Assembly: GCF_028993555.1 (NCBI RefSeq)
Contig: NZ_CP118611.1
Span: 1,482,001 to 1,546,000, forward strand
DNA length: 64,000 nt
Origin: Ensifer adhaerens
Lineage (GTDB): Bacteria > Pseudomonadota > Alphaproteobacteria > Rhizobiales > Rhizobiaceae
Reading direction: 5' to 3'
Shown here: positions 1 to 64,000 of the stretch, piece by piece
How positions within the stretch are numbered: the stretch's first letter is position 1
How the letters are laid out: every line of letters starts with the position of its first letter
Translations under genes and position numbers: made by a program
Notes under the pieces: generated by a model
Databases searched by the model: none
What the model was told of the DNA's origin: nothing
The model's input: only the letters and a program-made list of their open reading frames with translations

Positions 1-934
1 CAGCCGAAGAAGGGCTTGGAAGTCGATCCACCTTGTAAGCCGCTTGGTAGGCCTTGATGAACCGCGTCCACGCCTCGCTGACGCCCTCGTCCTGAATGAA
101 GGTCTGGGGCATGTAGACGCCCTCACCGTTCGCGCCCGCATTGTCGATGTAGTTGGACATCGACGAGTTCCAACTCGTCACATATGGCACCTTCCAGCCG
201 ATCTTGGCCATCGAGTTGGCGACCTGGGCCAGATCCGGGCCCAAGGCGTAGCCAAATACGGCCTGTGCGCCTGCCGCGCGCGCCTTGAGAAGCTGCGGCG
301 TCATGTCGGGATCGCGAACGTTGAACTTCTCGGTCGCGACCGGTTGCACGCCAAGCTTGTCGAGTGCGACCTCGAGATCGGCTTGGCCCAACTGACCGTA
401 GTTGGTCGAGTCGGCAAGGATTGCCACCTTGTCGACGCCTCGCCCCTTCACCATCAGCTCAGCCATCATCGCCGACTGGATGGTGTCATAGGCGCCGATG
501 CGGAAAATGTAGTTTTCCGAATACTCCGGCGGCATGAACTGACGGCTGACGACGCTGCCCGTTGCCACGGGAATGATGATCGGTACCTTCGATTCCTGAT
601 AGAAACGTGAGGCGGCGATGGCCACGGGTGTGTTGGCGATCCCAACCGCTCCAACGATGCCTTCGCTGTTGATCAGTTCCTGCGCGATCTGCACACCGCG
701 TTCCGGCTTGGATTCGTCATCACGCTCGATCAACTCGATCTGCTTGCCGTGAACACCGCCTTTGGCGTTGATCTCGGCAACCGCGAGGCGGACGCCGTCG
801 CGGATGGAAACGCCGAGCGGCGCTGCACCACCTGTGAACGGACCGGTCAAGCCGACGCGGATTGCGGCGTCAGCAGCCACGGCGGTGCCTGCCCAGGCGA
901 CGCTCAGCGTCACCAGGAGAATGTGCTTCATCAT
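1..934 (-). CDS. Branched-chain amino-acid-type ABC transporter substrate-binding protein (3' end off window)
   Basis: Periplasmic binding protein of the LivJ/LivK type, which captures a small organic solute for an ABC importer. The frame opens with MMKHILLVTLSVAWAGTAVA, a Sec signal peptide, then AADAAIRVGLTGPFTGGAAP, the usual start of Leu/Ile/Val-binding folds. It continues with GVRLAVAEINAKGGV, ADSTNYGQLG and GVYMPQTFI. The start at 934 follows a GAGGAACG ribosome site; a second ATG lies at 931. The gene runs off the left edge, so about 311 codons are visible. It lies 56 bases behind a dehalogenase-like gene on the same strand, so it is probably the distal gene of that unit. No permease or ATPase is visible, but they could lie beyond position 1. 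The substrate is unknown; the neighbours suggest a hydroxy or halogenated carboxylic acid (inference). Confidence 0.9.
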   Translation of the reverse strand, partial: MMKHILLVTLSVAWAGTAVAADAAIRVGLTGPFTGGAAPLGVSIRDGVRLAVAEINAKGGVHGKQIELIERDDESKPERGVQIAQELINSEGIVGAVGIANTPVAIAASRFYQESKVPIIIPVATGSVVSRQFMPPEYSENYIFRIGAYDTIQSAMMAELMVKGRGVDKVAILADSTNYGQLGQADLEVALDKLGVQPVATEKFNVRDPDMTPQLLKARAAGAQAVFGYALGPDLAQVANSMAKIGWKVPYVTSWNSSMSNYIDNAGANGEGVYMPQTFIQDEGVSEAWTRFIKAYQAAYKVDRLPSPSSA

Positions 935-990
935 CTTTCGTTCCTCTCTTTTGGTTATATCAGGCGCGGCCTCTTCGGGCTCTCTTGGCC

Positions 991-1692
991 TCAGCCCCAG
1001 TTCGCCGAACTGAGGAAAGGCGGAACACAGTCGAGTGTCGGAAAGACTGCGTTCGGGGCATAATCGGGCAAGGGTTTGCGGCCTGTACCTCTATCGATCC
1101 AGATACAGCGAAAGCCGAGATCTCGCGCCGCCGCCAAATCAAGGTGCGGGCTTGCGCAAATGTGGACGACGTCGCTGCGGCCAAGACCAAGGGCGTCGTG
1201 CGCGAAATCGAAGATCTGCTGGGTCGGCTTGTAGGCGCCCGCCTGCTGGGCGGTTACTACGCGGTCGATATGGCCGCCGAGCTGCGCGACATTGCCGGCT
1301 ATGATATCGTCGTCGGTGTTGGAGACAATGCAGAGCTTGAAGCCTTGCGCCTTCAGTTCACCGAGGGCTGCAACGACCTCCGGAAACGGCGGCATGCGCG
1401 ATATGCTGCCCGTTAGAATTTCGATATCGTCCGACGTGTAGGCAAGCTCGAGTTCCTCCATCGCCAAGCGCAAGCCCTCGCCCGCAACCACGCGGAAAGA
1501 CTTGTGCGGACGCTCCGCCTCCAGCGCATGTTCATATTTGTCGTAAACCCGGATCAAGGTCTCGGGATCGACGTCGGATCCGGGATGTTTCGCCAGGATC
1601 TGTTCGACGGCAGCAAGCAGGCCCTCGTCCCACTGGATCAGGGTGCCATAGCAGTCGAAGGTCAACCATTCGGGCTTGGGTCCGGAAAGCAT
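991..1692 (-). CDS. HAD-superfamily hydrolase, haloacid dehalogenase type II-like
   Basis: Cytoplasmic hydrolase of 233 residues. Motif I is LTFDCYGTL, with nucleophile Asp at residue 13. Motif II is SNTDDD, the motif III Lys is in AYKPTQQIF, and the C-terminal motif is HICASPHLDLAAA. This order and length fit type II L-2-haloacid dehalogenases, which convert 2-haloacids to 2-hydroxyacids, but many relatives act on phosphorylated or other acids. The start at 1692 has a GAGAGGA site 7 bases upstream. An in-frame upstream ATG at 1731 is less likely because it lies in the spacer after the dehydratase gene. The gene sits between an IlvD/Edd-family dehydratase and a binding protein, suggesting a small catabolic operon for a hydroxy or halo acid. 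The exact substrate cannot be read from the sequence. Confidence 0.82.
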   Translation of the reverse strand: MLSGPKPEWLTFDCYGTLIQWDEGLLAAVEQILAKHPGSDVDPETLIRVYDKYEHALEAERPHKSFRVVAGEGLRLAMEELELAYTSDDIEILTGSISRMPPFPEVVAALGELKAQGFKLCIVSNTDDDIIAGNVAQLGGHIDRVVTAQQAGAYKPTQQIFDFAHDALGLGRSDVVHICASPHLDLAAARDLGFRCIWIDRGTGRKPLPDYAPNAVFPTLDCVPPFLSSANWG

Positions 1693-1751
1693 AGAAAGTC
1701 CTCTCGTTGAAAAGAATGCGGGCGGCCGCACAGGGGCCGCCCGCGCAAGAA

Positions 1752-3431
1752 TTAGAACCGGGGCATGACGGCGCCTTCGGATGCCGGCGCCACATGCTCT
1801 GAGTAGAATTTCATGTAGCCGCGTTTGATCCTCGGTTCCGGAGCAACATAAGACGCCCAGCGCGCATCGATCACCGCCTGCGAGACATCCAGGTCGAGTT
1901 TGCGAGCTGCGAGGTCAATGTGGATCTCGTCACCGTCCTTGACTACGGCGATCACGCCGCCGCGCGCCGCCTCCGGGGTAACATATCCGATGGCCGGCCC
2001 ATGGGTCGCACCGGAAAACCGGCCGTCCGTGACAAGGGCACAGGTCTCACCAAGCCCCGCCCCCATGAGCGCGGAGGTCGCGCCCAGCATTTCGCGCATG
2101 CCTGGCCCGCCCTTCGTGCCTTCATTGCGGATGATGATGCAGGTCCCGGGCGCGATGCCATCTGCGCGCATAGCATCGATCGCACTTTCTTCATCTTCAA
2201 AGACGCGAGCTTTCAGAACCGTCTTCCACATGCTCTTGGCGACGCCCGATGCCTTGACCACGGCCCCTCCCGGCGCGAGCGATCCCTTGAGGATGAAGAG
2301 CGAGCCTTCGGGCTCAACAGGATCGCTGGCGGTGTGAATGACCTGCTCATTCTCTATGACCGCCTCGTCGACGATTTCGCCAACGCTCTTGCCGCTCACC
2401 GTCGGCACCGACCGGTTCACCCGCTCGCCGAGCGCTCTCAACACGGCGGGTACGCCGCCGGCGTCGTTGAGTTCCGTCACACCCCACGGACCGGAGGGCG
2501 CAAGCTTGACCAGAGTTGGCGTCGTGCGCGATAGCTTATCCCAGGTGTCGAAAGACACGTCGACGCCGGCTTCCTTCGCCATCGCCATGAAGTGCAGCAC
2601 CATGTTGGTGGAACCGCCGACAGCCATCCCAACCCGCATCGCATTCTCAAAGGCCTGCTTTGTCAGGATGGTGGAGGGACGAATGTCCTCTCGCACCAGA
2701 TCCATGATGCGCATGCCGGTGTATTTCGCAGCCCGCAACTGGTAGTTCGAGCCGGCCGGCAACGTTCCGGAATGCGGGAGCGCCAGGCCAAGCGCCTCCG
2801 TATAGATGCCGGCGGTGTTGCCTGATGTCGCCGTGTCACAGGCGCCCGAAAAGGGGAAATGGTTGTCTTCCAGGCCCTTCAGGTCGGCAAGCGACAGCTC
2901 GCCTCGCAAATGCTCTCCGACGCCGTCATAGACGGTTTCGAGAAACACCTTGCGACCACGATAGCGCCCGACTGGCGTCGGCCCGCCGTAGATCATCATC
3001 GCCGGAAGATCGAGGCGGGCGGCGGCCATCACCATACCCGGCATGACCTTGTCGCCTGATCCGATGAGCACCATGCCGTCGAAGCGATGCCCCTCGACCA
3101 TCAGCTCGATCATGTCCGCGACCACGTCGCGGCTTGGCAAGACGTAGCGCATGCCAACCGAGGCGAAGGTCTCGGAGTCGGTGACGTGGAAAGTGTTGAA
3201 CTCGCATGGCGTGCCGCCGGCCATGCGGATGCCGGCTTTTACGGCATCAGCCACCTGGCGAAGATGAAAGTTCTCCGGAGAGAAGTCCTGGTAGGTGTTG
3301 ACGACGGCAATCATCGGCTGCTCGAACTCCTCGTCGATCAGCCCGGCGCCCTTTGCCCATGCGCGCTGCAGCGACCGCTCCAGTCCCGTGAACTGCTTCT
3401 GGCTGCGCCTGCGCTTGTCGGTCTTGTCCAT
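1752..3431 (-). CDS. IlvD/Edd-family dehydratase, divergent (two cluster cysteines replaced)
   Basis: Family members dehydrate dihydroxy acids or sugar acids using an Fe-S cluster and Mg2+. The protein has 559 residues, normal for the family. Recognisable blocks are [67 protein letters not shown] and [20 protein letters not shown]. In characterised [2Fe-2S] members three cysteines bind the cluster. Here the first position is Glu53 (SPENFHLR) and the second is Gly126 (GSGDK, normally a CDK motif); only Cys198 remains. The Lys that coordinates Mg2+ (Lys128) and the C-terminal Ser motif are kept. The start at 3431 has GAGGGAAGAG upstream. It leads the minus-strand unit and has a perfect palindrome 72 bases upstream of its start, so it is probably under the nearby GntR regulator. 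The substrate is unknown, and it may not be an ordinary Fe-S dehydratase. Confidence 0.88.
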
Positions 3432-3503
3432 AACTCTTCCCTCTGTGTTTGATCCTCGCTGGATCGATAGGGAAAAGGTGTCACATCTAGTCGCATCTGT
3501 CAA

Positions 3504-3522
3504 TCGATTGTCTGACAATCGA
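3504..3522. promoter_or_regulatory. Operator-like palindrome 1 (GntR type)
   Basis: TCGATTGTCTGACAATCGA is a perfect inverted repeat with 9-base arms around a single T. It lies 73-91 bases upstream of the dehydratase start. The core ATTGTC-GACAAT recurs near 4155 and at 4970, on both sides of the GntR-family gene, and GntR/FCD proteins commonly bind TTGTnnACAA-like dyads. It is therefore the likely operator of the dehydratase operon. Confidence 0.6.
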
Positions 3523-4154
3523 CTATCATCGCAATGCCTGGATGTCTCGTCAGCGTCGGCTCAACCCCTGGGCCGTGAGCCAACGCCGACGCTCACTTCT
3601 GCGCAACCTTTGGGTAGTTCCAGCACAATCAGCCCCCGCTCTCGACCACTACTCTCCGCGGCACACGATGGCGTCCTTTATAGTGGCAAGGCCAGAGCGC
3701 TACTTCGACGAGCACTCAAGACTCGGCGGCCTTGTTTCCCTGTCTCCCGAAAGCTCGTTTGGGCACTCAGTGCGTGATTTTCGTGTCGGCAAAATAGCGA
3801 GCTGAAGACTCGGCAAGGTGGGGCCAGCATCGCGGCATGGCCAAAGACGCCACAGTCGAAAGGTCGGCCGATCCGCATTGGGACGATGCAAACACAATGC
3901 CTACGGCTATACGCGCACGCCAGATCAAATGCCGGATGACGCGCCTTGAACACGTGGTTGATTTACTTGGACGGGCAGGCATCTGGCACGTCTGTTACGC
4001 CTGTCCGTACATCCATTGCGTGAGCGACTTTCCGTAGAAATGCGTCGCACTGAAGAACCGCGAACTGATCGGTCCTTCAGTGCGAGCCACGTCCAAACCG
4101 AGGATAACTCGTGCGCCGAAACAGTCCGGCGCAGGGGCTAATCTCCCTTAATCG

Positions 4155-4167
4155 ATTATCGGACAAT
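4155..4167. promoter_or_regulatory. Operator-like palindrome 2 (imperfect, GntR type)
   Basis: ATTATCGGACAAT matches the core of the palindromes at 3504 and 4970 with one arm changed (ATTATC instead of ATTGTC). It lies about 90 bases beyond the 3' end of the GntR gene. It could be an auxiliary site in the long gap before the dehydratase operon. Confidence 0.4.
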
Positions 4168-4253
4168 TCACCTACGAGCGCCCAACTTCTCGAGGAAAAG
4201 GCAGCTTTTGGAGTTGAGATCAGATGGCGTATCGCTCGTCAGATCAGGAGGCC

Positions 4254-4946
4254 CTATTCCTGCGCCTCAAGGTGCGCGACAAGTTTTCCGCCTTCCTGTT
4301 CATTATGTTCAACGGCAGCCTGAACAGCCCGCTCGACATCGCCGGCGCTTATGGCCGTGACAATGGGTCTATGCTGTTCGATAATGGATGCTGGGTCCAA
4401 AAGCGCGTCGCTGGACGCGATATAGATTCGGATCTGCTGCTCCACCATCGCATACTGTTCCCCCAACCTTCGATGACCGGCTAGATCAATTATCGTGCGA
4501 TGCAACGCAAAGTCGGCCTCGGCTATCCGTTTTCTCTTTCGACTTTTGCAGGCTACTTCTAGGTCCGAAAAAACCTCGTGAAGTCGCGCGATCGCGGGCG
4601 ATGTCGTTCCCTTTTCCCGGATGCCAGTGGCCACAAGCTTCGAAGCCAGCGCTTCCAGGCTCGCCCTGAGCGTGTAGAGTTCCCAGGCGTCGTGCGCGCT
4701 GAGAGACATGACCGCCCAACCAGTGTAGGGTATCTGGTCAATCAGCCCTTCCTGTGCCAGCTGGTGAAATGCCGTTCGGATAGTGGCGCGGGACACGCCC
4801 AACTGTTCCGCCATGCGGATCTCCGTCAGGCGCGTGGCAGGCGGGATTTCCCCGTCCAGAATCCCTTGGCGCAATGCAGAGGCGGCCTGCACTTCGGCGC
4901 TCAGCTTCTGCACTTTTTTGATTTTGAATTCTGTAGTCGTAGACAT
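4254..4946 (-). CDS. GntR-family transcriptional regulator (FCD type)
   Basis: A DNA-binding repressor or activator of 230 residues. The N-terminal winged helix has RQGILDGEIPPATRLTEIRM, then EQLGVSRATIRTAFHQLAQ, then EGLIDQIPYTGWAV, the normal GntR signature at residues 26-80. The rest is helical with ELYTLRASLEALAS, ALHRTIIDLAGHRRL and EQHRPIVTAISAGDVERAV, which is the FCD ligand-binding layout with metal or ligand histidines. FCD regulators usually sense small organic acids that are substrates of the adjacent genes. Palindromes sharing an ATTGTC/GACAAT core lie upstream of its own start (4970-4985) and upstream of the dehydratase operon, so autoregulation plus control of that operon is likely. 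The ribosome site before the chosen ATG is weak, so the start is less certain than the family. Confidence 0.88.
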   Translation of the reverse strand: MSTTTEFKIKKVQKLSAEVQAASALRQGILDGEIPPATRLTEIRMAEQLGVSRATIRTAFHQLAQEGLIDQIPYTGWAVMSLSAHDAWELYTLRASLEALASKLVATGIREKGTTSPAIARLHEVFSDLEVACKSRKRKRIAEADFALHRTIIDLAGHRRLGEQYAMVEQQIRIYIASSDALLDPASIIEQHRPIVTAISAGDVERAVQAAVEHNEQEGGKLVAHLEAQE

Positions 4947-4969
4947 CGCAAACCGTTAGCATAGATTGG

Positions 4970-4985
4970 CTATTGTCGACAATAG
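4970..4985. promoter_or_regulatory. Operator-like palindrome 3, upstream of the GntR gene
   Basis: CTATTGTCGACAATAG is a perfect 16-base palindrome located 24 bases before the GntR start. It shares the ATTGTC/GACAAT core with the sites at 3504 and 4155. Its position fits autoregulation by the GntR protein. Confidence 0.6.
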
Positions 4986-5041
4986 ACTCATCGGCTGAAA
5001 CGCAGGCCTCTGCTTGTTTGAGCGAGACCGATCCCCGCCTC

Positions 5042-5611
5042 TTAGGAGATGACGTTTCTCACGAACTTCACAGTCTCCTGTCCGGCATTTACGTAAGAAT
5101 ACACTTGAGCGGAGCTGTAGATCGCAAAGGTACCGGCCGGATAGTCCTTCCCGGCGTCCCCCAACATCAAGGTCAATACACCTTCAACCACAAATATCAT
5201 TTCGTGCCAGCCTTGAGGATCAGGCTCAGCGTCGTAACGCTCGCATCCTCCCAGGGACCATAGCCACATCTGGGCCTCGCGAGCGGCTGGCGCGGTCCCA
5301 AGTAGAATACCCTCGCTTTCGGGCTCACGCCCTCTCCAAGTCACTTCCCTGATATCGGAGAACGACGTTTGCTCCGGATCCCTCACAAGATCGACGAATC
5401 CGGCGCCCATTGCAGCAGCAAGCTTATCGAGACTCGAAAGGCTGATGTTCGCGTCGCCGGCTTCTACTGCCACGATCATCCTACGACTTATCCCGGACGC
5501 TTCGGCAAGAGCTGCTTGGCTCATGCGCAACGCCTGACGCAGCCGTCTGAGATTTCCAGAAACGTGCGCGAGGACGTCACTTCGCGCTTGACTGTGCAGT
5601 ATATTGCTCAT
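5042..5611 (-). CDS. XRE-family regulator with C-terminal cupin domain
   Basis: A transcriptional regulator of 189 residues. The helix-turn-helix covers about residues 18-75 (NLRRLRQALRMSQAALAEAS, ISRRMIVAVEAGDANIS, LDKLAAAMG). A cupin-type sensor follows from about residue 105 (WHEMIFVVEGVLTLMLGD and YPAGTFAIYSSAQVYSYVNA). This HTH plus cupin design is common in repressors of amino-acid and polyamine catabolism such as PuuR. The start at 5611 has AAGGACG upstream. It is divergent from the ornithine cyclodeaminase gene with a 120-base shared promoter region, so it probably controls the amino-acid cluster at 5732-11449. Confidence 0.88.
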   Translation of the reverse strand: MSNILHSQARSDVLAHVSGNLRRLRQALRMSQAALAEASGISRRMIVAVEAGDANISLSSLDKLAAAMGAGFVDLVRDPEQTSFSDIREVTWRGREPESEGILLGTAPAAREAQMWLWSLGGCERYDAEPDPQGWHEMIFVVEGVLTLMLGDAGKDYPAGTFAIYSSAQVYSYVNAGQETVKFVRNVIS

Positions 5612-5731
5612 ATCGTCCTTCTACTCTTAACCGGCAGACTGTTCAACAGCGAAATCCGCCGCGCGTTTATCCAAACGCGGGATTGATCCTGTGCGTCCTA
5701 GGGCTGCCGCCATGTAACGGCGAGGTACTCA

Positions 5732-6670
5732 ATGACGCAACCGATCGTTCTCAGTGAACTTGAGATCGCGACGCTCCTTCCGAAGGTCGACATCCGCTCT
5801 GTCCTGGAACGCATGTTCCGCTCCTTGGCTGACGGGAACGCCGTGCAACCGCCCCAGACGCTGAGCCTCTTCCCGGCCGACGCCGGCGACTTCATCACAT
5901 ACCTCGGCGTTCTGGCGGATGAGAGGGTATTCGGCGCGAAGCTGTCGCCATACGTCCCCGGCAACGGCAAAGAGCTGGTGACAGCATGGACTCTCCTTAT
6001 GTCGATGGAAACCGGAACGCCGCTGCTTCTCTGCGATTCCAAGAAATTGACGACAGAGCGGACCGCTGCTGCTTCGATCATCGCTGCTGATGTGCTCGCT
6101 CCCGAGGAGGCTTCGGTGCTGACTATCGTCGGCTCAGGGCCGATGGGACTGGCGCATCTCCGCTACGCGGAAAGCATTCGCCCATGGAAGGAAGTCAGAA
6201 TCGCGTCTCCTGAAATCGACACGCGCGAAGTGCCCCGTACGATCTCCAGCGAGGTCCTGGTCTCGAAGTCAACCAATGCCAACAAAGCCGTTCAAGGTGC
6301 AGACGTTGTGATGCTGTGCACCTCGTCCGGGACCCCAGTTGTCGATACGGCCGCACTGTCCAAGTCCGCGGTTGTCACGTCCATTAGCACGAACGTCGCC
6401 AACGCACACGAAGTCGACCCTGCCGCATTGCAAGACTTTGACGTCTACTGCGACTACCGGGCAACCACGCCCGCAGCCGCCGGCGAGATGAAGCTTGCCA
6501 CCGCTGCCGGTCAGTGGAATCCCGATTCCCTTTGCGGCGATCTTGCGGAGCTTCTGACCGGACGCGCCAAAGCTCCCAGCCGCAAACGTCCGGCATTTTT
6601 CCGCTCCATCGGATTGGGCTTGGAAGACGTTGCCGCTGCAGCCGCGCTACTCGCCGCCACACGCGCGTAA
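5732..6670 (+). CDS. Ornithine cyclodeaminase / mu-crystallin family protein
   Basis: An NAD(P)-binding protein of 312 residues. Members either deaminate ornithine to proline or act as imine reductases and amino-acid dehydrogenases. Visible signatures are FGAKLSPYVPGNGKELVTAW in the N-terminal substrate region, LLLCDSKKLTTERTAAAS with the family Lys/Arg-Thr-Ala stretch, and the Rossmann loop LTIVGSGPMGLAHLRY around residues 129-145. The start at 5732 has GAGG upstream. It is the first gene of a co-directional set (aminotransferase, binding protein, peptidase, permeases, arginase remnant), which favours a role in arginine/ornithine-type catabolism. The exact reaction is not proved. Confidence 0.85.
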   Translation: MTQPIVLSELEIATLLPKVDIRSVLERMFRSLADGNAVQPPQTLSLFPADAGDFITYLGVLADERVFGAKLSPYVPGNGKELVTAWTLLMSMETGTPLLLCDSKKLTTERTAAASIIAADVLAPEEASVLTIVGSGPMGLAHLRYAESIRPWKEVRIASPEIDTREVPRTISSEVLVSKSTNANKAVQGADVVMLCTSSGTPVVDTAALSKSAVVTSISTNVANAHEVDPAALQDFDVYCDYRATTPAAAGEMKLATAAGQWNPDSLCGDLAELLTGRAKAPSRKRPAFFRSIGLGLEDVAAAAALLAATRA

Positions 6671-6692
6671 AACATCACACGAGGAGAAGAAC

Positions 6693-7826
6693 GTGAAAAT
6701 TCGCAATTTCGGTGTGGAAATTTGGATGAACCATTACGAGACGAAGTGCGAGCTCAACCTTGCAGAAACGTGCGTCGAGTCTCTCACTGTCGCCGAACTG
6801 CTCGATATGGCCGGCATCAATGAAATCGCCCAACAAATTTTGCCGCTGAAGCTGACCTATGGCGAAATCGAAGGAAGCGTTCGCCTTCGGTCTCGTATCG
6901 CCGATCTTTACGAGAAACAGAGCGTTGAAAACGTCATCACCACCCATGGTGCGATCGGCGCAAATGCTCTCGTCCACCAGACTCTGGTGGAGCCGGGGGA
7001 TCGAGTGATCTCCGTTCTTCCGACTTACCAGCAGCATTACTCCATTCCCGAGAGCATCGGCGCCGACACGCTAATTTTGAAGCTGACGGAAAAGACCGAC
7101 TTTCTCCCCGATCTGGCAGAACTAAGGGAGCTTGCGATCCCCGGAACGAAGCTGATCGCGATCAACAATCCGAACAACCCGACGGGCTCTCTTATGGATC
7201 GCGCCTATCTCGAAAAGATCGTCGAGATCGCCAGAGCGTGCGGCGCCTGGATTCTCTGCGACGAGGTATACCGTGGCACGGATCAGGAAGGCGACACCGG
7301 AATGACCGTGTCGATCGCAGACCTCTACGAGAAGGGCATCAGTACCGGCAGCATGTCCAAGTCGTTCTCGCTGGCCGGACTTCGGCTTGGTTGGATCGTG
7401 GCACCCGCGGAACTGATCCATGCAGTCTCCATCCACAGGGACTACAACACGATTTCCGTCGGGATGTTGGATGACCACTTCGCGGCTATCGCGTTGGAAA
7501 GCAAGGACAAGATCCTTGAGCGCAGCCACCGGATCACCCGCACGAACCTCGCGATCGTTTCAGACTGGGTCGACTCCGAGCCTTTGATCTCCTGGATCAA
7601 GCCGAAATCCGGCACGACCGCGCTGCTGAAGTACGACCTGCCGATTTCCTCCGAGGAGTTGTGCATCCGCCTTCTGGAAAACACCGGCGTAATGCTCACC
7701 CCCGGCAGCGCGATGGACATGGAGGGGTATCTGCGCATTGGCTACACGAACGGAGAAGAAATCCTTCGCGAAGGCCTGAGGCGCATTTCGCATTTCCTCA
7801 AGGAAAGTGCCGCCTCGGCCGCCTGA
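6693..7826 (+). CDS. PLP-dependent aminotransferase, class I/II
   Basis: A fold-type I aminotransferase of 377 residues. Family blocks are TTHGAIGANALVHQTLVEPG (cofactor-phosphate region), INNPNNPTGSLMD, ILCDEVYRG (the Asp that binds the pyridine nitrogen) and GSMSKSFSLAGLRLGW (the Schiff-base Lys). I chose the GTG at 6693 because GAGGAGAAG lies 3 bases before it; an upstream ATG at 6630 would overlap the cyclodeaminase gene by 41 bases. It is probably translated in one operon with the cyclodeaminase 22 bases upstream. Its N-terminus (NLAETCVESLTVAEL) resembles aminotransferases acting on arginine-like amino acids, but the substrate is an inference. Confidence 0.87.
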   Translation: MKIRNFGVEIWMNHYETKCELNLAETCVESLTVAELLDMAGINEIAQQILPLKLTYGEIEGSVRLRSRIADLYEKQSVENVITTHGAIGANALVHQTLVEPGDRVISVLPTYQQHYSIPESIGADTLILKLTEKTDFLPDLAELRELAIPGTKLIAINNPNNPTGSLMDRAYLEKIVEIARACGAWILCDEVYRGTDQEGDTGMTVSIADLYEKGISTGSMSKSFSLAGLRLGWIVAPAELIHAVSIHRDYNTISVGMLDDHFAAIALESKDKILERSHRITRTNLAIVSDWVDSEPLISWIKPKSGTTALLKYDLPISSEELCIRLLENTGVMLTPGSAMDMEGYLRIGYTNGEEILREGLRRISHFLKESAASAA

Positions 7827-7850
7827 TTTCATCCATCCAAAGAATTCCTG

Positions 7851-7869
7851 CCGCCCTTTCAGAGGGCGG
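7851..7869 (+). terminator. Intergenic hairpin (attenuator-like)
   Basis: CCGCCCT - TTCAG - AGGGCGG forms a 7-pair GC-rich stem between the aminotransferase and the binding-protein gene. No T-run follows, so it is more likely an RNA-stabilising or attenuating hairpin than a full terminator. Confidence 0.5.
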
Positions 7870-7902
7870 AGGATGCTTCGTTTCTAACAAAAGGGGAATC
7901 TC

Positions 7903-8682
7903 ATGAAACGACTGACTATCGCCCTCGGCCTTTCACTACTCGCCACCGCCGCTTCGGCCGAGGATCTTCGCGTCGGCACAAGCGCCGACTACCCGCCGTG
8001 GGAATCCGTTGACGCCAGCGGAAACATCGTTGGCTTCGACAAGGACGTTGGCGACGAAATTTGCAAGCGCATCTCGGCGACCTGCACCTGGCAGAACCAA
8101 GCCTATGATGGCCTCTTGCCGGGCTTGCAGGTTGGCAAGTTCGATCTCGTCATTTCGGGCGTTTCGATCAATGACGAACGCTCGCAGAAAGTCGACTTTT
8201 CAGCAGCCTACGCGGATGCTCCGAACTCGATCGTCGTCGGCGCAGGCAACCATTCCGCCGATTCAAAGTCGGCTTCCGAGCTGAAGAGCTCACTGGCGAA
8301 GGCAGCGATCGGCGTACAGACCGGCACTACGCACGAACAAGTTCTCCGGGCAAATTTCCCTGATGCCGATGTTCGTGTCTACGACCGCCCAGACCAGGTC
8401 GCCGACGACCTGATCGCTGGACGCATCGATGCCGGCCTTATGGAGCGATCTGCCTGGGAGCCTCTCGTCAAGGATCGCGGAGCGGACAAGCTTATCTACG
8501 CAGGCCCGCTTCTTACCAGCGCTGACTTTCACGAATTCGGCAAGGGTCAGGGCGTCGCGATGGGCAAGGGCAAGTCCGACCTCAAACAAAAGATCGATGG
8601 CGCTATTCAGGCGATGCTGCAGGACGGAACCATCAAGACCATTTCCGAAAAGTGGTTCGGTTACGACGTCTCCAAGAAGTGA
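7903..8682 (+). CDS. Polar amino-acid ABC transporter substrate-binding protein
   Basis: A periplasmic solute receptor of 259 residues. Residues 1-19 are a signal peptide (MKRLTIALGLSLLATAASA), followed by EDLRVGTSADYPPWESVD and NIVGFDKDVGDEICKR, the classic opening of the His/Arg/Orn-binding family (SBP_bac_3). GLQVGKFDLVISGVSINDER and AVGIQTGTTHEQVL-like blocks follow the usual order. The most similar families bind arginine, ornithine, octopine or nopaline, which fits the neighbouring cyclodeaminase and arginase remnant. The ribosome site is a weak AAAAGGGGAA before 7903. It is followed by a strong hairpin, as is common for receptors made in excess over their permeases. Confidence 0.93.
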   Translation: MKRLTIALGLSLLATAASAEDLRVGTSADYPPWESVDASGNIVGFDKDVGDEICKRISATCTWQNQAYDGLLPGLQVGKFDLVISGVSINDERSQKVDFSAAYADAPNSIVVGAGNHSADSKSASELKSSLAKAAIGVQTGTTHEQVLRANFPDADVRVYDRPDQVADDLIAGRIDAGLMERSAWEPLVKDRGADKLIYAGPLLTSADFHEFGKGQGVAMGKGKSDLKQKIDGAIQAMLQDGTIKTISEKWFGYDVSKK

Positions 8683-8690
8683 CGTCCAGC

Positions 8691-8712
8691 GGGAGGCGGT
8701 ATCCCGCCTCCC
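8691..8712 (+). terminator. Strong hairpin after the binding-protein gene
   Basis: GGGAGGCGG and CCGCCTCCC pair as a 9-base stem with a 4-base loop, directly after the binding-protein stop. No T-run follows. In amino-acid importer operons such hairpins protect the receptor mRNA and reduce read-through. Confidence 0.6.
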
Positions 8713-8727
8713 ATTTCAGGAGAAAAC

Positions 8728-10098
8728 ATGCGTCCCTCCCCCGAAATTCTCGCCGCAGCAAGGCAAAATCTGACTGACCTTGTCGCTATTCCATCCGTAA
8801 GTGCCCGAGGCGAAGGCCTCGAACGATGTGCGCAAAGGGTCGAGGAACTGTTGTCTGAGGCGGGTTTCCAGACCGCGCAGTATCCGGGAGGCGTGGGTCC
8901 GTTTGTCGTCGGAGAAGTTGGTGACGGCCCCTTCACCCTGGTCATATACAATCACTACGACGTCCAACCCGAAGACCCGGTCAGTTTATGGACAGCACCG
9001 CCGTTCGATCTCACCGAACGGGATGGCCGCCTCTTCGGACGTGGTTCGGCCGACGACAAGGGCGAGTTCGTAAGTCGTCTTGCTGGATGGCGAGCGTTCC
9101 GGTCGCAATACCAGCAACCTCTGCCGTTCAAGCTCATCTGGATCGTCGAAGGCGAAGAGGAGATCGGCAGCCCCTCCCTCGTGCGGTTTCTCGGCGAAAG
9201 GTTCCCTGACACCAAAGCGGATCTCTGCTGGTGGGAATTTGGGGAAGTAGATAGATCGGGGCGGCCCATTATCCTAATGGGGTTTAAAGGAATCCTCGCA
9301 GTCGAGCTTCAATGCCGGACCGCGAAAACCGATCTCCATTCCAGTCTGGGAGCTATCTTCGACAATCCACTGTGGCGGCTGGCGGCTGCAGTGTCGTCCC
9401 TTCGTGACGCTTCGGGGCGCGTCCTTATAGACGGCTTCTATGAGGACGTGATCGCGCCCAACGCACGTAGCGCCAAGCTCGCCGCTTGGCCTCCATTCGC
9501 CCTCGAAGACCTTCAAGATGAGACCGGCGGACAGCGGCTTCTCAGTGGTGTCGACGCATCGTCATTCTACGAACATCTGAATTTCGAGCCATGCCTGAAC
9601 GTAAACGGCTTTCATGGAGGCTATGGGGGTGAAGGGGCCAAAACGGTGCTGCCTTGCTACGGCAGTGCGAAGTTGGACTTCCGTCTGGCACCCGGCCAGC
9701 GTCCCGTCAGAATTGCGGAGTTGCTAAGACGGCAACTCGATAGAAATGGCTTCGACGATATCGAAGTGAAGATTTTGGATGCCGAAGTTCTCGGCGTACG
9801 GAGCGATCCGCTAAATTACTCCGTCGAAGTCGGAGCCAGGTTGCTCGAAAAGTGGTTCGGCCGACCAGCCGTGATCCAACCCAGTTCTGCGGCCTCGGGA
9901 CTTGCCCATCCGTTCGTCCATAAATTCGGCGCGACGCTGTTCGGAGCGGGCCTGACGCACCACGGAGCAATGCTCCATTCCCCGGATGAAAATATCCTGA
10001 TCGAGCACTTCGAAAACATGATCGGGTTTTCTGCAGAATTCTTCGCAGCTCTTAGCGAACGCGAGATCGGTGTTCCACGGGTGAGTGCCAATGATTGA
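8728..10098 (+). CDS. M20-family metallopeptidase / amidohydrolase
   Basis: A cytoplasmic zinc hydrolase of 456 residues, in the family of dipeptidases, acetylornithine deacetylase and carboxypeptidase G2. Metal-site motifs are present: NHYDVQPED (His and Asp), GRGSADDKGE (bridging Asp), EGEEEIGSPS (catalytic Glu and ligand) and, near the end, GLTHHGAMLHSPDE. The dimerisation insert spans roughly residues 190-330. The length matches M20 dipeptidases. Placed between an amino-acid receptor and its permeases, it probably cleaves an imported dipeptide or N-acyl amino acid to free the amino acid used by the cluster (inference). The start is an ATG after CAGGAGAAAAC. Confidence 0.9.
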   Translation: MRPSPEILAAARQNLTDLVAIPSVSARGEGLERCAQRVEELLSEAGFQTAQYPGGVGPFVVGEVGDGPFTLVIYNHYDVQPEDPVSLWTAPPFDLTERDGRLFGRGSADDKGEFVSRLAGWRAFRSQYQQPLPFKLIWIVEGEEEIGSPSLVRFLGERFPDTKADLCWWEFGEVDRSGRPIILMGFKGILAVELQCRTAKTDLHSSLGAIFDNPLWRLAAAVSSLRDASGRVLIDGFYEDVIAPNARSAKLAAWPPFALEDLQDETGGQRLLSGVDASSFYEHLNFEPCLNVNGFHGGYGGEGAKTVLPCYGSAKLDFRLAPGQRPVRIAELLRRQLDRNGFDDIEVKILDAEVLGVRSDPLNYSVEVGARLLEKWFGRPAVIQPSSAASGLAHPFVHKFGATLFGAGLTHHGAMLHSPDENILIEHFENMIGFSAEFFAALSEREIGVPRVSAND

Positions 10099-10762
10099 AG
10101 CTATCTATCAATATCAAGATCAGCTTCTCCAAGGGCTTGTGATGACCCTTGGGGTCGCAGTCGGCAGCTTTGTTGTCGGCTTCGTGATCGCGGTTGCGCT
10201 GGCCCCTCTCGCGATCTACGGGCATCCGATCATTCGCCGGTTGATTGTCGGCTATGTGGGTCTGATCCGCGGACTGCCAGAGCTGCTGGTTATCTTTCTC
10301 ATTTTTTACGGCGGCACGGTTCTCCTCACATATCTTGCGGGTAGTTACATCGAGGTGGATGCCCTGAGTGCGGGCATTGCCGCTCTCTCTATCGTTGCCG
10401 CGGCCTATTTGACCGAAATCCTGCGCGGTGCGTTGCTAAGCGTTTCCGCCGGGCAATGGGAAGCCGCGCTTGCGCTAGGCTTCCGGCGAAGCCGCGCCTT
10501 TCGTCTGGTCGTGCTACCGCAAATGATGGCTCGCGCACTGCCTGGCCTCGGCAATCAGTGGCTTGTCATCCTGAAGGAAAGCGCCTTGGTCTCTGTGGTT
10601 GGCCTCGAAGAGCTTATGCGCAAGTCGGTAGTTGCCGCCGGAGCCACCCATCAACCGCTCGCATTTTACCTCGCTGCGGCGGCTCTCTACGTCATGATCA
10701 CCGGTGTCTCGACGGCCTTCTTAAAGGCATACGAGTCCCGCCTCACATCACATTTGAGGTGA
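10091..10762 (+). CDS. Amino-acid ABC transporter permease (HisQ/OccQ type)
   Basis: An inner-membrane subunit of 223 residues with about five hydrophobic helices. The permease signature AAYLTEILRGALLSVSAGQWEAALALGF, split here, is the EAA loop that docks the ATPase. I prefer the ATG at 10091, which lies 6 bases after GGTGAG and overlaps the peptidase stop by 8 bases, to the GTG at 10085. It pairs with the permease immediately downstream. The overlap suggests translational coupling with the peptidase. Confidence 0.92.
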   Translation: MIEAIYQYQDQLLQGLVMTLGVAVGSFVVGFVIAVALAPLAIYGHPIIRRLIVGYVGLIRGLPELLVIFLIFYGGTVLLTYLAGSYIEVDALSAGIAALSIVAAAYLTEILRGALLSVSAGQWEAALALGFRRSRAFRLVVLPQMMARALPGLGNQWLVILKESALVSVVGLEELMRKSVVAAGATHQPLAFYLAAAALYVMITGVSTAFLKAYESRLTSHLR

Positions 10763-10765
10763 CAA

Positions 10766-11449
10766 ATGTTTTCCCTGGACCTTTTCGAGCCCGCGTTCAT
10801 GGCCATCAAGAATGGCTTCCTCCTGACCATTTGCATAACGCTCGCGAGTTTCGCCTTGGGGCAGGTACTGGCTCTCCCGCTAGCGCTCGCTCTGAACTCG
10901 GAACGACGGTCAGTACGCCTGCCCGCGTCTGCCTACACTTTCCTTGTGCGCGGCAGCCCGCTGCTGGTCCAACTCTTCATCATCTACTACGGACTAGGCC
11001 AGATCGAAGCCGTGAGACAAAGCTTCATCTGGCCAGTGCTCCGGAGCCCGATCTACTGCGCGATTTTGGCGATCGGCCTAAACTCCGCAGCCTATTCGGC
11101 CGAGCTGCTCGCCGGGGCAATCAGGCAGTTGCCGCGCGGACAGTGGGAAGCCGGGAATGCGCTCGGAATCCGCTATCGGGTGCTGCTGAGCAAGATCATC
11201 CTCCCGCAGGCCTACCGTGCTGTACTACCCGCGATCGGCAACGAACTGGTCCTGGTTATGAAAGGATCTACACTCGCAAGTGCCGTGACCGTCATGGAAA
11301 TGACCGGCGCGGCCCGTGTCTTCGTTGCCCGAACCTACGCCCCGTTCGAGACCTTCCTCATTGCAGGAACGATCTATCTCCTCATGGGGGCGGTCTTCGG
11401 CCGAATTTTCAGATTTGTCGAAGTGCGGACCGCGGTTCCGGGGCGCTGA
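10766..11449 (+). CDS. Amino-acid ABC transporter permease (HisM/OccM type)
   Basis: The second inner-membrane subunit, 227 residues. The typical motif VRGSPLLVQLFIIYYGLG (residues 68-85) and the EAA loop with SAELLAGAIRQLPRGQWEAG, then NALGIRYRVLLSKIILPQA, identify the HisM type. It starts 3 bases after the previous permease stop. The set thus has a receptor and two permeases but no ATP-binding gene here, so the importer must borrow an ATPase from elsewhere or is no longer complete. The next sequence is a decayed arginase gene where an ATPase or a further catabolic gene might be expected. Confidence 0.92.
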   Translation: MFSLDLFEPAFMAIKNGFLLTICITLASFALGQVLALPLALALNSERRSVRLPASAYTFLVRGSPLLVQLFIIYYGLGQIEAVRQSFIWPVLRSPIYCAILAIGLNSAAYSAELLAGAIRQLPRGQWEAGNALGIRYRVLLSKIILPQAYRAVLPAIGNELVLVMKGSTLASAVTVMEMTGAARVFVARTYAPFETFLIAGTIYLLMGAVFGRIFRFVEVRTAVPGR

Positions 11450-11477
11450 CAACTTCGTCAGAGCAAGGAGAATTGAG

Positions 11478-11970
11478 TGCTTTGTAAGATCATGGGAATA
11501 CCGCTCCAGGCTGGAGCGTCCTAACTTGGTTGCGAAATGGGACCAATGCCTTGAGGGTCGCGGGATTAGCGGAAGCCCTCAAGGAGTTGGGTCACGGCGT
11601 CGTCGACGTCGGCAACTTGCAGCCGATCGAACACTCCGGCTCAGAACATCCGAACAAAGCTGTGCTCGCAATGGACGAAGTTGCCGGCTGGACGGGCGCC
11701 GGCGCGCGGCTTGCGTATGAGGCAAGTGAGGACAGAATGCCCATATTCCTTGGAGGCTGGTACCGTTTTCGGAATGGCCAGATGTGCGGCGCAGCTTGAC
11801 CGTCCCTTCTTCGTGCTCTGGCTCGACGCTCATACAGATTTTCACACGCTCGACACGACAAACGAGCGGAAACCTTCACGGTACTCCGGTCGCCTACTTC
11901 ACGGGTCAGCTCACCACCGGTCAACGGCAATGCGGTATCCCATTTGCCGCTCTATCCGATCCCCTTAACG
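11478..11970 (+). pseudogene. Arginase remnant with several frameshifts
   Basis: Arginase hydrolyses arginine to ornithine and urea. Pieces of the protein can be read in different frames. The first is MLCKIMGIPLQAGAS from a GTG at 11478 behind AAGGAGAA, followed by a TAA. Next come GCEMGP, then, after a frameshift, NALRVAGLAEALKELGHGVV, and MPIFLGG. A third frame gives FFVLWLDAHTDFHTLDTTN (the metal-binding DAHTD motif). Another frame then gives SGNLHGTPVAYFTGQ. The order matches arginase, but at least three disruptions rule out a working enzyme, and the metal-binding C-terminal part is not recognisable. It stands at the end of a cluster that starts with ornithine cyclodeaminase, so a formerly complete arginine-ornithine-proline route was probably lost here. 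Confidence 0.85.
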
Positions 11971-12041
11971 GCCGCTGCGAGTCCACACAAATAAGCGCCC
12001 TTCTTACTCAAACTGAAGTTCGTCGAACCCGACAAGCGAAG

Positions 12042-12650
12042 TCATGGCGACCCATAAATATTATTTCTTCCGGCGATATCGTCGGAGGTTAGCTGACGCA
12101 GTTGCTTGCCGGCATCTAGTTTCTCCTGCATCACCACCCCTTTCACGCTGACGTCACCCAGTCCCAAGCAATGGCCGAACTCGTGGAGCGCGACACTGAA
12201 AAGATCGTTCTCGTCCGCATCAGGGGTGCCATTTCCCACGTACCAAAACCTGTTCTTGTTGAAATGAATGACACACCCCGTCATCTCGTGCGTCTCTGGT
12301 ACATTTTTCGGATCGGACACAGCCGCATCCCTCTGCGTAAATGTATCGAACACGACGTAATTTTTTGGCGTTTGTGCGGGGCAATCATCCTCGTCGAACA
12401 CAAACTTGAGCTTTGCGTAGTTCCACTTCGCGGCCGCCTCCTTGATCCGTGCCGAGGCGCCGACGGGAGCTTCGTTCTCGCAAACCACGAAGTGGGTTTC
12501 GATGGGGTTGGCTTGATAGCTCCAATCCATTTCGAGCCACTTGTATGCGCGGGCAGGATTGGCCGTCATCATGAGCAAAACAACGGCCAGGGCACTGATG
12601 CAGTACAAGGCGCCGCGAGCGCGGTCTCCAAGTCTGTTTTGCGAACTCAT
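12042..12650 (-). CDS. Secreted matrixin-type zinc metalloprotease
   Basis: A protein of 202 residues with a Sec signal: basic N-terminus, hydrophobic ALYCISALAVVLLMMTANPA, cut near ARA-YK. The catalytic motif HEFGHCLGLGDVS is the HExxHxxGxxD/H zinc site of metzincin matrixins, at about residues 162-172. It is followed by a Met region (KGVVMQEKL, the Met-turn) and SDDIAGRNNIYG, a typical matrixin end. The enzyme should act outside the cytoplasm. The start at 12650 has a GGAGAAG-like site. It is the last of a minus-strand group (large unknown protein, TatA-like protein, protease). Its target is unknown; the large upstream protein is one candidate (inference). Confidence 0.88.
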   Translation of the reverse strand: MSSQNRLGDRARGALYCISALAVVLLMMTANPARAYKWLEMDWSYQANPIETHFVVCENEAPVGASARIKEAAAKWNYAKLKFVFDEDDCPAQTPKNYVVFDTFTQRDAAVSDPKNVPETHEMTGCVIHFNKNRFWYVGNGTPDADENDLFSVALHEFGHCLGLGDVSVKGVVMQEKLDAGKQLRQLTSDDIAGRNNIYGSP

Positions 12651-12716
12651 TTATCTTCTCCTCAGAGTTCTTTCGCGGTTTCTGACCGGTGGCATGTCGA
12701 GGCAGATCATGCCAGC

Positions 12717-12854
12717 TCAGCCTTTCAAATGCCGTTTCACATTTCCAAGGCCCTGCCCCAATTCGCCGAGCAGCCGAGAAATGCGGCCGCGCCCGAATAG
12801 GAGGACAATGATTCCAAGCACGATCACCCAGTGCCAGACGCTGAAGCCACCCAT
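12717..12854 (-). CDS. Short TatA/E-like twin-arginine translocase protein (45 residues)
   Basis: The protein reads MGGFSVWHWVIVLGIIVLL, then FGRGRISRLLGELGQGLGNV and KRHLKG. This is the TatA plan: a short periplasmic start, one transmembrane helix (about residues 7-20), the FG hinge at residues 20-21 and an amphipathic helix. Rhizobial housekeeping TatA proteins have the same SxWHWxIVL start but a longer acidic or basic tail, so this is a shortened paralogue. GGGGAG precedes the ATG. It lies between the large unknown gene and the matrixin gene on the same strand, away from tatB or tatC. It may serve the export or membrane handling of the neighbouring proteins, or simply be a stray copy. Confidence 0.75.
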   Translation of the reverse strand: MGGFSVWHWVIVLGIIVLLFGRGRISRLLGELGQGLGNVKRHLKG

Positions 12855-12874
12855 CGAACTCCCCCTGTCAAAGA

Positions 12875-15800
12875 TTAGGTTTTTTCAAGAAACGGCACAC
12901 GCGCACTGAAGCGTGGTCCGGACTCAACGAACGTGTCCATCGCGAACATATCTCTCAGGGAAACCGGTTCCTTGCGGTAGGCTGCTGGCATGCGACGGTC
13001 GACCTCTTCGACGTAGGCGACGATACGCCCACGGCCGAGGTCATGGATTATTGACCTTTCGAGCTTGACGACGATCGACCAAAGAAGGTCAGCGTTGGCG
13101 AGAGTTGGTTCGACTTCAAAATGAAAGTCCTCATCTTTCGATCGACTGACGGTCCCCTGCGCCCCCTCGATCTTAGCCGGAACGCTCTCCAAGGGAGTAC
13201 GAACAAGGCCGTTCTCCTCGTCATCAGCTTCGTGAAACAACGAAAGCTTCATCTTGGGCCGTCGAAGGGTGTCAAAATTGGCAGCCCATTGTTCGTCGGC
13301 GTCCGGCAGCAACTCGGGAAAGATGTCCTTGATGTCACGTGATCCAAGCCCCCTCACCTCGATTGAAAATTGGCGAATTGTGGCAGGCACGTTTTCAAAG
13401 AGCTCGATGATGTCGACTTGACGATTCGCCAGGAGCTGCATGGTTACGCTCGCGGGCTCGGACACCATAAGGTCGCGAGAGATCGACTGGCTCTGATATC
13501 GCACGACCCCGAACCGGACGAAGGGCTCGGAGGCGCGGTTGGGTTTGAGATCCACGTCCACGTACCACTCTTCGCGGTCGAGATCGAAGCACGGGACGTA
13601 GGTCAGCAGGCAAACCGCAAGGTACTCCGGAGCTGGCCCGTCGGCGGCGCGAACAGGCATCAGTGCCGTCGATACGATTTCTGGACGATGCGGGCCTGTC
13701 CCGAGATGCTTCAGATCCTCAAAGGCCTTCGGTGGAATGAAGTTCGCCTCTTGCTCCGTGGGATCCTTTCGAATTGGATCGCCACCCCACCGCGTTATGA
13801 AGCCGCCGCCAACACCAAGGTCAGAATCCTGAAAATCCCTGAGATAGAGCTTCCGCCCGTTCACGTTTATCTTATCCGCATCAACATCACCATTGTTGAG
13901 GGCCTCAAAGCCCGGCGGCCACAATACTATGCCAAGCCGCTCGCCTTCTCCGGAGCTGAACCATCCACGCCCCAGGTACAGCCTCGTGAGGGCGGTGCGT
14001 GTCACAAAGTGGTTCTCGCCGTCGGACCGGCGCGAGATGATGAAGGACGGCTCGGGTCGTCGTAGGTCGGGGACGGCCGGCCGAGCTGTGGACTTCATCC
14101 AGACTTCTGCAAAGTCGGTGTTCATGACAGCCTGATCCGTTCGCCTGAGTGGTTGGCGACGATAGAGCAGCTGCTCCTTACCCTGCAGATATCTCGGAGC
14201 GGTTTCGAACGCTGCCGCGTGTCTTGAGGTCGAAACAAGCTTCAAGGTGAGTTTGCGAGCTCGAGTATCCTTGAACGCATGAGGCAGCTCCGTCTTCAAC
14301 ACGCGCGTACGCCGCGTGACGTCCTTCGCGTTTTGTTCCATCGCCAATTGCGACGTGATCGGGACCGAGACGGCGGCAGCGGCAAAGAGTGGCGCTAGTT
14401 CGATCTGGGTGAATCGTCCGGCACTCGCACCAAACACCGGCTCGCCTGGGTTCTTTCCCGATGGAGTTGAGTGAAACTCCACGTTGGCCGGGGCCTCACA
14501 GGCTTTCCCGGTGTTCACAGGCAAAATGAGTTCTCCCACTGCGCCGTGAGTAGGCAAGTTTCCAATATTTAGGAGGGTTACCGACTGGCGGGGCAACGTG
14601 ACGACGCCATCCGGGGCAACTCTGAAACCGACGACGTCCGTCGCGGAAACATAGGCCCGCTCGCCATCTTTGGTAGTCATCATCGGCCAGCGCCCGGAGC
14701 GTTGCGAGATGGAGCTGCGCGACCGCTCGCGGGTGTCCAACGGCGCCCCGTCGGTCGCCACGGTCTCCGCCACGATTTGGACGCTGTCGACAAGCGCGAG
14801 GTCGACCTCGACCTGGCCCTGCAGAAACAGACCCGTCGCGTTCACCTTGTCTTGTAGGTCCGGTTCAGCCACCTCTTCACAAGGGAGATCATAGTCGTGC
14901 CGGATGGCTTGAAGCGATGTCTTGTCACGCCATCTGGCAGGAAGAGCCGGCTTGTTTACGGCGTGGCACACCCTCAGCGTCGTGACCGCGGCGATCTCCT
15001 CGATTGGCCACTGGGTTTTCATGGCCTTTAGGAGCTTGGTAGCAACATCGTCGACCACGGCCTGCGATGGAACGATCATACCGCCAAGTCCGGTCATTTG
15101 CTGACATTCGACACCTGGAGAACAAGCTTCAGCGATCTTTCCGCCGCAGATCGAACTCAGAAGCGCGAGCTTCTTGGGATCCGCCCCTGCTGCCTTCAAT
15201 TGCAGCGAAATTGTTTCCGGAACGGAGAAACGTCTGGCCAGCATCGCGGCGTCAGGTAAACAAGCGACTTCCAGATCATAGTCTTCGCCAGGATGAAGGG
15301 TGATCAGTACATGACTTACGCGCGTGCCCCGTTTCGGCTTCGTTGATTTGAGCACCCCGGTCTCGTCAATCCATGTTGGTCCCGCCACGACGGCGATATC
15401 GCCGATCTTCGTCGGATGTGCTGACCTCACTGTCTTCGAACTGCCGACAGCTTTCCCTACGCTGACGACGAGCGGCAGCACATCCGGATATCCTTGTGCG
15501 GTGAACGCGGGCGCGTCGATCCAATCTTCGAGATAGCGGTCGCCGCCCCGGATCCGGGCTCTTACCGTGTAGTGCGCGATCGCTGGATCCGGCAAATATC
15601 CAAGTCCGCCCTTCGGCGTCGTGTTGGTGCCGCCGGGTTCGAAGACTGGAATGCCCCGCTCTTTCAGATCCTCTGCAGAGCTGGCAACCGTACGGCGATA
15701 GACCGCGCCTTCGGGATCGAAGGTATCTCTTTTGCTGGTGATCGCGATGGGAAAGCCGCTGGATCGTGGCGCTTGAGTCGGTGACTGCGGGACGTGCATA

Positions 15801-16439
15801 GGTCTCGGTGTGAAGGATACGTCCAGCAGCCCGCCCCGACGAGTGCGGGACACGTCTCCCTTGTCAAACTTCCCGTGACGCACGACCAGGTCGAGCGCGG
15901 CTTCGGGAGCGACTAGGATGCGCATCGTACTCTCAGGCGTGGTGCGAGAGCTGCCCTCGACGTATTCACCTCGGATATCGTTGGCGTCGCTTATTGTCCC
16001 AAGAGGCGACGACGTGTCGTTCCACGACCGCACGATCGCCTGATCGGCCTGCTGATACCCCATGTGCAATGATTGGCTCTCGGCAAGATGCTTCGGCAAC
16101 ATCAGGACCGGGGCAGCTATGCTCTCGTGGCGAAGGAAACGGCGGGGGTGCGCCAGTTGCCCCGCAGCAAGCGGGAGTACGCTCAGTTCGTCGGTGGTGG
16201 CGGTCGTGTTTTCGTCGGAAGCGTCGGGCGCTCCCCCTCCGACGAACATGGAACGGCAGCGGCAAACGTAGGGGTAGCCGAATCTCAGTGGTGCGACGCG
16301 CAGTGGCTTTTCGTCAGGAAGTGAGATCGTACGATCGAACGGTAGAAAGCTCGGCAAGTCGACGCTCCCGGCGCCGGCATCGGTCAAGGCCCCCGCTGGC
16401 GTGCCGTCCCAGAGGAAGATCGCTTCCTCCGCGACTGCT
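12875..16439 (-). pseudogene. Very large unknown protein gene, 5' end removed by IS21-family element
   Basis: The open frame gives about 1,188 residues of native sequence before it enters the insertion sequence. It stays open inside the element to 16660, so a chimeric protein is possible. I do not recognise the family. The visible sequence is largely beta-type and non-repetitive, with few hydrophobic stretches. Segments include HAGTQAVAEEAIFLWDG at the junction, RARIRGGDRYLEDWIDAP, CSPGVECQQMTG, YLGRGWFSSGEGERLGIVLW, WYVDVDLKPNRASEPFVRFG and a C-terminus ending in ARVPFLEKT. It has no clear enzyme motif and may be a structural or surface protein. The first native residues are missing because the IS boundary at 16440 cuts the frame. 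The sequence on the far side of the IS does not continue it, so DNA was probably lost. It is followed by the TatA-like and matrixin genes. Confidence 0.7.
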
Positions 16440-16538
16440 TGTGTTCCGGCGTGCAAATTTGACCCCCTTGGCGGGGTAATCGGCGTCCAATTTTGACCCC
16501 CCTCAGATTTCATCTGACCATCCGGCTTTTTGCGGCGG

Positions 16539-18050
16539 ATGGAGCGGGAGTTGAAGCGAGTGGATACGATTGCGCGTGTTCGACGGGCCTTCCATGTGCA
16601 GGGCTGGTCGATGAAGAAGATCGTCCGGGAACTCCACGTGTCGCGCAACACGGTACGCAAGATACTGCGTTCCGATGAGACCGATTTTACCTATGCACGA
16701 GAACGGCAACCGTTACCGCGGATCGGAGCCTGGAAGGCTGAGATCGAGCGGTTTCTGACAGCCAATGAGGGCAAGCCGTCGCGTGAACGGCTGACGCTGA
16801 TCCGGATTTACGAGGAGGTTCGGGCACTCGGCTACGATGGCAGTTATGACGCGATCCGGCGATATGCCAAGACCTGGGCGAAGAACCGCGGAGCCGTGAC
16901 GGCGGAAGCCTATGTACCGCTCTACTACGCGCCAGGTGAGGCTTACCAGTTCGACTGGAGCCACGAGATCATTCTGATCAACGGCGTGACGACGACCGTG
17001 AAGGTGGCGCATGTCCGGCTCTGCCACAGCCGGATGATGTTCGTCCGGGCCTACATGCGCGAGAGCCAGGAGATGGTGTTCGACGCGCACGACAAGGCAT
17101 TCGCCTTCTTCCATGGCACCTGCACGCGCGGCATCTACGACAACATGAAGACGGCAGTCGAAGCCGTGTTCGTTGGAAAGGAACGACAATACAATCGCCG
17201 TTTTCTGCAGATGTGCAGCCATTATCTGGTTCACCCGGTCGCCTGCACGCCCGCATCTGGGTGGGAGAAGGGACAGGTCGAGAACCAGGTTGGTCTCGTG
17301 CGTGAACGCTTCTTCACCCCGCGACTGCGGGTCAAAAGCCTGGAAGAGCTGAACGTCTGGCTGCTCGATAAGTGCATCGCCTACGCCAAGGCTCACCGCC
17401 ATCCCGAGCAGACCGAGCGGATGATCTGGCAGATGTTCGAGGCGGAGCGCGCCAGCCTGGTGCACTATGTCGGGCCGTTCGACGGTTTCCACTGCGTTCC
17501 GGCCTCGGTGTCGAAGACCTGCACCGTCCGCTTCGACAACAACAAATACTCCGTCCTCTCGACGGCGGTCGGCCGCCCTGTCGAGATTCATGCCTACGCC
17601 GAGAAGATTGTGATCCGGCAGGATGGCGTGAACGTCGGTGAACATCCTCGTTGCTTTGGCCGTGGCGAGACGGTCTACGATCCCTGGCATTATGTCCCTG
17701 TTCTGGCTCGCAAACCCGGAGCTTTGCGCAACGGAGCGCCGTTCCGGGAATGGGTCTTGCCCGCAGCGATGGAGAAAGTGCGCCGGCGGCTGAAGAGCGT
17801 CCATGACGGTGATCGGCAAATGGTCACCATCCTCGGCTGCGTTCCCACCGACGGTCTGGCGGCCGTCGATGCTGCCTGCCAGGAGGCTTTGGAGCACGGC
17901 GTCTGCTCGGCCCCGGTGATCCTCAACATTTTGGCCCGGAGCCGTGATCCGGCTCCGACCGCAACCCTGCAAACCCCGGATGCGCTGCGGTTGACCCATG
18001 AGCCGGTCGCCGACTGCGCCCGCTATGACAGCCTCAGGAGGGCAAGCTGA
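16539..18050 (+). CDS. istA: IS21 transposase IstA
   Basis: A DDE transposase of 503 residues. The N-terminal helix-turn-helix is at residues 24-43 ([20 protein letters not shown]). The catalytic core has [12 protein letters not shown] (first Asp at 139), [10 protein letters not shown] and [19 protein letters not shown] (acidic third residue). The start is the ATG at 16539. A TTG at 16530 is possible but has no better ribosome site. The stop overlaps the istB start (TGATG), so the two are coupled. It appears intact. Confidence 0.95.
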
Positions 18051-18784
18051 TGGAACGCACACAGGTTCTCGAACTGATGAGTACGCTGAAGCTCTTTGGA
18101 ATGCGTAGCGCTTACGACGAGGTCATGGGCAACGGCATCAAGCGGCAGCACGAACCACCCCGCATCGTCGGCGATCTCCTGCAGTCGGAGATCGCCGAGA
18201 AGCAGGCTCGCTCCATTCGCTACCAGCTCAGCATCGCCAAGCTGCCGCTCGCCAAGGACATCGACGACTTCGACTTCACCAATACGCCGGTCAATGAATC
18301 CCTGGTGCGGGAGCTGTCGACCGGCACCTTCGTCGCTGATCAGCGCAACGTCGTCCTCGTCGGCGGCACGGGAACCGGAAAGAGCCACCTCGCCATTGCA
18401 ATTGCCCGTGCACTGATCCGCAACGGAACACGCGGGCGCTTCTTCAATGTCGTCGACCTGGTCAATCGGCTGGAAACGGAAACGCGCAGCGGCAAGCAGG
18501 GGCGGACGGCCGACTATCTCAACCGTCTCGACTTCATCATCCTCGATGAACTCGGCTATCTGCCATTTGCTCAGGCCGGTGGCCAACTGCTGTTCCATCT
18601 GATCAGTAGGCTCTACGAGCGCACCTCGATCATCGTCACCACGAACCTGGCCTTTGGAGAATGGCCGACCGTGTTCGGCGATGCCAAAATGACTACGGCG
18701 CTCCTCGACCGCCTGACCCACCACTGCGAGATCGTCGAAACCGGGAACGAGTCCTGGCGCTTCAAGAACCGCCCTCAAAGCTAA
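18050..18784 (+). CDS. istB: IS21 helper ATPase IstB
   Basis: An AAA+ ATPase of 244 residues that helps IstA choose and engage target DNA. Walker A is [13 protein letters not shown] (about residues 104-116) and Walker B is [14 protein letters not shown] (about residues 160-173). The N-terminal zone [18 protein letters not shown] is the usual IstB start. The length is normal and no damage is seen. Confidence 0.95.
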
Positions 18785-18876
18785 AGCCGAAGATGCCCGT
18801 CACCCGCACTTGGCCTACCCTCTGCATCCCCGGCCAGCGCCGGGCAGGCCAAGCGCTGATCTACACCACCAGGGGG

Positions 18877-19041
18877 TCAAAATTGGATGCCGATAAGGGG
18901 TGAATTTTGGACGCTGATTGACAGTTCGAACATGACTCGGAGAAAATGACCGTCTTGCTCTACCTCACAGGCCAGCCCCAAGGTCTCCAGATGCGGCCCC
19001 AGAGCTTCCTCAATTTCCAGCATCCGGTTCTTGATAAACAT
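18877..19041 (-). pseudogene. Gene start truncated by the IS21-family right end
   Basis: From an ATG at 19041 behind GAGGGTGCTGC, the frame reads MFIKNRMLEIEEALGPHLET and LGLACEVEQDGHFLRVMFEL. It then enters the IS end and stops after 13-14 foreign codons. About 40 native residues remain. The family is not recognised. The frame does not resemble the start expected for the large gene on the other side of the IS, so the two are probably remnants of different genes joined by a deletion. Confidence 0.5.
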
Positions 19042-19594
19042 GCAGCACCCTCGGCTTTCGTTTCGTCGAGGTGATCGTCATGCGAGGACATGCATGGAAC
19101 AACAACGGCCGGGCTCCCGCACTACCCGCCCAAGTGCGCGCCAAAAATCGGGAGGATTCGGGAGGCTCCTGCAGATCGGTTTGACCGCCATCGCCCTGTC
19201 GGGACTGTCGAAGCGCAGAATTCGCCGCGTTAACGATAATCAGATTTTTTTAAGACTCGATTTGACGCCCGCCCAAAACGGCGTCGAAATAGGTGCGAAA
19301 GACCGCCAATGGAGTCCATCTATGCGAACGACCCGAATACAAGGCCCGTCCCGGGCGATGGACGTCTAGTCATAGGATGGCGCCGGTCAGGCGCCTATTG
19401 GCCACCCGATCTCCTTCCCCCACGCGGAACGAAACAGGTACGTTTTCAGCGATGTGAAATTCGCTTTGGCGTGTTGTACCAAAACACTCACGGGTTGCAC
19501 CCAAGCGTGCACCCCTCGAATCCCGAGTGACAAGCGTCAGATCGTTGGCCTACAGTTTTGGCGTCAACGGGCAGACGCCCTGCATGGAGTAGAC
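19042..19594. other. 553-base stretch without a supportable gene
   Basis: The stretch lies between the truncated gene start and the first small gene before tnsA. It has a T-rich patch at 19245-19252 and an imperfect dyad GTGTT/AACAC at 19471-19487. Short open frames are present with no recognisable domain. This is where the left end of the Tn7-like element might be expected, but I could not find a TGT-headed end matching the right end. Confidence 0.4.
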
Positions 19595-19987
19595 ATGACA
19601 GTTCCCATCGCAGATCTTGAATGCCACCCCTCGCTGACCGCGTGGATGGAAAGCCGTTTCGGAACCTGCTGCAACAACATGGTCGTCCTTATGATGATTG
19701 CAGTTGTCGGCTGCGCAGACAAGCACGATCTGGACGTTGAAGCGCATCATATCGCGCTTGTCCGGAAAATCGTCGGGATCGCCAAGGCCTCCCGACGCCC
19801 ACAACGCATCCCCACTTTCGATGAATTTGCAGTCTTGCTGCGCGACTACAAGGGGATGCTATTGATCCGCGAAGTCCGGTGGACGGGCGGTACGCTCGTC
19901 CCGGCGCAAGCCGAAAAGAAAATCATCGAGGCGATGACGTCTCACGACCAGGCGGCGGCAGTCGCCTGCATAGGCAGCGCCGCTTAA
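19595..19987 (+). CDS. Hypothetical protein, 130 residues
   Basis: The frame starts MTVPIADLECHPSLTAWMES behind GGAG and includes CCNNMVVLMMIAVVGCADK, then HIALVRKIVGIAKASRRPQR, FDEFAVLLRDYKGMLLIREV and AEKKIIEAMTSHDQAAAVAC. I do not recognise the family. The cysteine pair and the hydrophobic VVLMMIAVVG stretch are notable but do not prove a membrane segment. It is the first of three small co-directional genes upstream of tnsA and may be transposon cargo or an old resident gene. Confidence 0.5.
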   Translation: MTVPIADLECHPSLTAWMESRFGTCCNNMVVLMMIAVVGCADKHDLDVEAHHIALVRKIVGIAKASRRPQRIPTFDEFAVLLRDYKGMLLIREVRWTGGTLVPAQAEKKIIEAMTSHDQAAAVACIGSAA

Positions 19988-20180
19988 GAGCCGCTCGCCG
20001 CACCCAAGCACCAACCAACAACAACCGATAATCACGAGGTCTGCCATTTCGCAGAGCGAGAACCCGTGCGCGCTTTTCTGGTCACTCTTTCTCTTTGTGA
20101 GCCAGCTTCGACGCCCACCCGTCTCGCCTGACGTCGGCCGCCCTCGTGAACCCGAGATCAATCGACGCAAGGAGTCCTCT

Positions 20181-20387
20181 ATGCGCGACCCCATCAACAG
20201 CCTCTTTCGCAACTACGGCCTGTCAGAACTCGACGAAGACCTGGGTCTCTGCGACCCCGACGACCTGATCCACGTCGAGTTCCCCGAGCCGCGCTCGGTC
20301 AAGCGCCGCATGAAATCCCCGGCAGCGCGCTCCATTCACGCGAGCGGCGCTTCCTCTGCCGGCGGGCGTCCTCGCAGCCACCCCTAA
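20181..20387 (+). CDS. Small hypothetical protein, 68 residues
   Basis: The frame starts MRDPINSLFRNYGLSELDED behind AAGGAGTCCTCT, an excellent ribosome site. The first half is acidic (LDEDLGLCDPDDLIHVEFPE), while the second half is basic and Ser/Ala/Gly-rich. No family is recognised. It lies between the 130-residue gene and the 175-residue gene on the same strand. Confidence 0.5.
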   Translation: MRDPINSLFRNYGLSELDEDLGLCDPDDLIHVEFPEPRSVKRRMKSPAARSIHASGASSAGGRPRSHP

Positions 20388-20619
20388 GAAGCGCCAGCAC
20401 CAGGCGCGCGGACAGTGATCGCTGCCCGCCGCCCGTTCATGCACTCTTCGTCAGGAATGACAAGGCATGCCGTTCATCTTTCTACGGTCCGCCATGCGCC
20501 GCATCACGCGGAATCGCGCGCTCATAATATGCCGGATGCTCAAACACTCGGTCCTTTAGGACCAAGTCGGCTCCGCGCGGAACACTCAAAATTTTGGTTC
20601 AATTGGAAAGGGTCACAAG

Positions 20620-21147
20620 ATGACTTCCTGCAACGCCATTCCTCGCCTTCTCACCATGTCCGATCTCACCTCCGTCTACGCGTCGCTGAACCGACGCGGG
20701 CTGGACGACGAATCCTTCGCCACTGCGTTTCACTTCGCGCTCGAGATGGCGGAAAGCGATCACCGCGGGATCGACGAGGCTTACCTGGACTATTTTGAGC
20801 ACGTCGACTTCGAAGAAGGCGCCCATCTTTATTCGCGCCGGCCTCAGCTCGAGCTCTGCTGCGTCGACACGTTCATCGAAATCGCGGTCGACATCGTGAC
20901 GAAATGCATCACGCACCTGGTCGAGGAGGCCGACGCCGAAGCCGTCCAGACGGTTGCTGCACCTACTCCGATGAGAAAAATCACGTCGCTCCGCGCGGTC
21001 CTGCTCGGACTTCTTGCAAAAGGCGCCGGGCGCCGGAGGCGCCTTCCAGCACGATCTTCACTGAACAACGGCGGCAAGGCGGGGACCAAGAACCCGCGTG
21101 TGCGTGCCGTACCCTCGCGGGCACGTGCGGCAGCGACGGCATTCTGA
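20620..21147 (+). CDS. Hypothetical protein, 175 residues
   Basis: The frame starts MTSCNAIPRLLTMSDLTSVY behind AAAGGGTCACAAG. Residues 13-105 look like a compact helical domain (NRRGLDDESFATAFHFALEM, HRGIDEAYLDYFEHVDFEEG, CVDTFIEIAVDIVTKCITHL). The last 45 residues are Arg/Ala-rich and may not be native coding sequence. I do not recognise the family. It ends 127 bases before tnsA on the same strand. Confidence 0.5.
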   Translation: MTSCNAIPRLLTMSDLTSVYASLNRRGLDDESFATAFHFALEMAESDHRGIDEAYLDYFEHVDFEEGAHLYSRRPQLELCCVDTFIEIAVDIVTKCITHLVEEADAEAVQTVAAPTPMRKITSLRAVLLGLLAKGAGRRRRLPARSSLNNGGKAGTKNPRVRAVPSRARAAATAF

Positions 21148-21274
21148 TCCGCCGTTCTTCCGGCATTCGGCGAGCAACGCCCGCGCTGCGGGCCTGGCAC
21201 GACGGTCCAACACCATCGCCACCGTTGCGGCCTCCGGGTCGCAGGAACAACCGTGTCCACTGAAAGGACAGGAC

Positions 21275-22108
21275 ATGAACGCACTTCAAATTCTTCGATG
21301 CATGAAAGAGGAAGAAGCCAGAGCAGGCCTGCCAGTCAACGCTAATCGTGGCTTGAGACTCGTCCCCGACCACGCCACGTCCGGTCGCCTGCTCGATGTC
21401 GGGGGCAGTACTTCAGACTGCGGTGCCGAGCCCGATCCATGGTCCGAGGTCTGGGTACCGACGGCATTTTCGACCGGCACACGCCAGCCGACGCCTCGCA
21501 GCAAGGGCCATAGCCGAGGTTGGGTCGTAGACCCTGCCGCGAACCGGGCGATCGGCTTTTCCAGCACGCACGAGATGCGTCTGGCTGCGATGCTGCTCGC
21601 CAATCGCAACGTCGTGGAAGTGGAGGACCAGCCTGCGGCCGTCTCCTACCGCGGTGCCGACGGCAAGCGTCATCACCACACGTTCGACTACCGGGCGACC
21701 TACAGAAACGGGCGACGTGTGGCTATCGCGGTAAAGCCGCGCTCGGCCGTCGTGAAAAGCGGTATCCGGGACGTGCTCAAGCGCGTCCGTCCGGTGTTGG
21801 GCAGCTTCGCACACGAGGCTGTCCTTCTGACAGACACCCAGATCACGATGGCCCGGGGCCGGAATGCCCTCAGCATCCTGCGCGCGCGGCGCGCCCGCAA
21901 TGAAGAGGACTGCGCCCGTATGCGGAACCTATTTCGGCGCGTCCATGGGTCCGTCCACGCGGATCATATCGCAGAGCAATTTGGAAACAGGGCGGCCGGA
22001 AAGAACGCCATCTGGTGCCTGATCTACGACGGGTTCCTGCAGCTCGCAGAGCCCGACCGCAAATTTATCGACGCGCCCTTCGTGGCGAAAGTCGCGACAG
22101 TTGGTTGA
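21275..22108 (+). CDS. tnsA: TnsA-like heteromeric transposase endonuclease subunit
   Basis: In Tn7, TnsA cuts the 5' ends of the transposon so that movement is cut-and-paste. The protein has 277 residues from the ATG at 21275, behind AAAGGACAGGAC. The restriction-enzyme-like nuclease residues are visible: Glu100 (FSSTHEMRLAAML), Asp138 (HHTFDYRATY) and Lys154 (VAIAVKPRS), with spacing as in TnsA. The C-terminal part (residues 200-277) with NEEDCARMRNLFRRVHGSVH resembles the winged-helix region that contacts TnsC. The N-terminal 90 residues are poorly conserved. It is followed after 11 bases by tnsB, so the module is probably one operon. It appears intact. Confidence 0.85.
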   Translation: MNALQILRCMKEEEARAGLPVNANRGLRLVPDHATSGRLLDVGGSTSDCGAEPDPWSEVWVPTAFSTGTRQPTPRSKGHSRGWVVDPAANRAIGFSSTHEMRLAAMLLANRNVVEVEDQPAAVSYRGADGKRHHHTFDYRATYRNGRRVAIAVKPRSAVVKSGIRDVLKRVRPVLGSFAHEAVLLTDTQITMARGRNALSILRARRARNEEDCARMRNLFRRVHGSVHADHIAEQFGNRAAGKNAIWCLIYDGFLQLAEPDRKFIDAPFVAKVATVG

Positions 22109-22119
22109 AGGAGACACGC

Positions 22120-24384
22120 ATGAACGAGATCACTCCCATTCCACCGCGGAACAACGACCAGGGATCGGAACACGTACCGATCTATCGGTTCGGCCCCTAT
22201 GCAAAGCTCGTCTATCGGGGCAGCGACTACCAGCCCGTTTCAGCCAACCTGGCCGGGCACGTGCTCCGTCGCATGGACGGAAGCAACCTCTACGAAGCGT
22301 TCAGCCACAAACAGATCGCCCAAATGCTAGCCGAAACGGATGACCCACTGGTGGTCCATCCCTCAGCCTATGCTCCGGGTGCAGAGAAGCGCCACGCCGG
22401 CGGCGCTGGCCTCCTCTCCGCGCTCACGAACCAGCAGCAGAACGTTGTTGTCTGGAAAGAGAAGTGGTGCCGACACTGGATCAGGCTCGAGGCACGCGAT
22501 CCGAACATCAAGCGAAGCGACGAGTGCATGCGCCTGCAGATGTATCTGATCGCCCAGGAGTTGGCTCTCGAACAACACACGGAAATCAAACGCACGACCT
22601 ACAAGTCCAGGAAGAACCGGACCGAGCGAATGCCCGGCCCGAGGACCCTTCGTCGTTGGCTGCGTGAATACGAAGACGCAGGCTATGATCCTATCGTTTT
22701 CGTCGAGAAGTACCCGAACACGAAGCCAAGTCCGCTCGACGCCCAGGTCCAGCAGATCCTTTCCACCTACGCGCGGATGTATGCGTCCGACACCCAGCCA
22801 CAAATGAACGCCCTATACGACAACATGGTCGGGGCTATCGAAGCGGAGAATACGCGCCGCAGTTCTCTCGACATGAAATCGCTCAGTGTTCCGTGCCTGC
22901 GCACCTTCCAGAACCGCGTGAATGCTCTCCCGCAATCGTACATCGACCTGGGGCGCCTTGGGCCGGAAGCGGCGGCGCGCAAGCACGCGATCGTCCAACG
23001 GGGGGTGGAGGCCGTCCGTCCGCTGGAGCGCGTCGAAACGGACGAGTGGCAAGTCGATAGCCATGTACTACAGGCACACAGCGAATTCTGGAAGAAATTG
23101 CCGCCGAAGCTGAAGAAGCAGGTCAAGCGTATCCGCCTCTGGGCCACTGCCATCATCGACGTGGCGTCGAAATGCATCGTCGCGCTCCGCGTCCACAGAG
23201 AACCGCCATCGATGAAGTCGGCGATCATGGCGCTCGAGCTCGTAACGCGAGACAAGACCGACATCGCCCGCAGGATCGGCTGCCGTACCCCCTGGGACAT
23301 GTGCGGCACACCGGAGACCGTCGCGGCAGACTCCGCGACTTGGTACACGAGCGCCGCTTTTCGCGTCGTCGTGAACGACCTTGGCTCGACCCTGTTCCTT
23401 CCCCCTGCCGGCAAGCCGGCGATGCGGGGAACGATCGAACGCGCCTTCCGCACCTTCGGAAGCAAGGCGTTGCAGTACTTCTCGGGACGTACGTGGGGCT
23501 CCATCGAGAAGAAGGGGGACTACGATTCCGAGGCCCAGGCGAGCCTGACAGTCGACCTGACGTCGGAGGTGCTCACTCGCTTCGTCGTCGACGTCTATCA
23601 TAATGAGCCTCACGCCGGTCTGGGAGGGGAGACCCCGCGCAACGCCTGGGCCAGGCTGAACGCCGAACACGGGGTCTTGCCCCCGCCCACCGGCGATCGT
23701 CGTCGGCACATCTTCGGAATCAATTCGACACGAAAGGTCGGACGCGAAGGCATCCGCTTCCTGGGTATCCACTACCAGTCGCATTTCATCCAAAAGCTAC
23801 GTCGGGACGACCCGCGTGTGCGGTACACCATTCGTGTCGATCGTCACGATCTTGGCGAGATCTCCCTGAGACACGGAGAAGGATGGGTTCGCGTGCCCGC
23901 CGTCTACGACGAGTTCAAGGGGATGAGCATCTGGACCTGGATGGCGGCCTGCGAGCGCCATCGGCTACTCAACGCGGAAAACGCCAAACTCGCTCGTGAG
24001 ACGCTCCGGAAAACCAAGGAGTGGCTGCAGAGCCAAGGTCAAATGGCACGGCTGGAGGCGGAGCTCGGAAGTGGCTTCGTCACCGACGAGGATTTCGAGC
24101 GCTTCGAGAAGAAACTCGACCACGCGGTCAACCTCTCCGAAAAGAACGCCGCCGTTCCGGACGACTACGAAGCCGACTGGGGACCGTCGCCACAGTTCTT
24201 CGACATGATGGGCATCAAGCCGGTCGAGTTCATCGAGAACTCCGAAGCCGCGAAGACGGCCGCCGCCCCCGTCGAGACAGGGCCGCCGATCCCGGAGATC
24301 GCTGAAGCCGACGACGAGACCGACCCGGAAGATGACGAGAGCTATGGCTCGCACTTCCTCAACGCCTCCGAATTCGACAACTAA
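22120..24384 (+). CDS. tnsB: TnsB-like DDE transposase
   Basis: The integrase-fold transposase that joins the 3' transposon ends to target DNA. It has 754 residues, slightly longer than Tn7 TnsB. The catalytic triad candidates are Asp308 (RVETDEWQVDSH), Asp404 (ETVAADSATWYTS) and Glu440 (PAMRGTIERAFRTFGSKAL). Helix-turn-helix DNA-end binding regions precede it (RTERMPGPRTLRRWLREYED around residues 167-186). A beta-barrel and an acidic C-terminal tail follow; the last 40 residues are rich in Glu and Asp (EADDETDPEDDESYG), like the tail of TnsB that recruits TnsC. The start at 22120 follows GAAGGAGACACGC. No internal stops are present. Confidence 0.88.
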   Translation: MNEITPIPPRNNDQGSEHVPIYRFGPYAKLVYRGSDYQPVSANLAGHVLRRMDGSNLYEAFSHKQIAQMLAETDDPLVVHPSAYAPGAEKRHAGGAGLLSALTNQQQNVVVWKEKWCRHWIRLEARDPNIKRSDECMRLQMYLIAQELALEQHTEIKRTTYKSRKNRTERMPGPRTLRRWLREYEDAGYDPIVFVEKYPNTKPSPLDAQVQQILSTYARMYASDTQPQMNALYDNMVGAIEAENTRRSSLDMKSLSVPCLRTFQNRVNALPQSYIDLGRLGPEAAARKHAIVQRGVEAVRPLERVETDEWQVDSHVLQAHSEFWKKLPPKLKKQVKRIRLWATAIIDVASKCIVALRVHREPPSMKSAIMALELVTRDKTDIARRIGCRTPWDMCGTPETVAADSATWYTSAAFRVVVNDLGSTLFLPPAGKPAMRGTIERAFRTFGSKALQYFSGRTWGSIEKKGDYDSEAQASLTVDLTSEVLTRFVVDVYHNEPHAGLGGETPRNAWARLNAEHGVLPPPTGDRRRHIFGINSTRKVGREGIRFLGIHYQSHFIQKLRRDDPRVRYTIRVDRHDLGEISLRHGEGWVRVPAVYDEFKGMSIWTWMAACERHRLLNAENAKLARETLRKTKEWLQSQGQMARLEAELGSGFVTDEDFERFEKKLDHAVNLSEKNAAVPDDYEADWGPSPQFFDMMGIKPVEFIENSEAAKTAAAPVETGPPIPEIAEADDETDPEDDESYGSHFLNASEFDN

Positions 24385-24395
24385 GGAAGGCACCA

Positions 24396-25472
24396 ATGTC
24401 CCAGAATTACGATCAGGCAGAAGTCGTCGCCCGCGTGAGGGCGACGCTCGATCCCACTCATCTTGTGAAGGCAGAACGTATCGCGGAGATGAACTCGCGC
24501 TACATCGGGCTGGCCCGAGACAAGGTCGTCGCAGAGGCCCTGCACGCGCTGGTGGCGAGCATCGCCACTGTCGATGCCGAGAACATCGCCAGGCCGGACA
24601 AACGCCGTATCGTCGCCATCTGCGGCGACTCCGGTTCCGGCAAGACCCGGGCGCTCATGGAGCATACGAGCAGAATCCCAGCCATGCAGCCGTATGTCGA
24701 CAAGGACGGGGTCCAAGTCTGGCCGTTCCTGAACTTCAATGGGCCCTCTCCGTCTACGCCGCGCCTGGTTGCGTTCACCGGCTTGGAGAAGCTCGGATAC
24801 CCGATCAAGACGACGCTCGCGGAGCATCAGGCATGGGCGCTCTTTCAGAAAATGCTGAAGGTACACCGCGTCAACTTCGTGATGATCGACGAGGCGCAGC
24901 ACGCAGTCGACACGGCCGACGTCAATATGACCACCAAGATCGGCAACGCTTTCAAGAACCTGGTTCAGATGCCTGACTGGCCGGTCCGTCTGATCCTGGC
25001 CGGCGTGGCGCCGCTTCCAAGCTTCCTCGCCCGCAAGCAGCTTTACAATCGCCGCACGGTGATCCGCTTCGACAAGATCAAGGGCAATGCCGTGAAGGAT
25101 ACGATCCCAATGGTCCTCGCAAAGGTGATTGTCGATCACGCGGATCTGGCCGTCGGCGAAGGCCTGGCGGGCGATTTCCCGAAGCGACTTGCGTTCGCGT
25201 GCGACGGGGACTTCGGCTCGATCGTCCAGATGGTCCGCGGCGCCGCCGAGCTTGCGATCCTCGAAGACGCCGCAACCGTGGACCTGAAGCACTTCGCGCG
25301 CGTTTACGCCTCCTATTCAGGCTGCGCGGCCGGGGAGAACATCTTCAAGGTGGACCGCTGGGCGGAGATGGTGCCCTACACCGCGTTCATGCGCGACGAC
25401 GACCACGCTTGGGAGAAGGCGCATTTCGAGGCGAAGAGGCGCAAGCCGACTAAGTTCGGGGTGCGGCCGTGA
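24396..25472 (+). CDS. tnsC: TnsC/TniB-like AAA+ ATPase, transposition regulator
   Basis: An ATPase of 358 residues that links the target selector to the transposase. Walker A is GDSGSGKT at residues 77-84 and Walker B is FVMIDEAQH with Asp165-Glu166. Sensor-type residues follow in RLILAGVAPLPSFL. The length fits the short TnsC/TniB proteins of CRISPR-associated and Tn5053-type elements and is much shorter than the 555 residues of Tn7 TnsC. The start has AAGGAAGGCACC upstream and lies 11 bases after tnsB. It should form filaments on target DNA, recruited by one of the two TniQ proteins (inference from the family). Confidence 0.87.
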   Translation: MSQNYDQAEVVARVRATLDPTHLVKAERIAEMNSRYIGLARDKVVAEALHALVASIATVDAENIARPDKRRIVAICGDSGSGKTRALMEHTSRIPAMQPYVDKDGVQVWPFLNFNGPSPSTPRLVAFTGLEKLGYPIKTTLAEHQAWALFQKMLKVHRVNFVMIDEAQHAVDTADVNMTTKIGNAFKNLVQMPDWPVRLILAGVAPLPSFLARKQLYNRRTVIRFDKIKGNAVKDTIPMVLAKVIVDHADLAVGEGLAGDFPKRLAFACDGDFGSIVQMVRGAAELAILEDAATVDLKHFARVYASYSGCAAGENIFKVDRWAEMVPYTAFMRDDDHAWEKAHFEAKRRKPTKFGVRP

Positions 25473-25553
25473 CGCGCCCTTTCGATGGTTTCTTGCCCAC
25501 CACACCGCGCGCAAGCTTGTCAGTGCGTAGAGTTACTCGAGGAGGCGGTAAAA

Positions 25554-25820
25554 ATGTCGATCGCAGGCGCGTCAGAACTTCTCCTGAGTATCGCCCCTCT
25601 GAACGACGCCTCCAACGCCCTCTCCGATGCGGACAAGCGAGCTTTCGATCATTGTTTGCATATTGGCGAGCGCGCAACCGAGTTCCATCTTGACCATGAG
25701 CTCGATATCGTCACGAAGATCGTTTTCTCACCGCTCAATCCGTCTGCCCAGATCATAGGTCTCGTTCAGCACCCGCTTCATACGGAGGACTTTCCTTCGG
25801 AGATGGCGCATCTCAGGTAG
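25554..25820 (+). CDS. Small protein between tnsC and tniQ, 88 residues, unknown
   Basis: The ATG at 25554 has a very strong GGAGGCGG site. The sequence is MSIAGASELLLSIAPLNDAS, NALSDADKRAFDHCLHIGER, ATEFHLDHELDIVTKIVFSP, LNPSAQIIGLVQHPLHTEDF and a short tail. It has no recognisable domain and no signal or membrane segment. It is in the same direction and position as a module gene, 81 bases after tnsC and 264 bases before the first tniQ. It may be an accessory factor, an anti-transposition regulator or an unrelated insertion. Confidence 0.55.
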   Translation: MSIAGASELLLSIAPLNDASNALSDADKRAFDHCLHIGERATEFHLDHELDIVTKIVFSPLNPSAQIIGLVQHPLHTEDFPSEMAHLR

Positions 25821-26084
25821 CTGGGTTCTCGATCGGTTCGCCAGAAAGTCGAGACTGGTAGCTTCTGCTGTCATGTTTCGTAGATCTCCAATCCGGAGAC
25901 TTTCTGACGCTTCCGCAAGCCACAAACCAGCCCACGAACTCGTGGCCAGATCATCCACCCTTCAACCGCAACGTAGTGGTTGAACGCTGCCGCATGCGCG
26001 CGTCGCAAACTGGGCGTTCAGGACGCAGCCTGCGCAGTCTTTTTCGCTCGTAACCACTCGACCTCAGATTTTCCCAGGAGAACC

Positions 26085-27965
26085 ATGACTCGACTGTCAT
26101 TGCGACTTCCGTTCCACTCCGATGAAACACTTATCAGCTACTGCTCGCGGACTGCTGTGGCGCTCGGCCACACCAACTCGCGAACCTTTGCCTGCCATAT
26201 GGGTTTCACCCTAGAGGGCCTGGCCCATGGCAATCCTGCCGACGTCGAAACCTTCGGCTACATCGCCAACCTGGACTCCAGAGCGCTCAAAGCCGCCGTG
26301 GTGAAAAGGGAGGGCGACTTTACTTTTATAGGAGGAGAGCGCCTCACCAGGCTCTACGTCCGACGGAGCCCATTGAGGTTCTGTCCCCATTGCTTGGATC
26401 ACGACGAAATCAACGGTCCAGGGCGGTCAGGCGTGCGTGCATACGGGCGTAGGAATTGGCTTGTCGCCCTCATTCGCTGCTGCCCGATCCATGGCACCAA
26501 GATTGTCACTTCGGACATCGCGGGCACCACGCACGTCAATGACTTCATGGTCAGGCTCGCCTGGGAGCGGCCTAATATGCGGAGTCACCGAATGCACAGC
26601 ACTCCGGCAAAACCTACAAAACTGGAACAGTACGTCGCCCGTCGTCTCCAAGGCGTGCCGTCAGGCTACGCCTTCCTCGATGCTATGCCTCTCCACGTCG
26701 TCGCGCACATGACCGAGTTGGTCGGTACGGTACACATCAAGGGCATCTTGGAGCCGGTTCGACGGGAGCATTATTTCGACTACGAGGATGCCGGTTTCGA
26801 AATCATGTCCGCGGGCGAGGAGTCCTTCCGGAAATTCCTGCGCTCGCTTCACGCTAACTTTCGCAGGTCGTCGATGCACTCGCTCGCTGGCGTTTACGGT
26901 CGGCTCTACACCGGGGTGCGGCTGAAGGATCGCTCATATGATAGAGTACGCGCCGTGATGCGCGACGTCGCCTTGGCGGAACTGCCATTCGCTCCAGGAG
27001 ACGACGTCTTCGGCCCAGTGGAAACCACTAGATGGCATTCGATCCCTAGCCTTTCCAGCAGGTTCGGAATGGGCACAAAAAGGATGGAGTCGCTACTGCG
27101 CGCAAATGGGCTCCTGCCAGCGAAACCAGAGCCCGGACGAGCGAACGCCTTTGTACACGTAGAGGCGGCTGCCGATTTTCTGAAGGATCTCGAAACCGCT
27201 GTTTCGAGCCCTGCGGCGGCGGCATACCTCCGTATGCCCCAGCCGGCGCTGCATCAACTTCTGGCGGCGGGCCAAATCAAAAGTCACCACGTCAGGAAGG
27301 GTCCTAGGGCCCTTGAGCCCTATTTCTCGATCCTGGAACTCGACCGCTTCGTGGACCGGCTTCGGCAGAGTGTGACCACCGATGGCTACCCGCAGGGCGC
27401 GGTAGATTTGAGGACCGCCCCGCGTCGGGGCAGAACCAACGCGAGCCGGGTGATCTCCCTCATTTTCAATGGAGACCTGAAGACCGTGGCTTGGGATTCT
27501 TCCAAAACCGGCTACGGCGCCGTTCTGGTTGTACCCCGCGAGGTCCGAGAGGCTCTACGCCGCCCTGTGATCTTTGAAGGTTTCACAGTACCGCAGGCTC
27601 GAAAGCAGCTTCGCGCGGCCGGCGAAACGATCCTCGATCTCATTCGTCATGGCTATCTTGAAGCGTCGATCGCCCATCCTCGGCCAACCAAAAGGACGCC
27701 ACCTTTGATCCCGGCCGCCAAGTTGCAACAGTTTAAGGCCGAGTATGAAGCAGTGTCTTTCATTGCCCAAAAATTCCGCACGACGCCACGACGGCTGGGT
27801 ATGATCCTTCGGAGTCTCGGAGTGCTGCCCGCCTTCGATCCGGCGCTTGTCCGCACGACCTACTACAGGCGCAAAGAGATCGAAGTTCACGCGGAACAAA
27901 TAGCCAAGCTGACGCCACTACCGCCGCGCGTGCGACCATCTCGACGGCGCCCCTCTCACTCATAG
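26085..27965 (+). CDS. tniQ: TniQ-family protein 1 (long form, 626 residues)
   Basis: TniQ/TnsD proteins pick the target site for Tn7-like transposons. The N-terminal TniQ domain spans about residues 1-160: LRLPFHSDETLISYCSRTAV, then a zinc-binding pair at LRFCPHCLDHDE and IRCCPIHGTKIV. The central part (residues 160-430) is weakly conserved. The C-terminal 200 residues contain several helix-turn-helix-like units (MPQPALHQLLAAGQIKSHHV, FTVPQARKQLRAAGETILDL, VSFIAQKFRTTPRRLGMILR) that could read DNA sequence, as in TnsD. The start at 26085 has CAGGAGAACC upstream. The N-terminal domain is clearly related to the second TniQ just downstream, but this copy is over 110 residues longer at its C-terminus. 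Confidence 0.88.
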   Translation: MTRLSLRLPFHSDETLISYCSRTAVALGHTNSRTFACHMGFTLEGLAHGNPADVETFGYIANLDSRALKAAVVKREGDFTFIGGERLTRLYVRRSPLRFCPHCLDHDEINGPGRSGVRAYGRRNWLVALIRCCPIHGTKIVTSDIAGTTHVNDFMVRLAWERPNMRSHRMHSTPAKPTKLEQYVARRLQGVPSGYAFLDAMPLHVVAHMTELVGTVHIKGILEPVRREHYFDYEDAGFEIMSAGEESFRKFLRSLHANFRRSSMHSLAGVYGRLYTGVRLKDRSYDRVRAVMRDVALAELPFAPGDDVFGPVETTRWHSIPSLSSRFGMGTKRMESLLRANGLLPAKPEPGRANAFVHVEAAADFLKDLETAVSSPAAAAYLRMPQPALHQLLAAGQIKSHHVRKGPRALEPYFSILELDRFVDRLRQSVTTDGYPQGAVDLRTAPRRGRTNASRVISLIFNGDLKTVAWDSSKTGYGAVLVVPREVREALRRPVIFEGFTVPQARKQLRAAGETILDLIRHGYLEASIAHPRPTKRTPPLIPAAKLQQFKAEYEAVSFIAQKFRTTPRRLGMILRSLGVLPAFDPALVRTTYYRRKEIEVHAEQIAKLTPLPPRVRPSRRRPSHS

Positions 27966-28015
27966 AGCTGAGCGCTTCCTCTTCATCTGCTTGTTGAACT
28001 CGTAGGGAGAAATCC

Positions 28016-29545
28016 TTGAGCGGTCTTTCACTTACCGTGCCTCTTCACAGCGACGAGACGATCGCGAGTTACTGCTCGCGTACAGCTGCGGTCAACGGGC
28101 TGCCCAAAGCCGCTGTTTTCGCGTCGCACCTTGGCTTCAGCTTCAGAGGACTTGCCAACGGCAATCGCGCCGACGTCGATACATTCGCAGACGCTGTCGG
28201 GCTGTCGTACGACGAGCTACGGCATGCGCTGATGGTCACCGACGGCACGCGCCTTTGGATCGGTGGCGAATGCGTGCCGCGAACACAGCTTCAAAGGCAA
28301 CGCCTACGCTTCTGTCCACATTGCGTTGTCGAAGACGAGACGATCGGCACCGGCCGTCGCGGCACGCGGGCGTATGCCCGGGTCAACTGGTCAGTCTCCG
28401 CCATCCGCACATGCCTGCTCCATCGAACGAAGCTCGTCACCTCAGAGAAGACGTCCCGTAGCGCAGTCTACGACTTCACCGCCCGTCTGAACTGGGAGCG
28501 TCCGACAATGCAAGCCCACGTCGAGGACGCGGAGGCGCAGGAACCATCCCGGTTAGAACACTATGTCGCCGGCCGGCTTGTGGGCGCTGCCTCCGCCGGT
28601 GCACTTCTGGACGTGATGCCGCTCTATGCTGCGATCAAGACCACCGAGTGGGTCGGAGCCGCCGCCCTATTCGGCACGAAGATCAGCTTTGAGGAAGTCA
28701 CGGATGCACAGTGGCACCAGGCGGGAAAGGCCGGGTTCGATATCATGTGCGAGGGCGAAAGCAGCGTCCGAAGCTTCTTTGCTTCGCTTTGCTCGGACTA
28801 CTTCTCAAACAGAGTGTCGATGCATCCGGCTGCCGTTTTCGGCAAGCTCTATCGGCTTTTGAAGTCGCGTGAAAGTGATCCAGGTTTCGAGTGCGTCCGC
28901 CAAATCTGCCGCGAGGTAGCGGTCACCCAGCTCCCCTACGGTCCGGGCGACGAGGTGTTCGCGCCGGTGTTGGAGCGGAATTGGCATACCGTTGGGACGG
29001 CCGCAAAGGCACACGGACTTGCTGTCCCGGAAGTCCGAACTTTGTTTCGAGCTGGCGGCCTTCTCCCTTCAATCCCTGGCGAGCGCCAGAAGCGCACCCT
29101 TGTGGAAGCGCACATTGCTGACAAGCTGCTTGAGGATGCCAGGAACGCTCTCTCCTTCGGACAGGCAAGGGAGCTCCTTGGCATGAACATCGAGGACTTC
29201 CGAGCGATGATCGATTTGGGATGTCTAAAGCCGCTACTCACTATTCGTGACGGTGGCCACATGATCCCGTACTTCGCGAGAACGGAACTGGGGCGTTTCC
29301 AAAGCGATCTGAGAGACCGTGTGACGATGGAAAGCTTCTCGCCCGGGATGACGAGCATCGGCGATGCCGCTCGAAGGGCAAGGTGCACGGTCAAAGACGT
29401 CATCAAGCTCCTGTTCGACCGCAAACTTCAAAAAGTCGGATTGAACGAACGCGCCCCTGGATTTGCCGGGCTCCTGGTCGATGCCGCCGAAGTTCTCGAA
29501 AGAACTCGAACCTCGATACTCAACGTATTCGATCCAATCGAGTGA
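28016..29545 (+). CDS. tniQ: TniQ-family protein 2 (short form, 509 residues)
   Basis: A second target-selector-type protein, starting at a TTG at 28016 behind TAGGGAGA, 50 bases after the first. The TniQ domain reads SLTVPLHSDETIASYCSRTA, LRFCPHCVVEDE and IRTCLLHRTKLV. The second zinc half has Cys-Leu-Leu-His where the first protein has Cys-Pro-Ile-His. The C-terminal half has helix-turn-helix-like pieces (LSFGQARELLGMNIEDFRAM and SIGDAARRARCTVKDVIKLL). It lacks the extra C-terminal units of protein 1. Two TniQ proteins in one element usually mean two targeting routes, as in type I-B CRISPR-associated Tn7 elements, but no cas gene is visible here. Confidence 0.87.
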   Translation: MSGLSLTVPLHSDETIASYCSRTAAVNGLPKAAVFASHLGFSFRGLANGNRADVDTFADAVGLSYDELRHALMVTDGTRLWIGGECVPRTQLQRQRLRFCPHCVVEDETIGTGRRGTRAYARVNWSVSAIRTCLLHRTKLVTSEKTSRSAVYDFTARLNWERPTMQAHVEDAEAQEPSRLEHYVAGRLVGAASAGALLDVMPLYAAIKTTEWVGAAALFGTKISFEEVTDAQWHQAGKAGFDIMCEGESSVRSFFASLCSDYFSNRVSMHPAAVFGKLYRLLKSRESDPGFECVRQICREVAVTQLPYGPGDEVFAPVLERNWHTVGTAAKAHGLAVPEVRTLFRAGGLLPSIPGERQKRTLVEAHIADKLLEDARNALSFGQARELLGMNIEDFRAMIDLGCLKPLLTIRDGGHMIPYFARTELGRFQSDLRDRVTMESFSPGMTSIGDAARRARCTVKDVIKLLFDRKLQKVGLNERAPGFAGLLVDAAEVLERTRTSILNVFDPIE

Positions 29546-29633
29546 TCGGTTGGCCATGTCAGCGCTCCTTCGATCCGGCCGTATCGGCGTGAAGAACGCA
29601 TAGGCTCCTTCCCGCCAACCGACTATGCGCAGA

Positions 29634-29656
29634 ACCGGGCTTTGCCCGGTTTTTTT
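29634..29656 (+). terminator. Rho-independent terminator after the second tniQ
   Basis: ACCGGGC - TTT - GCCCGGT followed by six T residues forms a classic intrinsic terminator. It ends the transposition operon about 90 bases after the tniQ stop. Confidence 0.85.
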
Positions 29657-29659
29657 GTG

Positions 29660-29799
29660 CCCAGAATTGTCTGTCACACAGCCAACCTGGGCCATTCTTG
29701 AATGCACTTTGGGACAAATTCGATTACTTGAAACCGCATCAGACACAATTAAATCAATAACTTACAAACATTGTCGGCCAAACATGGCTGCTTTTTACA
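29660..29799. repeat. Putative right end of the Tn7-like element
   Basis: This AT-richer segment ends in TTTTTACA, giving the TGT/ACA terminus of Tn7-like elements (TGTAAAAAGCAGCC when read from the outside). Two loose repeats may be transposase-binding sites. One is ATTGTC followed by GCCAAC and TGG (29667-29690 and 29770-29788). The other is ACAA, then ATT, then ACTT and AAAC (29714-29734 and 29747-29769). The next base begins oxidoreductase coding sequence that matches the family from its second or third codon. Confidence 0.55.
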
Positions 29800-30595
29800 A
29801 GTTCTACTTGTCTATGCTCACCCCGAACCCCGCTCGCTCAACGGCGCGCTACGCGATGTCGCCATCAAGGCGCTTGAAGCCGAGGGACACGAGGTTCGCG
29901 TGACCGACCTCTATGCCGATGAATGGAAGTCGGAAATCGACCGGGCGGACTTCCCCGCCCTTACGTCGGATACCCGGTTCAAGCCTAGCCGCGCTTCGAA
30001 GGAGGCCTTCGCCACCGATACGCTGACCGAAGACGTCAAGGCCGAACAGGAAAAGCTGCTATGGGCCGATACCCTGATCCTGCAGTTTCCGCTGTGGTGG
30101 TATTCGATGCCGGCGATCCTCAAGGGCTGGGTCGACCGTGTTTACGCCTACGGCTTCGCCTATGGCGTCGGCGAACATAGCGACAAGTATTGGGGTAAGC
30201 GTTTTGGCGAGGGGACGCTTGCCGGTAAACGCGCCATGCTCGTCGTGACCACCGGTGGCTGGGAGGAGCACTACTCTTCGCGCGGGGTCAACGGGCCGAT
30301 CGACGACCTTCTGTTCCCGATTAACCATGGCATCCTCTTCTATCCAGGCTATGACGTGCTCCCACCCTTTGTCGCCTACCGGGTGGACGGCCTTGATGAT
30401 GCAGGTTTCGACGAGACCGCCGAGCGGCTGCGGCAACGGATGCGCACTCTTGCCACGACAACACCCATTCCCTATCGCCGGCAAAATGGTGGGGATTATG
30501 TGATCCCGAGCCTGCAGCTTCGCCCGGAGCTCAGCACTCCGGACACACGCAGTTTTGCTCTTCACCTGAATGGTGGGCGCGATAGCGCCGCTTAG
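29771..30595 (+). CDS. NAD(P)H-dependent oxidoreductase (flavodoxin fold), N-terminus replaced by transposon end
   Basis: A flavoprotein of the NQO1/MdaB/KefF group that reduces quinones with NAD(P)H. From 29800 the sequence VLLVYAHPEPRSLNGALRDV is canonical; family members normally begin M-K-V-L. TLILQFPLWWYSMPAILKGW and VDRVYAYGFAYGVGEHSDKY are typical flavin and substrate loops. Here the first 9-10 codons (from a TTG at 29771) lie inside the transposon right end, so the native ATG and promoter are lost. The frame remains open into the element, so a fusion protein could still be made. The gene is convergent with xdhC. Confidence 0.85.
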   Translation: MSAKHGCFLQVLLVYAHPEPRSLNGALRDVAIKALEAEGHEVRVTDLYADEWKSEIDRADFPALTSDTRFKPSRASKEAFATDTLTEDVKAEQEKLLWADTLILQFPLWWYSMPAILKGWVDRVYAYGFAYGVGEHSDKYWGKRFGEGTLAGKRAMLVVTTGGWEEHYSSRGVNGPIDDLLFPINHGILFYPGYDVLPPFVAYRVDGLDDAGFDETAERLRQRMRTLATTTPIPYRRQNGGDYVIPSLQLRPELSTPDTRSFALHLNGGRDSAA

Positions 30596-30616
30596 CGTTG
30601 TGGTTGGGCGCCGTCG

Positions 30617-31486
30617 TCAGCGCGAGAGCCTGGCGACGGCCGGCCGGCGCGCCGTATCCGACAGGGCCGGCCGCTCGAAATTCAGCGCCGCGGCCATGAC
30701 TTCGGCGGCGGCAAGTGCTGCAATGACCGCCGGCCGCTTGTCCTTCACCGTCGTGCCACCGATCGGGCAGACGAGCCGGTCGAAGAGTTCCGGCCGGCCG
30801 ATCTCGCGCGACAGCCAGTTCTTGAAGGTCCCGCGTTTCGTCTTCGAGCCAATCATGCCGACATAGGATGCGTCGTCACGCCGAAGCGCTTCCGCCGCGA
30901 TCAGGAAGTCGAGTGCATGGTCGTGGGTGAGGATGACGAACGCGCTGCCGGACGGGGCGTCGCGCACGACGGCCTCGGGCATAGCCGTCAGGCAGGTTTC
31001 GATGCCCGGAATGTCGGCGACAGCCGAAAGCTCGTTCTCGCGGGTATCAACCAGTACTGTGCGCACCGGCACCAGGGACAATGCCATGGCCAGCGCATCG
31101 CCGACATGGCCGGCGCCGAAGACATAGACATGCGGCCGGCTGGCGATTTCGAGGTCGCTGCGTTCAATCAGCATGGCGGCTTTCTCCCGATCGATGCGTG
31201 TGAAGGCGAGCGCCACGCGCCCGCCGCAACACTGGCCAATCTCCGGACCGAGCGGGATTGTCATTGCCTCCGGCGCGTCGCCACGCTTCAGCGCCCGCCG
31301 GCCATGATCGATCGCCATGTATTCGAGCTGCCCGCCCCCGATCGTGCCGAAGAGGCTATCGGGAGCGACGAGCATCCAGGCGTCGGTGTCGCGCGGGGTC
31401 GAGCCCGCAGCACCGGTCACCTCGACGAGCACGCAGTCGCGTTCGCGTCGGAGAAAGTCCCTGATATCCTCGCGGCTCGCCACCAT
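30617..31486 (-). CDS. xdhC: Xanthine dehydrogenase accessory protein XdhC
   Basis: XdhC binds the molybdenum cofactor, promotes its sulfuration and inserts it into xanthine dehydrogenase. The protein has 289 residues. The N-terminal domain shows LVEVTGAAGSTPRDTDAWML and GTIGGGQLEYMAIDHGRRAL. A Rossmann domain follows with HVYVFGAGHVGDALAMALSL (about residues 119-138) and SYVGMIGSKTKRGTFKNWLS. It is the third xdh gene of the minus-strand operon, 15 bases after xdhB. The C-terminal tail ends close to the oxidoreductase gene coming from the other side. Confidence 0.93.
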   Translation of the reverse strand: MVASREDIRDFLRRERDCVLVEVTGAAGSTPRDTDAWMLVAPDSLFGTIGGGQLEYMAIDHGRRALKRGDAPEAMTIPLGPEIGQCCGGRVALAFTRIDREKAAMLIERSDLEIASRPHVYVFGAGHVGDALAMALSLVPVRTVLVDTRENELSAVADIPGIETCLTAMPEAVVRDAPSGSAFVILTHDHALDFLIAAEALRRDDASYVGMIGSKTKRGTFKNWLSREIGRPELFDRLVCPIGGTTVKDKRPAVIAALAAAEVMAAALNFERPALSDTARRPAVARLSR

Positions 31487-31501
31487 GACAATCAGCCCCT
31501 G

Positions 31502-33841
31502 TTATCCTTTCTGCCGCGCGGCCGCCCGTAGCCGCTCGATCGCCATCAGCACCCGTTCCGGCGTTGCCGGTGCATCGAGGCGCGGTGCAATACGATACTC
31601 CGCAACGCTGGCGGCCGCCATCGACAAGGCTTCCAGCACGGAGATGCCGAGCATGAACGGCGGTTCGCCCACCGCCTTCGAGCGGCGGATGGTTTCTTCG
31701 CGGTTGACCGACCATTCGGCAAGCCGGGTGTTGAAGACGCGCGGCCGATCCGACGCAAGCGGGATCTTGTAGGTCGAAGGCGCATGCGTGCGCAGCCGGC
31801 CCTTGGCATCCCACCAGAGCTCTTCCGTCGTCAGCCAGCCCATGCCCTGAACAAAGGCGCCTTCGACCTGACCGAGGTCGAGCGCCGGGTTCAGGGAACG
31901 GCCGACATCGTGCAGGATGTCGGTACGGTCGACCTGATATTCGCCGGTCAACGTGTCGACGCTGACCTCCGAGCAGGAGGCGCCATAGGCGTAGTAGAAG
32001 AACGGACGGCCCCGACCTTCCGCACGGTTCCAGTGGATCTTCGGCGTCTTGTAGAAGCCGGCGGCCGAAAGCTGGATACGGGCGCCATAGGCAATCTTGA
32101 TGAACTCGTTGAAGCTCATGCGCTCGGACCCGATGCGCACCGTGTTCGGTTCGAAGGCGACATCGGTTTCGGCCACGTTCCAGCGCTCGGCAGCAAACTT
32201 GACCAAGCGCGCCTTGATCTGCTGCGCGGCGTTTGCCGCTGCCATGCCGTTGAGGTCGGATCCCGACGACGCTGCCGTCGCCGATGTGTTCGGCACCTTG
32301 CCTGTTGTCGTCGCCGTCACCTTGATCCGGTCGAGGTTGACCTGGAACTCGTCGGCCACCACTTGGGCGACCTTGGTATAGAGCCCCTGCCCCATCTCGG
32401 TGCCGCCGTGGTTCAGATGGATCGAGCCATCGGTATAGACATGCACCAGGGCGCCGGCCTGGTTGTACTCGGTCTTGGTGAAGGAGATGCCGAACTTCAC
32501 CGGCGTCAGCGCGATGCCCCGCTTGACCACGTGGTTTTCGCGATTGAACGCGATTACCGCCTCGCGACGCTTGGCGTAGTCGGCCGAGGTTTCCAGTTCC
32601 TCGATGATCCGGCCGATGATGTTGTCTTCCACGGTCTGGTGATAGGGCGTGAGGTTGCGCCCCTCGCCGCCGTAGAAGTTCAGCTTGCGGATTTCGAGCG
32701 GATCCTTGCCGACGGCATAGGCGATGTCCTCGATCATGCGCTCGCCGCCGACCATCCCTTGAGGGCCGCCGAAGCCGCGAAACGCGGTGTTGGAAACGGT
32801 ATTGGTCTTCAGCGGCCGCGAGCGCAGGCGCACGTTCGGGTAAAAGTAGCAATTGTCGGCGTGGAACAGCGCACGGTCGGTGACCGGGCCGGAGAGATCG
32901 GCCGAGTAACCGCAGCGCGCCGAGAAGACCGCGTCCACCGCCTCGATGCGCCCTTCATCGTCGAAACCGAGCTTGTAGTCCACATGGAAGTCGTGGCGCT
33001 TGCCGGTGGCGCTCATATCGTCGTCACGGTCAGGCCGGACCTTGACCGGGCAGCGGTACTTCTTGGCGGCGACAGCTGCAACGGCTGCGAAAATATTGGC
33101 CTGGGTTTCCTTGCCGCCGAAGCCGCCGCCCATGCGGCGCACGTTGACGGTCACCGCATTCGACGGCACGCCGAGAACGGTCGCAACCATGTGCTGCGTC
33201 TCTGCCGGATGCTGCGTTGAGGAGTAAACCAGAACCTCGTCGTCCTCGCCGGGAATGGCAAAGGAAATCTGCCCTTCCAGATAGAAATGGTCCTGGCCGC
33301 CGATGCGCATCTCGCCCTGGAGAATGTTCTTCGCCTTGGCAAAGCCCGCGTCGATATCACCGCGCTCGAGTTTCAGCGGGTCGATCACCAGCGGATAGTT
33401 GGCGGCCGCCGCTTCGAGCACGTCGGTCACATGCGGCAGGTCACGGTACTCGATCTTGACCTTGGCAGCCGCGCGGCGGGCTGCTTCCCGCGATGTCGCG
33501 ATGACCGCAAAGATCGGCTGGCCGTGGAATTCCACCTTGTCGGTGACAAAGATCGGCTCGTCGTGTTTGTGCGCCGGGCTGATGTCGTTTTCGCCGGGAA
33601 TGTCGGCGGCAGTCAGCACGCCGATCACGCCTTCGCTGCTGTTCACCGCCTCGAAATCGATCGACAGGATATCGGCATGCGCCCGCTGCGACAGGCCGAG
33701 ATAGCCGTGCAGGGTGCCCTGAGGTTCAGGAATGTCGTCGATGTATTCGGCGGTTCCCGAGACATGCTTGTGGCCGGATTCGTGCCGTTCGTTTTCGTGT
33801 ACGCCGCCGCGGATGCGGTCGATGGGCTGCATCACGTTCAT
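31502..33841 (-). CDS. xdhB: Xanthine dehydrogenase molybdopterin-binding subunit
   Basis: The large catalytic subunit, 779 residues. It oxidises hypoxanthine to xanthine and urate at the molybdenum centre. Signatures are GGQDHFYLEGQISFAIPGED (a substrate-channel motif), RRMGGGFGGKETQANIFAAV (cofactor contact), TAFRGFGGPQGMVGGERMIE, and near the end AVGEPPFMLGISVLEALSMA with the catalytic Glu. The start has AAGGGAGGAAGCC upstream. It lies 11 bases after the small subunit gene, so the operon is uraH-xdhA-xdhB-xdhC. Confidence 0.96.
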   Translation of the reverse strand: MNVMQPIDRIRGGVHENERHESGHKHVSGTAEYIDDIPEPQGTLHGYLGLSQRAHADILSIDFEAVNSSEGVIGVLTAADIPGENDISPAHKHDEPIFVTDKVEFHGQPIFAVIATSREAARRAAAKVKIEYRDLPHVTDVLEAAAANYPLVIDPLKLERGDIDAGFAKAKNILQGEMRIGGQDHFYLEGQISFAIPGEDDEVLVYSSTQHPAETQHMVATVLGVPSNAVTVNVRRMGGGFGGKETQANIFAAVAAVAAKKYRCPVKVRPDRDDDMSATGKRHDFHVDYKLGFDDEGRIEAVDAVFSARCGYSADLSGPVTDRALFHADNCYFYPNVRLRSRPLKTNTVSNTAFRGFGGPQGMVGGERMIEDIAYAVGKDPLEIRKLNFYGGEGRNLTPYHQTVEDNIIGRIIEELETSADYAKRREAVIAFNRENHVVKRGIALTPVKFGISFTKTEYNQAGALVHVYTDGSIHLNHGGTEMGQGLYTKVAQVVADEFQVNLDRIKVTATTTGKVPNTSATAASSGSDLNGMAAANAAQQIKARLVKFAAERWNVAETDVAFEPNTVRIGSERMSFNEFIKIAYGARIQLSAAGFYKTPKIHWNRAEGRGRPFFYYAYGASCSEVSVDTLTGEYQVDRTDILHDVGRSLNPALDLGQVEGAFVQGMGWLTTEELWWDAKGRLRTHAPSTYKIPLASDRPRVFNTRLAEWSVNREETIRRSKAVGEPPFMLGISVLEALSMAAASVAEYRIAPRLDAPATPERVLMAIERLRAAARQKG

Positions 33842-33852
33842 GGCTTCCTCCC

Positions 33853-35331
33853 TTAAACCGCGACAGCAATGGTGCGATCGAGACGGATCTGACCGCTCGA
33901 CTGCGTCTCGAGATAGAAGCGGCGCAAGAGATTCTTCGCCACCAATTGACGGTATTCGGCTGAGGCACGCCAGTCGGTCAGCGGCGTGAAATCAGCATCG
34001 AAAGCTTCAATTGCACGCTCGATCGCCTCCTCCTTCCATTCGGCGCCCTTGAGTGCCGCCTCGACATTGGCAGCGCGTTTGGGCGTAGCGGCCATGCCGC
34101 CAAAGGCAATCACGGCGTCGGTCACCCGGCCGGCATCGAAAACGATGTTGAAGCCACCGCAGACGGCAGTGATGTCCTCGTCGAGACGCTTCGTCACCTT
34201 GTAGACGGCAACACGGGCCTTGTCGGAAACGAAGGGAATGCGAACGCTTTCGACGAACTCGCCGGGCTCGCGGTCCTGCTTGCCATAGGCGATGAAGAAA
34301 TCCTCAAGCACGACGGTGCGGCGGCGATCGCCCTTGCGCAACGTGATCGATGCGCCGAGCGCGATCAGTGCCGGCGGCGTATCACCGATCGGCGAACCGT
34401 TGGCGATGTTGCCACCGACGGTGCCCATATTGCGGACCTGCTGGCCGCCGATGCGATCCCAGAGTTCCGTCAGCTGAGGGAAATGCTCGACGATAACAGG
34501 GTAGGCTTCCGCATAGCTGACGCCCGCGCCTAGCACCACACCCTCAGCGTCAACCGTGATGCGCCGCAGCTCCTCGAGATGGGTCAGGTGAATGACCGGC
34601 GAGATGTCGCGCATGAACTTCGTGACCCACAGCCCAACGTCGGTGGAGCCGGCAACGATCGTCGCCTTCGGGTTGGCCTCGAACACAGCAGCAAAATCGT
34701 CGACCGAACCCGGAAGGATGAAGCGCTCCAGTTCGGTGCCGATTTCGACACGGCGGCCATCCTGAAGCGATGCCAATTCCTTGGCTATACGCTCGCGCTC
34801 GACGACCAGCGGATCCCTGCCGACGTCTGCGATCGTCGAGATTGCCTCGGCCGCACGGATGATCGCCGCATAGCCAGTGCAGCGACACAGATTGCCCTGC
34901 AGCGCCTTTTCGATTTCGGCGATCGAGGGCTTCGGGTTTTCCATCCAGAGGCCGTAAAGCGACATAACGAAGCCCGGCGTGCAGAAGCCGCACTGGGAGG
35001 CGTGGGTGTTGACCATCGCCTGTTGCACCGGATGCAGCGGGCCTGCCGGCTGCGCCAGGCTATCGACCGTCACGACGTGACAGCCGTCGAGCGAGCCGAC
35101 GAAACGGATGCAGGCATTGACGGATTCATATTTGAGCTTGCCGTCGAACAGGCGGCCGACAAGCACCGTGCAGGCGCCGCAGTCGCCTTCGGCGCAGCCT
35201 TCCTTGGTGCCCTTGAGGTTGCGGTCGATGCGCAGGAAATCGAGCAGCGTCTGGACCGGCGAAACATCGGCGAGTTCGATGAGGCGATGGTTCAGGATGA
35301 AACGGATGGTGTTGCGGATCTGGATCGTCAT
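33853..35331 (-). CDS. xdhA: Xanthine dehydrogenase FAD and [2Fe-2S] subunit
   Basis: The small subunit, 492 residues, that carries electrons from the molybdenum centre to NAD+. The first [2Fe-2S] site is EGCAEGDCGACTVLVG (about residues 43-58) and the second is SQCGFCTPGFVMSLYG with LCRCTGYAAI (about residues 112-155). The FAD domain shows ATIVAGSTDVGLWVTKF and GGNIANGSPIGDTPPALIAL. GGGAG precedes the ATG. It starts 3 bases after the uraH stop, indicating one operon. Confidence 0.96.
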   Translation of the reverse strand: MTIQIRNTIRFILNHRLIELADVSPVQTLLDFLRIDRNLKGTKEGCAEGDCGACTVLVGRLFDGKLKYESVNACIRFVGSLDGCHVVTVDSLAQPAGPLHPVQQAMVNTHASQCGFCTPGFVMSLYGLWMENPKPSIAEIEKALQGNLCRCTGYAAIIRAAEAISTIADVGRDPLVVERERIAKELASLQDGRRVEIGTELERFILPGSVDDFAAVFEANPKATIVAGSTDVGLWVTKFMRDISPVIHLTHLEELRRITVDAEGVVLGAGVSYAEAYPVIVEHFPQLTELWDRIGGQQVRNMGTVGGNIANGSPIGDTPPALIALGASITLRKGDRRRTVVLEDFFIAYGKQDREPGEFVESVRIPFVSDKARVAVYKVTKRLDEDITAVCGGFNIVFDAGRVTDAVIAFGGMAATPKRAANVEAALKGAEWKEEAIERAIEAFDADFTPLTDWRASAEYRQLVAKNLLRRFYLETQSSGQIRLDRTIAVAV

Positions 35332-35334
35332 TGC

Positions 35335-35706
35335 TCAGCTCCCGCGGTAGGTGGAGTAGCCATAGGGCGAGAGCAGCAGCGGCACATGGTAGTGCGCGCC
35401 CTGGTTATCGATGCCGAAGCGGATCGGGATCACGTCGAGGAACGGGTTCTCGCCGCGCTTGCTTGCGCCGCCGAGATAATCGCCGGCATGGAAATGCAGC
35501 TCGTAGATGCCCGCCTGCATCCGCTCGCCGCTCAAGAGCGGTTCGTCGCAGCGGCCGTCGTCATTGGTCCTGACGGATTTGATGTGCGTCTGGCCTTCGC
35601 CCTCGACCCGGTAGAGCTCGATGCGCAGCCCCTCGGCCGGTTTGCCGCTTGCCGTATCCAGCACGTGCGTCGTCAGACGGCCGGCGTTTCCACCCTGAGA
35701 TTGCAT
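35335..35706 (-). CDS. uraH: 5-hydroxyisourate hydrolase (transthyretin-like)
   Basis: Hydrolyses 5-hydroxyisourate to OHCU, the second step of urate breakdown. The protein has 123 residues. The family ends are clear: [16 protein letters not shown] at the N-terminus with the catalytic His, and [19 protein letters not shown] at the C-terminus, which carries the diagnostic YRGS tetrapeptide. GGAGGAG precedes the ATG at 35706. It is the first gene of the minus-strand xdh operon and is divergent from the allantoinase gene. Confidence 0.97.
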
Positions 35707-35788
35707 GTTGTTCGCTCCTCCCGAAGTCAGCTTTCCACCTCGCAGTATTCCGGCATTCCGGCCCGCTTGGTAGCGAGCGGATCATTCG

Positions 35789-35812
35789 AGACTTTCAAAA
35801 TTTTTGGGGGGA
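35789..35812. promoter_or_regulatory. Shared upstream motif, copy 1
   Basis: AGACTTTCAAA, then a T-rich run, then GGGG lies in the 172-base region between uraH and the allantoinase gene, about 70 bases before the latter's start. Nearly the same string occurs at 43298-43318, upstream of the purine permease gene. It is a candidate binding site or promoter element for a common purine regulator. The regulator is not identified. Confidence 0.45.
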
Positions 35813-35878
35813 ATGGCTCGAGACAAATGCCGCTAGAAATTGGATGCAGAGACGAAAATGTCTGGAGGAGCTGCTTTG

Positions 35879-37294
35879 ATGAGATACCCCCGCGATCTTC
35901 ACGGCCACGGCCCGAACTTCAAGATCACATGGCCCGACGGCGCTCGGATCGCCGTGCAATTCGTCATCAACTACGAGGAAGGTGGCGAGAACTGCGTGCT
36001 GCATGGCGATGCGGCCTCAGAGGCGTTCCTGTCGGAAATCGTCGGTGCGCAGGCCTGGCAGGGCCAGCGCCACTGGAACATGGAATCCATCTACGAATAC
36101 GGCGCACGCGCCGGCTTCTGGCGGCTGCACCGCATGTTCACCGACCGCGGCGTACCGGCCACAGTCTATGGTGTCGCCACTGCGCTGAAGCGCTCGCCCG
36201 AGCAGGTCGCCGCCATGCAGGACGCCGGCTGGGAAATCGCTTCGCACGGCCTCAAATGGATCGAGCACAAGGACTTTTCGCCCGAGCGTGAGCGCCAGGA
36301 GATCGCCGAGGCGATCCGGCTGCACACGATCGTTACCGGCGAGCGCCCGCGCGGCTGGTATACCGGACGCTGCTCCGACAACACGCTCGACCTCGTCACC
36401 GAAGCCGGTGGTTTCGACTATGTGTCGGACGCCTATGCCGACGACCTGCCCTATTGGCACGAGCATGCCGGGCGCCATCAGCTGGTCATCCCCTATACGC
36501 TCGACAGCAACGACATGCGTTTTGCGACGCCGCAGGGCTTCAACAGCGGCGACCAGTTCTTCAGCTACCTCAAGGACAGCTTCGACGTGCTCTATGCCGA
36601 AGGCACCGCCGGCGCGCCGAAGATGCTGAGCATCGGGCTCCACTGCCGCCTCGTCGGCAGGCCCGGTCGCGCCGCCGCGCTGGCCCGTTTCCTCGACTAT
36701 GTGCAGGGCCACGAAAAGGTCTGGCTGGCGAAACGCATCGATATCGCCCGCTACTGGGCCGGGGCCTATCCCTACAAAGCCTGGGACGATCGCCCGTCGC
36801 GGCTCACCGAAGAGGCCTTCGTTGCCAAATTCGGCGGCGTCTTCGAACATTCGAAATGGATCGCAAAGCGCGCCTTCCAAGGCGAACTTTCACCCGCCAA
36901 CGACACGGCGATCGGCCTTGCGGCAGCCCTTTCCGCCGTCTTCCGCGAAGCTTCGGCTGAAGAACGGCTCGCCGTTCTGATCGCTCACCCGGATCTTGCC
37001 GGCAAGCTGGCCCAGGCCAAGCGGCTCACCGAAAGTTCGACCAACGAGCAGGCATCTGCCGGCCTCGATGCACTGACCGATGCCGAGCGCGAGCGCTTCA
37101 CCACGCTCAATGCCGCCTATGTCGAAAAGTTCAAGTTCCCGTTCATCATGGCGGTCAAGGGCCGCAGCAAGGACGAAATCCTGGCGGCCTTCGAAAGCCG
37201 GATCGGCAACGATCGCGAGACGGAGTTCGAAACCGCCTGCCGTCAGGTCGAGCGCATCGCCTATCTGCGGCTCAAGGACATGCTGCCGAGCTGA
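35879..37294 (+). CDS. Bifunctional PuuE-type allantoinase / OHCU decarboxylase
   Basis: A fusion of two urate-pathway enzymes, 471 residues. Residues 1-300 are a polysaccharide-deacetylase-fold allantoinase, the metal-independent PuuE type (FVINYEEGGENCVLHGD, ASHGLKWIEHKDF, GWYTGRCSDNTLDL, YVSDAYADDLPYW). Residues 310-471 are OHCU decarboxylase (FVAKFGGVFEHSKWIAKRAF with the active-site His, then RLAVLIAHPDLAGKLAQAKR, SSTNEQASAGLDALT and FPFIMAVKGRSKDEILAAF). Together they convert OHCU to S-allantoin and then to allantoate. The start at 35879 follows GGAGGAG; an upstream ATG at 35840 would add 13 residues without similarity. It heads the plus-strand ureide genes. Confidence 0.94.
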   Translation: MRYPRDLHGHGPNFKITWPDGARIAVQFVINYEEGGENCVLHGDAASEAFLSEIVGAQAWQGQRHWNMESIYEYGARAGFWRLHRMFTDRGVPATVYGVATALKRSPEQVAAMQDAGWEIASHGLKWIEHKDFSPERERQEIAEAIRLHTIVTGERPRGWYTGRCSDNTLDLVTEAGGFDYVSDAYADDLPYWHEHAGRHQLVIPYTLDSNDMRFATPQGFNSGDQFFSYLKDSFDVLYAEGTAGAPKMLSIGLHCRLVGRPGRAAALARFLDYVQGHEKVWLAKRIDIARYWAGAYPYKAWDDRPSRLTEEAFVAKFGGVFEHSKWIAKRAFQGELSPANDTAIGLAAALSAVFREASAEERLAVLIAHPDLAGKLAQAKRLTESSTNEQASAGLDALTDAERERFTTLNAAYVEKFKFPFIMAVKGRSKDEILAAFESRIGNDRETEFETACRQVERIAYLRLKDMLPS

Positions 37295-37303
37295 GGACCG
37301 GTT

Positions 37304-38326
37304 ATGACGAGCCCCGGCGTGAGCCTGCCCGAATTCGCACTGAACGCAATCAACCTTGCCTCCGCCGGGCTCGGCGCGCGGCCGGTCTTTGCGACAGACG
37401 AGTTCTTCGCTCCGCTCGAGCGCATGCTCCAGGATGCCCCGCCGGTCTATCATCCCGGCGTCTATGACGACAACGGCAAGTGGATGGACGGCTGGGAGAC
37501 GCGGCGCCGCCGCGGCCCCGGCAATGACCACGCCATCATCGCGCTCGCCGCAAGCGGCCGTATCCACGGCTTCGGGGTCGATACGGCGCATTTCACCGGC
37601 AACTATCCCACTGCCTGCGCCATCGACGCCTGCCTGGCGCCGGATGGACCGCACGAGCGGACGGTCTGGACGGAACTTGTGGGCATGCGGCCGCTCGGAC
37701 CGAATGCCCTGCATCACTTCGAAGTCGGTTCGGCACGCGTATGGAGCCATGTGCGCCTGCGCATCTATCCGGATGGCGGCGTGGCGCGCTTCAGGGTCTA
37801 CGGTGCACCGGCCTTCGATGAGATGACCGTCGGAGATGCGGTGGTCGATCTCGCGTCATCGCTTCTCGGGGGGCGCATCATCGCCTTTTCGAACGGGCAC
37901 TACGGCCACCAGCGGCTGCTTGCGCCTGGACGTGGTATCAACATGGGCGACGGCTGGGAGACCCGCCGGCGGCGCGAGCCCGGAAACGACTGGATCGTCG
38001 TCAAGCTTGCAGCCCGTGGCGAAATCGCTCGGCTCGTCGTCGATACCGCCCACTTCAAGGGAAATTATCCGGATGCCTGCTCGCTGCAGGCGGCCGATCT
38101 TGGTGATACGGCTTGCGAGCTGGCCGCTTCGGTCACGGCGTCCGCAATGTTCTGGCGCGAAGTTCTGCCGGCGCAGAAGCTTTCCGCCGACCGCATCCAT
38201 ACCTACGGGGCGAACGAACTAACGGACTTCGGTCCCGTCACCCACGTGCGTTTCAACATCTTCCCCGACGGCGGCGTCAGCCGGTTGCGCGTCTTCGGGC
38301 GTATTGCGAAGGCCGGCACCCCTTAG
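37304..38326 (+). CDS. alc: Allantoicase
   Basis: Hydrolyses allantoate to ureidoglycolate and urea. The protein has 340 residues, made of two repeated beta-sandwich halves: each has a GWETRRRR-PGND motif (MDGWETRRRRGPGNDHAIIA and GDGWETRRRREPGNDWIVVK) followed by GVDTAHFTGNYP or VVDTAHFKGNYP. It starts 9 bases after the allantoinase fusion gene. A 10-base inverted repeat begins at its stop codon. Confidence 0.96.
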   Translation: MTSPGVSLPEFALNAINLASAGLGARPVFATDEFFAPLERMLQDAPPVYHPGVYDDNGKWMDGWETRRRRGPGNDHAIIALAASGRIHGFGVDTAHFTGNYPTACAIDACLAPDGPHERTVWTELVGMRPLGPNALHHFEVGSARVWSHVRLRIYPDGGVARFRVYGAPAFDEMTVGDAVVDLASSLLGGRIIAFSNGHYGHQRLLAPGRGINMGDGWETRRRREPGNDWIVVKLAARGEIARLVVDTAHFKGNYPDACSLQAADLGDTACELAASVTASAMFWREVLPAQKLSADRIHTYGANELTDFGPVTHVRFNIFPDGGVSRLRVFGRIAKAGTP

Positions 38327-38354
38327 ATCATTTCACTGAGGTGATGAAATGATC
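38326..38354. repeat. Perfect 10-base inverted repeat between allantoicase and ureidoglycolate lyase genes
   Basis: GATCATTTCA - CTGAGGTGA - TGAAATGATC. The arms are exact and the loop is 9 bases. No T-run follows, so it may be an operator or an mRNA hairpin rather than a terminator. It starts at the last base of the allantoicase stop codon and lies 88 bases before the next gene. Confidence 0.6.
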
Positions 38355-38441
38355 GGACCTGAACCGCAACATTCAGGAAGAACGCTTCTTGCTTTTTCTG
38401 GAGTTGCTGTCCTCGATCAACATTCGACGGAGGAGCGTCAC

Positions 38442-38927
38442 ATGAAGGAGATCGTCATACAGCCACTGACCCGGGAGGCCTTTGCGCCGTTCGGCGACGT
38501 GATTGAAACGGAGAATGCCCACAACTTCCCCATCAACGGCGGCAATGCAACCCGCTATCATGACCTCGCTAAGATCGAAACGACAGGCGACAAGGCCCGG
38601 CCGATGATCAGCCTGGTGCGCGGCGTACCCTACCCGCTGCCGCTGAAACTGACCATGGTGGAACGCCATCCGCTCGGCAGTCAGGCCTTCATTCCCTTGA
38701 GCGACAACCCGTTTCTCGTCGTCGTTTCCGGGGAGACCGACGAAGGACCGAGTGAGCCGATCGCCTTCAGGACCACGCCTGGCCAGGGTGTCAACATCGC
38801 CCGCAACGTCTGGCACGGCATCCTGACGCCGCTCGACGACGTCTCGGATTTCGCCGTGGTCGACCGCGGCGGCGAAGGCGTCAATCTGGAGGAACACTTC
38901 TTCAAGGAGCCTTTCCTGATCGTGTGA
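38442..38927 (+). CDS. allA: Ureidoglycolate lyase
   Basis: Cleaves ureidoglycolate to glyoxylate and urea, the last step of the pathway here. The protein has 161 residues, the normal AllA length, with a cupin-like fold. Visible blocks are LTREAFAPFGDVIETENAHN, MVERHPLGSQAFIPLSDNPF and GVNIARNVWHGILTPLDDVS, then DFAVVDRGGEGVNLEEHFF. I chose the ATG at 38442 behind GGAGGAGCG instead of an upstream ATG at 38349. Confidence 0.95.
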   Translation: MKEIVIQPLTREAFAPFGDVIETENAHNFPINGGNATRYHDLAKIETTGDKARPMISLVRGVPYPLPLKLTMVERHPLGSQAFIPLSDNPFLVVVSGETDEGPSEPIAFRTTPGQGVNIARNVWHGILTPLDDVSDFAVVDRGGEGVNLEEHFFKEPFLIV

Positions 38928-39014
38928 GCGAACGAATGGCCCGGTCATCCGACCGGGTCATCGGTGTTCCAGATCAGGTATTTAGTGTGTTTTCCTAATG
39001 CAGGACATCCGGCA

Positions 39015-39863
39015 TCAGTAACCGCCGTCCCGACGAAACTTCGTCGGCGTGTAGCCAGTAACCCGGCGGAAATCGCGCGAGAAGTGATAGGCGTCCGGGT
39101 AGCCGCAGACGGCCGCCACAGCGGAAACCTTGGCATCAGGGCCGACCAAAAGGCGTTTCGCCTGATTGATGCGTTCGTGGCGCAGCCAATCCATAGGCGT
39201 CGTCCCAACCATGTCGCGAAAGCGGCGAAAGAATTGCGACTGGCTGAGCCGCGCCAGAGCGGCCAGATCATCGATCTTCCAGGCGCGGGCGAGATCGTCA
39301 CGCATCGCTGAAAGTACGGCCAACAAACGGTCGCCGTCCGCTGCGTCCTCACCCGGTTCGCTCCCGGTCAGGCGCGGCCCGATCATGTCTGCGATCAGTC
39401 CGGAGATGGCCGCGCTCGCCAAGGCATCGGTCGCCGGCGAGCGTTCCGCAAGAAATCGGCTTACGCGTTTAAAGGCCGCCTGCGCGGTTTGCCGATCCCT
39501 TGGCAAAAACAAGGGCGACTGCTGAACAGCCAGGAACGTGTAGAGCGCATCAAGCCCGTGACCCTCGATCCCCATCCAGAGATAACGCCAGTTTTCGCTG
39601 TCGGGGGCGCAGCTATGCGCATAGGCTTGGGCGGTATCGAGCCAGGCGACGCTGCCCGTTTCGGCGAGGAAGCGTTGTCCGCGCACCTCTATCAGCCCAC
39701 GCCCGCCTAAAGTGTAAACGAAGACATGCTGGTGGAAGCGCTTGCGGATCGGCACCTCCTCAGGATGGGCGGTCCGGCTGCCGGCAACCAGGGCCAGATA
39801 GGGAAATGCGCCGGCGAACTTTGCCGGGGTATGAAAGTGGATATCTTCGTTTTCAGGTAGCAT
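39015..39863 (-). CDS. AraC-family transcriptional regulator
   Basis: A regulator of about 282 residues. The N-terminal cupin sensing domain has RKRFHQHVFVYTLGGRGLIE and GSVAWLDTAQAYAHSCAPDS. The C-terminal two helix-turn-helix units have IDDLAALARLSQSQFFRRFR and VSAVAAVCGYPDAYHFSRDF, then RRVTGYTPTKFRRDGGY. Several in-frame starts exist (39902, 39899, 39869, 39863); GAGA lies 8 bases before 39863. It is divergent from the P450 gene and may regulate it; a role in ureide control is also possible. The effector is unknown. Confidence 0.85.
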   Translation of the reverse strand: MLPENEDIHFHTPAKFAGAFPYLALVAGSRTAHPEEVPIRKRFHQHVFVYTLGGRGLIEVRGQRFLAETGSVAWLDTAQAYAHSCAPDSENWRYLWMGIEGHGLDALYTFLAVQQSPLFLPRDRQTAQAAFKRVSRFLAERSPATDALASAAISGLIADMIGPRLTGSEPGEDAADGDRLLAVLSAMRDDLARAWKIDDLAALARLSQSQFFRRFRDMVGTTPMDWLRHERINQAKRLLVGPDAKVSAVAAVCGYPDAYHFSRDFRRVTGYTPTKFRRDGGY

Positions 39864-39975
39864 TGCCATTTTCTCGCAGGTCATGCGAGTTTTGTCCATC
39901 ATCGTGCGAGGGGCTACTATTCCGAATGGCGCCGGGATGACGCTATCATACAGCTTTATGCACGGAGTTAAGCCC

Positions 39976-41229
39976 ATGACTGAAGCCGCGCCATCGGGCG
40001 ACGAAGCGAATTTCACCTTCGCGCCACTCTCGCCGGAATTTGCCCGCGATCCCCATCCGACCTATCGGGCGCTGCGCGAGAAGGAAGGGCTGCACTACTT
40101 TCCGGATTTCGACATCTGGCTGGCTTCGCGGTTCGAGGACGTGTCGGCGATCGTCATGGACAAGCGCATGGTACGCTCGCTCGAAGATATCGCCACGGCC
40201 GAAGAGCTTGCGAAACTCCAGCGGGACGCCAATTGGCACGACATGCCGCATCATGAGCGTTTCGTGCAGTTCAGTCTGCTCGACAGCGACGGCGCGGTGC
40301 ACGACCGGCTGCGCAAGCAGGTGTTCAAGCTGTTCACGCCGGCGATGATCGCCAAGCTCCGCGACCAGATCCAGGCCTATGTCGACCGGCTGATCGATAG
40401 CCTTGCCGATCGCGGGGAGATCGATTTCGTCGATGACCTCGCCGCCCACGTTCCGGGTCATATTATTGGTCGCTTGCTTGGCGTGCCGGACGAGGACTGT
40501 CCCCAGTTGCGCATCTGGTCGGAAAACATCGTGCAGTTCTTCGACGTCGACCGCTCGGACGCGCGCAAGGAAATCGCCGAGCGCAACACGACCGAGTTTT
40601 ACGAATATCTGACGGCGCTGAAAGGCGAACGTGAGCGGGCGCCGAAGGATGATCTCATTTCCGTGCTGATCGAGGCGGAACGCTCAGGCGCGATGAACTT
40701 CGACGAATTCATCTCGACCTGCATGCTGATCCTGATGGCCGGCCACGGCTCGACCATCGACGTACTCGGCAGCGGCATGCATGCGCTCTTGCGCTTCCCC
40801 GAGCAGATGGCGCGGCTGCGCAGCGAACCCGGCCTCATCCAGACCGGGGTGCAGGAGATGTTCCGCTACGAGTCTCCGCTCCCCTTCTTCCATCGCCATT
40901 GCGTCGAAGACGTCGAAATCTGCGGCCAGCGCTTCGAACGCGGCACCAAGTTTGGCCTGCTCTACGGCGCTGCCAATCGCGATCCCAAGCAGTTCGAGAA
41001 TGCCGACAGCTTCGATATCGGCCGCACGCCCAACCGGCATCTCGCCTTCGGCGGTGGCGTGCATTTCTGTCTCGGCAACCACCTCGCACGCCTCGACATG
41101 GATATCATCTTCAGCACGCTGCTTCGCCGCTTCCCGACGATCGAACTCGTCGAAAGGCAACCCGAATACAAGCGCGGACTGTCTGTGCGCGGACCCAAGC
41201 GGTTGAAGATCGCCATACGTCCGGCCTGA
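39976..41229 (+). CDS. Cytochrome P450
   Basis: A soluble bacterial P450 of 417 residues, a monooxygenase of unknown substrate. The heme loop is LAFGGGVHFCLGNHLAR (the Cys ligand) and the ExxR helix is QEMFRYESP. The I-helix reads LMAGHGSTIDVLG: the usual acidic residue before Ser/Thr in the AGxET/AGxDT motif is Gly here, so proton delivery may be unusual. The start at 39976 follows GGAG; an upstream ATG at 39883 is less likely. It is followed 37 bases later by a ferredoxin, its probable electron donor. No ferredoxin reductase is adjacent. Confidence 0.93.
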   Translation: MTEAAPSGDEANFTFAPLSPEFARDPHPTYRALREKEGLHYFPDFDIWLASRFEDVSAIVMDKRMVRSLEDIATAEELAKLQRDANWHDMPHHERFVQFSLLDSDGAVHDRLRKQVFKLFTPAMIAKLRDQIQAYVDRLIDSLADRGEIDFVDDLAAHVPGHIIGRLLGVPDEDCPQLRIWSENIVQFFDVDRSDARKEIAERNTTEFYEYLTALKGERERAPKDDLISVLIEAERSGAMNFDEFISTCMLILMAGHGSTIDVLGSGMHALLRFPEQMARLRSEPGLIQTGVQEMFRYESPLPFFHRHCVEDVEICGQRFERGTKFGLLYGAANRDPKQFENADSFDIGRTPNRHLAFGGGVHFCLGNHLARLDMDIIFSTLLRRFPTIELVERQPEYKRGLSVRGPKRLKIAIRPA

Positions 41230-41266
41230 TCCGCACCGAACCAAATTCCAGATCCGGAGAATACCC

Positions 41267-41587
41267 ATGCCCAAAATCGTCTTCATCGATGCGGACGGCA
41301 AGACGAAGGAAGTCCAGGCGGAGGTCGGCCAGTCGCTGATGTCAGCCGCGGTGCAGAATGGCATCGACGCTATTGCCGCCGAATGCGGCGGCTCCTGCGC
41401 CTGCGGCACCTGTCACTGCTACATCGACGGCGAGTGGAGCGACCGCTTGCCGGCGCCCGAGTTCCAGGAACAGGACATGATTGAGTGCGTCGTCAATCCG
41501 AACGAACGCAGCCGCTTGAGCTGTCAGATCACGGTCTCCGCCGAGCTTGACGGCCTGGTCGTGCACCTGCCTTCCGCACAGTACTAA
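41267..41587 (+). CDS. [2Fe-2S] ferredoxin, putidaredoxin/adrenodoxin type
   Basis: An electron carrier of 106 residues. Cluster ligands are in AAECGGSCACGTCHCYIDGE and RLSCQITVSAELDGL, the Cys-X5-Cys-X2-Cys ... Cys pattern of P450-linked ferredoxins. PKIVFIDADGKTKEVQAE is the usual N-terminus. It lies directly after the P450 gene, so it probably reduces that P450. Confidence 0.95.
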   Translation: MPKIVFIDADGKTKEVQAEVGQSLMSAAVQNGIDAIAAECGGSCACGTCHCYIDGEWSDRLPAPEFQEQDMIECVVNPNERSRLSCQITVSAELDGLVVHLPSAQY

Positions 41588-41662
41588 GCAAGCCCGAAAC
41601 CGGGCGAAATGGTTTCGCTTTGCATCGGCTTAACTCAAATCCTTAAACCAGATACTGAGAAA

Positions 41663-41691
41663 GGCCGGAGCAAGATTATGCTGCTCCGGCC
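41663..41691. terminator. Hairpin between convergent ferredoxin and permease genes
   Basis: GGCCGGAGCA - AGATTATGC - TGCTCCGGCC has exact 10-base arms. It lies between the ferredoxin stop and the end of the minus-strand permease gene. It could act as a bidirectional terminator, although the T-runs are weak. Confidence 0.65.
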
Positions 41692-41754
41692 CGTATTTAC
41701 GAGGAAACATTACATCGACGCAGCAGCTGCGCCCCGGCCAATTTCCTCTGGTTG

Positions 41755-43047
41755 TTACTCTGCAAAGAACGCGAAGCGAACGACGAAAAGCGCCGCAACG
41801 AGCTGGGTTGCCGGATGGATGACGCTCCATTTGCCGGTGCAGACCTTGAGCACGACGTAGCTGACGAAGCCGAATGCGAGACCGTTGGCGATCGAGTAAG
41901 TGAAGGGCATGGCAAGCGCTGTCAGCGCAGCCGGGGCCGCTTCCGTCAGGTCGTCCCAGTCGACTTCGGTCAGTTCGCGCATCATCAGGCCGGCGACGTA
42001 GAGCAAAGCCGGAGCCGTCGCATAGGACGGAACCGCAGCAGCCAGCGGCGAGAAGAACAATGCTGCCAGGAACAGCACGCAGACGGTGAGTGCCGTCAGA
42101 CCCGTGCGGCCGCCAGCCTGGACGCCCGAGGCGCTTTCGACATAGGCCGTCGTGCTGCTGGTACCGATCAGCGAGCCAGCGACAATGGCGGTGCTGTCGG
42201 CAAGAAGCGCGCGGCCGAGGCGGCTCGGCTTGCCCTCTTCCACCAGCTTGGCGCGCTTGGCGACGCCGATCAGGGTGCCGGTGGCGTCGAAGACTTCGAC
42301 GAGCACGAAGACGAGGATGACGTGCAGCAGGCCGCCATGCAGAGCGCCCATGATGTCGAGCTGCAAGAAGGTCGGCGCGATGCTCGGCGGAGCCGAGACC
42401 ACGCCCTTGAACTCGCTGACCCCGAGGATCATCGACAGAACCGTCACGACGAGGATGCCGATAAGGATCGAACCGCGAACCTTCAGCGCGTCGAGTACGG
42501 CGATGACGAAGAAACCGAGGATGGCAAGCAGCGGACCGGTCTGCTTGAGATCGCCGAGACCGACGAGCGTTGCCGGATTGTCAACGACGATGCCGGCGTT
42601 CTTCAAGGCGATGATGCCGAGGAAGAGGCCGATACCGGTGGCGATCGCACTTCTCAGCGAATGCGGAATGCCGGCAATCAGCCAGCTTCGCACGCCCGTC
42701 ACGGTCAGGATCAGGAAGATCACGCCCGAGATGAAGACCGCGCCCAGCGCCTGCTGCCAGGTGAAGCCGAGGGCGGCGACGACGGTGAAGGCGAAGAAGG
42801 CGTTGAGGCCCATGCCGGGCGCCATGCCGATCGGCCAGTTGGCGACGAGCGCCATGACGGCGGAGCCGAGCGCGGCGGCAATACAGGTTGCGACGAAAAC
42901 GGCATCCCTATCCATGCCCGTGCTCGACAGGATGTCGGGGTTGACGAAGATGATGTAGGACATCGTCAGGAATGTCGTGATACCGGCGATCACCTCGGTG
43001 CGCGCCGTCGTCTGATGCTCTTTCAGCTTGAATAGTCGTTCAAACAT
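41755..43047 (-). CDS. NCS2-family purine permease (AzgA/GhxP-like)
   Basis: An inner-membrane transporter of 430 residues that takes up adenine, guanine or hypoxanthine with protons. Hydrophobic helices cover nearly the full length, with the family stretches TTFLTMSYIIFVNPDILSST, MALVANWPIGMAPGMGLNAF, GVIFLILTVTGVRSWLIAGI and SSTTAYVESASGVQAGGRTG. The start at 43047 has GGAGGAAAG upstream, better than an in-frame ATG at 43131. It fits beside the purine breakdown genes and shares an upstream motif with them. The exact base imported is not known. Confidence 0.92.
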   Translation of the reverse strand: MFERLFKLKEHQTTARTEVIAGITTFLTMSYIIFVNPDILSSTGMDRDAVFVATCIAAALGSAVMALVANWPIGMAPGMGLNAFFAFTVVAALGFTWQQALGAVFISGVIFLILTVTGVRSWLIAGIPHSLRSAIATGIGLFLGIIALKNAGIVVDNPATLVGLGDLKQTGPLLAILGFFVIAVLDALKVRGSILIGILVVTVLSMILGVSEFKGVVSAPPSIAPTFLQLDIMGALHGGLLHVILVFVLVEVFDATGTLIGVAKRAKLVEEGKPSRLGRALLADSTAIVAGSLIGTSSTTAYVESASGVQAGGRTGLTALTVCVLFLAALFFSPLAAAVPSYATAPALLYVAGLMMRELTEVDWDDLTEAAPAALTALAMPFTYSIANGLAFGFVSYVVLKVCTGKWSVIHPATQLVAALFVVRFAFFAE

Positions 43048-43297
43048 CTTTCCTCCCTTGGCGGCGTCACCACGACGCAGCCGAACGACAGTGAGCGGGA
43101 AACCGTCTCCTCCAGTTCCCGACCAGTGCATTTCGAACGCCCGGAGTTTCCGGAGCGATCGCTTGGCTTAAGGCTTCTTGCCGGCTGGCGATCGTCCGCC
43201 CTCTTTCAGACGATGCGAATGCCCCTTGCACAGCCTTTGGATTGTGCGACTTCCGGAGCCGGACCGCTAGCCGTCCATTCCCGGGATCGGCGATGAA

Positions 43298-43318
43298 AGA
43301 CTTTCAAATTTTTCGGGG
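43298..43318. promoter_or_regulatory. Shared upstream motif, copy 2
   Basis: AGACTTTCAAA, then TTTTT, then CGGGG lies about 250 bases upstream of the purine permease start and about 150 bases before the copper chaperone. It closely resembles the string at 35789-35812 in the uraH/allantoinase region. The 420-base gap 43048-43467 also contains the copper-type promoter at 43408 and no other gene I can support. Confidence 0.4.
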
Positions 43319-43407
43319 CATTTGTCGGCACCGAAACGGTGCCTTTCGCGTCTTCGCCACCATCCGAAAGGCCCGGAAACCCTCGAAAAAATATGTTGAA
43401 AGGGCAT

Positions 43408-43439
43408 CTTGACCTTCCAACGGTGGGAAACGCCATGTT
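43408..43439 (+). promoter_or_regulatory. CueR/HmrR-type copper promoter
   Basis: CTTGACCTTCCAACGGTGGG contains a -35-like TTGACC and the ACCTTCC-N7-GGAA dyad bound by MerR-type copper regulators. A -10-like CATGTT lies 19 bases after the -35, the long spacer typical of MerR promoters. It reads into the copper chaperone gene 30 bases downstream. The regulator gene itself is not in the window. Confidence 0.7.
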
Positions 43440-43467
43440 CTCTCACAACGAAACGAAGGAGACAAGC

Positions 43468-43665
43468 ATGCAGACCTACAAGATCGACAACATGACCTGT
43501 GGCCACTGCGCCGGTGCCGTCCAGAAGGCAATCCTGAGCGTCGACCCGCAGGCGACGATCAAGGTTGATCTCGGCAATCGGGAAGTCAGCGTCGAAACCG
43601 CCGCTGCTCCAGGCCCGGTCGCGGAAGCCCTGAAGGCTGCCGGCTACGAAAGCCGTGCACTCTAG
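43468..43665 (+). CDS. copZ: Copper chaperone, heavy-metal-associated domain
   Basis: A cytoplasmic protein of 65 residues. The Cu(I) site is MTCGHC at residues 9-14, followed by the ferredoxin-like fold AGAVQKAILSVDPQATIKVD and AEALKAAGYESRAL. It matches CopZ and free HMA-domain chaperones in length. AAGGAGAC precedes the ATG at 43468. The CueR/HmrR-type promoter upstream agrees with copper induction. No P-type ATPase gene is adjacent. Confidence 0.93.
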   Translation: MQTYKIDNMTCGHCAGAVQKAILSVDPQATIKVDLGNREVSVETAAAPGPVAEALKAAGYESRAL

Positions 43666-43774
43666 ACGATGGCCCGCGCAGAAGACGACCTGCCTCGATA
43701 CGTCAATCAAGGGCCGTGAACCATCCACGGCCCCAGCCTTTCCGCGACAATGACACCCGCGTATCCGCCCAAGG

Positions 43775-44743
43775 TTAGGGACGCGCGAGCAGCACGGTCA
43801 TGCCAGGCTCGAGGCTCGTGGGCATATCCGCTTCCAATCTAACGCGGAAGCTATTGAGGTCGTGGTCTCCGACAGCTCGCGCCGCTCGCCATGTCGCGAA
43901 TTCGCCCAATGGCCGAAGCTCCGTCACATGTGCGGGGACAGACAGCCCGGTCGGCGTCGTGAGCGTCACGGGGGTACCGACCGTCATGCCGCGGAGATCG
44001 TCCTCACGCACAGTGAAGGCGAACCACGACCGGTCATCGACGTCCATCATAACGACAGGTTTTCCCGGCCCGATGATCTCTCCAAGTTCGGCGACGCGGA
44101 TGTTGATCGTGCCATCCGCTGGCGCGACGAGCCTAGTCTTGTCGAGCTTGGCTTGAATACTGGCCACCGTTGCCTCGGCAAGTGCCACCCTGGCATCTGC
44201 GAGCGCCCGCTCTTCAACGGTAGGACCCGCATTGGCTGCCTCTGCCTGTGCGCGTTTGACCTCCAGATCTGCCTCGCCCTTGGCGAGAGAGGCAGCGGCT
44301 TCGTCGGCCTTTTGCCGACTTGCAAAGTTTTGGGCCGCAAGTGCGGTCGCCCGGTCGTTCTCCTGTCGTGCAAGGAAAAGGTTTGCCTCGGCCGTGCGCA
44401 CAGCCTCCTCGGCAATGTCGACCTGTTCGCGCCTGACGCCGGAATAGATCCGGTCGCGCTCTGCCTTCGCGCTCGCGGCCGCCGCCCTCGCCTCTCCGAC
44501 AAGCGCTGACAGATCGGGATTGTCCAACACCGCGATTATGTCTCCTTTGCGTACCTTCTGACCGGGTCTTACGGCAACACTGGTGAGCCGGCCGGATATC
44601 TCGGGAGCGATACGGATTTCCGTACGCCTGACCATGCCGGCGATAGCGTCCCTGTCCGCGGCCGCGGCAAACGAGGCGGCCGATGCCGAAACGGCCAAGG
44701 CGGTCGCTGCAATGAACAGCAGGAACATGGATCTAGCGTTCAT
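43775..44743 (-). CDS. HlyD-family periplasmic adaptor
   Basis: A periplasmic adaptor (membrane fusion) protein of 322 residues with an N-terminal signal or anchor (MNARSMFLLFIAATALAVSA). The biotinyl-lipoyl halves are RIAPEISGRLTSVAVRPGQ with GDIIAVLDNP and LVAPADGTINIRVAELGEII. The coiled-coil hairpin (about residues 75-190) is rich in Ala, Glu and Arg, and a beta-barrel follows. The start at 44743 has GGAGGGG upstream and overlaps the end of the permease gene by 11 bases. It is the last gene of the efflux operon. Confidence 0.88.
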   Translation of the reverse strand: MNARSMFLLFIAATALAVSASAASFAAAADRDAIAGMVRRTEIRIAPEISGRLTSVAVRPGQKVRKGDIIAVLDNPDLSALVGEARAAAASAKAERDRIYSGVRREQVDIAEEAVRTAEANLFLARQENDRATALAAQNFASRQKADEAAASLAKGEADLEVKRAQAEAANAGPTVEERALADARVALAEATVASIQAKLDKTRLVAPADGTINIRVAELGEIIGPGKPVVMMDVDDRSWFAFTVREDDLRGMTVGTPVTLTTPTGLSVPAHVTELRPLGEFATWRAARAVGDHDLNSFRVRLEADMPTSLEPGMTVLLARP

Positions 44744-47075
44744 TGACGCCCCTCCGTGAAGTGACGAACCGAGCGGAAATCATGGCCAGGGCGGCGTAAA
44801 TGAATGCCAGCACCCAGAGCCGCGCCCAGTCCTTGAAAACATCGCCGAAGGCGGCCCCCATCTGGTTTACACGAACCAGCGCATCGATCCCGGACGTGCT
44901 TGGAAGGGCATAGCTCGCCGCCCGCAACGCCGGCGGGATCGCCTCCGGTGGCCAGGCGACGCCCACAAGGAAAAACAGCGGCAGGCTGATCGCGATGAAG
45001 AGCAGGACGGCGGTCTCTCGGCGCTTGAACCAGCTACCCGCAAACTGACCCAGGAAGCTGACCGAGAGAATGAAGGGAACAGCGAGCACGAAAAGGTCCA
45101 GCACCCGATCCGTTGCGGAAAATCCGTAGACCCTTGGCAGGACAACGAGAAAGAACATGTAGGCTGGCAAAGCCAGCAGAAGATGCGCAAGCGCCTGGCC
45201 GAGAACCGATTTTACTGCACTGCGGCTTCGCCGCGCCTCATGCCCGCCGCGTTCGAACGTACCCCCGCCGATCGTCGCCGTGCCCATCAACAGCGTCTGC
45301 TGCAGGATCAGGACGAAGGCAGCCGGCACGATGTAGCTGCCGTAGCCGCCCGTCGGATTGAACAGCGGCTGGTTGATAATCTCGACCGGAGAACTGGCGG
45401 ACAAAGCTGCCCGATAGCGGCTGCCTTCGGCGCGCGCTCTTTGCGTGGAGAGGTCGGAGCGAACCGAGCCGACAGACTCTTGAATGCCCTGAAGCGTCCG
45501 GCTGTAAAGGAGAAAGTATGTGGAGTCGACAAAGGCCGGCAGGCGCGCCGTCGCCCCCTTCATGATCTCACGCTCGGTACCGGCAGGAATATTCAGGATA
45601 CCGAACACCTGCCGTCGGGCGAGTGCCATCTGCGCTTCTGCAAGGGTCGTTGGGCGGGCTGCAACCTCCAGCCCTTCGTGTGCATCCAGGGCCTGGACGA
45701 TGGCGAGGCTGATGTCTGAATGGTCGTCGTCGACGACAGCGACCGGAACGTTCCGGATGAGCTGGCCGACATAGGGCTGGGGATAAAACAGACCATAGAT
45801 GATCGGGCCAAGAACGATGAGGCCGAAGGCTCCGCGGTCGCGCAGGACGCGACCATATTCGTCGGCGAGCGCGCGGGCGACGCTGATCGGGCCTGATCGT
45901 CGTGGCTCGGTCGCCTCCTCAGCGGTGGGGACGGGCCTATTCTCGATCGAGCGCAACCGTATCCATGAGAGCAGGAAATAGAGTGCTGCGAGGGCACCAA
46001 GTGCCAGGAAGGGTGTGATCGAATCCTGCGCAGGCACGCCGCGAGCCGCCTGATCGAACAGGATCTGGATGTACCAACGCAGCGGCAACAGCATCCCCCA
46101 ACTTTGGGCGAAGGTATTCATGGCCAGGATAGGGAAGCCCACGCCGGCATAGCCGAAGGCGGGAGAGCAAAAGATACCGGTCAGGCTCAGTCCGGACGCG
46201 AGGTTTCTCATGAGCAGCTGAAAGAGAGCACCGACCGAGAGATAGGCAATGATGAGAAGGCATGCAGCCGCCGCGACCAGGATCGGATTGCCGCGGAACG
46301 GGATCTCGTAGAGACCGTGAATGATGCCGAGCACGACGGCCATCATCAGCAGGAAGATCGCGAAATACGGTAGCAACTTGCCGACGAGAGCCGTGAGGCT
46401 GCTGCCGCCCGCCGTGGCAAGCCATTCGCTCATGCTGCGCGATCCGAATTCCGATCCGACAGCATATCCGCCGGCGATCGCGACTACGACATGAAGCACC
46501 GTCGGCAAAATGGCGCGAAGCAGAAACTGCGCATAGTTCAGGGCTGGATTGGTCAGGACATATTGCTCGACGACGAGCGGGCCCGGCCTGAAACCCGGAC
46601 TTGTCGCGCCGCGTGGCAGGTCGGCGATCGCCGCCGAAATCGCCGACTGCAGGGAGGTCGACGCGACGTTCCCGGGAGTGAAATACTGCTTGTTGAAGAA
46701 CACCACGATCTGTGGCCGCCGCCCGGCCAAGATGTCACGCTCGAGATCCTTGGGAATATAGACGGCAGCAATCGCCTCACCGGACCGCACCGCGTGCATT
46801 GCGCCGCCAAGATCAAGGGATCGCCTGTCGACGTTGACCCCGGGAGCGGCACTGATTGCCTGCACGAAGGTCATCGAGGTCCTCGACCGATCCTGATCGA
46901 CCACATCGACGTGAAGATTGCGGATGACCGCGTTTCCGAAAGTGGCTGCAAGCAGCGAGAAAGCCAGAAGCGGGATGCCCACCACCAGAAGCAGAGCCAC
47001 CTTGTCCCGCCAGATCCACAGGACTTCCCGGGCGGCAACCGCGACAAGCCCGTAAGGTTGAACGGTCGGCGTCAC
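44733..47075 (-). CDS. Double ABC-2-type transporter permease (fused halves)
   Basis: An inner-membrane protein of 780 residues made of two ABC-2 membrane units in tandem. Unit 1 (about residues 1-375) starts LLLVVGIPLLAFSLLAATFG with a large periplasmic loop. Unit 2 (about residues 400-780) starts with ALADEYGRVLRDRGAFGLIV and VLGPIIYGLFYPQPYVGQLI. Each unit has a cluster of helices after the loop. Such permeases, like YhhJ-type proteins, usually work with an ATPase to export drugs or polymers, but no ATPase gene is present here. The start is a GTG at 47075 that overlaps the upstream adaptor stop. Adaptors on both sides suggest a tripartite exporter. Confidence 0.87.
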   Translation of the reverse strand: MTPTVQPYGLVAVAAREVLWIWRDKVALLLVVGIPLLAFSLLAATFGNAVIRNLHVDVVDQDRSRTSMTFVQAISAAPGVNVDRRSLDLGGAMHAVRSGEAIAAVYIPKDLERDILAGRRPQIVVFFNKQYFTPGNVASTSLQSAISAAIADLPRGATSPGFRPGPLVVEQYVLTNPALNYAQFLLRAILPTVLHVVVAIAGGYAVGSEFGSRSMSEWLATAGGSSLTALVGKLLPYFAIFLLMMAVVLGIIHGLYEIPFRGNPILVAAAACLLIIAYLSVGALFQLLMRNLASGLSLTGIFCSPAFGYAGVGFPILAMNTFAQSWGMLLPLRWYIQILFDQAARGVPAQDSITPFLALGALAALYFLLSWIRLRSIENRPVPTAEEATEPRRSGPISVARALADEYGRVLRDRGAFGLIVLGPIIYGLFYPQPYVGQLIRNVPVAVVDDDHSDISLAIVQALDAHEGLEVAARPTTLAEAQMALARRQVFGILNIPAGTEREIMKGATARLPAFVDSTYFLLYSRTLQGIQESVGSVRSDLSTQRARAEGSRYRAALSASSPVEIINQPLFNPTGGYGSYIVPAAFVLILQQTLLMGTATIGGGTFERGGHEARRSRSAVKSVLGQALAHLLLALPAYMFFLVVLPRVYGFSATDRVLDLFVLAVPFILSVSFLGQFAGSWFKRRETAVLLFIAISLPLFFLVGVAWPPEAIPPALRAASYALPSTSGIDALVRVNQMGAAFGDVFKDWARLWVLAFIYAALAMISARFVTSRRGVNER

Positions 47076-48286
47076 CGCACGTCCGCCCAGTCGGCATAGG
47101 CGCTCATGCCCGGCCTCAGTGTGGCGATCTTTTCAACGGGATAGGCCCGAACTTCGAAGGTTCTGAGGTCGAAATCACCGGTCGCCCGCGTTGCGCGCCA
47201 GCCGGCATACTCGCCGCGCGTCGCAATCGTGTGCACCTCGACTTCCACGGGGGTATCACCGAGCGCTGGAATTTTCACCTGGAAATGGTCGCCCACCTTC
47301 AGGCCTTTCACGAGATCCTCACGAAGGTCGAAGCGCACCCAGATATCGGAAAGATCGACGAGCGAGAGCAGAGGCACCCCAGGCGAGACATACTCCCCCG
47401 GTTCGGTGGCAATCTGATAAACCTGCCCGGCGACAGGCGCGGTCACGGTCAATTCCGCGACCTGTGCTTTCAAGGTCGCGATTGCGGCCTCCGCCTTCGC
47501 CACGGCTGCCGTCGCGACGCCGCGCTCCTCTGTCGTATAGCCGGCCACGGCCTCCTCGTAGGCGAGTTTGGCCTGCTCGTGCGACCGTTTGGCGACATCG
47601 AGATTGGCCGTTGCCTGGTCGAGGTTCTGGACCGACGCGTGTTCGCCTTTGGTCAGCTGCAGAGTGCGATCATAGGTCTGCTGCGCCAACGTCAGGCTTG
47701 CCTCGCTGGCCGCGACCGCAGCCTTGCGTTGCGCGATCACCTCCGCCCTTGTGCCGACTTCGATACGGTTGAGGTCGGCCAACGCCACGGCGCGAGCGGC
47801 TTCGGCCTCCTGCAGCTTCATCAGCAATTCGGGATTGCTGATCGAGGCAAGCGTCTGTCCAGCCTTGATATCTTCGCCGCGTGAAACCGGTCGCTCGCCG
47901 ATGCGTCCGTCCACCCGGGCGGCGATATCGATGCGGGTCGCATCCGCCTCTCCCTGCACCAGCAACGGCTGCGGCTGGACGAGGTACCAGAGAGACAACC
48001 CGACAATCGCCAGCGTGGACCCCGCGACGATGAACGCGGCAGCGATTGGCGGCTTTCGGCTCAGACCGGACACGGCCGCATTGGAAGAGACACTTTCTGG
48101 GTCGTCGGACCCATCGAGCTGGATGTTCGGACCTGCTACCTCGTCTCGCTCCGTCGTCTTCTCCCTCGCGCTGTTTGCGCCGTCGGAACTCCGGTCAGTT
48201 TCGGGAACACCGTTGCTTGCGCTGCGTGACGTCTCTACCACTGCACCGTCTCCACTTCGGCTTGCCCGCAGCTCCAAGCACGGCAT
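47072..48286 (-). CDS. HlyD-family secretion adaptor with cytoplasmic tail
   Basis: A membrane-anchored adaptor of about 404 residues. The first 75-80 residues are polar and acidic (TDRSSDGANSAREKTTERDE) and likely cytoplasmic. One transmembrane helix follows (PPIAAAFIVAGSTLAIVGLS). Next come the lipoyl part (IDIAARVDGRIGERPVSRGE), a long coiled coil, and AGQVYQIATEPGEYVSPGVP. The C-terminal LRPGMSAYADWADVR is typical. The ATG at 48286 follows AGGG; an in-frame ATG at 48388 is also possible. It is the first gene of the efflux operon. The transported compound is unknown. Confidence 0.85.
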   Translation of the reverse strand: MPCLELRASRSGDGAVVETSRSASNGVPETDRSSDGANSAREKTTERDEVAGPNIQLDGSDDPESVSSNAAVSGLSRKPPIAAAFIVAGSTLAIVGLSLWYLVQPQPLLVQGEADATRIDIAARVDGRIGERPVSRGEDIKAGQTLASISNPELLMKLQEAEAARAVALADLNRIEVGTRAEVIAQRKAAVAASEASLTLAQQTYDRTLQLTKGEHASVQNLDQATANLDVAKRSHEQAKLAYEEAVAGYTTEERGVATAAVAKAEAAIATLKAQVAELTVTAPVAGQVYQIATEPGEYVSPGVPLLSLVDLSDIWVRFDLREDLVKGLKVGDHFQVKIPALGDTPVEVEVHTIATRGEYAGWRATRATGDFDLRTFEVRAYPVEKIATLRPGMSAYADWADVR

Positions 48287-48595
48287 AGCCCTGCTTTGTC
48301 CGCTCTGGGCCTGCTTCTTGAACAAAACTGGCCGCCGAGAACTCTGCCCGAGAAGCAAATGGTGCCCGCGCGACGTCGGAGACGTCAACAGGAAAAACCG
48401 GCCAAGCGCCGATCACGTGCATGCGCCGCAGAAATGGAGAAAGCGATGATTTCTGCGGCGTCGAACTCACTGGGGATCTCTTTTCTTGGTCTCCTGACCG
48501 CTTCGCGCGAACGGACCTTTTGCCGTCGACACGATAGACGTCGTGCCGTCACCGCTCGGCAATGCGGTTGCGGGTTCGCATGGGCGCATCGCCGC
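48287..48595. other. 309-base stretch between two minus-strand genes
   Basis: The region separates the adaptor operon from the LysR gene and should hold the promoter of the adaptor operon. I see no convincing gene, terminator or palindrome in it. Confidence 0.4.
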
Positions 48596-49546
48596 CTAGA
48601 CGCCCCACACCACGGCCTGTTCGTGTCGATGGATGAGGTGCTGAAGCTGGTCGAAGCTGTGGCGAATATGTTGCGAGAATTTTTCGATGGCCGGGGTATG
48701 CGCCGAGGTTCCACGCCTCAGCAGCCCAAGAGCGCGTTCCGGGTGTGGGACGGAAACCGGAAGTGCCGTGATCGACTTTTCGTTGCGCAGCGCAAAGACG
48801 ACACTGTGCGGAAGCACCGTCAAGGCGTCGATACCCTTCAGATAGTTGACGAGGCTCATCAGTGAGCCGCCCGTGTACCGTATCTTGATCTCGGTCGCCC
48901 CGAAGGAGAGCAGCAGGCTGTGAAGATCCGCAAGCAGCGGGCTTCCCGGCGGCGGCGCCACCCAGGGATATTCGAGAAGCTGTGACGGCTGCGGCCGTCG
49001 CTTCAACAGAAGCGGATGCGTGACCCGGCAGGCGACCACGTTTCGACCGGGAAGCACCTTCTGGAACGCCAGGCCCGATCCCTCCTCAAGGATATCGAGC
49101 GGACAGATAGCAAGATCGATCTGATCACCCTTCAGCTGAGCGCGCAGATCGGCCATGTAGCCGTAGCTCTGATCAATCCTGACGTCAGGGTTTTGTGCCT
49201 GGAAGGCGGCGATCATCGGCGCAATCAAGGCGTCCATGAAAAATGGCGTGCCGCCGACACGCACGAGACCACTCTTGCCGAGGCGAAAGCTCTCGATCGT
49301 ATCGGATGCCTTGCGCGAGGCCGACAGCATGACCTGGCCATGGTCGGCGAGCGCGCGCCCGAGCGGCGTCGGTTGCAGCGGCCGTCGCCCTTTGACGAAA
49401 AGCGGTTCGCCCAGGCGCTTTTCGAGCATGGCAATGGTGCGCGAGATCGCCGGCTGCGACAGCCCGAGCAGCGCGGCCCCTTCGGTGACGCCGCCTGCCT
49501 TCACCACAGCAGCGAGATGAACAAGATGGCGTTCGTCTATCTTCAT
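48596..49546 (-). CDS. LysR-family transcriptional regulator
   Basis: A regulator of 316 residues. The N-terminal helix-turn-helix is at about residues 19-40 (GVTEGAALLGLSQPAISRTI) and the following LEKRLGEPLFVKGRRPLQPT is standard for LysR. The effector domain spans residues 90-300. It is divergent from the dioxygenase gene with a 92-base gap that holds a good dyad (49551-49584). It probably activates the aromatic operon in response to a pathway compound such as hydroxyquinol or a precursor (inference). Confidence 0.9.
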   Translation of the reverse strand: MKIDERHLVHLAAVVKAGGVTEGAALLGLSQPAISRTIAMLEKRLGEPLFVKGRRPLQPTPLGRALADHGQVMLSASRKASDTIESFRLGKSGLVRVGGTPFFMDALIAPMIAAFQAQNPDVRIDQSYGYMADLRAQLKGDQIDLAICPLDILEEGSGLAFQKVLPGRNVVACRVTHPLLLKRRPQPSQLLEYPWVAPPPGSPLLADLHSLLLSFGATEIKIRYTGGSLMSLVNYLKGIDALTVLPHSVVFALRNEKSITALPVSVPHPERALGLLRRGTSAHTPAIEKFSQHIRHSFDQLQHLIHRHEQAVVWGV

Positions 49547-49550
49547 AACA

Positions 49551-49584
49551 ATTGATTATATTAACTCGGAGTAAAATCATCAAT
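49551..49584. promoter_or_regulatory. LysR-type operator dyad
   Basis: The arms ATTGATTATATTA (49551-49563) and TAAAATCATCAAT (49572-49584) are 11/13 complementary with an 8-base spacer. The site lies just upstream of the LysR start and 55 bases before the first dioxygenase gene, the usual place for a LysR protein to bind. Confidence 0.6.
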
Positions 49585-49638
49585 CGCGCCTGACGCCTGT
49601 GTTAGCTTTCATTTCAGCCAAGTGTCTGGAGGAGTGCG

Positions 49639-50511
49639 ATGCGGGGCGCGACGGTTTCGAATCCCAAGGAAGCAGCCTTTACCGAGGCTTTCGCACAGCG
49701 AATTTCGAAAGCCGACGACAGCTCGCTGTCGGAGGTGCTGCGCACGGTCGTCACCCATCTCCACGGGCTTATCAGGGAATTACGCCCCAGCGCAGCCGAC
49801 TGGCGCAAGATGATCGAGTTCCTGACCGAGGTTGGCCACACAACGGACGACCGGCGGCAGGAATGGGGCCTGCTGTTCGACCTGCTTGGCGCTTCGGCAC
49901 TGGTCGACGAGATCAATTCCCGCCGGCCGAAGCAGGCAACACCCAATACGGTGCGCGGACCGTTCTTTCGCGCTGACACGCCACCGCGCGCATCCGGCAG
50001 CAACATCTCACTCGACGGCGTCGGCGAGCGGCTGGCGGTTTTCGGGCAATTGCTCGACCTCGATGGCCATCCGCTCAAGGGCGCGGAGGTCACGACCTGG
50101 CAGGCAAATGCCGCCGGTTTCTACGAGAACCAGCAGCCGGATCTGCAGCCGGAATTCAATCTGCGCGGCACCTTCAAAACAGACCAGGAGGGGCGGTTCG
50201 ACTACCTGACGGTTCGCCCCGCCGGCTACAGCGTTCCGGAAGACGGGCCGGTGGGCAAGCTGCTTGGCCAGGCGGGGTGCTCGCTCCGGCGCCCGGCCCA
50301 TCTGCATTTCATCGTCACCGCTCCAGGTTTCCAGACAATCACGACGCACATCTACGACGGCAGCGATCCGCATATCGACGAGGACGCGATCTTCGGCGTC
50401 AAGCCTGAACTGGTGCACGAATTCAAATGCTCTGACATCGGCGGCAAGCCCGGCTGGCGTCTGGACTTCAAGTTCCTGATGGCGAGAGCAAGGGAAGGAT
50501 CTGCGTCGTGA
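49639..50511 (+). CDS. Intradiol ring-cleavage dioxygenase, hydroxyquinol/catechol 1,2-dioxygenase type
   Basis: An Fe(III) dioxygenase of 290 residues that cleaves an aromatic ring between two hydroxyls. Iron ligands are visible as Tyr in AAGFYENQQPDLQPEFNLRG and PAGYSVPEDGPVG, and two His in RRPAHLHFIVTAPGFQ. The N-terminal helical domain (ILE-like GLIRELRPSAADWRKMIEFL) is the dimer region of hydroxyquinol 1,2-dioxygenases. It is related to the second dioxygenase at 58174 but clearly divergent, so their substrates may differ. GGAGGAG precedes the ATG at 49639. The next gene overlaps by 4 bases. Confidence 0.93.
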   Translation: MRGATVSNPKEAAFTEAFAQRISKADDSSLSEVLRTVVTHLHGLIRELRPSAADWRKMIEFLTEVGHTTDDRRQEWGLLFDLLGASALVDEINSRRPKQATPNTVRGPFFRADTPPRASGSNISLDGVGERLAVFGQLLDLDGHPLKGAEVTTWQANAAGFYENQQPDLQPEFNLRGTFKTDQEGRFDYLTVRPAGYSVPEDGPVGKLLGQAGCSLRRPAHLHFIVTAPGFQTITTHIYDGSDPHIDEDAIFGVKPELVHEFKCSDIGGKPGWRLDFKFLMARAREGSAS

Positions 50512-51569
50512 GGAACAATTTCACCTATCAGGGCAGCGCGGCGCACATCGTCTTTGGCGAGGGCAAGAGCCAGGAGGCCGGCGGCTGGGTCGAAAAGCTT
50601 GGGTGCAGTCGAGCGCTGGTGCTTTCGACACCGCACCAACAGGCAGACGCGGAAGCGCTGGCGGAGCGGCTTGGGCCACTCGCCGTAGGCGTCTTTGCCG
50701 GCGCGGTGATGCACACGCCGGTCGACGTCACGGCAAAAGCGATGGCAGCGGTCAAGCAAGGTGGCGCCGACTGCGTCGTCTCGCTTGGCGGCGGCTCCAC
50801 CACCGGGCTCGGCAAGGCGATCGCCTATCGAACCGATCTGCCCCAAGTCGTTATCCCGACCACCTACGCCGGATCGGAAGTAACGCCGATCCTCGGACAG
50901 ACCGAAGGCGGCCGAAAGACGACCGTCAGGCATCCTTCGATCCTCCCGGAAGTGGTGATCTACGATCCGGATCTGACGCTCGGACTGCCAGTCGGCATGA
51001 GCGTGACGAGTGCGCTCAACGCCATGGCCCATGCGGTCGAAGCGCTCTATGCGCAGGATCGCAACCCCATCTCTTCGCTGATGGCGAAAGAGGCCTTGTC
51101 AGCCTTCAAGACGAGCCTGCCGCGGATCATCGAGGCGCCGCGCGATGGCGAAGTGCGGGCCGAGGCGCTGTACGGCGCCTGGCTCTCGGGCACCGTGCTC
51201 GGCGCGGTCGGCATGGCACTGCATCACAAGATTTGCCACACGCTTGGCGGCACCTTCGACACGCCGCACGCGGAAACGCACGCGATCATGCTGCCCCACA
51301 CGGCGTCCTACAACGCCATCGCCGTACCCGACTTGCTTGAACCCGTGGCCCGGACCTTCGGCGGATCGGTCGGCGGCGGATTGTGGGATTTCGCAAGGTC
51401 GCTCGGCGCGCCGCTTGCCCTGAAAGACCTCGGCCTTTCAGAGGCCGATCTCGACCGGGCCGCCGCGATTGCGACCGAAAACCCTTATTGGAATCCGCGC
51501 CCGATCGACCGCCGGTCCATTCGTGCGCTGCTGCAGGATGCCTGGGAGGGCAACCGGCCGACGAACTGA
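50508..51569 (+). CDS. Maleylacetate reductase
   Basis: An iron-type alcohol dehydrogenase family enzyme of 353 residues that reduces maleylacetate, the product of hydroxyquinol cleavage, to 3-oxoadipate with NAD(P)H. Signatures are VSLGGGSTTGLGKAIAYRTD (nucleotide site), PTTYAGSEVTPILGQTEGGR and MALHHKICHTLGGTFDTPHA, where the last matches the maleylacetate reductase subgroup rather than Fe-alcohol dehydrogenases. It starts at a GTG overlapping the dioxygenase stop, so it is coupled to it. Confidence 0.94.
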   Translation: MRNNFTYQGSAAHIVFGEGKSQEAGGWVEKLGCSRALVLSTPHQQADAEALAERLGPLAVGVFAGAVMHTPVDVTAKAMAAVKQGGADCVVSLGGGSTTGLGKAIAYRTDLPQVVIPTTYAGSEVTPILGQTEGGRKTTVRHPSILPEVVIYDPDLTLGLPVGMSVTSALNAMAHAVEALYAQDRNPISSLMAKEALSAFKTSLPRIIEAPRDGEVRAEALYGAWLSGTVLGAVGMALHHKICHTLGGTFDTPHAETHAIMLPHTASYNAIAVPDLLEPVARTFGGSVGGGLWDFARSLGAPLALKDLGLSEADLDRAAAIATENPYWNPRPIDRRSIRALLQDAWEGNRPTN

Positions 51570-51608
51570 AACCACCCTTCGGGAGGAAGGGCATTGGGAG
51601 GAGGAACC

Positions 51609-52889
51609 ATGCTGACGAGACGCGATTTTCTGAAGACGACAGCCGCAGGTGGCGCGGTCGCCTTTTCATCCGGACTTTCGATGCCGGCGATTGCCAAGGA
51701 CACGGCGATCAAGCTTGGCTATGTCAGCCCGCAAACCGGGCCCCTTGCTGCCTTCGGCGAAGCCGACAAGTTCGTGATCGATACCTTCCTGGCGACAACC
51801 AGGGCCAAGGGCCAGAACTTCGAGGTTGTGGTCAAGGACAGCCAGTCGAACCCGAACCGGGCGGCCGAGGTTGCCAAGCAGTTGATCGTCGACGACGAGG
51901 TCAACCTGGTCCTCGTCGCCTCGACCCCGGAAACGACGAACCCGGTCGCAACCACCTGCGAGGCCGAACAGATGCCTTGCATTTCGACGGTTGCGCCGTG
52001 GCAGCCCTGGTTCATCGGCCAACAGGGTAATCCCGGCGATCCCGCCTCCTGGAAGCCGTTCGACTATGCCTATCACTTCTTCTGGGGCCTGGAGGACGTC
52101 ATCGCGGTGTTCACCAATATGTGGGCCCAGGTGGAAACGAACCACAAGGTCGGCGGCCTCTTCCCCAATGACGGCGACGGTAATGCCTGGGGTGACAGCA
52201 CCGTAGGTTTTCCGCCGGTGCTTGAGAAGCTGGGCTACGGGCTCACCGATCCCGGCCGCTACCAGAACATGACCGACGATTTCTCGGCGCAGATCAACGC
52301 GTTCAAATCCGGTGGATGCGAGATCGTGACCGGCGTGGTCATCCCTCCGGATTTCACGACCTTCTGGAACCAGGCCAAGCAGCAGGGTTTCGTGCCGAAG
52401 GTCGCCTCGATCGGCAAGGCGCTGCTCTTCCCGCAGGCGGTCGAAGCGCTGGGAAAGGCGGGGCACAATCTTTCGTCCGAAGTCTGGTGGTCGCCGAGCC
52501 ACCCCTTCGCCTCGTCGCTGACCGGCGAGACTTCAGCTCAAGTCGCCGAAGCCTTCACCAAGGCGACCGGCCGGCCCTGGACCCAGCCGATCGGCTTTGC
52601 CCACGCCCTCTTCGAACTGGCAGTCGACGCCGTTACGCGGGCCGACGACCCGTCGGATGGCGATGCGCTCGCCCAGGCGATTGCCGCCACCAAACTCGAC
52701 ACGCTCGTCGGCCCGGTTGCCTGGGACGGCAAGGGACTGCCGCCATTTGCCGCCCGAAACATTGCCAAGACACCGCTCGTCGGCGGCCAGTGGCGGCTGA
52801 AGGACAGCGGCGGCTACGACCTCGTCATTACCGACAACAAGACGGCGCCGAACATCCCCGTGGGCGGGAAGATGGAAGCGATCGCCTAG
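51609..52889 (+). CDS. Tat-exported ABC transporter substrate-binding protein (Liv type)
   Basis: A periplasmic receptor of 426 residues. The N-terminus MLTRRDFLKTTAAGGAVAFS is a twin-arginine signal, cut near MPAIA-KDTA. The receptor fold begins AIKLGYVSPQTGPLAAFGEA, the LivK-like start, and contains VVVKDSQSNPNRAAEVAKQL and NLVLVASTPETTNPVATTCE. It belongs to the aromatic-acid or amide group of Liv receptors, with extra aromatic residues that may fit an aromatic ligand (inference). The start at 51609 follows GGAGGAACC. Its transporter genes follow. Confidence 0.92.
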   Translation: MLTRRDFLKTTAAGGAVAFSSGLSMPAIAKDTAIKLGYVSPQTGPLAAFGEADKFVIDTFLATTRAKGQNFEVVVKDSQSNPNRAAEVAKQLIVDDEVNLVLVASTPETTNPVATTCEAEQMPCISTVAPWQPWFIGQQGNPGDPASWKPFDYAYHFFWGLEDVIAVFTNMWAQVETNHKVGGLFPNDGDGNAWGDSTVGFPPVLEKLGYGLTDPGRYQNMTDDFSAQINAFKSGGCEIVTGVVIPPDFTTFWNQAKQQGFVPKVASIGKALLFPQAVEALGKAGHNLSSEVWWSPSHPFASSLTGETSAQVAEAFTKATGRPWTQPIGFAHALFELAVDAVTRADDPSDGDALAQAIAATKLDTLVGPVAWDGKGLPPFAARNIAKTPLVGGQWRLKDSGGYDLVITDNKTAPNIPVGGKMEAIA

Positions 52890-53038
52890 ATCACGATGGC
52901 CTTGGACTGGATCGGCCCAGATCCATAACGTGATCGATTTGAATACGTTAGAGCGGGATGTTGCGGAGAAGCGCAAACACCACCCCATCCCGCTCTTCGA
53001 AATGGATAACGCAGCAGCGTGACCGAGGAGGGTCAGGC

Positions 53039-53758
53039 ATGTCTCTGTTAGAGCTCGAGCGGGTCTCGAAACGCTTCGGCGCGCTGACCGTCGCCGACGA
53101 GATCAGCTTTTCGGTCGGCGAGGGTGATGCTTTGGGCATTATCGGGCCGAACGGCGCCGGCAAGTCGACGCTGTTCAATCTGATAACCGGCAACATCGCC
53201 GCCGACAGCGGCGCGGTCCGCTTCGGCGGCGTAGATGTCACCCGAGCGCCGCCGATGGCCCGCTGCCTATCGGGCATGGGGCGAACCTTCCAGATCCCGC
53301 AGCCCTTCGAGAAGCTGACCGTCTTTGAGAACCTGCTCGTCGCCGGCAGCTTTGGCGCGCGACGGCGGGAGGCTGAAGCCTGTGACCGCTGCGCCGAAAT
53401 CCTGGTAGAGACGGGCCTCTTCGACAAGGCGAATGTACTGGCAGGCGGGCTTACCCTGCTGCAGCGCAAGCGGCTGGAACTGGCGCGGGCGCTTGCCACC
53501 GAGCCCCGGCTGTTGCTGCTGGATGAGATTGCCGGCGGCTTGACGGAAGGCGAATGCCACCAGCTGGTCGCGACCATCAGCGCCATCCAAAAGAAGGGCG
53601 TAGCCGTCATCTGGATCGAACATGTGCTGCATGCGCTGACCTCGGTTGTCGAACGGCTGCTGGTTCTCAATTTCGGCAAGGTGATCGGCATTGGAAAACC
53701 CGACGAGCTCATGGCTTCGCGCGCCGTCCAGGAAATCTATCTGGGGATCGAGCTATGA
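53039..53758 (+). CDS. livG: Liv-type ABC transporter ATP-binding protein
   Basis: A cytoplasmic ATPase of 239 residues. Walker A is GPNGAGKST, the Q-loop region is RTFQIPQPFEKLTVFENLLV, and the signature region GGLTLLQRKRLELARAL has Walker B LLLLDEIAGG. The LivG-type insert is present. The start at 53039 follows GGAGGG; an in-frame ATG at 52958 lies in the spacer. The stop overlaps the start of the second ATPase. Confidence 0.95.
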   Translation: MSLLELERVSKRFGALTVADEISFSVGEGDALGIIGPNGAGKSTLFNLITGNIAADSGAVRFGGVDVTRAPPMARCLSGMGRTFQIPQPFEKLTVFENLLVAGSFGARRREAEACDRCAEILVETGLFDKANVLAGGLTLLQRKRLELARALATEPRLLLLDEIAGGLTEGECHQLVATISAIQKKGVAVIWIEHVLHALTSVVERLLVLNFGKVIGIGKPDELMASRAVQEIYLGIEL

Positions 53759-54477
53759 CGGCGGTGCTCGAAACCAGAGGGCTCAAGGCCTTCTACGGCG
53801 ACTTCCAGGCGCTTTTCGGTGTCGATATCACCATTGCCAAGGGTGAGACCGTTGCGATTATCGGCGCCAATGGCGCGGGCAAGACCAGCCTGATGCGCGC
53901 GATCTCCGGCGTGCTTGCAAGCGAACCGGGCATGGTCGTCTATCGCGATGAACCGATTGGCGCACTGCCAGCACCCGACGTGCTTGCCCGCGGCATCGCC
54001 ATGGTGCCGGAGGGACGCCGGCTGTTCCCGTCGCTGACCGTCGAGGAAAATCTGCAGGTTGGCGCCTACGGCCGCCAGGGACAGGGACCGTGGACGCTCT
54101 CGAGCGTCTATGAGCTCTTCCCGGTCCTCCGCGAGCGCCGCAACAACCCGGCCACAGCCCTTTCCGGTGGCCAGCAGCAGATGGTGGCGATCGGCCGGGC
54201 ACTGATGTCCAACCCGGATGTTCTGCTCTGCGACGAGATCAGCCTCGGCCTCGCGCCAGTCGTCGTTCGCGACATCTATGCGGCCTTCCCGCGCATCCGC
54301 GAGACCGGCGCCTCGATAGTCATCGTCGAGCAGGACATCGCCCAGGCTCTGAAGGTCGCAACCCAGGTCTATTGCCTGATGGAAGGACGCGTGACGCTTT
54401 CGGGGCGTCCGGAGGCACTGACCCGCGAGCAGATCCACCACGCCTATTTCGGAGCGCCGCGCCATGAGCTTCATTGA
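53755..54477 (+). CDS. livF: Liv-type ABC transporter ATP-binding protein
   Basis: The second cytoplasmic ATPase, 240 residues. Walker A is GANGAGKTS, the signature is LSGGQQQMVAIGRALMSNPD and Walker B is LLCDEISLGL. The pattern GMVVYRDEPIGALPAPDVLA and RLFPSLTVEENLQVGAYGRQ is the LivF type. The start ATG overlaps the LivG stop, and the end overlaps the permease gene by 14 bases. Confidence 0.95.
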   Translation: MTAVLETRGLKAFYGDFQALFGVDITIAKGETVAIIGANGAGKTSLMRAISGVLASEPGMVVYRDEPIGALPAPDVLARGIAMVPEGRRLFPSLTVEENLQVGAYGRQGQGPWTLSSVYELFPVLRERRNNPATALSGGQQQMVAIGRALMSNPDVLLCDEISLGLAPVVVRDIYAAFPRIRETGASIVIVEQDIAQALKVATQVYCLMEGRVTLSGRPEALTREQIHHAYFGAPRHELH

Positions 54478-55327
54478 CACAATCGTGCAGGGGGTTCTGC
54501 TCGGCGGGCTCTACGCCCTGTTTGCCGCAGGCCTCAGTCTGGTGTTCGGCATCATGCGGCTGGTCAATCTCGCCCATGGCGACCTGATCGTGCTCGCCGC
54601 CTTCCTGATCCTTCTGCTAACCTCGGCGCTCGGCCTCAACCCATTCCTGGCAGCGCTCGTGGCCGCGCCGCTGATGTTCGCCGCGGGGTGGGTGTTGCAG
54701 TATGTCGTGCTCAATCGCACGCTCGGCAAGGACGTCCTGCCGCCGCTGCTTGTGACCTTCGGCATCTCCATCGTTTTGCAGAATGGTTTGCTGGAAGCGT
54801 TCTCGGCCGACAGCCGCCGCGTCTCCATCGGCACGCTGGAGAGCGCTTCGATCGCGGTCGGCCCGCTGAACATCGGTATCATGCCGTTGATGACCTTCCT
54901 GTCGGCGCTCGCCGTGATCTTTGGCCTCAACCAGTTGATCTATCGAACGGCGCTCGGTCGCGCGTTCCGCGCAACTTCGGACGATGTCGTGACGGCAGGG
55001 CTGATGGGAATTCGCCCGCAACGCGTCTTTGCCATGGCGACCGGCCTTGCCATGGTCGTGGTGACGATCGCCGCCCTCTATCTGGGCACGCGCGCCAATT
55101 TCGATCCGACGTCGGGACCGTCCCGGCTGATCTACGCCTTCGAGGCCGTGATCATCGGTGGCCTCGGCTCGCTTTGGGGAACGCTTGCCGGCGGGGTGAT
55201 CCTCGGCGTCGCGCAGACACTTGGAGCGGCCGTCAATCCGGAATGGCAGATCCTTGCAGGACACCTCGCCTTCCTCGCCGTTCTCGCCATCAAGCCGCGT
55301 GGGCTTTTCCCTCGCGCCGTCGATTGA
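54464..55327 (+). CDS. livH: Liv-type ABC transporter permease
   Basis: An inner-membrane subunit of 287 residues with about eight helices. LVFGIMRLVNLAHGDLIVLA and the loop GRAFRATSDDVVTAGLMGIR, followed by FEAVIIGGLGSLWGTLAGGV, are LivH marks. It overlaps LivF and lies just before the second permease. Confidence 0.95.
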   Translation: MSFIDTIVQGVLLGGLYALFAAGLSLVFGIMRLVNLAHGDLIVLAAFLILLLTSALGLNPFLAALVAAPLMFAAGWVLQYVVLNRTLGKDVLPPLLVTFGISIVLQNGLLEAFSADSRRVSIGTLESASIAVGPLNIGIMPLMTFLSALAVIFGLNQLIYRTALGRAFRATSDDVVTAGLMGIRPQRVFAMATGLAMVVVTIAALYLGTRANFDPTSGPSRLIYAFEAVIIGGLGSLWGTLAGGVILGVAQTLGAAVNPEWQILAGHLAFLAVLAIKPRGLFPRAVD

Positions 55328-55337
55328 GGTCAAGCCG

Positions 55338-56423
55338 ATGTCCATCGCCATTCCGTCCTTCAAGGTCGAAACCCGCAGCGGAACCTCATCGCTTGGGGCT
55401 TTGGCAGCAGTCACCGCCCTTGCGCTTGCGATTGCGGCTCCCCTCATCGTGTCCCGCGGCGTCGTGCAGGATCTCTTCTTCATTTTGACCATGCTGGTGC
55501 TCGCGCAGAACTGGAACCTGCTTGCCGGCTATGCCGGGCTGATCTCGGTCGGCCAGCAGGTCTTCGTCGGCTTCGGCGCCTATGCGATGTTCGGAGCGGT
55601 CATTCTGGCGGGCGTCGATCCAATCGTTGCGATCCTGATTGCCGGCGTTCTTTCAGCGCTTCTCGCCATCCCGACGGCCTTTTTCACCTTTCGGCTGCAA
55701 GGCCCTTATTTCGCCATCGGCACCTGGGTCGTGGCCGAGGTGGTGCGGTTGTTGCTCGCCCAATGGAAGGCGCTCGGCGGGGGTACCGGCACGTCGCTGC
55801 CGCGCGAGGCGACGCGGGACATGGCGGGCGTCGACATCGTTCGCGACCTCTTCGGCATGAAGGCGGCCGCGGCCAGCGATGCGCTCACCTATTGGATTGC
55901 GCTCCTCCTGACGCTCGCGATCATCGGCTTCATCTACCGCCTGCTGAAAAGCAAGCAGGGGCTCGGTCTCGCCGCCGTGCGCGACAACGAACAGGCCGCC
56001 CGTGCCGTTGGCGTCGACGCGCGTCGCATGAAGGCGCTGGTTTACGTGGCGACCGCCTTCGTCACCGGATTGGCCGGCGCACTGATCTACGTTCAGAAAG
56101 CACGCATCTCGCCGGACGCAGCCTTCTCCGTCACCGACTGGACGGCCTATGTCATCTTCATCGTCGTGATCGGCGGGATCGGCACCATCGAAGGGCCGAT
56201 CGTCGGCGTGGTGCTCTTCTTCCTGCTGCAGAAGCTCTTTGCCGATTTTGGCTCCTGGTACCTGCTGGTCCTCGGCCTCATCGGCATCCTCGTCATGCTC
56301 TTTTCGCCGCGCGGTCTATGGGGCCTGTTCTCCGATCGTACCGGCATTCAGCTTTTTCCGGTCCGTCGCAAGTTGATCGGCGGACCACTCGAACACATGC
56401 CTAAGGGAGGACCAAATGGCTGA
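55338..56423 (+). CDS. livM: Liv-type ABC transporter permease
   Basis: The second inner-membrane subunit, 361 residues. ILAQNWNLLAGYAGLISVGQ-like sequence (LAQNWNLLAGYAGLISVGQQ here), ALLAIPTAFFTFRLQGPYFA and GLAAVRDNEQAARAVGVDAR are LivM marks. The start at 55338 gives a normal length; an in-frame ATG at 55221 would overlap livH. The 3' end overlaps the flavin hydroxylase gene, so the transporter and catabolic genes are coupled. Confidence 0.95.
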   Translation: MSIAIPSFKVETRSGTSSLGALAAVTALALAIAAPLIVSRGVVQDLFFILTMLVLAQNWNLLAGYAGLISVGQQVFVGFGAYAMFGAVILAGVDPIVAILIAGVLSALLAIPTAFFTFRLQGPYFAIGTWVVAEVVRLLLAQWKALGGGTGTSLPREATRDMAGVDIVRDLFGMKAAAASDALTYWIALLLTLAIIGFIYRLLKSKQGLGLAAVRDNEQAARAVGVDARRMKALVYVATAFVTGLAGALIYVQKARISPDAAFSVTDWTAYVIFIVVIGGIGTIEGPIVGVVLFFLLQKLFADFGSWYLLVLGLIGILVMLFSPRGLWGLFSDRTGIQLFPVRRKLIGGPLEHMPKGGPNG

Positions 56424-58170
56424 CATCACAACCGACGTACTCATCATCGGCACGGGGCCGGCCGGGTCCGCCACGGCCGCCCTGCTCTCGAGCTACGGCA
56501 TCGAAAACATGGTGATCAACCGTTATCGCTGGCTGGCGAACACCCCGCGCGCCCATATCACCAACCAGCGCACGATGGAGGTTCTGCGCGATCTAGGTCG
56601 CGACGTGGAGGACGAGGCCTATATGTTCGCTGCCGAGCAGGACCTGATGGGCGAGAACGTCTTTTGCACCTCGCTCGCGGGCGAAGAGATCGGCCGCATG
56701 AAAAGCTGGGGCAAGCACCCGGTCTCCCGCGCCGAACATCAGCTGTCCTCGCCGAGCCAGATGAACGACCTGCCGCAGACCTTCATGGAGCCGCTCCTGT
56801 TCAAGACGGCTTGCTCACGTGGCACCCAGGCGCGCATGTCGACGGAATATGTCAGCCATGTGCAGGACAAGGAAGGCGTGACCACGACCTGTCTCGACCG
56901 GTTGACCGGCAAGGAATTCACCGTTCGCTCGAAGTATCTGATCGGTGCCGACGGCGGCAATTCGAAGGTCGCGGAACATGCGGGCCTCACCTTCGAGGGA
57001 CGCATGGGTGTTGCCGGCTCGATGAACATCCTGTTTGAGGCGGACCTGTCACGTTATGTCGCCCATCGCCCTTCGGTGCTCTACTGGGTCCTGCAACCGG
57101 GCGCGGACGTCGGCGGTATCGGCATGGGCCTCGTGCGCATGGTGCGCCCCTGGAACGAATGGCTCATTGTCTGGGGATACGACATCAACCAGCCGGCACC
57201 GGCCGTCGACGAAGCCCATGCGAAGAAGGTGGTGCGCGATCTCGTCGGAGTGCAGGACCTGGAGATCACGATCAAGCAGGTCTCGACCTGGACGGTCAAC
57301 AACATGTACGCGACGACGATGTCCAACGGGCGCGTCTTCTGCATGGGCGATGCCACGCACCGCCATCCGCCATCGAACGGGCTCGGCTCCAACACATCGA
57401 TCCAGGATGCCTTCAACCTTGCCTGGAAACTCGCGTTCGTGCTGAAGGGTCAGGCGAGCGAAACGCTGCTTGATACCTACACAACGGAGCGGGCGCCGGT
57501 CGCCAAGCAGATCGTCACCCGCGCCAACAAGTCGATTGAAGAGTTCGGTCCGATCTTCAAGGCGCTTGGCCTTCTCGATTCCATCGATCCGGTGAAGATG
57601 CAGCAGAACATGGATGGGCGCTGCCGCGATACGCCGGCGGCGGAAGAACAGCGCTCCGCCATCCGCAAGGCGATCGCCGCCAAGGTCTACGAGTTCGACG
57701 CCCATGGCGTTGAAATGAACCAGCGCTATCGCTCGGATGCGATCGTCACCGACGGTCAGCCCGAGCCGGCCTTTGCCAAGGACCCGGAACTGCATTTCCA
57801 ACAGACTACCTGGCCGGGGGCGCGGCTGCCGCACGCATGGGTTTTCTCGAGCGACGGGACGAGGGCCTCGACGCTCGATCTCGCCGGGCACGGCCGGTTT
57901 ACCGTCCTGACCGGGATCGGCGGACAGGGCTGGATCGAAGCGGCGAAGGTCGTCGGACGTGAGCTTGGTGTCGAAATTGCGACCCACGCCATTGGCGCGC
58001 GGCAGCTTTGGGATGATTTCACCGGCGACTGGGCAGCGCTCAGCCAAGTGCGTGACAACGGCGTCGTGCTCGTGCGTCCTGACCATCACGTCTGCTGGCG
58101 CTCGGAGGCGCTGTCGGCAGATCCCGTCGCAGACCTGCGTCGGGTCATGACAGCAGTGCTTGGGAGGTAA
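56416..58170 (+). CDS. FAD-dependent aromatic hydroxylase (TfdB/PheA-like)
   Basis: A class A flavin monooxygenase of 584 residues that hydroxylates a phenol or resorcinol-like ring using NAD(P)H and O2. The nucleotide motif is DVLIIGTGPAGSATAALLSS (residues 8-27), the DG motif is LIGADGGNSKVAEHAGLTF and the GD motif is FCMGDATHRHPPSNGLGSNT. The C-terminal 150 residues (about 430-584) form the thioredoxin-like domain seen in phenol and 2,4-dichlorophenol hydroxylases. It lies between the importer and a hydroxyquinol dioxygenase, so making hydroxyquinol from an imported resorcinol-like compound is the likely role (inference). Confidence 0.92.
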   Translation: MADITTDVLIIGTGPAGSATAALLSSYGIENMVINRYRWLANTPRAHITNQRTMEVLRDLGRDVEDEAYMFAAEQDLMGENVFCTSLAGEEIGRMKSWGKHPVSRAEHQLSSPSQMNDLPQTFMEPLLFKTACSRGTQARMSTEYVSHVQDKEGVTTTCLDRLTGKEFTVRSKYLIGADGGNSKVAEHAGLTFEGRMGVAGSMNILFEADLSRYVAHRPSVLYWVLQPGADVGGIGMGLVRMVRPWNEWLIVWGYDINQPAPAVDEAHAKKVVRDLVGVQDLEITIKQVSTWTVNNMYATTMSNGRVFCMGDATHRHPPSNGLGSNTSIQDAFNLAWKLAFVLKGQASETLLDTYTTERAPVAKQIVTRANKSIEEFGPIFKALGLLDSIDPVKMQQNMDGRCRDTPAAEEQRSAIRKAIAAKVYEFDAHGVEMNQRYRSDAIVTDGQPEPAFAKDPELHFQQTTWPGARLPHAWVFSSDGTRASTLDLAGHGRFTVLTGIGGQGWIEAAKVVGRELGVEIATHAIGARQLWDDFTGDWAALSQVRDNGVVLVRPDHHVCWRSEALSADPVADLRRVMTAVLGR

Positions 58171-58173
58171 TCC

Positions 58174-59067
58174 ATGGAAGCGCATGAGAAAGGTTTCTTC
58201 ACTGAAGAAAATTCGATCGAGGTCGTCACGGGCCGCAACAAGAACGCCAAGGACGAACGGCTGAAGCAGATCATGGAAGTGGTCACGCGCAAGCTGCACG
58301 AAGCGGTGAGAGAAATCGAGCCGACACAGGAGGAATGGATGGACGCGATCCTCTTCCTCACGCGCACCGGACAGATGTGCAACGAATGGCGCCAGGAGTT
58401 CATCCTTTTGTCCGACACGCTCGGCGTCTCGATGCTTGTCGACGCGATCAACAATCGCAAGCCGTCGGGTGCCTCCGAAAGCACCGTGCTGGGCCCGTTT
58501 CACGTCCAGGACGCCCCTGAGCTCGAGATGGGCGCAAACATCTGCCTCGACCAGAAGGGAGAGGACATGGTGGTCGGCGGCCACATCCTCGACACCGAAG
58601 GCAGGCCTATCGCCGATGCCGTGATCGATGTCTGGCAGGCCAATGACGAAGGCTTCTATGACGTTCAGCAAAAAGGCATCCAGCCGGAGTTCAATTTGCG
58701 CGGCGTCTTCCGCACCGGACCCGACGGCCAATATTGGTTCCGGGCGGTAAAGCCGAAATACTACCCGATCCCGAATGACGGCCCGGTCGGCCAGATGCTG
58801 GAGCACCTGGGGCGTCATCCCAACCGCCCGGCCCATCTCCACTACATCATCAAGGCCGACGGCCACGAAACGCTCATCACCCACATCTTCGATCCGGATG
58901 ATCCGTACATCCATTCGGATGCGGTGTTCGGCGTGAAACAGAGCCTGCTTGCGACTTTCCGGCGCATCGAGGACCCATCCCGAGCCGCGGACTACGGATT
59001 TTCAGGTCGCTTCTGGGAAGTAAACCACGACTTCGTACTGGCGCGGTCAAAACGAGGCGCAAGCTGA
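58174..59067 (+). CDS. Hydroxyquinol 1,2-dioxygenase
   Basis: An Fe(III) intradiol dioxygenase of 297 residues that opens hydroxyquinol to maleylacetate. Iron ligands are Tyr in NDEGFYDVQQKGIQPEFNLR and KPKYYPIPNDGPVG, and His in NRPAHLHYIIKADGHETL. The N-terminal helical dimer part (KLHEAVREIEPTQEEWMDAI) is clear. It starts 3 bases after the hydroxylase stop. It is closer to characterised hydroxyquinol dioxygenases than the copy at 49639, judged by the conserved segments. Confidence 0.93.
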   Translation: MEAHEKGFFTEENSIEVVTGRNKNAKDERLKQIMEVVTRKLHEAVREIEPTQEEWMDAILFLTRTGQMCNEWRQEFILLSDTLGVSMLVDAINNRKPSGASESTVLGPFHVQDAPELEMGANICLDQKGEDMVVGGHILDTEGRPIADAVIDVWQANDEGFYDVQQKGIQPEFNLRGVFRTGPDGQYWFRAVKPKYYPIPNDGPVGQMLEHLGRHPNRPAHLHYIIKADGHETLITHIFDPDDPYIHSDAVFGVKQSLLATFRRIEDPSRAADYGFSGRFWEVNHDFVLARSKRGAS

Positions 59068-59272
59068 CACTCCGGAAGAACAATGGTCGCTCAGGCCGCG
59101 GGCTCGCCCTTCCGCTGCGCGACCAAACGGGCGCTCACAATCAACGAAGAAATAGGAGGAGCAGGAAGCTATTCCCTTGCCTCCTGCGGATCCCCAGATG
59201 AATTATCCGGTGCGGTCACGGCCCCAAAAGCACGGACCGCCAGGAGCGACGAGGCGACGCAGGAGACATTCA

Positions 59273-60115
59273 GTGAAAGAGCAATTTGCCATCATTCAGG
59301 CGCTTGGCGTTCGACCGGAATTCGATGCAATGAGCGAAATCCGCACGCGGATTGAATTCCTGAAGGCCTATCTCGTGCAAAGCGGCCAGCGCGCCTACGT
59401 GCTCGGGATCAGCGGCGGGGTCGATTCCCTGACGGCCGGGCTTCTCGCCCAGCGCGCCGCTCAAGAATTACGCGAATGTGGCCATTCGGCCACCTTCATC
59501 GCCGCTCGGCTTCCCTATGGCGTTCAAGCGGACGAACACGATGCGGCGGCAGCTGTCGCTGCGATCCGCCCTGACCGTGTCTTGACCGTGGATATAAAAC
59601 CGGCAGCTGACAGCCTCATGGACGCAGTCCTTACCGGCGGCCTTGACCCGGCCCCGCGTCATCATTTCATCCTCGGCAACGTGAAGGCACGGCAAAGGAT
59701 GATCGCACAATATGCCATCGCCGGGGCATCGTCAGGTCTCGTCATCGGCACGGACCACGCTGCAGAGGCGCTCATGGGCTTCTACACCAAATTCGGTGAT
59801 GGCGCGGCGGACGTCCTTCCTCTTGCCGGCCTGAACAAGCGACGCGTTCGCGCCGTAGCCTTGGAGTTCGGCGCGCCGGAACGGCTCGTCTGGAAAACTC
59901 CAACCGCTGACCTTGAATCGGACGCGCCATTGCGACCGGATGAGGACGCCTATGGCGTGACATACGACCAGATCGACGACTTTCTCGAAGGAAGAACCGT
60001 CGAGCCGACTGCAACTGACCGCATTCTCGCAGCCTATCGCGCAAGCGCACATAAGCGCGCCCTTCCCGTCGTCCCCTCGGACCTTCACCCGGCGTTGCAG
60101 GCAACGACAGCATGA
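59273..60115 (+). CDS. nadE: NAD synthetase (ammonia-dependent type)
   Basis: Converts nicotinic acid adenine dinucleotide to NAD+. The protein has 280 residues, the length of the ammonia-dependent form without a glutaminase domain. The P-loop is VLGISGGVDSLTAGLLAQR, with SGGVDS at about residues 45-50, and GTDHAAEALMGFYTKFGDGA is the second typical motif. I chose the GTG at 59273, which has AGGAG upstream; an ATG at 59177 would add 32 unlike residues. It follows the aromatic operon after a 205-base gap and may be independent. Confidence 0.93.
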   Translation: MKEQFAIIQALGVRPEFDAMSEIRTRIEFLKAYLVQSGQRAYVLGISGGVDSLTAGLLAQRAAQELRECGHSATFIAARLPYGVQADEHDAAAAVAAIRPDRVLTVDIKPAADSLMDAVLTGGLDPAPRHHFILGNVKARQRMIAQYAIAGASSGLVIGTDHAAEALMGFYTKFGDGAADVLPLAGLNKRRVRAVALEFGAPERLVWKTPTADLESDAPLRPDEDAYGVTYDQIDDFLEGRTVEPTATDRILAAYRASAHKRALPVVPSDLHPALQATTA

Positions 60116-60481
60116 TACCTGGCTGAACTGACTGAACCGTCTGCATTTCGGTCCACAGGTCGAGAGATTCACCTTCGGGTATCATCTCGATGAAGGTGGT
60201 CAATGGTCCGATCGCGGAAGAAACGGACCTCGACGACGGTCTGACCATGACGATGCAGCTTGGACTGATCCACGAGGCCGGATCAAAAACCACATAGCGC
60301 CAGTTCGGTTTTGCTGCACATCTCGGTCAGGAATTTGAGGCTCGCACACCTCGTGAGCCTCATTCGTATGTTTCATCGCCTACGCAAGTTCCGGGTGGGA
60401 TCGCATTGGATTCGAGAGCAAGGATCGGAGTGTGACCAGCGACGATCGAAGGCACGATCGGGCCCGAACAAATCCGAGTAG
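60116..60481. other. 366-base gap upstream of ada
   Basis: The stretch holds a promoter-like repeat (60411-60447, listed separately). It also has a 35-codon frame from 60190 (MKVVNGPIAEETDLDDGLTM onward) that could be a gene remnant but has no recognised domain. No other feature can be supported. Confidence 0.45.
60411..60447 (+). promoter_or_regulatory. Repeated promoter-like element upstream of ada
   Basis: The core GAGCAAGGATCGGAGT at about 60415-60431 is shared with 63825-63840, which lies upstream of the gene at 63900. This copy lies about 35-70 bases before the ada start. The GCAA in it recalls the Ada box of E. coli, but the full box is not conserved. It may be bound by Ada after methylation. 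Confidence 0.4.
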
Positions 60482-61579
60482 ATGACCATGGACATGAACA
60501 TCCGGCCCGCAGCCACCCTTCACATCTCACGTCTTTCCGTCACGGACGATCCTCGCTGGGCGCTGATCGTTGCGCGCGACAGGTCCGCCGACGGTCAGTT
60601 CTGGTATTCGGTCGCGACGACAGGGATTTATTGCCGGCCCTCGTGCCCGTCCCGCGCGGCAAACCCGAAGAATGTCGCGCTCCACGATACGCTCGAAAGC
60701 GCGCGGGCAACCGGCTTTCGCCCATGCAGACGTTGCAATCCCGATGGCCCCTCACTCGAATGCGAGAATGCCGCGCTCATCGCAAAGGCTTGCCGCGTCA
60801 TCGAGGACAGCGAGGAAGAGCCGTCATTGGAGGATCTCGCAGCTGCCGTCGATCGCAGTCCGAGCTACTTCCATCGTATGTTCAAGGCATCGACCGGGCT
60901 GACACCGAAAGCCTATGCCGCCGGCCACCGCGCGAAAAAGGTCCGTGAGGGCCTCGAGACCGCTATGAGCGTCACCGCGGCGATGTACGACGCCGGCTTC
61001 AATTCAAGCGGCCGCTTCTATGAGAAGGCAAACGGTATGCTCGGCATGACGCCGACACAGTATCGTGATGGCGGCACCAACGAGGAGATCAAGTTTGCGG
61101 TCGGTCAGTCCTGTCTCGGCGCGATCCTCGTGGCCTCCAGCACGAAGGGCGTGGCCTCGATCCTGCTCGGAGACGACCCGGACGCGCTCGTTCGCGATCT
61201 TCAGGATCGCTTTCCGAAGGCACGCCTGATCGGTATGGACCGCGACTACGAGGCGCTGATTGCCCAAGTCTGCGGCTTCGTCGAAAACCCGAGTGTCGGC
61301 CTCGATCTGCCGCTCGACGTTCGCGGCACGGCGTTCCAGCGCCGGGTATGGCAAGTCCTGCAGGAGATTCCCGCCGGTGAGCGTCTGTCCTATTCGGAAA
61401 TCGCCCGACGCATCGGCACGCCGAGCGCCACGCGGGCAGTCGCAGGAGCATGCGCCGCCAACAAAATCGCCGTCGTCATTCCCTGCCATCGCGTCGTTCG
61501 CAACGACGGCGCGCTTTCCGGCTATGCCTGGGGCGTCGACCGCAAGCGCGCCCTGCTCGATCGGGAAGCGTGCCTATGA
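60482..61579 (+). CDS. ada: Ada: adaptive-response regulator and O6-methylguanine-DNA methyltransferase
   Basis: A bifunctional sensor and repair protein of 365 residues. The N-terminal zinc domain has GIYCRPSCPSR and FRPCRRCNPD with four Cys, one of which accepts methyl groups from phosphotriesters. The AraC-type helix-turn-helix covers residues 115-195 (SLEDLAAAVDRSPSYFHRMF, then FNSSGRFYEKANGMLGMTPT). The C-terminal methyltransferase has the active-site PCHRVV motif with the suicide Cys. The stop overlaps the alkA start (ATGA). The start codon is uncertain by a few residues because no strong ribosome site is visible. Confidence 0.96.
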   Translation: MTMDMNIRPAATLHISRLSVTDDPRWALIVARDRSADGQFWYSVATTGIYCRPSCPSRAANPKNVALHDTLESARATGFRPCRRCNPDGPSLECENAALIAKACRVIEDSEEEPSLEDLAAAVDRSPSYFHRMFKASTGLTPKAYAAGHRAKKVREGLETAMSVTAAMYDAGFNSSGRFYEKANGMLGMTPTQYRDGGTNEEIKFAVGQSCLGAILVASSTKGVASILLGDDPDALVRDLQDRFPKARLIGMDRDYEALIAQVCGFVENPSVGLDLPLDVRGTAFQRRVWQVLQEIPAGERLSYSEIARRIGTPSATRAVAGACAANKIAVVIPCHRVVRNDGALSGYAWGVDRKRALLDREACL

Positions 61580-62217
61580 ACCTGCTGTCGCGCTACGACG
61601 AAGCCGTTGCCTTCCTCTCCAGCCATGACGACGACTGGGCCAGATTGATCGAGGTGGTCGGACCTTGCCGACACGATCCCAAGGCGGCCCGTGAACCATA
61701 CGAGGCGCTCGTTCGCGCGATTGCGTACCAGCAGCTGACGGCCAAAGCAGGCGATGCCATCATTGGACGCCTCAAGGGGCTCTTCGATGACCGCGATTTT
61801 CCTAGTCCGGAAGACCTCATTGAGGTCGAGTTCGACCTGCTTCGGAGCTGCGGCTTCTCCGCCAGCAAGATCGCGACCATCAAGGCGATCGCCCAGGGAA
61901 CGCTGGATGGCCTGATCCCCACCCGCGACATTGCCGCCACGATGGATGACGAGGCGCTGATCGACCGCATGGTGAGCATCAAGGGCATAGGCCGTTGGAC
62001 TGTCGAGATGCTGCTGATGTATTCTCTGGAGCGGATGGATGTCCTGCCCGTCGACGACTTTGGTGTCCGTGAAGGCTACCGCGTTCTGAAATCGTTGCCT
62101 GTGCAACCGAAGCCGAAACAACTGCGTGAGATCTCGGAGGCCTGGTCGCCCCATCGCACGGTCGCGGCCTGGTATCTGTGGCGCATCCCGCGCGAGCGCG
62201 GAAACGTCTTGAAGTAA
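61576..62217 (+). CDS. alkA: DNA-3-methyladenine glycosylase II
   Basis: Removes alkylated bases from DNA. The protein has 213 residues. The helix-hairpin-helix and catalytic region is MVSIKGIGRWTVEMLLMYSL followed by ERMDVLPVDDFGVREGYRVL, where the conserved Asp in DDFG is the catalytic residue. It is shorter than E. coli AlkA because the N-terminal domain is missing, as in many alphaproteobacteria. The start overlaps ada, so the two are translated together. Confidence 0.93.
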   Translation: MNLLSRYDEAVAFLSSHDDDWARLIEVVGPCRHDPKAAREPYEALVRAIAYQQLTAKAGDAIIGRLKGLFDDRDFPSPEDLIEVEFDLLRSCGFSASKIATIKAIAQGTLDGLIPTRDIAATMDDEALIDRMVSIKGIGRWTVEMLLMYSLERMDVLPVDDFGVREGYRVLKSLPVQPKPKQLREISEAWSPHRTVAAWYLWRIPRERGNVLK

Positions 62218-62239
62218 GTACGGCAGCGGGAAGAACACC

Positions 62240-62890
62240 ATGCCCCTTCAAAACCGAGTCACGCCCTTTGGTGACATCGTCGCCATATCTCAGCGAGGCC
62301 TGTTTACCGGCAATCGCGGCATCATCCACGATCCGGCGACGAGGACCTTGCTGAGGAGGCGCTGGGCAACGAAGGCCTGGCTTGTCTGTGCCTGCGAATT
62401 CAAGGGGTGGCGCCGGGACGTGATGACGCGCCACAGCTGGACCGAGCTGTTTTTCCTCGACGAGGCCGTGGCGTTCGCCGCCGGCCATCGCCCTTGCTTC
62501 CTCTGCCGGCGCGAAGCCGCGGAGCGCTTCCGGGCCTGCTGGGCGTCGGCGAAAAAAGAGGCGCCTCCCTCGGCCACGCATATGGATGCCGTGCTGCATG
62601 CTGAGCGCCTCGATCGTCGCTGCAAGCGCTTGCATCCGATCACCCACTCGTTGGCCGACCTGCCTGACGGGGCGGTCGTCGTGGCCAAGGACAAGGCTTA
62701 CACGCTGCGCGCCGGCCTGGCGCATCGCTGGAACAACGACAGCTATGACAGGTCCGAAATACTCGATGAGGCCGACTGGCTCCTGACACCGCCATCGACG
62801 GTCATGGCACTCCTTGCGGGTTACCGGCCCGTCTTCCACCCGTCGCTCAACCCGATACGCAATAGGCCAGAAGATGCCCGATCTGTTTGA
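62240..62890 (+). CDS. Unknown protein in the alkylation-repair operon, 216 residues
   Basis: The protein starts MPLQNRVTPFGDIVAISQRG and lies between alkA and alkB, overlapping the alkB start by 17 bases. Conserved-looking parts are WLVCACEFKGWRRDVMTRHS, GHRPCFLCRREAAERF (a Cys-X2-Cys pair), HMDAVLHAERLDRRCKRLHP and DGAVVVAKDKAYTLRAG. I do not know the family or function. It is not a known glycosylase, methyltransferase or dioxygenase by motif. Its position argues for a role in alkylation damage, with a possible metal- or nucleic-acid-binding site in the Cys pair. Confidence 0.75.
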   Translation: MPLQNRVTPFGDIVAISQRGLFTGNRGIIHDPATRTLLRRRWATKAWLVCACEFKGWRRDVMTRHSWTELFFLDEAVAFAAGHRPCFLCRREAAERFRACWASAKKEAPPSATHMDAVLHAERLDRRCKRLHPITHSLADLPDGAVVVAKDKAYTLRAGLAHRWNNDSYDRSEILDEADWLLTPPSTVMALLAGYRPVFHPSLNPIRNRPEDARSV

Positions 62891-63524
62891 CATTCTCGCC
62901 CCCGCCCATCCCGCAACCGAAATCATGGCGGAAGGCGCCATGCTCCTTCGCGGCGCAGCACTTCCCTACGAAAACGGTCTGCTTGCAGCGCTCGGCCAGA
63001 TTACCAGCCAGTCGCCGTTTCGACATATGGTCACACCGGGCGGCTTCACCATGTCGGTGGCGATGACAAATTGCGGCACTGCCGGCTGGGTCACGGATCG
63101 CACCGGCTATCGATACGATCGCGATGATCCCGAAACGGGCCGTCCCTGGCCGGCCATGCCGGAATGCTTCCTCGATCTGGCAGTCGAGGCCGCGACACGG
63201 GCGGGCTATCCCGACTTTCGCCCTGACGCCTGCCTGATCAACCGCTACGAGCCCGGCGCCCGCCTTTCGCTGCATCAGGACAGAAACGAACGCGACTTCG
63301 CCAATCCGATCGTCTCGGTCTCTCTTGGCCTACCGGCGACCTTCCAGTTCGGCGGCCTGAAGCGGAACGACCCCGTGAAGAAATATGCACTGCGGCATGG
63401 GGATGCGGCGGTCTGGGGCGGTCCGTCGCGGCTCGTCTATCATGGCGTTCCGGAATTGAAGGATGGCGTCCATGAGACCGTTGGACGGATGCGCATCAAT
63501 CTCACCTTCCGTGCAGCCTTGTAG
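62874..63524 (+). CDS. alkB: AlkB: Fe(II)/2-oxoglutarate-dependent DNA repair dioxygenase
   Basis: Oxidatively removes methyl groups from 1-methyladenine and 3-methylcytosine. The protein has 216 residues. The iron motif is LHQDRNE (His and Asp) and YHGVPE (the distal His), and the 2-oxoglutarate-binding Arg lies in GRMRINLTFR. The DACLINRYEPGARLSLHQD region is canonical. The start at 62874 lies inside the end of the previous gene. It closes the ada-alkA-unknown-alkB operon. Confidence 0.96.
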   Translation: MPDLFDILAPAHPATEIMAEGAMLLRGAALPYENGLLAALGQITSQSPFRHMVTPGGFTMSVAMTNCGTAGWVTDRTGYRYDRDDPETGRPWPAMPECFLDLAVEAATRAGYPDFRPDACLINRYEPGARLSLHQDRNERDFANPIVSVSLGLPATFQFGGLKRNDPVKKYALRHGDAAVWGGPSRLVYHGVPELKDGVHETVGRMRINLTFRAAL

Positions 63525-63899
63525 CTCATCTATCTTCAGTTTCCTGCGCAACGGCTAAGACAAGGAACCCCGGCTGATGGCTTCGCCGGGCGGTTTCAAT
63601 GCCAAGGTCCGAAGCCCGGAAGGCTGTCGAAACGCTCGTTGCGCTTGCCGGGGGCACCGCGAATAAGGCGCTGGTGATGAAGCATATCGGCCAGTTCGTA
63701 CTACGCCGAGATGGAGATGCGCGACAACGGAGACGTCGAAGCCCGCCTCACCTCAGGCGAACCTGATCGGCCGTGCCCGGCATTGAACATTCTCCTGTTC
63801 GGCTCGGACAGAGTTTCGATTTGAAAGCAAGGATCGGAGTTTGGCAGTGCGACCGATTGCGTAACTTCGATCGTGAGGACAAAACAAGGAGCTACGACA
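63525..63899. other. 375-base stretch with weak coding remnants
   Basis: The gap holds a repeat of the promoter-like element of ada (63811-63850). It also has an open frame from 63599 to 63766 (MPRSEARKAVETLVALAGGT onward) without a ribosome site or recognised domain. I treat this as a possible remnant, not a gene. Confidence 0.4.
63811..63850 (+). promoter_or_regulatory. Repeated promoter-like element, second copy
   Basis: GAAAGCAAGGATCGGAGT matches the element before ada (60411-60447), and a GCGACCGAT-like string follows in both. It lies about 50-90 bases before the gene at 63900. It suggests that this gene is coregulated with ada. Confidence 0.4.
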
Positions 63900-64000
63900 A
63901 TGAACCTCGTGATCAAGAGCGACACGCTGCGGCCGGACGCGCAGGTGAGTTCCACTTCGACGGCCGCCGGCGTTCTCTCTTACGCGGTCGCCGACTGCGA
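63900..64000 (+). CDS. Start of an unknown gene, runs off the window
   Basis: The ATG at 63900 follows AAGGAG, a strong ribosome site. The visible start reads MNLVIKSDTLRPDAQVSSTS and TAAGVLSYAVADC. No family can be assigned from 33 residues. The promoter-like element upstream resembles that of ada. Confidence 0.55.
   Translation, partial: MNLVIKSDTLRPDAQVSSTSTAAGVLSYAVADC

Follow-up and report, generated by a model that had tools for sequence, protein, structure and literature searches.

A Tn7-like transposon of 109,490 bp with two long TniQ proteins in Ensifer adhaerens, and a 360,535-bp relative in the same genus

What does a Tn7-like transposon do with a second TniQ protein when it carries no CRISPR array that can be found? 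The question is raised by a tnsA-tnsB-tnsC-tniQ1-tniQ2 gene set of Ensifer adhaerens, analyzed here in a window of 64,000 nucleotides (NCBI RefSeq assembly GCF_028993555.1, contig NZ_CP118611.1, positions 1,482,001 to 1,546,000 of the forward strand). An earlier note, made from the letters of the window, had described a Tn7-like element with intact transposition proteins. All five named proteins are present as open frames (Table 1), and the Pfam matches in the tns and tniQ genes comprise TnsA-like, Mu-transposase C-terminal, TniB/AAA, and TniQ domains. The residues that the note had read as catalytic are unmutated: Glu100 and Asp138 of TnsA and the full TnsB triad, Asp308, Asp404, and Glu440, are invariant in all 11 aligned sequences (the window's included), and TnsA position 154 is Lys in 7 of the 11, among them the window's, and Arg in 4. 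The Walker motifs of TnsC read ICGDSGSGKT and VMIDEAQH. TnsC was rightly called short, having 358 amino acids (aa) against 555 aa in the Tn7 of R721 and 302 aa in the Tn402 of R751. As expected of a Tn7-like element, its AAA+ ATPase gene adjoins tnsB and the selectors have the zinc ligands of TniQ/TnsD. Searches of solved structures gave chance matches only for TnsA and, by sequence, no match for TniQ1. The small frame between tnsC and tniQ1, which spans 25485-25820 (111 aa) among the listed open reading frames, matched no family in Pfam, NCBIfam, or PADLOC. TnsE (PF18623) had no match in the window's genome, and none in 14 control genomes either.

The element is far longer than its transposition genes. 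Of the span 21275..29799 given in the earlier note, the right terminus stood exactly, whereas 21275 is only the start of tnsA, and the left end lies 79.7 kb (79,691 bp) to the left of window base 1. Both junctions were read, placing the transposon at G000:C2:1402310-1511799 in the window's genome, 109,490 bp in all. A short 8-kb element with ends near 21275..29799 is ruled out, as the full end repeat has no copy upstream of tnsA. The mapping of both ends, which the note had proposed, yields TGT...ACA termini within a 24-bp imperfect inverted repeat, flanked by a duplication of AGTTC. Searched at ≤1 mismatch, the end pattern has exactly two matches in the window's genome, one per end, two in that of a relative, G400, and none in the control. 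A second, 13-bp end repeat is likely an inner TnsB site. The operon runs outward and ends 254 bp from the near end, with the cargo behind tnsA.

Table 1. Features of the locus, in window coordinates
Feature	Position	Strand	Basis or remark
Tn7-like element, part within the window	1..29799		rest (79,691 bp) outside, from G000:C2:1402310
Presumed IS21-family copy in cargo	16440..18923		99.96% identical to copy at element 17181-19664
tnsA	21275..22108	+	Pfam TnsA-like match just below curated cut-off; alignment
tnsB, DDE transposase	22120..24384	+	Pfam, alignment, tree
tnsC, AAA+ regulator (TniB-like)	24396..25472	+	Pfam, tree
Small open frame between tnsC and tniQ1	25554..25820	+	gene call of this analysis
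tniQ1, 626 aa	26085..27965	+	TniQ core and five winged-helix-like modules
tniQ2, 509 aa	28016..29545	+	TniQ core and three winged-helix-like modules
Hairpin and T-run behind tniQ2, probable terminator	29633..29656	+	read from sequence; similar placement in several siblings
Second end repeat, AAGAATGGCCCAG	29687..29699	-	also at left end; element 57-69 and 109378-109390
Right terminal inverted repeat, TGTAAAAAGCAGCCATGTTTGGCC on minus strand	29776..29799	-	
Target duplication AGTTC, 5 bp	29800..29804		other copy at G000:C2:1402305-1402309
Interrupted host gene, FMN/NAD(P)H oxidoreductase (Flavodoxin_2)	29800..30595	+	element end replaces first codons

The insertion breaks codons 2-4 of the oxidoreductase gene. 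In a search of the genus with the right flank, homology in six relatives begins at window position 29799, within the start of this gene, and the sequence 5' of the gene is found 109 kb off, outside the window, on the same contig and in the same orientation. Among the ten relatives' loci printed, the gene start reads ATGAAAGTTCTG in seven and differs by 1-3 bases in three; an eleventh locus (L046, in G216) is without the gene start. Flanks were contiguous, giving an empty site, in all six relatives tested (L040-L045, from 15 other genomes of the genus searched), with a 5-base overlap that is exact in five and consistent in L043. An 8-kb piece of the cargo had no match longer than about 325 bp elsewhere in 16 genomes of the genus, among the matches listed. 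The 109,490-bp Tn7-like transposon is real and complete, with its machinery intact, and it may be active.

A second element with two tandem TniQ genes occurs in G400, another species of the same genus, and its tnsA, tnsB, and tnsC are 65, 59, and 66% identical to those of the window. The end repeats, at C2:1915589 and C2:2276123, face each other 360,535 bp end to end, each end being flanked by TCGTG, and the operon likewise runs toward the near end, stopping about 200 bp from it, with the cargo behind tnsA. Nine loci for this site were drawn from 15 other genomes with a match: three, including that of the window's own genome, are empty sites with an exact 5-base overlap, in five the flanks adjoin with diverged bases between them, and the ninth yielded no right flank. 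The GC content is even along the element (0.557-0.598 in 20-kb steps, the last one shorter), and an 8-kb piece from its middle had, among the matches listed for 16 genomes of the genus, identities of only 64-74% over at most about 3.3 kb. As the cargo pieces have no more than partial matches and the sites are empty in relatives, both elements are inserted accessory DNA; either could possibly have grown after insertion by way of other elements. The note had also called for insertion sites to be compared. The two sites known at the DNA level for the dual-TniQ clade differ, one lying in the oxidoreductase gene and the other upstream of another gene, which we take to be DUF808, and no common attachment site was seen by eye.

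An element of the size seen in G400 is itself new; its ends match, TCGTG is duplicated around it, and three genomes have the exact empty site. In the available part of a survey that covered the 125 kb on each side of tnsB, the longest Tn7-like element is 140 kb, and reports of up to 117 kb are cited (PMC8649781). Tn7-like ends can thus bound islands that extend beyond such a span, and transposons may have been overlooked among the large catabolic islands of rhizobial replicons.

How, then, might two TniQ proteins be used? Both belong to the TniQ family, as the note had held: PF06527 is above its cut-off in each, and a whole-genome search for TniQ at E ≤ 0.001 returned TniQ1 and TniQ2 as its only two matches. 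The module counts in Table 1 were made by eye on the predicted structure model; the winged-helix matches of the modules are weak and could reflect merely a common arrangement. Both proteins are long and carry rows of modules, so that a second route needs no guide RNA, and targeting by direct reading of DNA is, on the predicted folds, likelier than targeting by a guide. Two proteins that each exceed 500 aa and bear predicted DNA-binding module rows undercut the earlier suggestion that "something else" has to serve as the second route.

The reading that we favor, with a probability of roughly 0.62 for the explanation as a whole, is that both selectors are TnsD-like, each with its own DNA site, which would give the element two protein-guided routes. 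TnsA and TnsB would excise the element and TnsB would join it to the target; TnsC would bridge TnsA/TnsB and the target selector; the cores of TniQ1 and TniQ2 would recruit TnsC; and the row of winged-helix-like modules of each TniQ would read a different DNA site. On this reading it is most likely that the modules read DNA and that TniQ1 and TniQ2 differ in their targets. Spread between cells would be aboard the host replicon, the element being one in which no transfer ATPase of its own was found. An integrative conjugative element is ruled out: VirB4 ATPase matches occur elsewhere in the genome and in neither of the two elements.

Besides the weak winged-helix matches, three observations count against two TnsD-like selectors. 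The insertion is at the start of a gene, unlike the harmless downstream position of Tn7; TniQ2 is without the last two modules and so could be a partly worn copy; and the only two known sites differ, so that site specificity is presumptive. The second of these bears on an account that is unlikely though not negligible, in which TniQ1 (probably, with its five modules) alone targets and TniQ2 is a decaying short duplicate or a regulator of TniQ1. In the alignment, modules 4 and 5, missing from TniQ2, are kept in TniQ1, P0100, G400_Qa, P0095, and P0096. However, a Sinorhizobium meliloti protein (P0094, 538 aa) that is 57% identical to TniQ2 is shortened at nearly the same place with its zinc ligands intact, so the short form seems lasting through long divergence. 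In the order, 8 of 397 genomes match TniQ2 at E ≤ 1e-40, the window's own included, and the other seven matches are 27-31% identical.

Phylogeny places the two elements together. In the TnsB and TnsC trees the window and G400 are paired (100/100 and 99/95) and nested in a rhizobial clade of 11 rows (100/100 in TnsB; 97/99 in TnsC), so the close group is rhizobial, as the note had supposed. Each of the remaining nine rows yielded a single TniQ in the 12-21 kb covered per locus. Two TniQ places were seen at 1 of 23 loci, that of G400 (L086); L072 and L073 have a single TniQ gene in pieces. The suggestion of an undescribed rhizobial family holds in part: no paper describing this clade was found among the open-licence papers searched, though the tables of published surveys may hold it, and the broader TnsC group is large, with a relative at E ≤ 1e-20 in 45 of 394 genomes of the family, the window's own included. 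What is new is a rhizobial clade with two selectors nested among single-TniQ elements.

The TniQ core tree resolves a type A (TniQ1 with P0100 of Bradyrhizobium sp. BRP14; 100/100), a type B (TniQ2 with P0094; 98/95), and a type C (S. meliloti P0097 with BRP14 P0098; 100/100), the last two proteins being 92% identical in the core and 84% after it. G400_Qa, P0095, and P0096 form a B-like group, and G400_Qb stands apart. The window thus carries A with B, and G400 a B-like protein with Qb. Two further pairs appear, on the sole basis of equal longest-contig size and organism name: B with C in S. meliloti, where P0094, P0097, and the TnsC P0002 (80% to the window's TnsC) share a longest contig of 280,616 bp, and A with C in BRP14, where P0098 and P0100 share one of 873,332 bp. 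The TnsC search returned no BRP14 protein with an 873,332-bp longest contig. From these sequences, TniQ pairs look reassorted between elements, which is likewise new; the same pairings could instead have come about without swapping, if an ancestor had three TniQ genes and its descendants lost different ones.

The pairings also bear on whether TniQ1 and TniQ2 act as a pair on one composite site, which we consider improbable. In favor of it, the two genes are neighbors in the window and in G400, and a further two relatives seem to carry a pair on a single contig. Partners that look exchanged between elements fit independent selectors better than a fixed pair, and the contigs of P0095 (90,167 bp) and P0096 (93,288 bp) yielded one TniQ each, although a distant second could escape the search.

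The absence of CRISPR noted earlier was borne out over the element: no CRISPR-like array (≥3 copies, a lone repeat-spacer unit being below the scan's reach) was found in the whole of it, and a PADLOC scan of 79 of the 95 proteins called in it returned no Cas protein (59 of the 79 were scanned at E ≤ 1e-15; the other 16 of the 95 are 5 tns/tniQ proteins, 4 IS21 frames, and 7 others). It seems very improbable that one TniQ serves as an adaptor for some other selector, unlinked or unknown, whether that selector is a protein or is RNA-guided. Short TniQ adaptors of that kind are known in CAST and Tn6022 (PMC10293859, in the part available), whereas both proteins here exceed 500 aa and have long C-terminal module rows. 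Two TnsD-like selectors remain the reading that we carry forward.

Among the 95 genes called in the element, 59 cargo proteins gave 61 Pfam families, and the 25 listed include ABC transporters, short-chain and zinc dehydrogenases, FGGY kinase, KDPG aldolase, dehydratase, and transhydrogenase; NCBIfam adds glycerol kinase among others (25 of 103 families listed). A UvrD-type helicase, a PD-(D/E)XK protein, and a McrBC-like protein are encoded near the far end. At E ≤ 1e-15, PADLOC matched the 59 cargo proteins only to the helicase and to mad3 (in 5). A 316-aa protein has weak JetC/LmuB matches that look like coiled coil. The G400 cargo is similar in kind, with SAVED, Eco57I-type, and C5-methylase proteins and IS66 transposases in addition (from scans of 117 out of 246 listed proteins, with 25 families shown per scan), and the two elements have in common a helix-turn-helix regulator 1.4 kb from the far end (78-79% DNA identity). 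The two insertion sequence copies of the window element, which we assign to the IS21 family on their IstA/IstB-like frames, showed no target duplication pairing in any combination.

Compared with known systems, the element has in common with Tn7, in the copy on the E. coli plasmid R721, an operon of the tnsA-tnsB-tnsC-tnsD type; Tn7 ends, too, are TGT/ACA. Tn7 likewise makes a 5-bp target duplication (PMC11406308, in the part available). The window element differs from Tn7 in its shorter TnsC, in having two TniQ proteins, and in its insertion in an oxidoreductase gene rather than beside glmS. Its layout is also the reverse: in the annotated record of R721 no tns gene lies farther out than tnsA, and the resistance genes are carried on the far side of tnsE, whereas here the last tniQ is at the end and the cargo is behind tnsA. 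Tn5053/Tn402 (R751) shares a short TnsC/TniB and a TniQ, but the R751 record of Tn402 shows a recombinase gene and no tnsA, a gene that is intact here, and the trees keep Tn402 apart from the window clade, on long branches. Tn6022 combines a short TniQ with TnsF and targets comM; both TniQ proteins here exceed 500 aa, and the insertion site is not comM.

A pair of TniQ proteins is nothing unusual as such, and on this point the note was too strong. The available parts of Faure et al. (2023; PMC10293859) count 2,905 loci with a single tniQ/tnsD against 1,048 tandem loci, and describe a branch of dual tniQ-tnsD elements mostly without Cascade, with no figure there for the share of dual loci without CRISPR. 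Dual TniQ without CRISPR is thus already in print and not new by itself. Those dual elements, too, have tandem TniQ genes beside tnsABC, but there one protein usually exceeds 400 aa while its partner is much smaller; in-place duplication gave rise to dual sets several times, and distant partners are seldom paired (PMC10293859). In the window element both are longer than 500 aa. The window clade, in which partner types appear mixed, fits repeated in-place duplication and, if reassortment holds, departs from the rarity of distant partners. Type I-B, type I-D, and Tn7017 CAST also have two TniQ proteins, one of them long (PMC10293859 and PMC11406308, in the parts available), whereas in the window element no cas gene or array was found and neither TniQ is core-only.

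These elements offer a tractable case for how Tn7-like elements gain targets, with a constant TnsC-recruiting core joined to a variable module row and with selectors that are combined differently from one related element to the next. Should every row have a DNA site of its own, the modules would provide a code by which proteins aim large insertions of DNA, with no need of CRISPR. Swappable TnsD-like selectors of rhizobial Tn7-like elements, each a TniQ core with a changeable module row, exchanged in pairs among elements and served by a shared kind of transposase that has moved islands of metabolic and defence genes of up to 360 kb, well beyond the survey's 140 kb, are a generalization to which we give somewhat less than even odds.

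The single-TniQ alphaproteobacterial elements (L033-L038 and L066-L070) belong to the same TnsB/TnsC clade; one TniQ was found in each, core-only in L033-L038 (297-311 aa). Upstream of tnsA, the core-only sister group gave scattered tblastx matches, and the genes downstream of the single-TniQ siblings gave scattered tblastx pairs with no site common to the set. Among 20 siblings outside the genus (L033-L038, L066-L079), the end pattern at ≤5 mismatches was absent from 18, and L070 and L075 had scattered weak matches. The tniQ-side ends of 11 single-TniQ siblings were printed and inspected by eye: in six (L033-L035, L066, L067, and L069), as in the window, a terminator and end-like repeats follow the tniQ stop at a distance of no more than about 250 bp; L068 and L070 have a terminator behind tniQ, and L036-L038 show nothing clear. 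A tRNA-Ala(CGC) gene lies 1.1 and 3.2 kb behind tniQ in L077 and L088. In L035 the sequence right behind the end-like repeats is presumably the inside of an efflux-pump gene.

A sibling of the dual-TniQ, Tn7-like element of the window is present in another species of the genus (G400). It has matching ends and a TCGTG target duplication, and three genomes show the exact empty site. The two elements share the transhydrogenase genes pntAB at ~90% DNA identity (6923-9959 of L062, a piece of the window element's cargo, versus 193405-196446 of the G400 element); apart from these genes, their cargoes match little.

At the window element's right end, a fusion start of the interrupted oxidoreductase gene at TTG 29771 is possible, because the frame continues open into the element. 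The element also carries two insertion sequence copies, which we take to be of the IS21 family from their IstA/IstB-like frames, with 99.96% identity and ~76 kb between them; no pairing of their target duplications was found. A ~1,258-aa frame, which has no match in Pfam or PADLOC, is probably a gene disrupted by the IS21 copy at window 16440-18923, since its 5' end falls within that copy. Close to the far end is what looks like a defense cluster, whose genes encode an McrBC-like protein, a UvrD-type helicase with a nuclease domain, a PD-(D/E)XK protein, and a protein of 1,518 aa that weakly resembles AAA proteins.

Features of the two elements
Feature	Location	Details
Interrupted oxidoreductase gene	window 29771-30595	TTG at 29771; open in frame into element end
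Sibling Tn7-like element	G400:C2:1915589-2276123 (L086, L103-L120, L090, L092)	360,535 bp; ends, duplication, empty sites
IS21-family copy 1	window 16440-18923	inside window element; same orientation as copy 2
IS21-family copy 2	G000:C2:1419490-1421973	inside window element; same orientation as copy 1
Open frame	window 12875-16660, minus strand	~1,258 aa; 5' end within IS21 copy
Putative defense genes	L061:6876-13743 and L061:14468-19021	close to far end of window element

In sister elements with a single TniQ (L033-L038), this protein is core-only (297-311 aa) and lacks the long C-terminal part. Short TniQ proteins of this kind are paired with a separate selector in published elements (PMC10293859); none was identified in L033-L038. 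In two further single-TniQ relatives (L077 and L088), a tRNA-Ala(CGC) gene lies behind tniQ, at 1.1 and 3.2 kb, respectively, and is perhaps their attachment gene.
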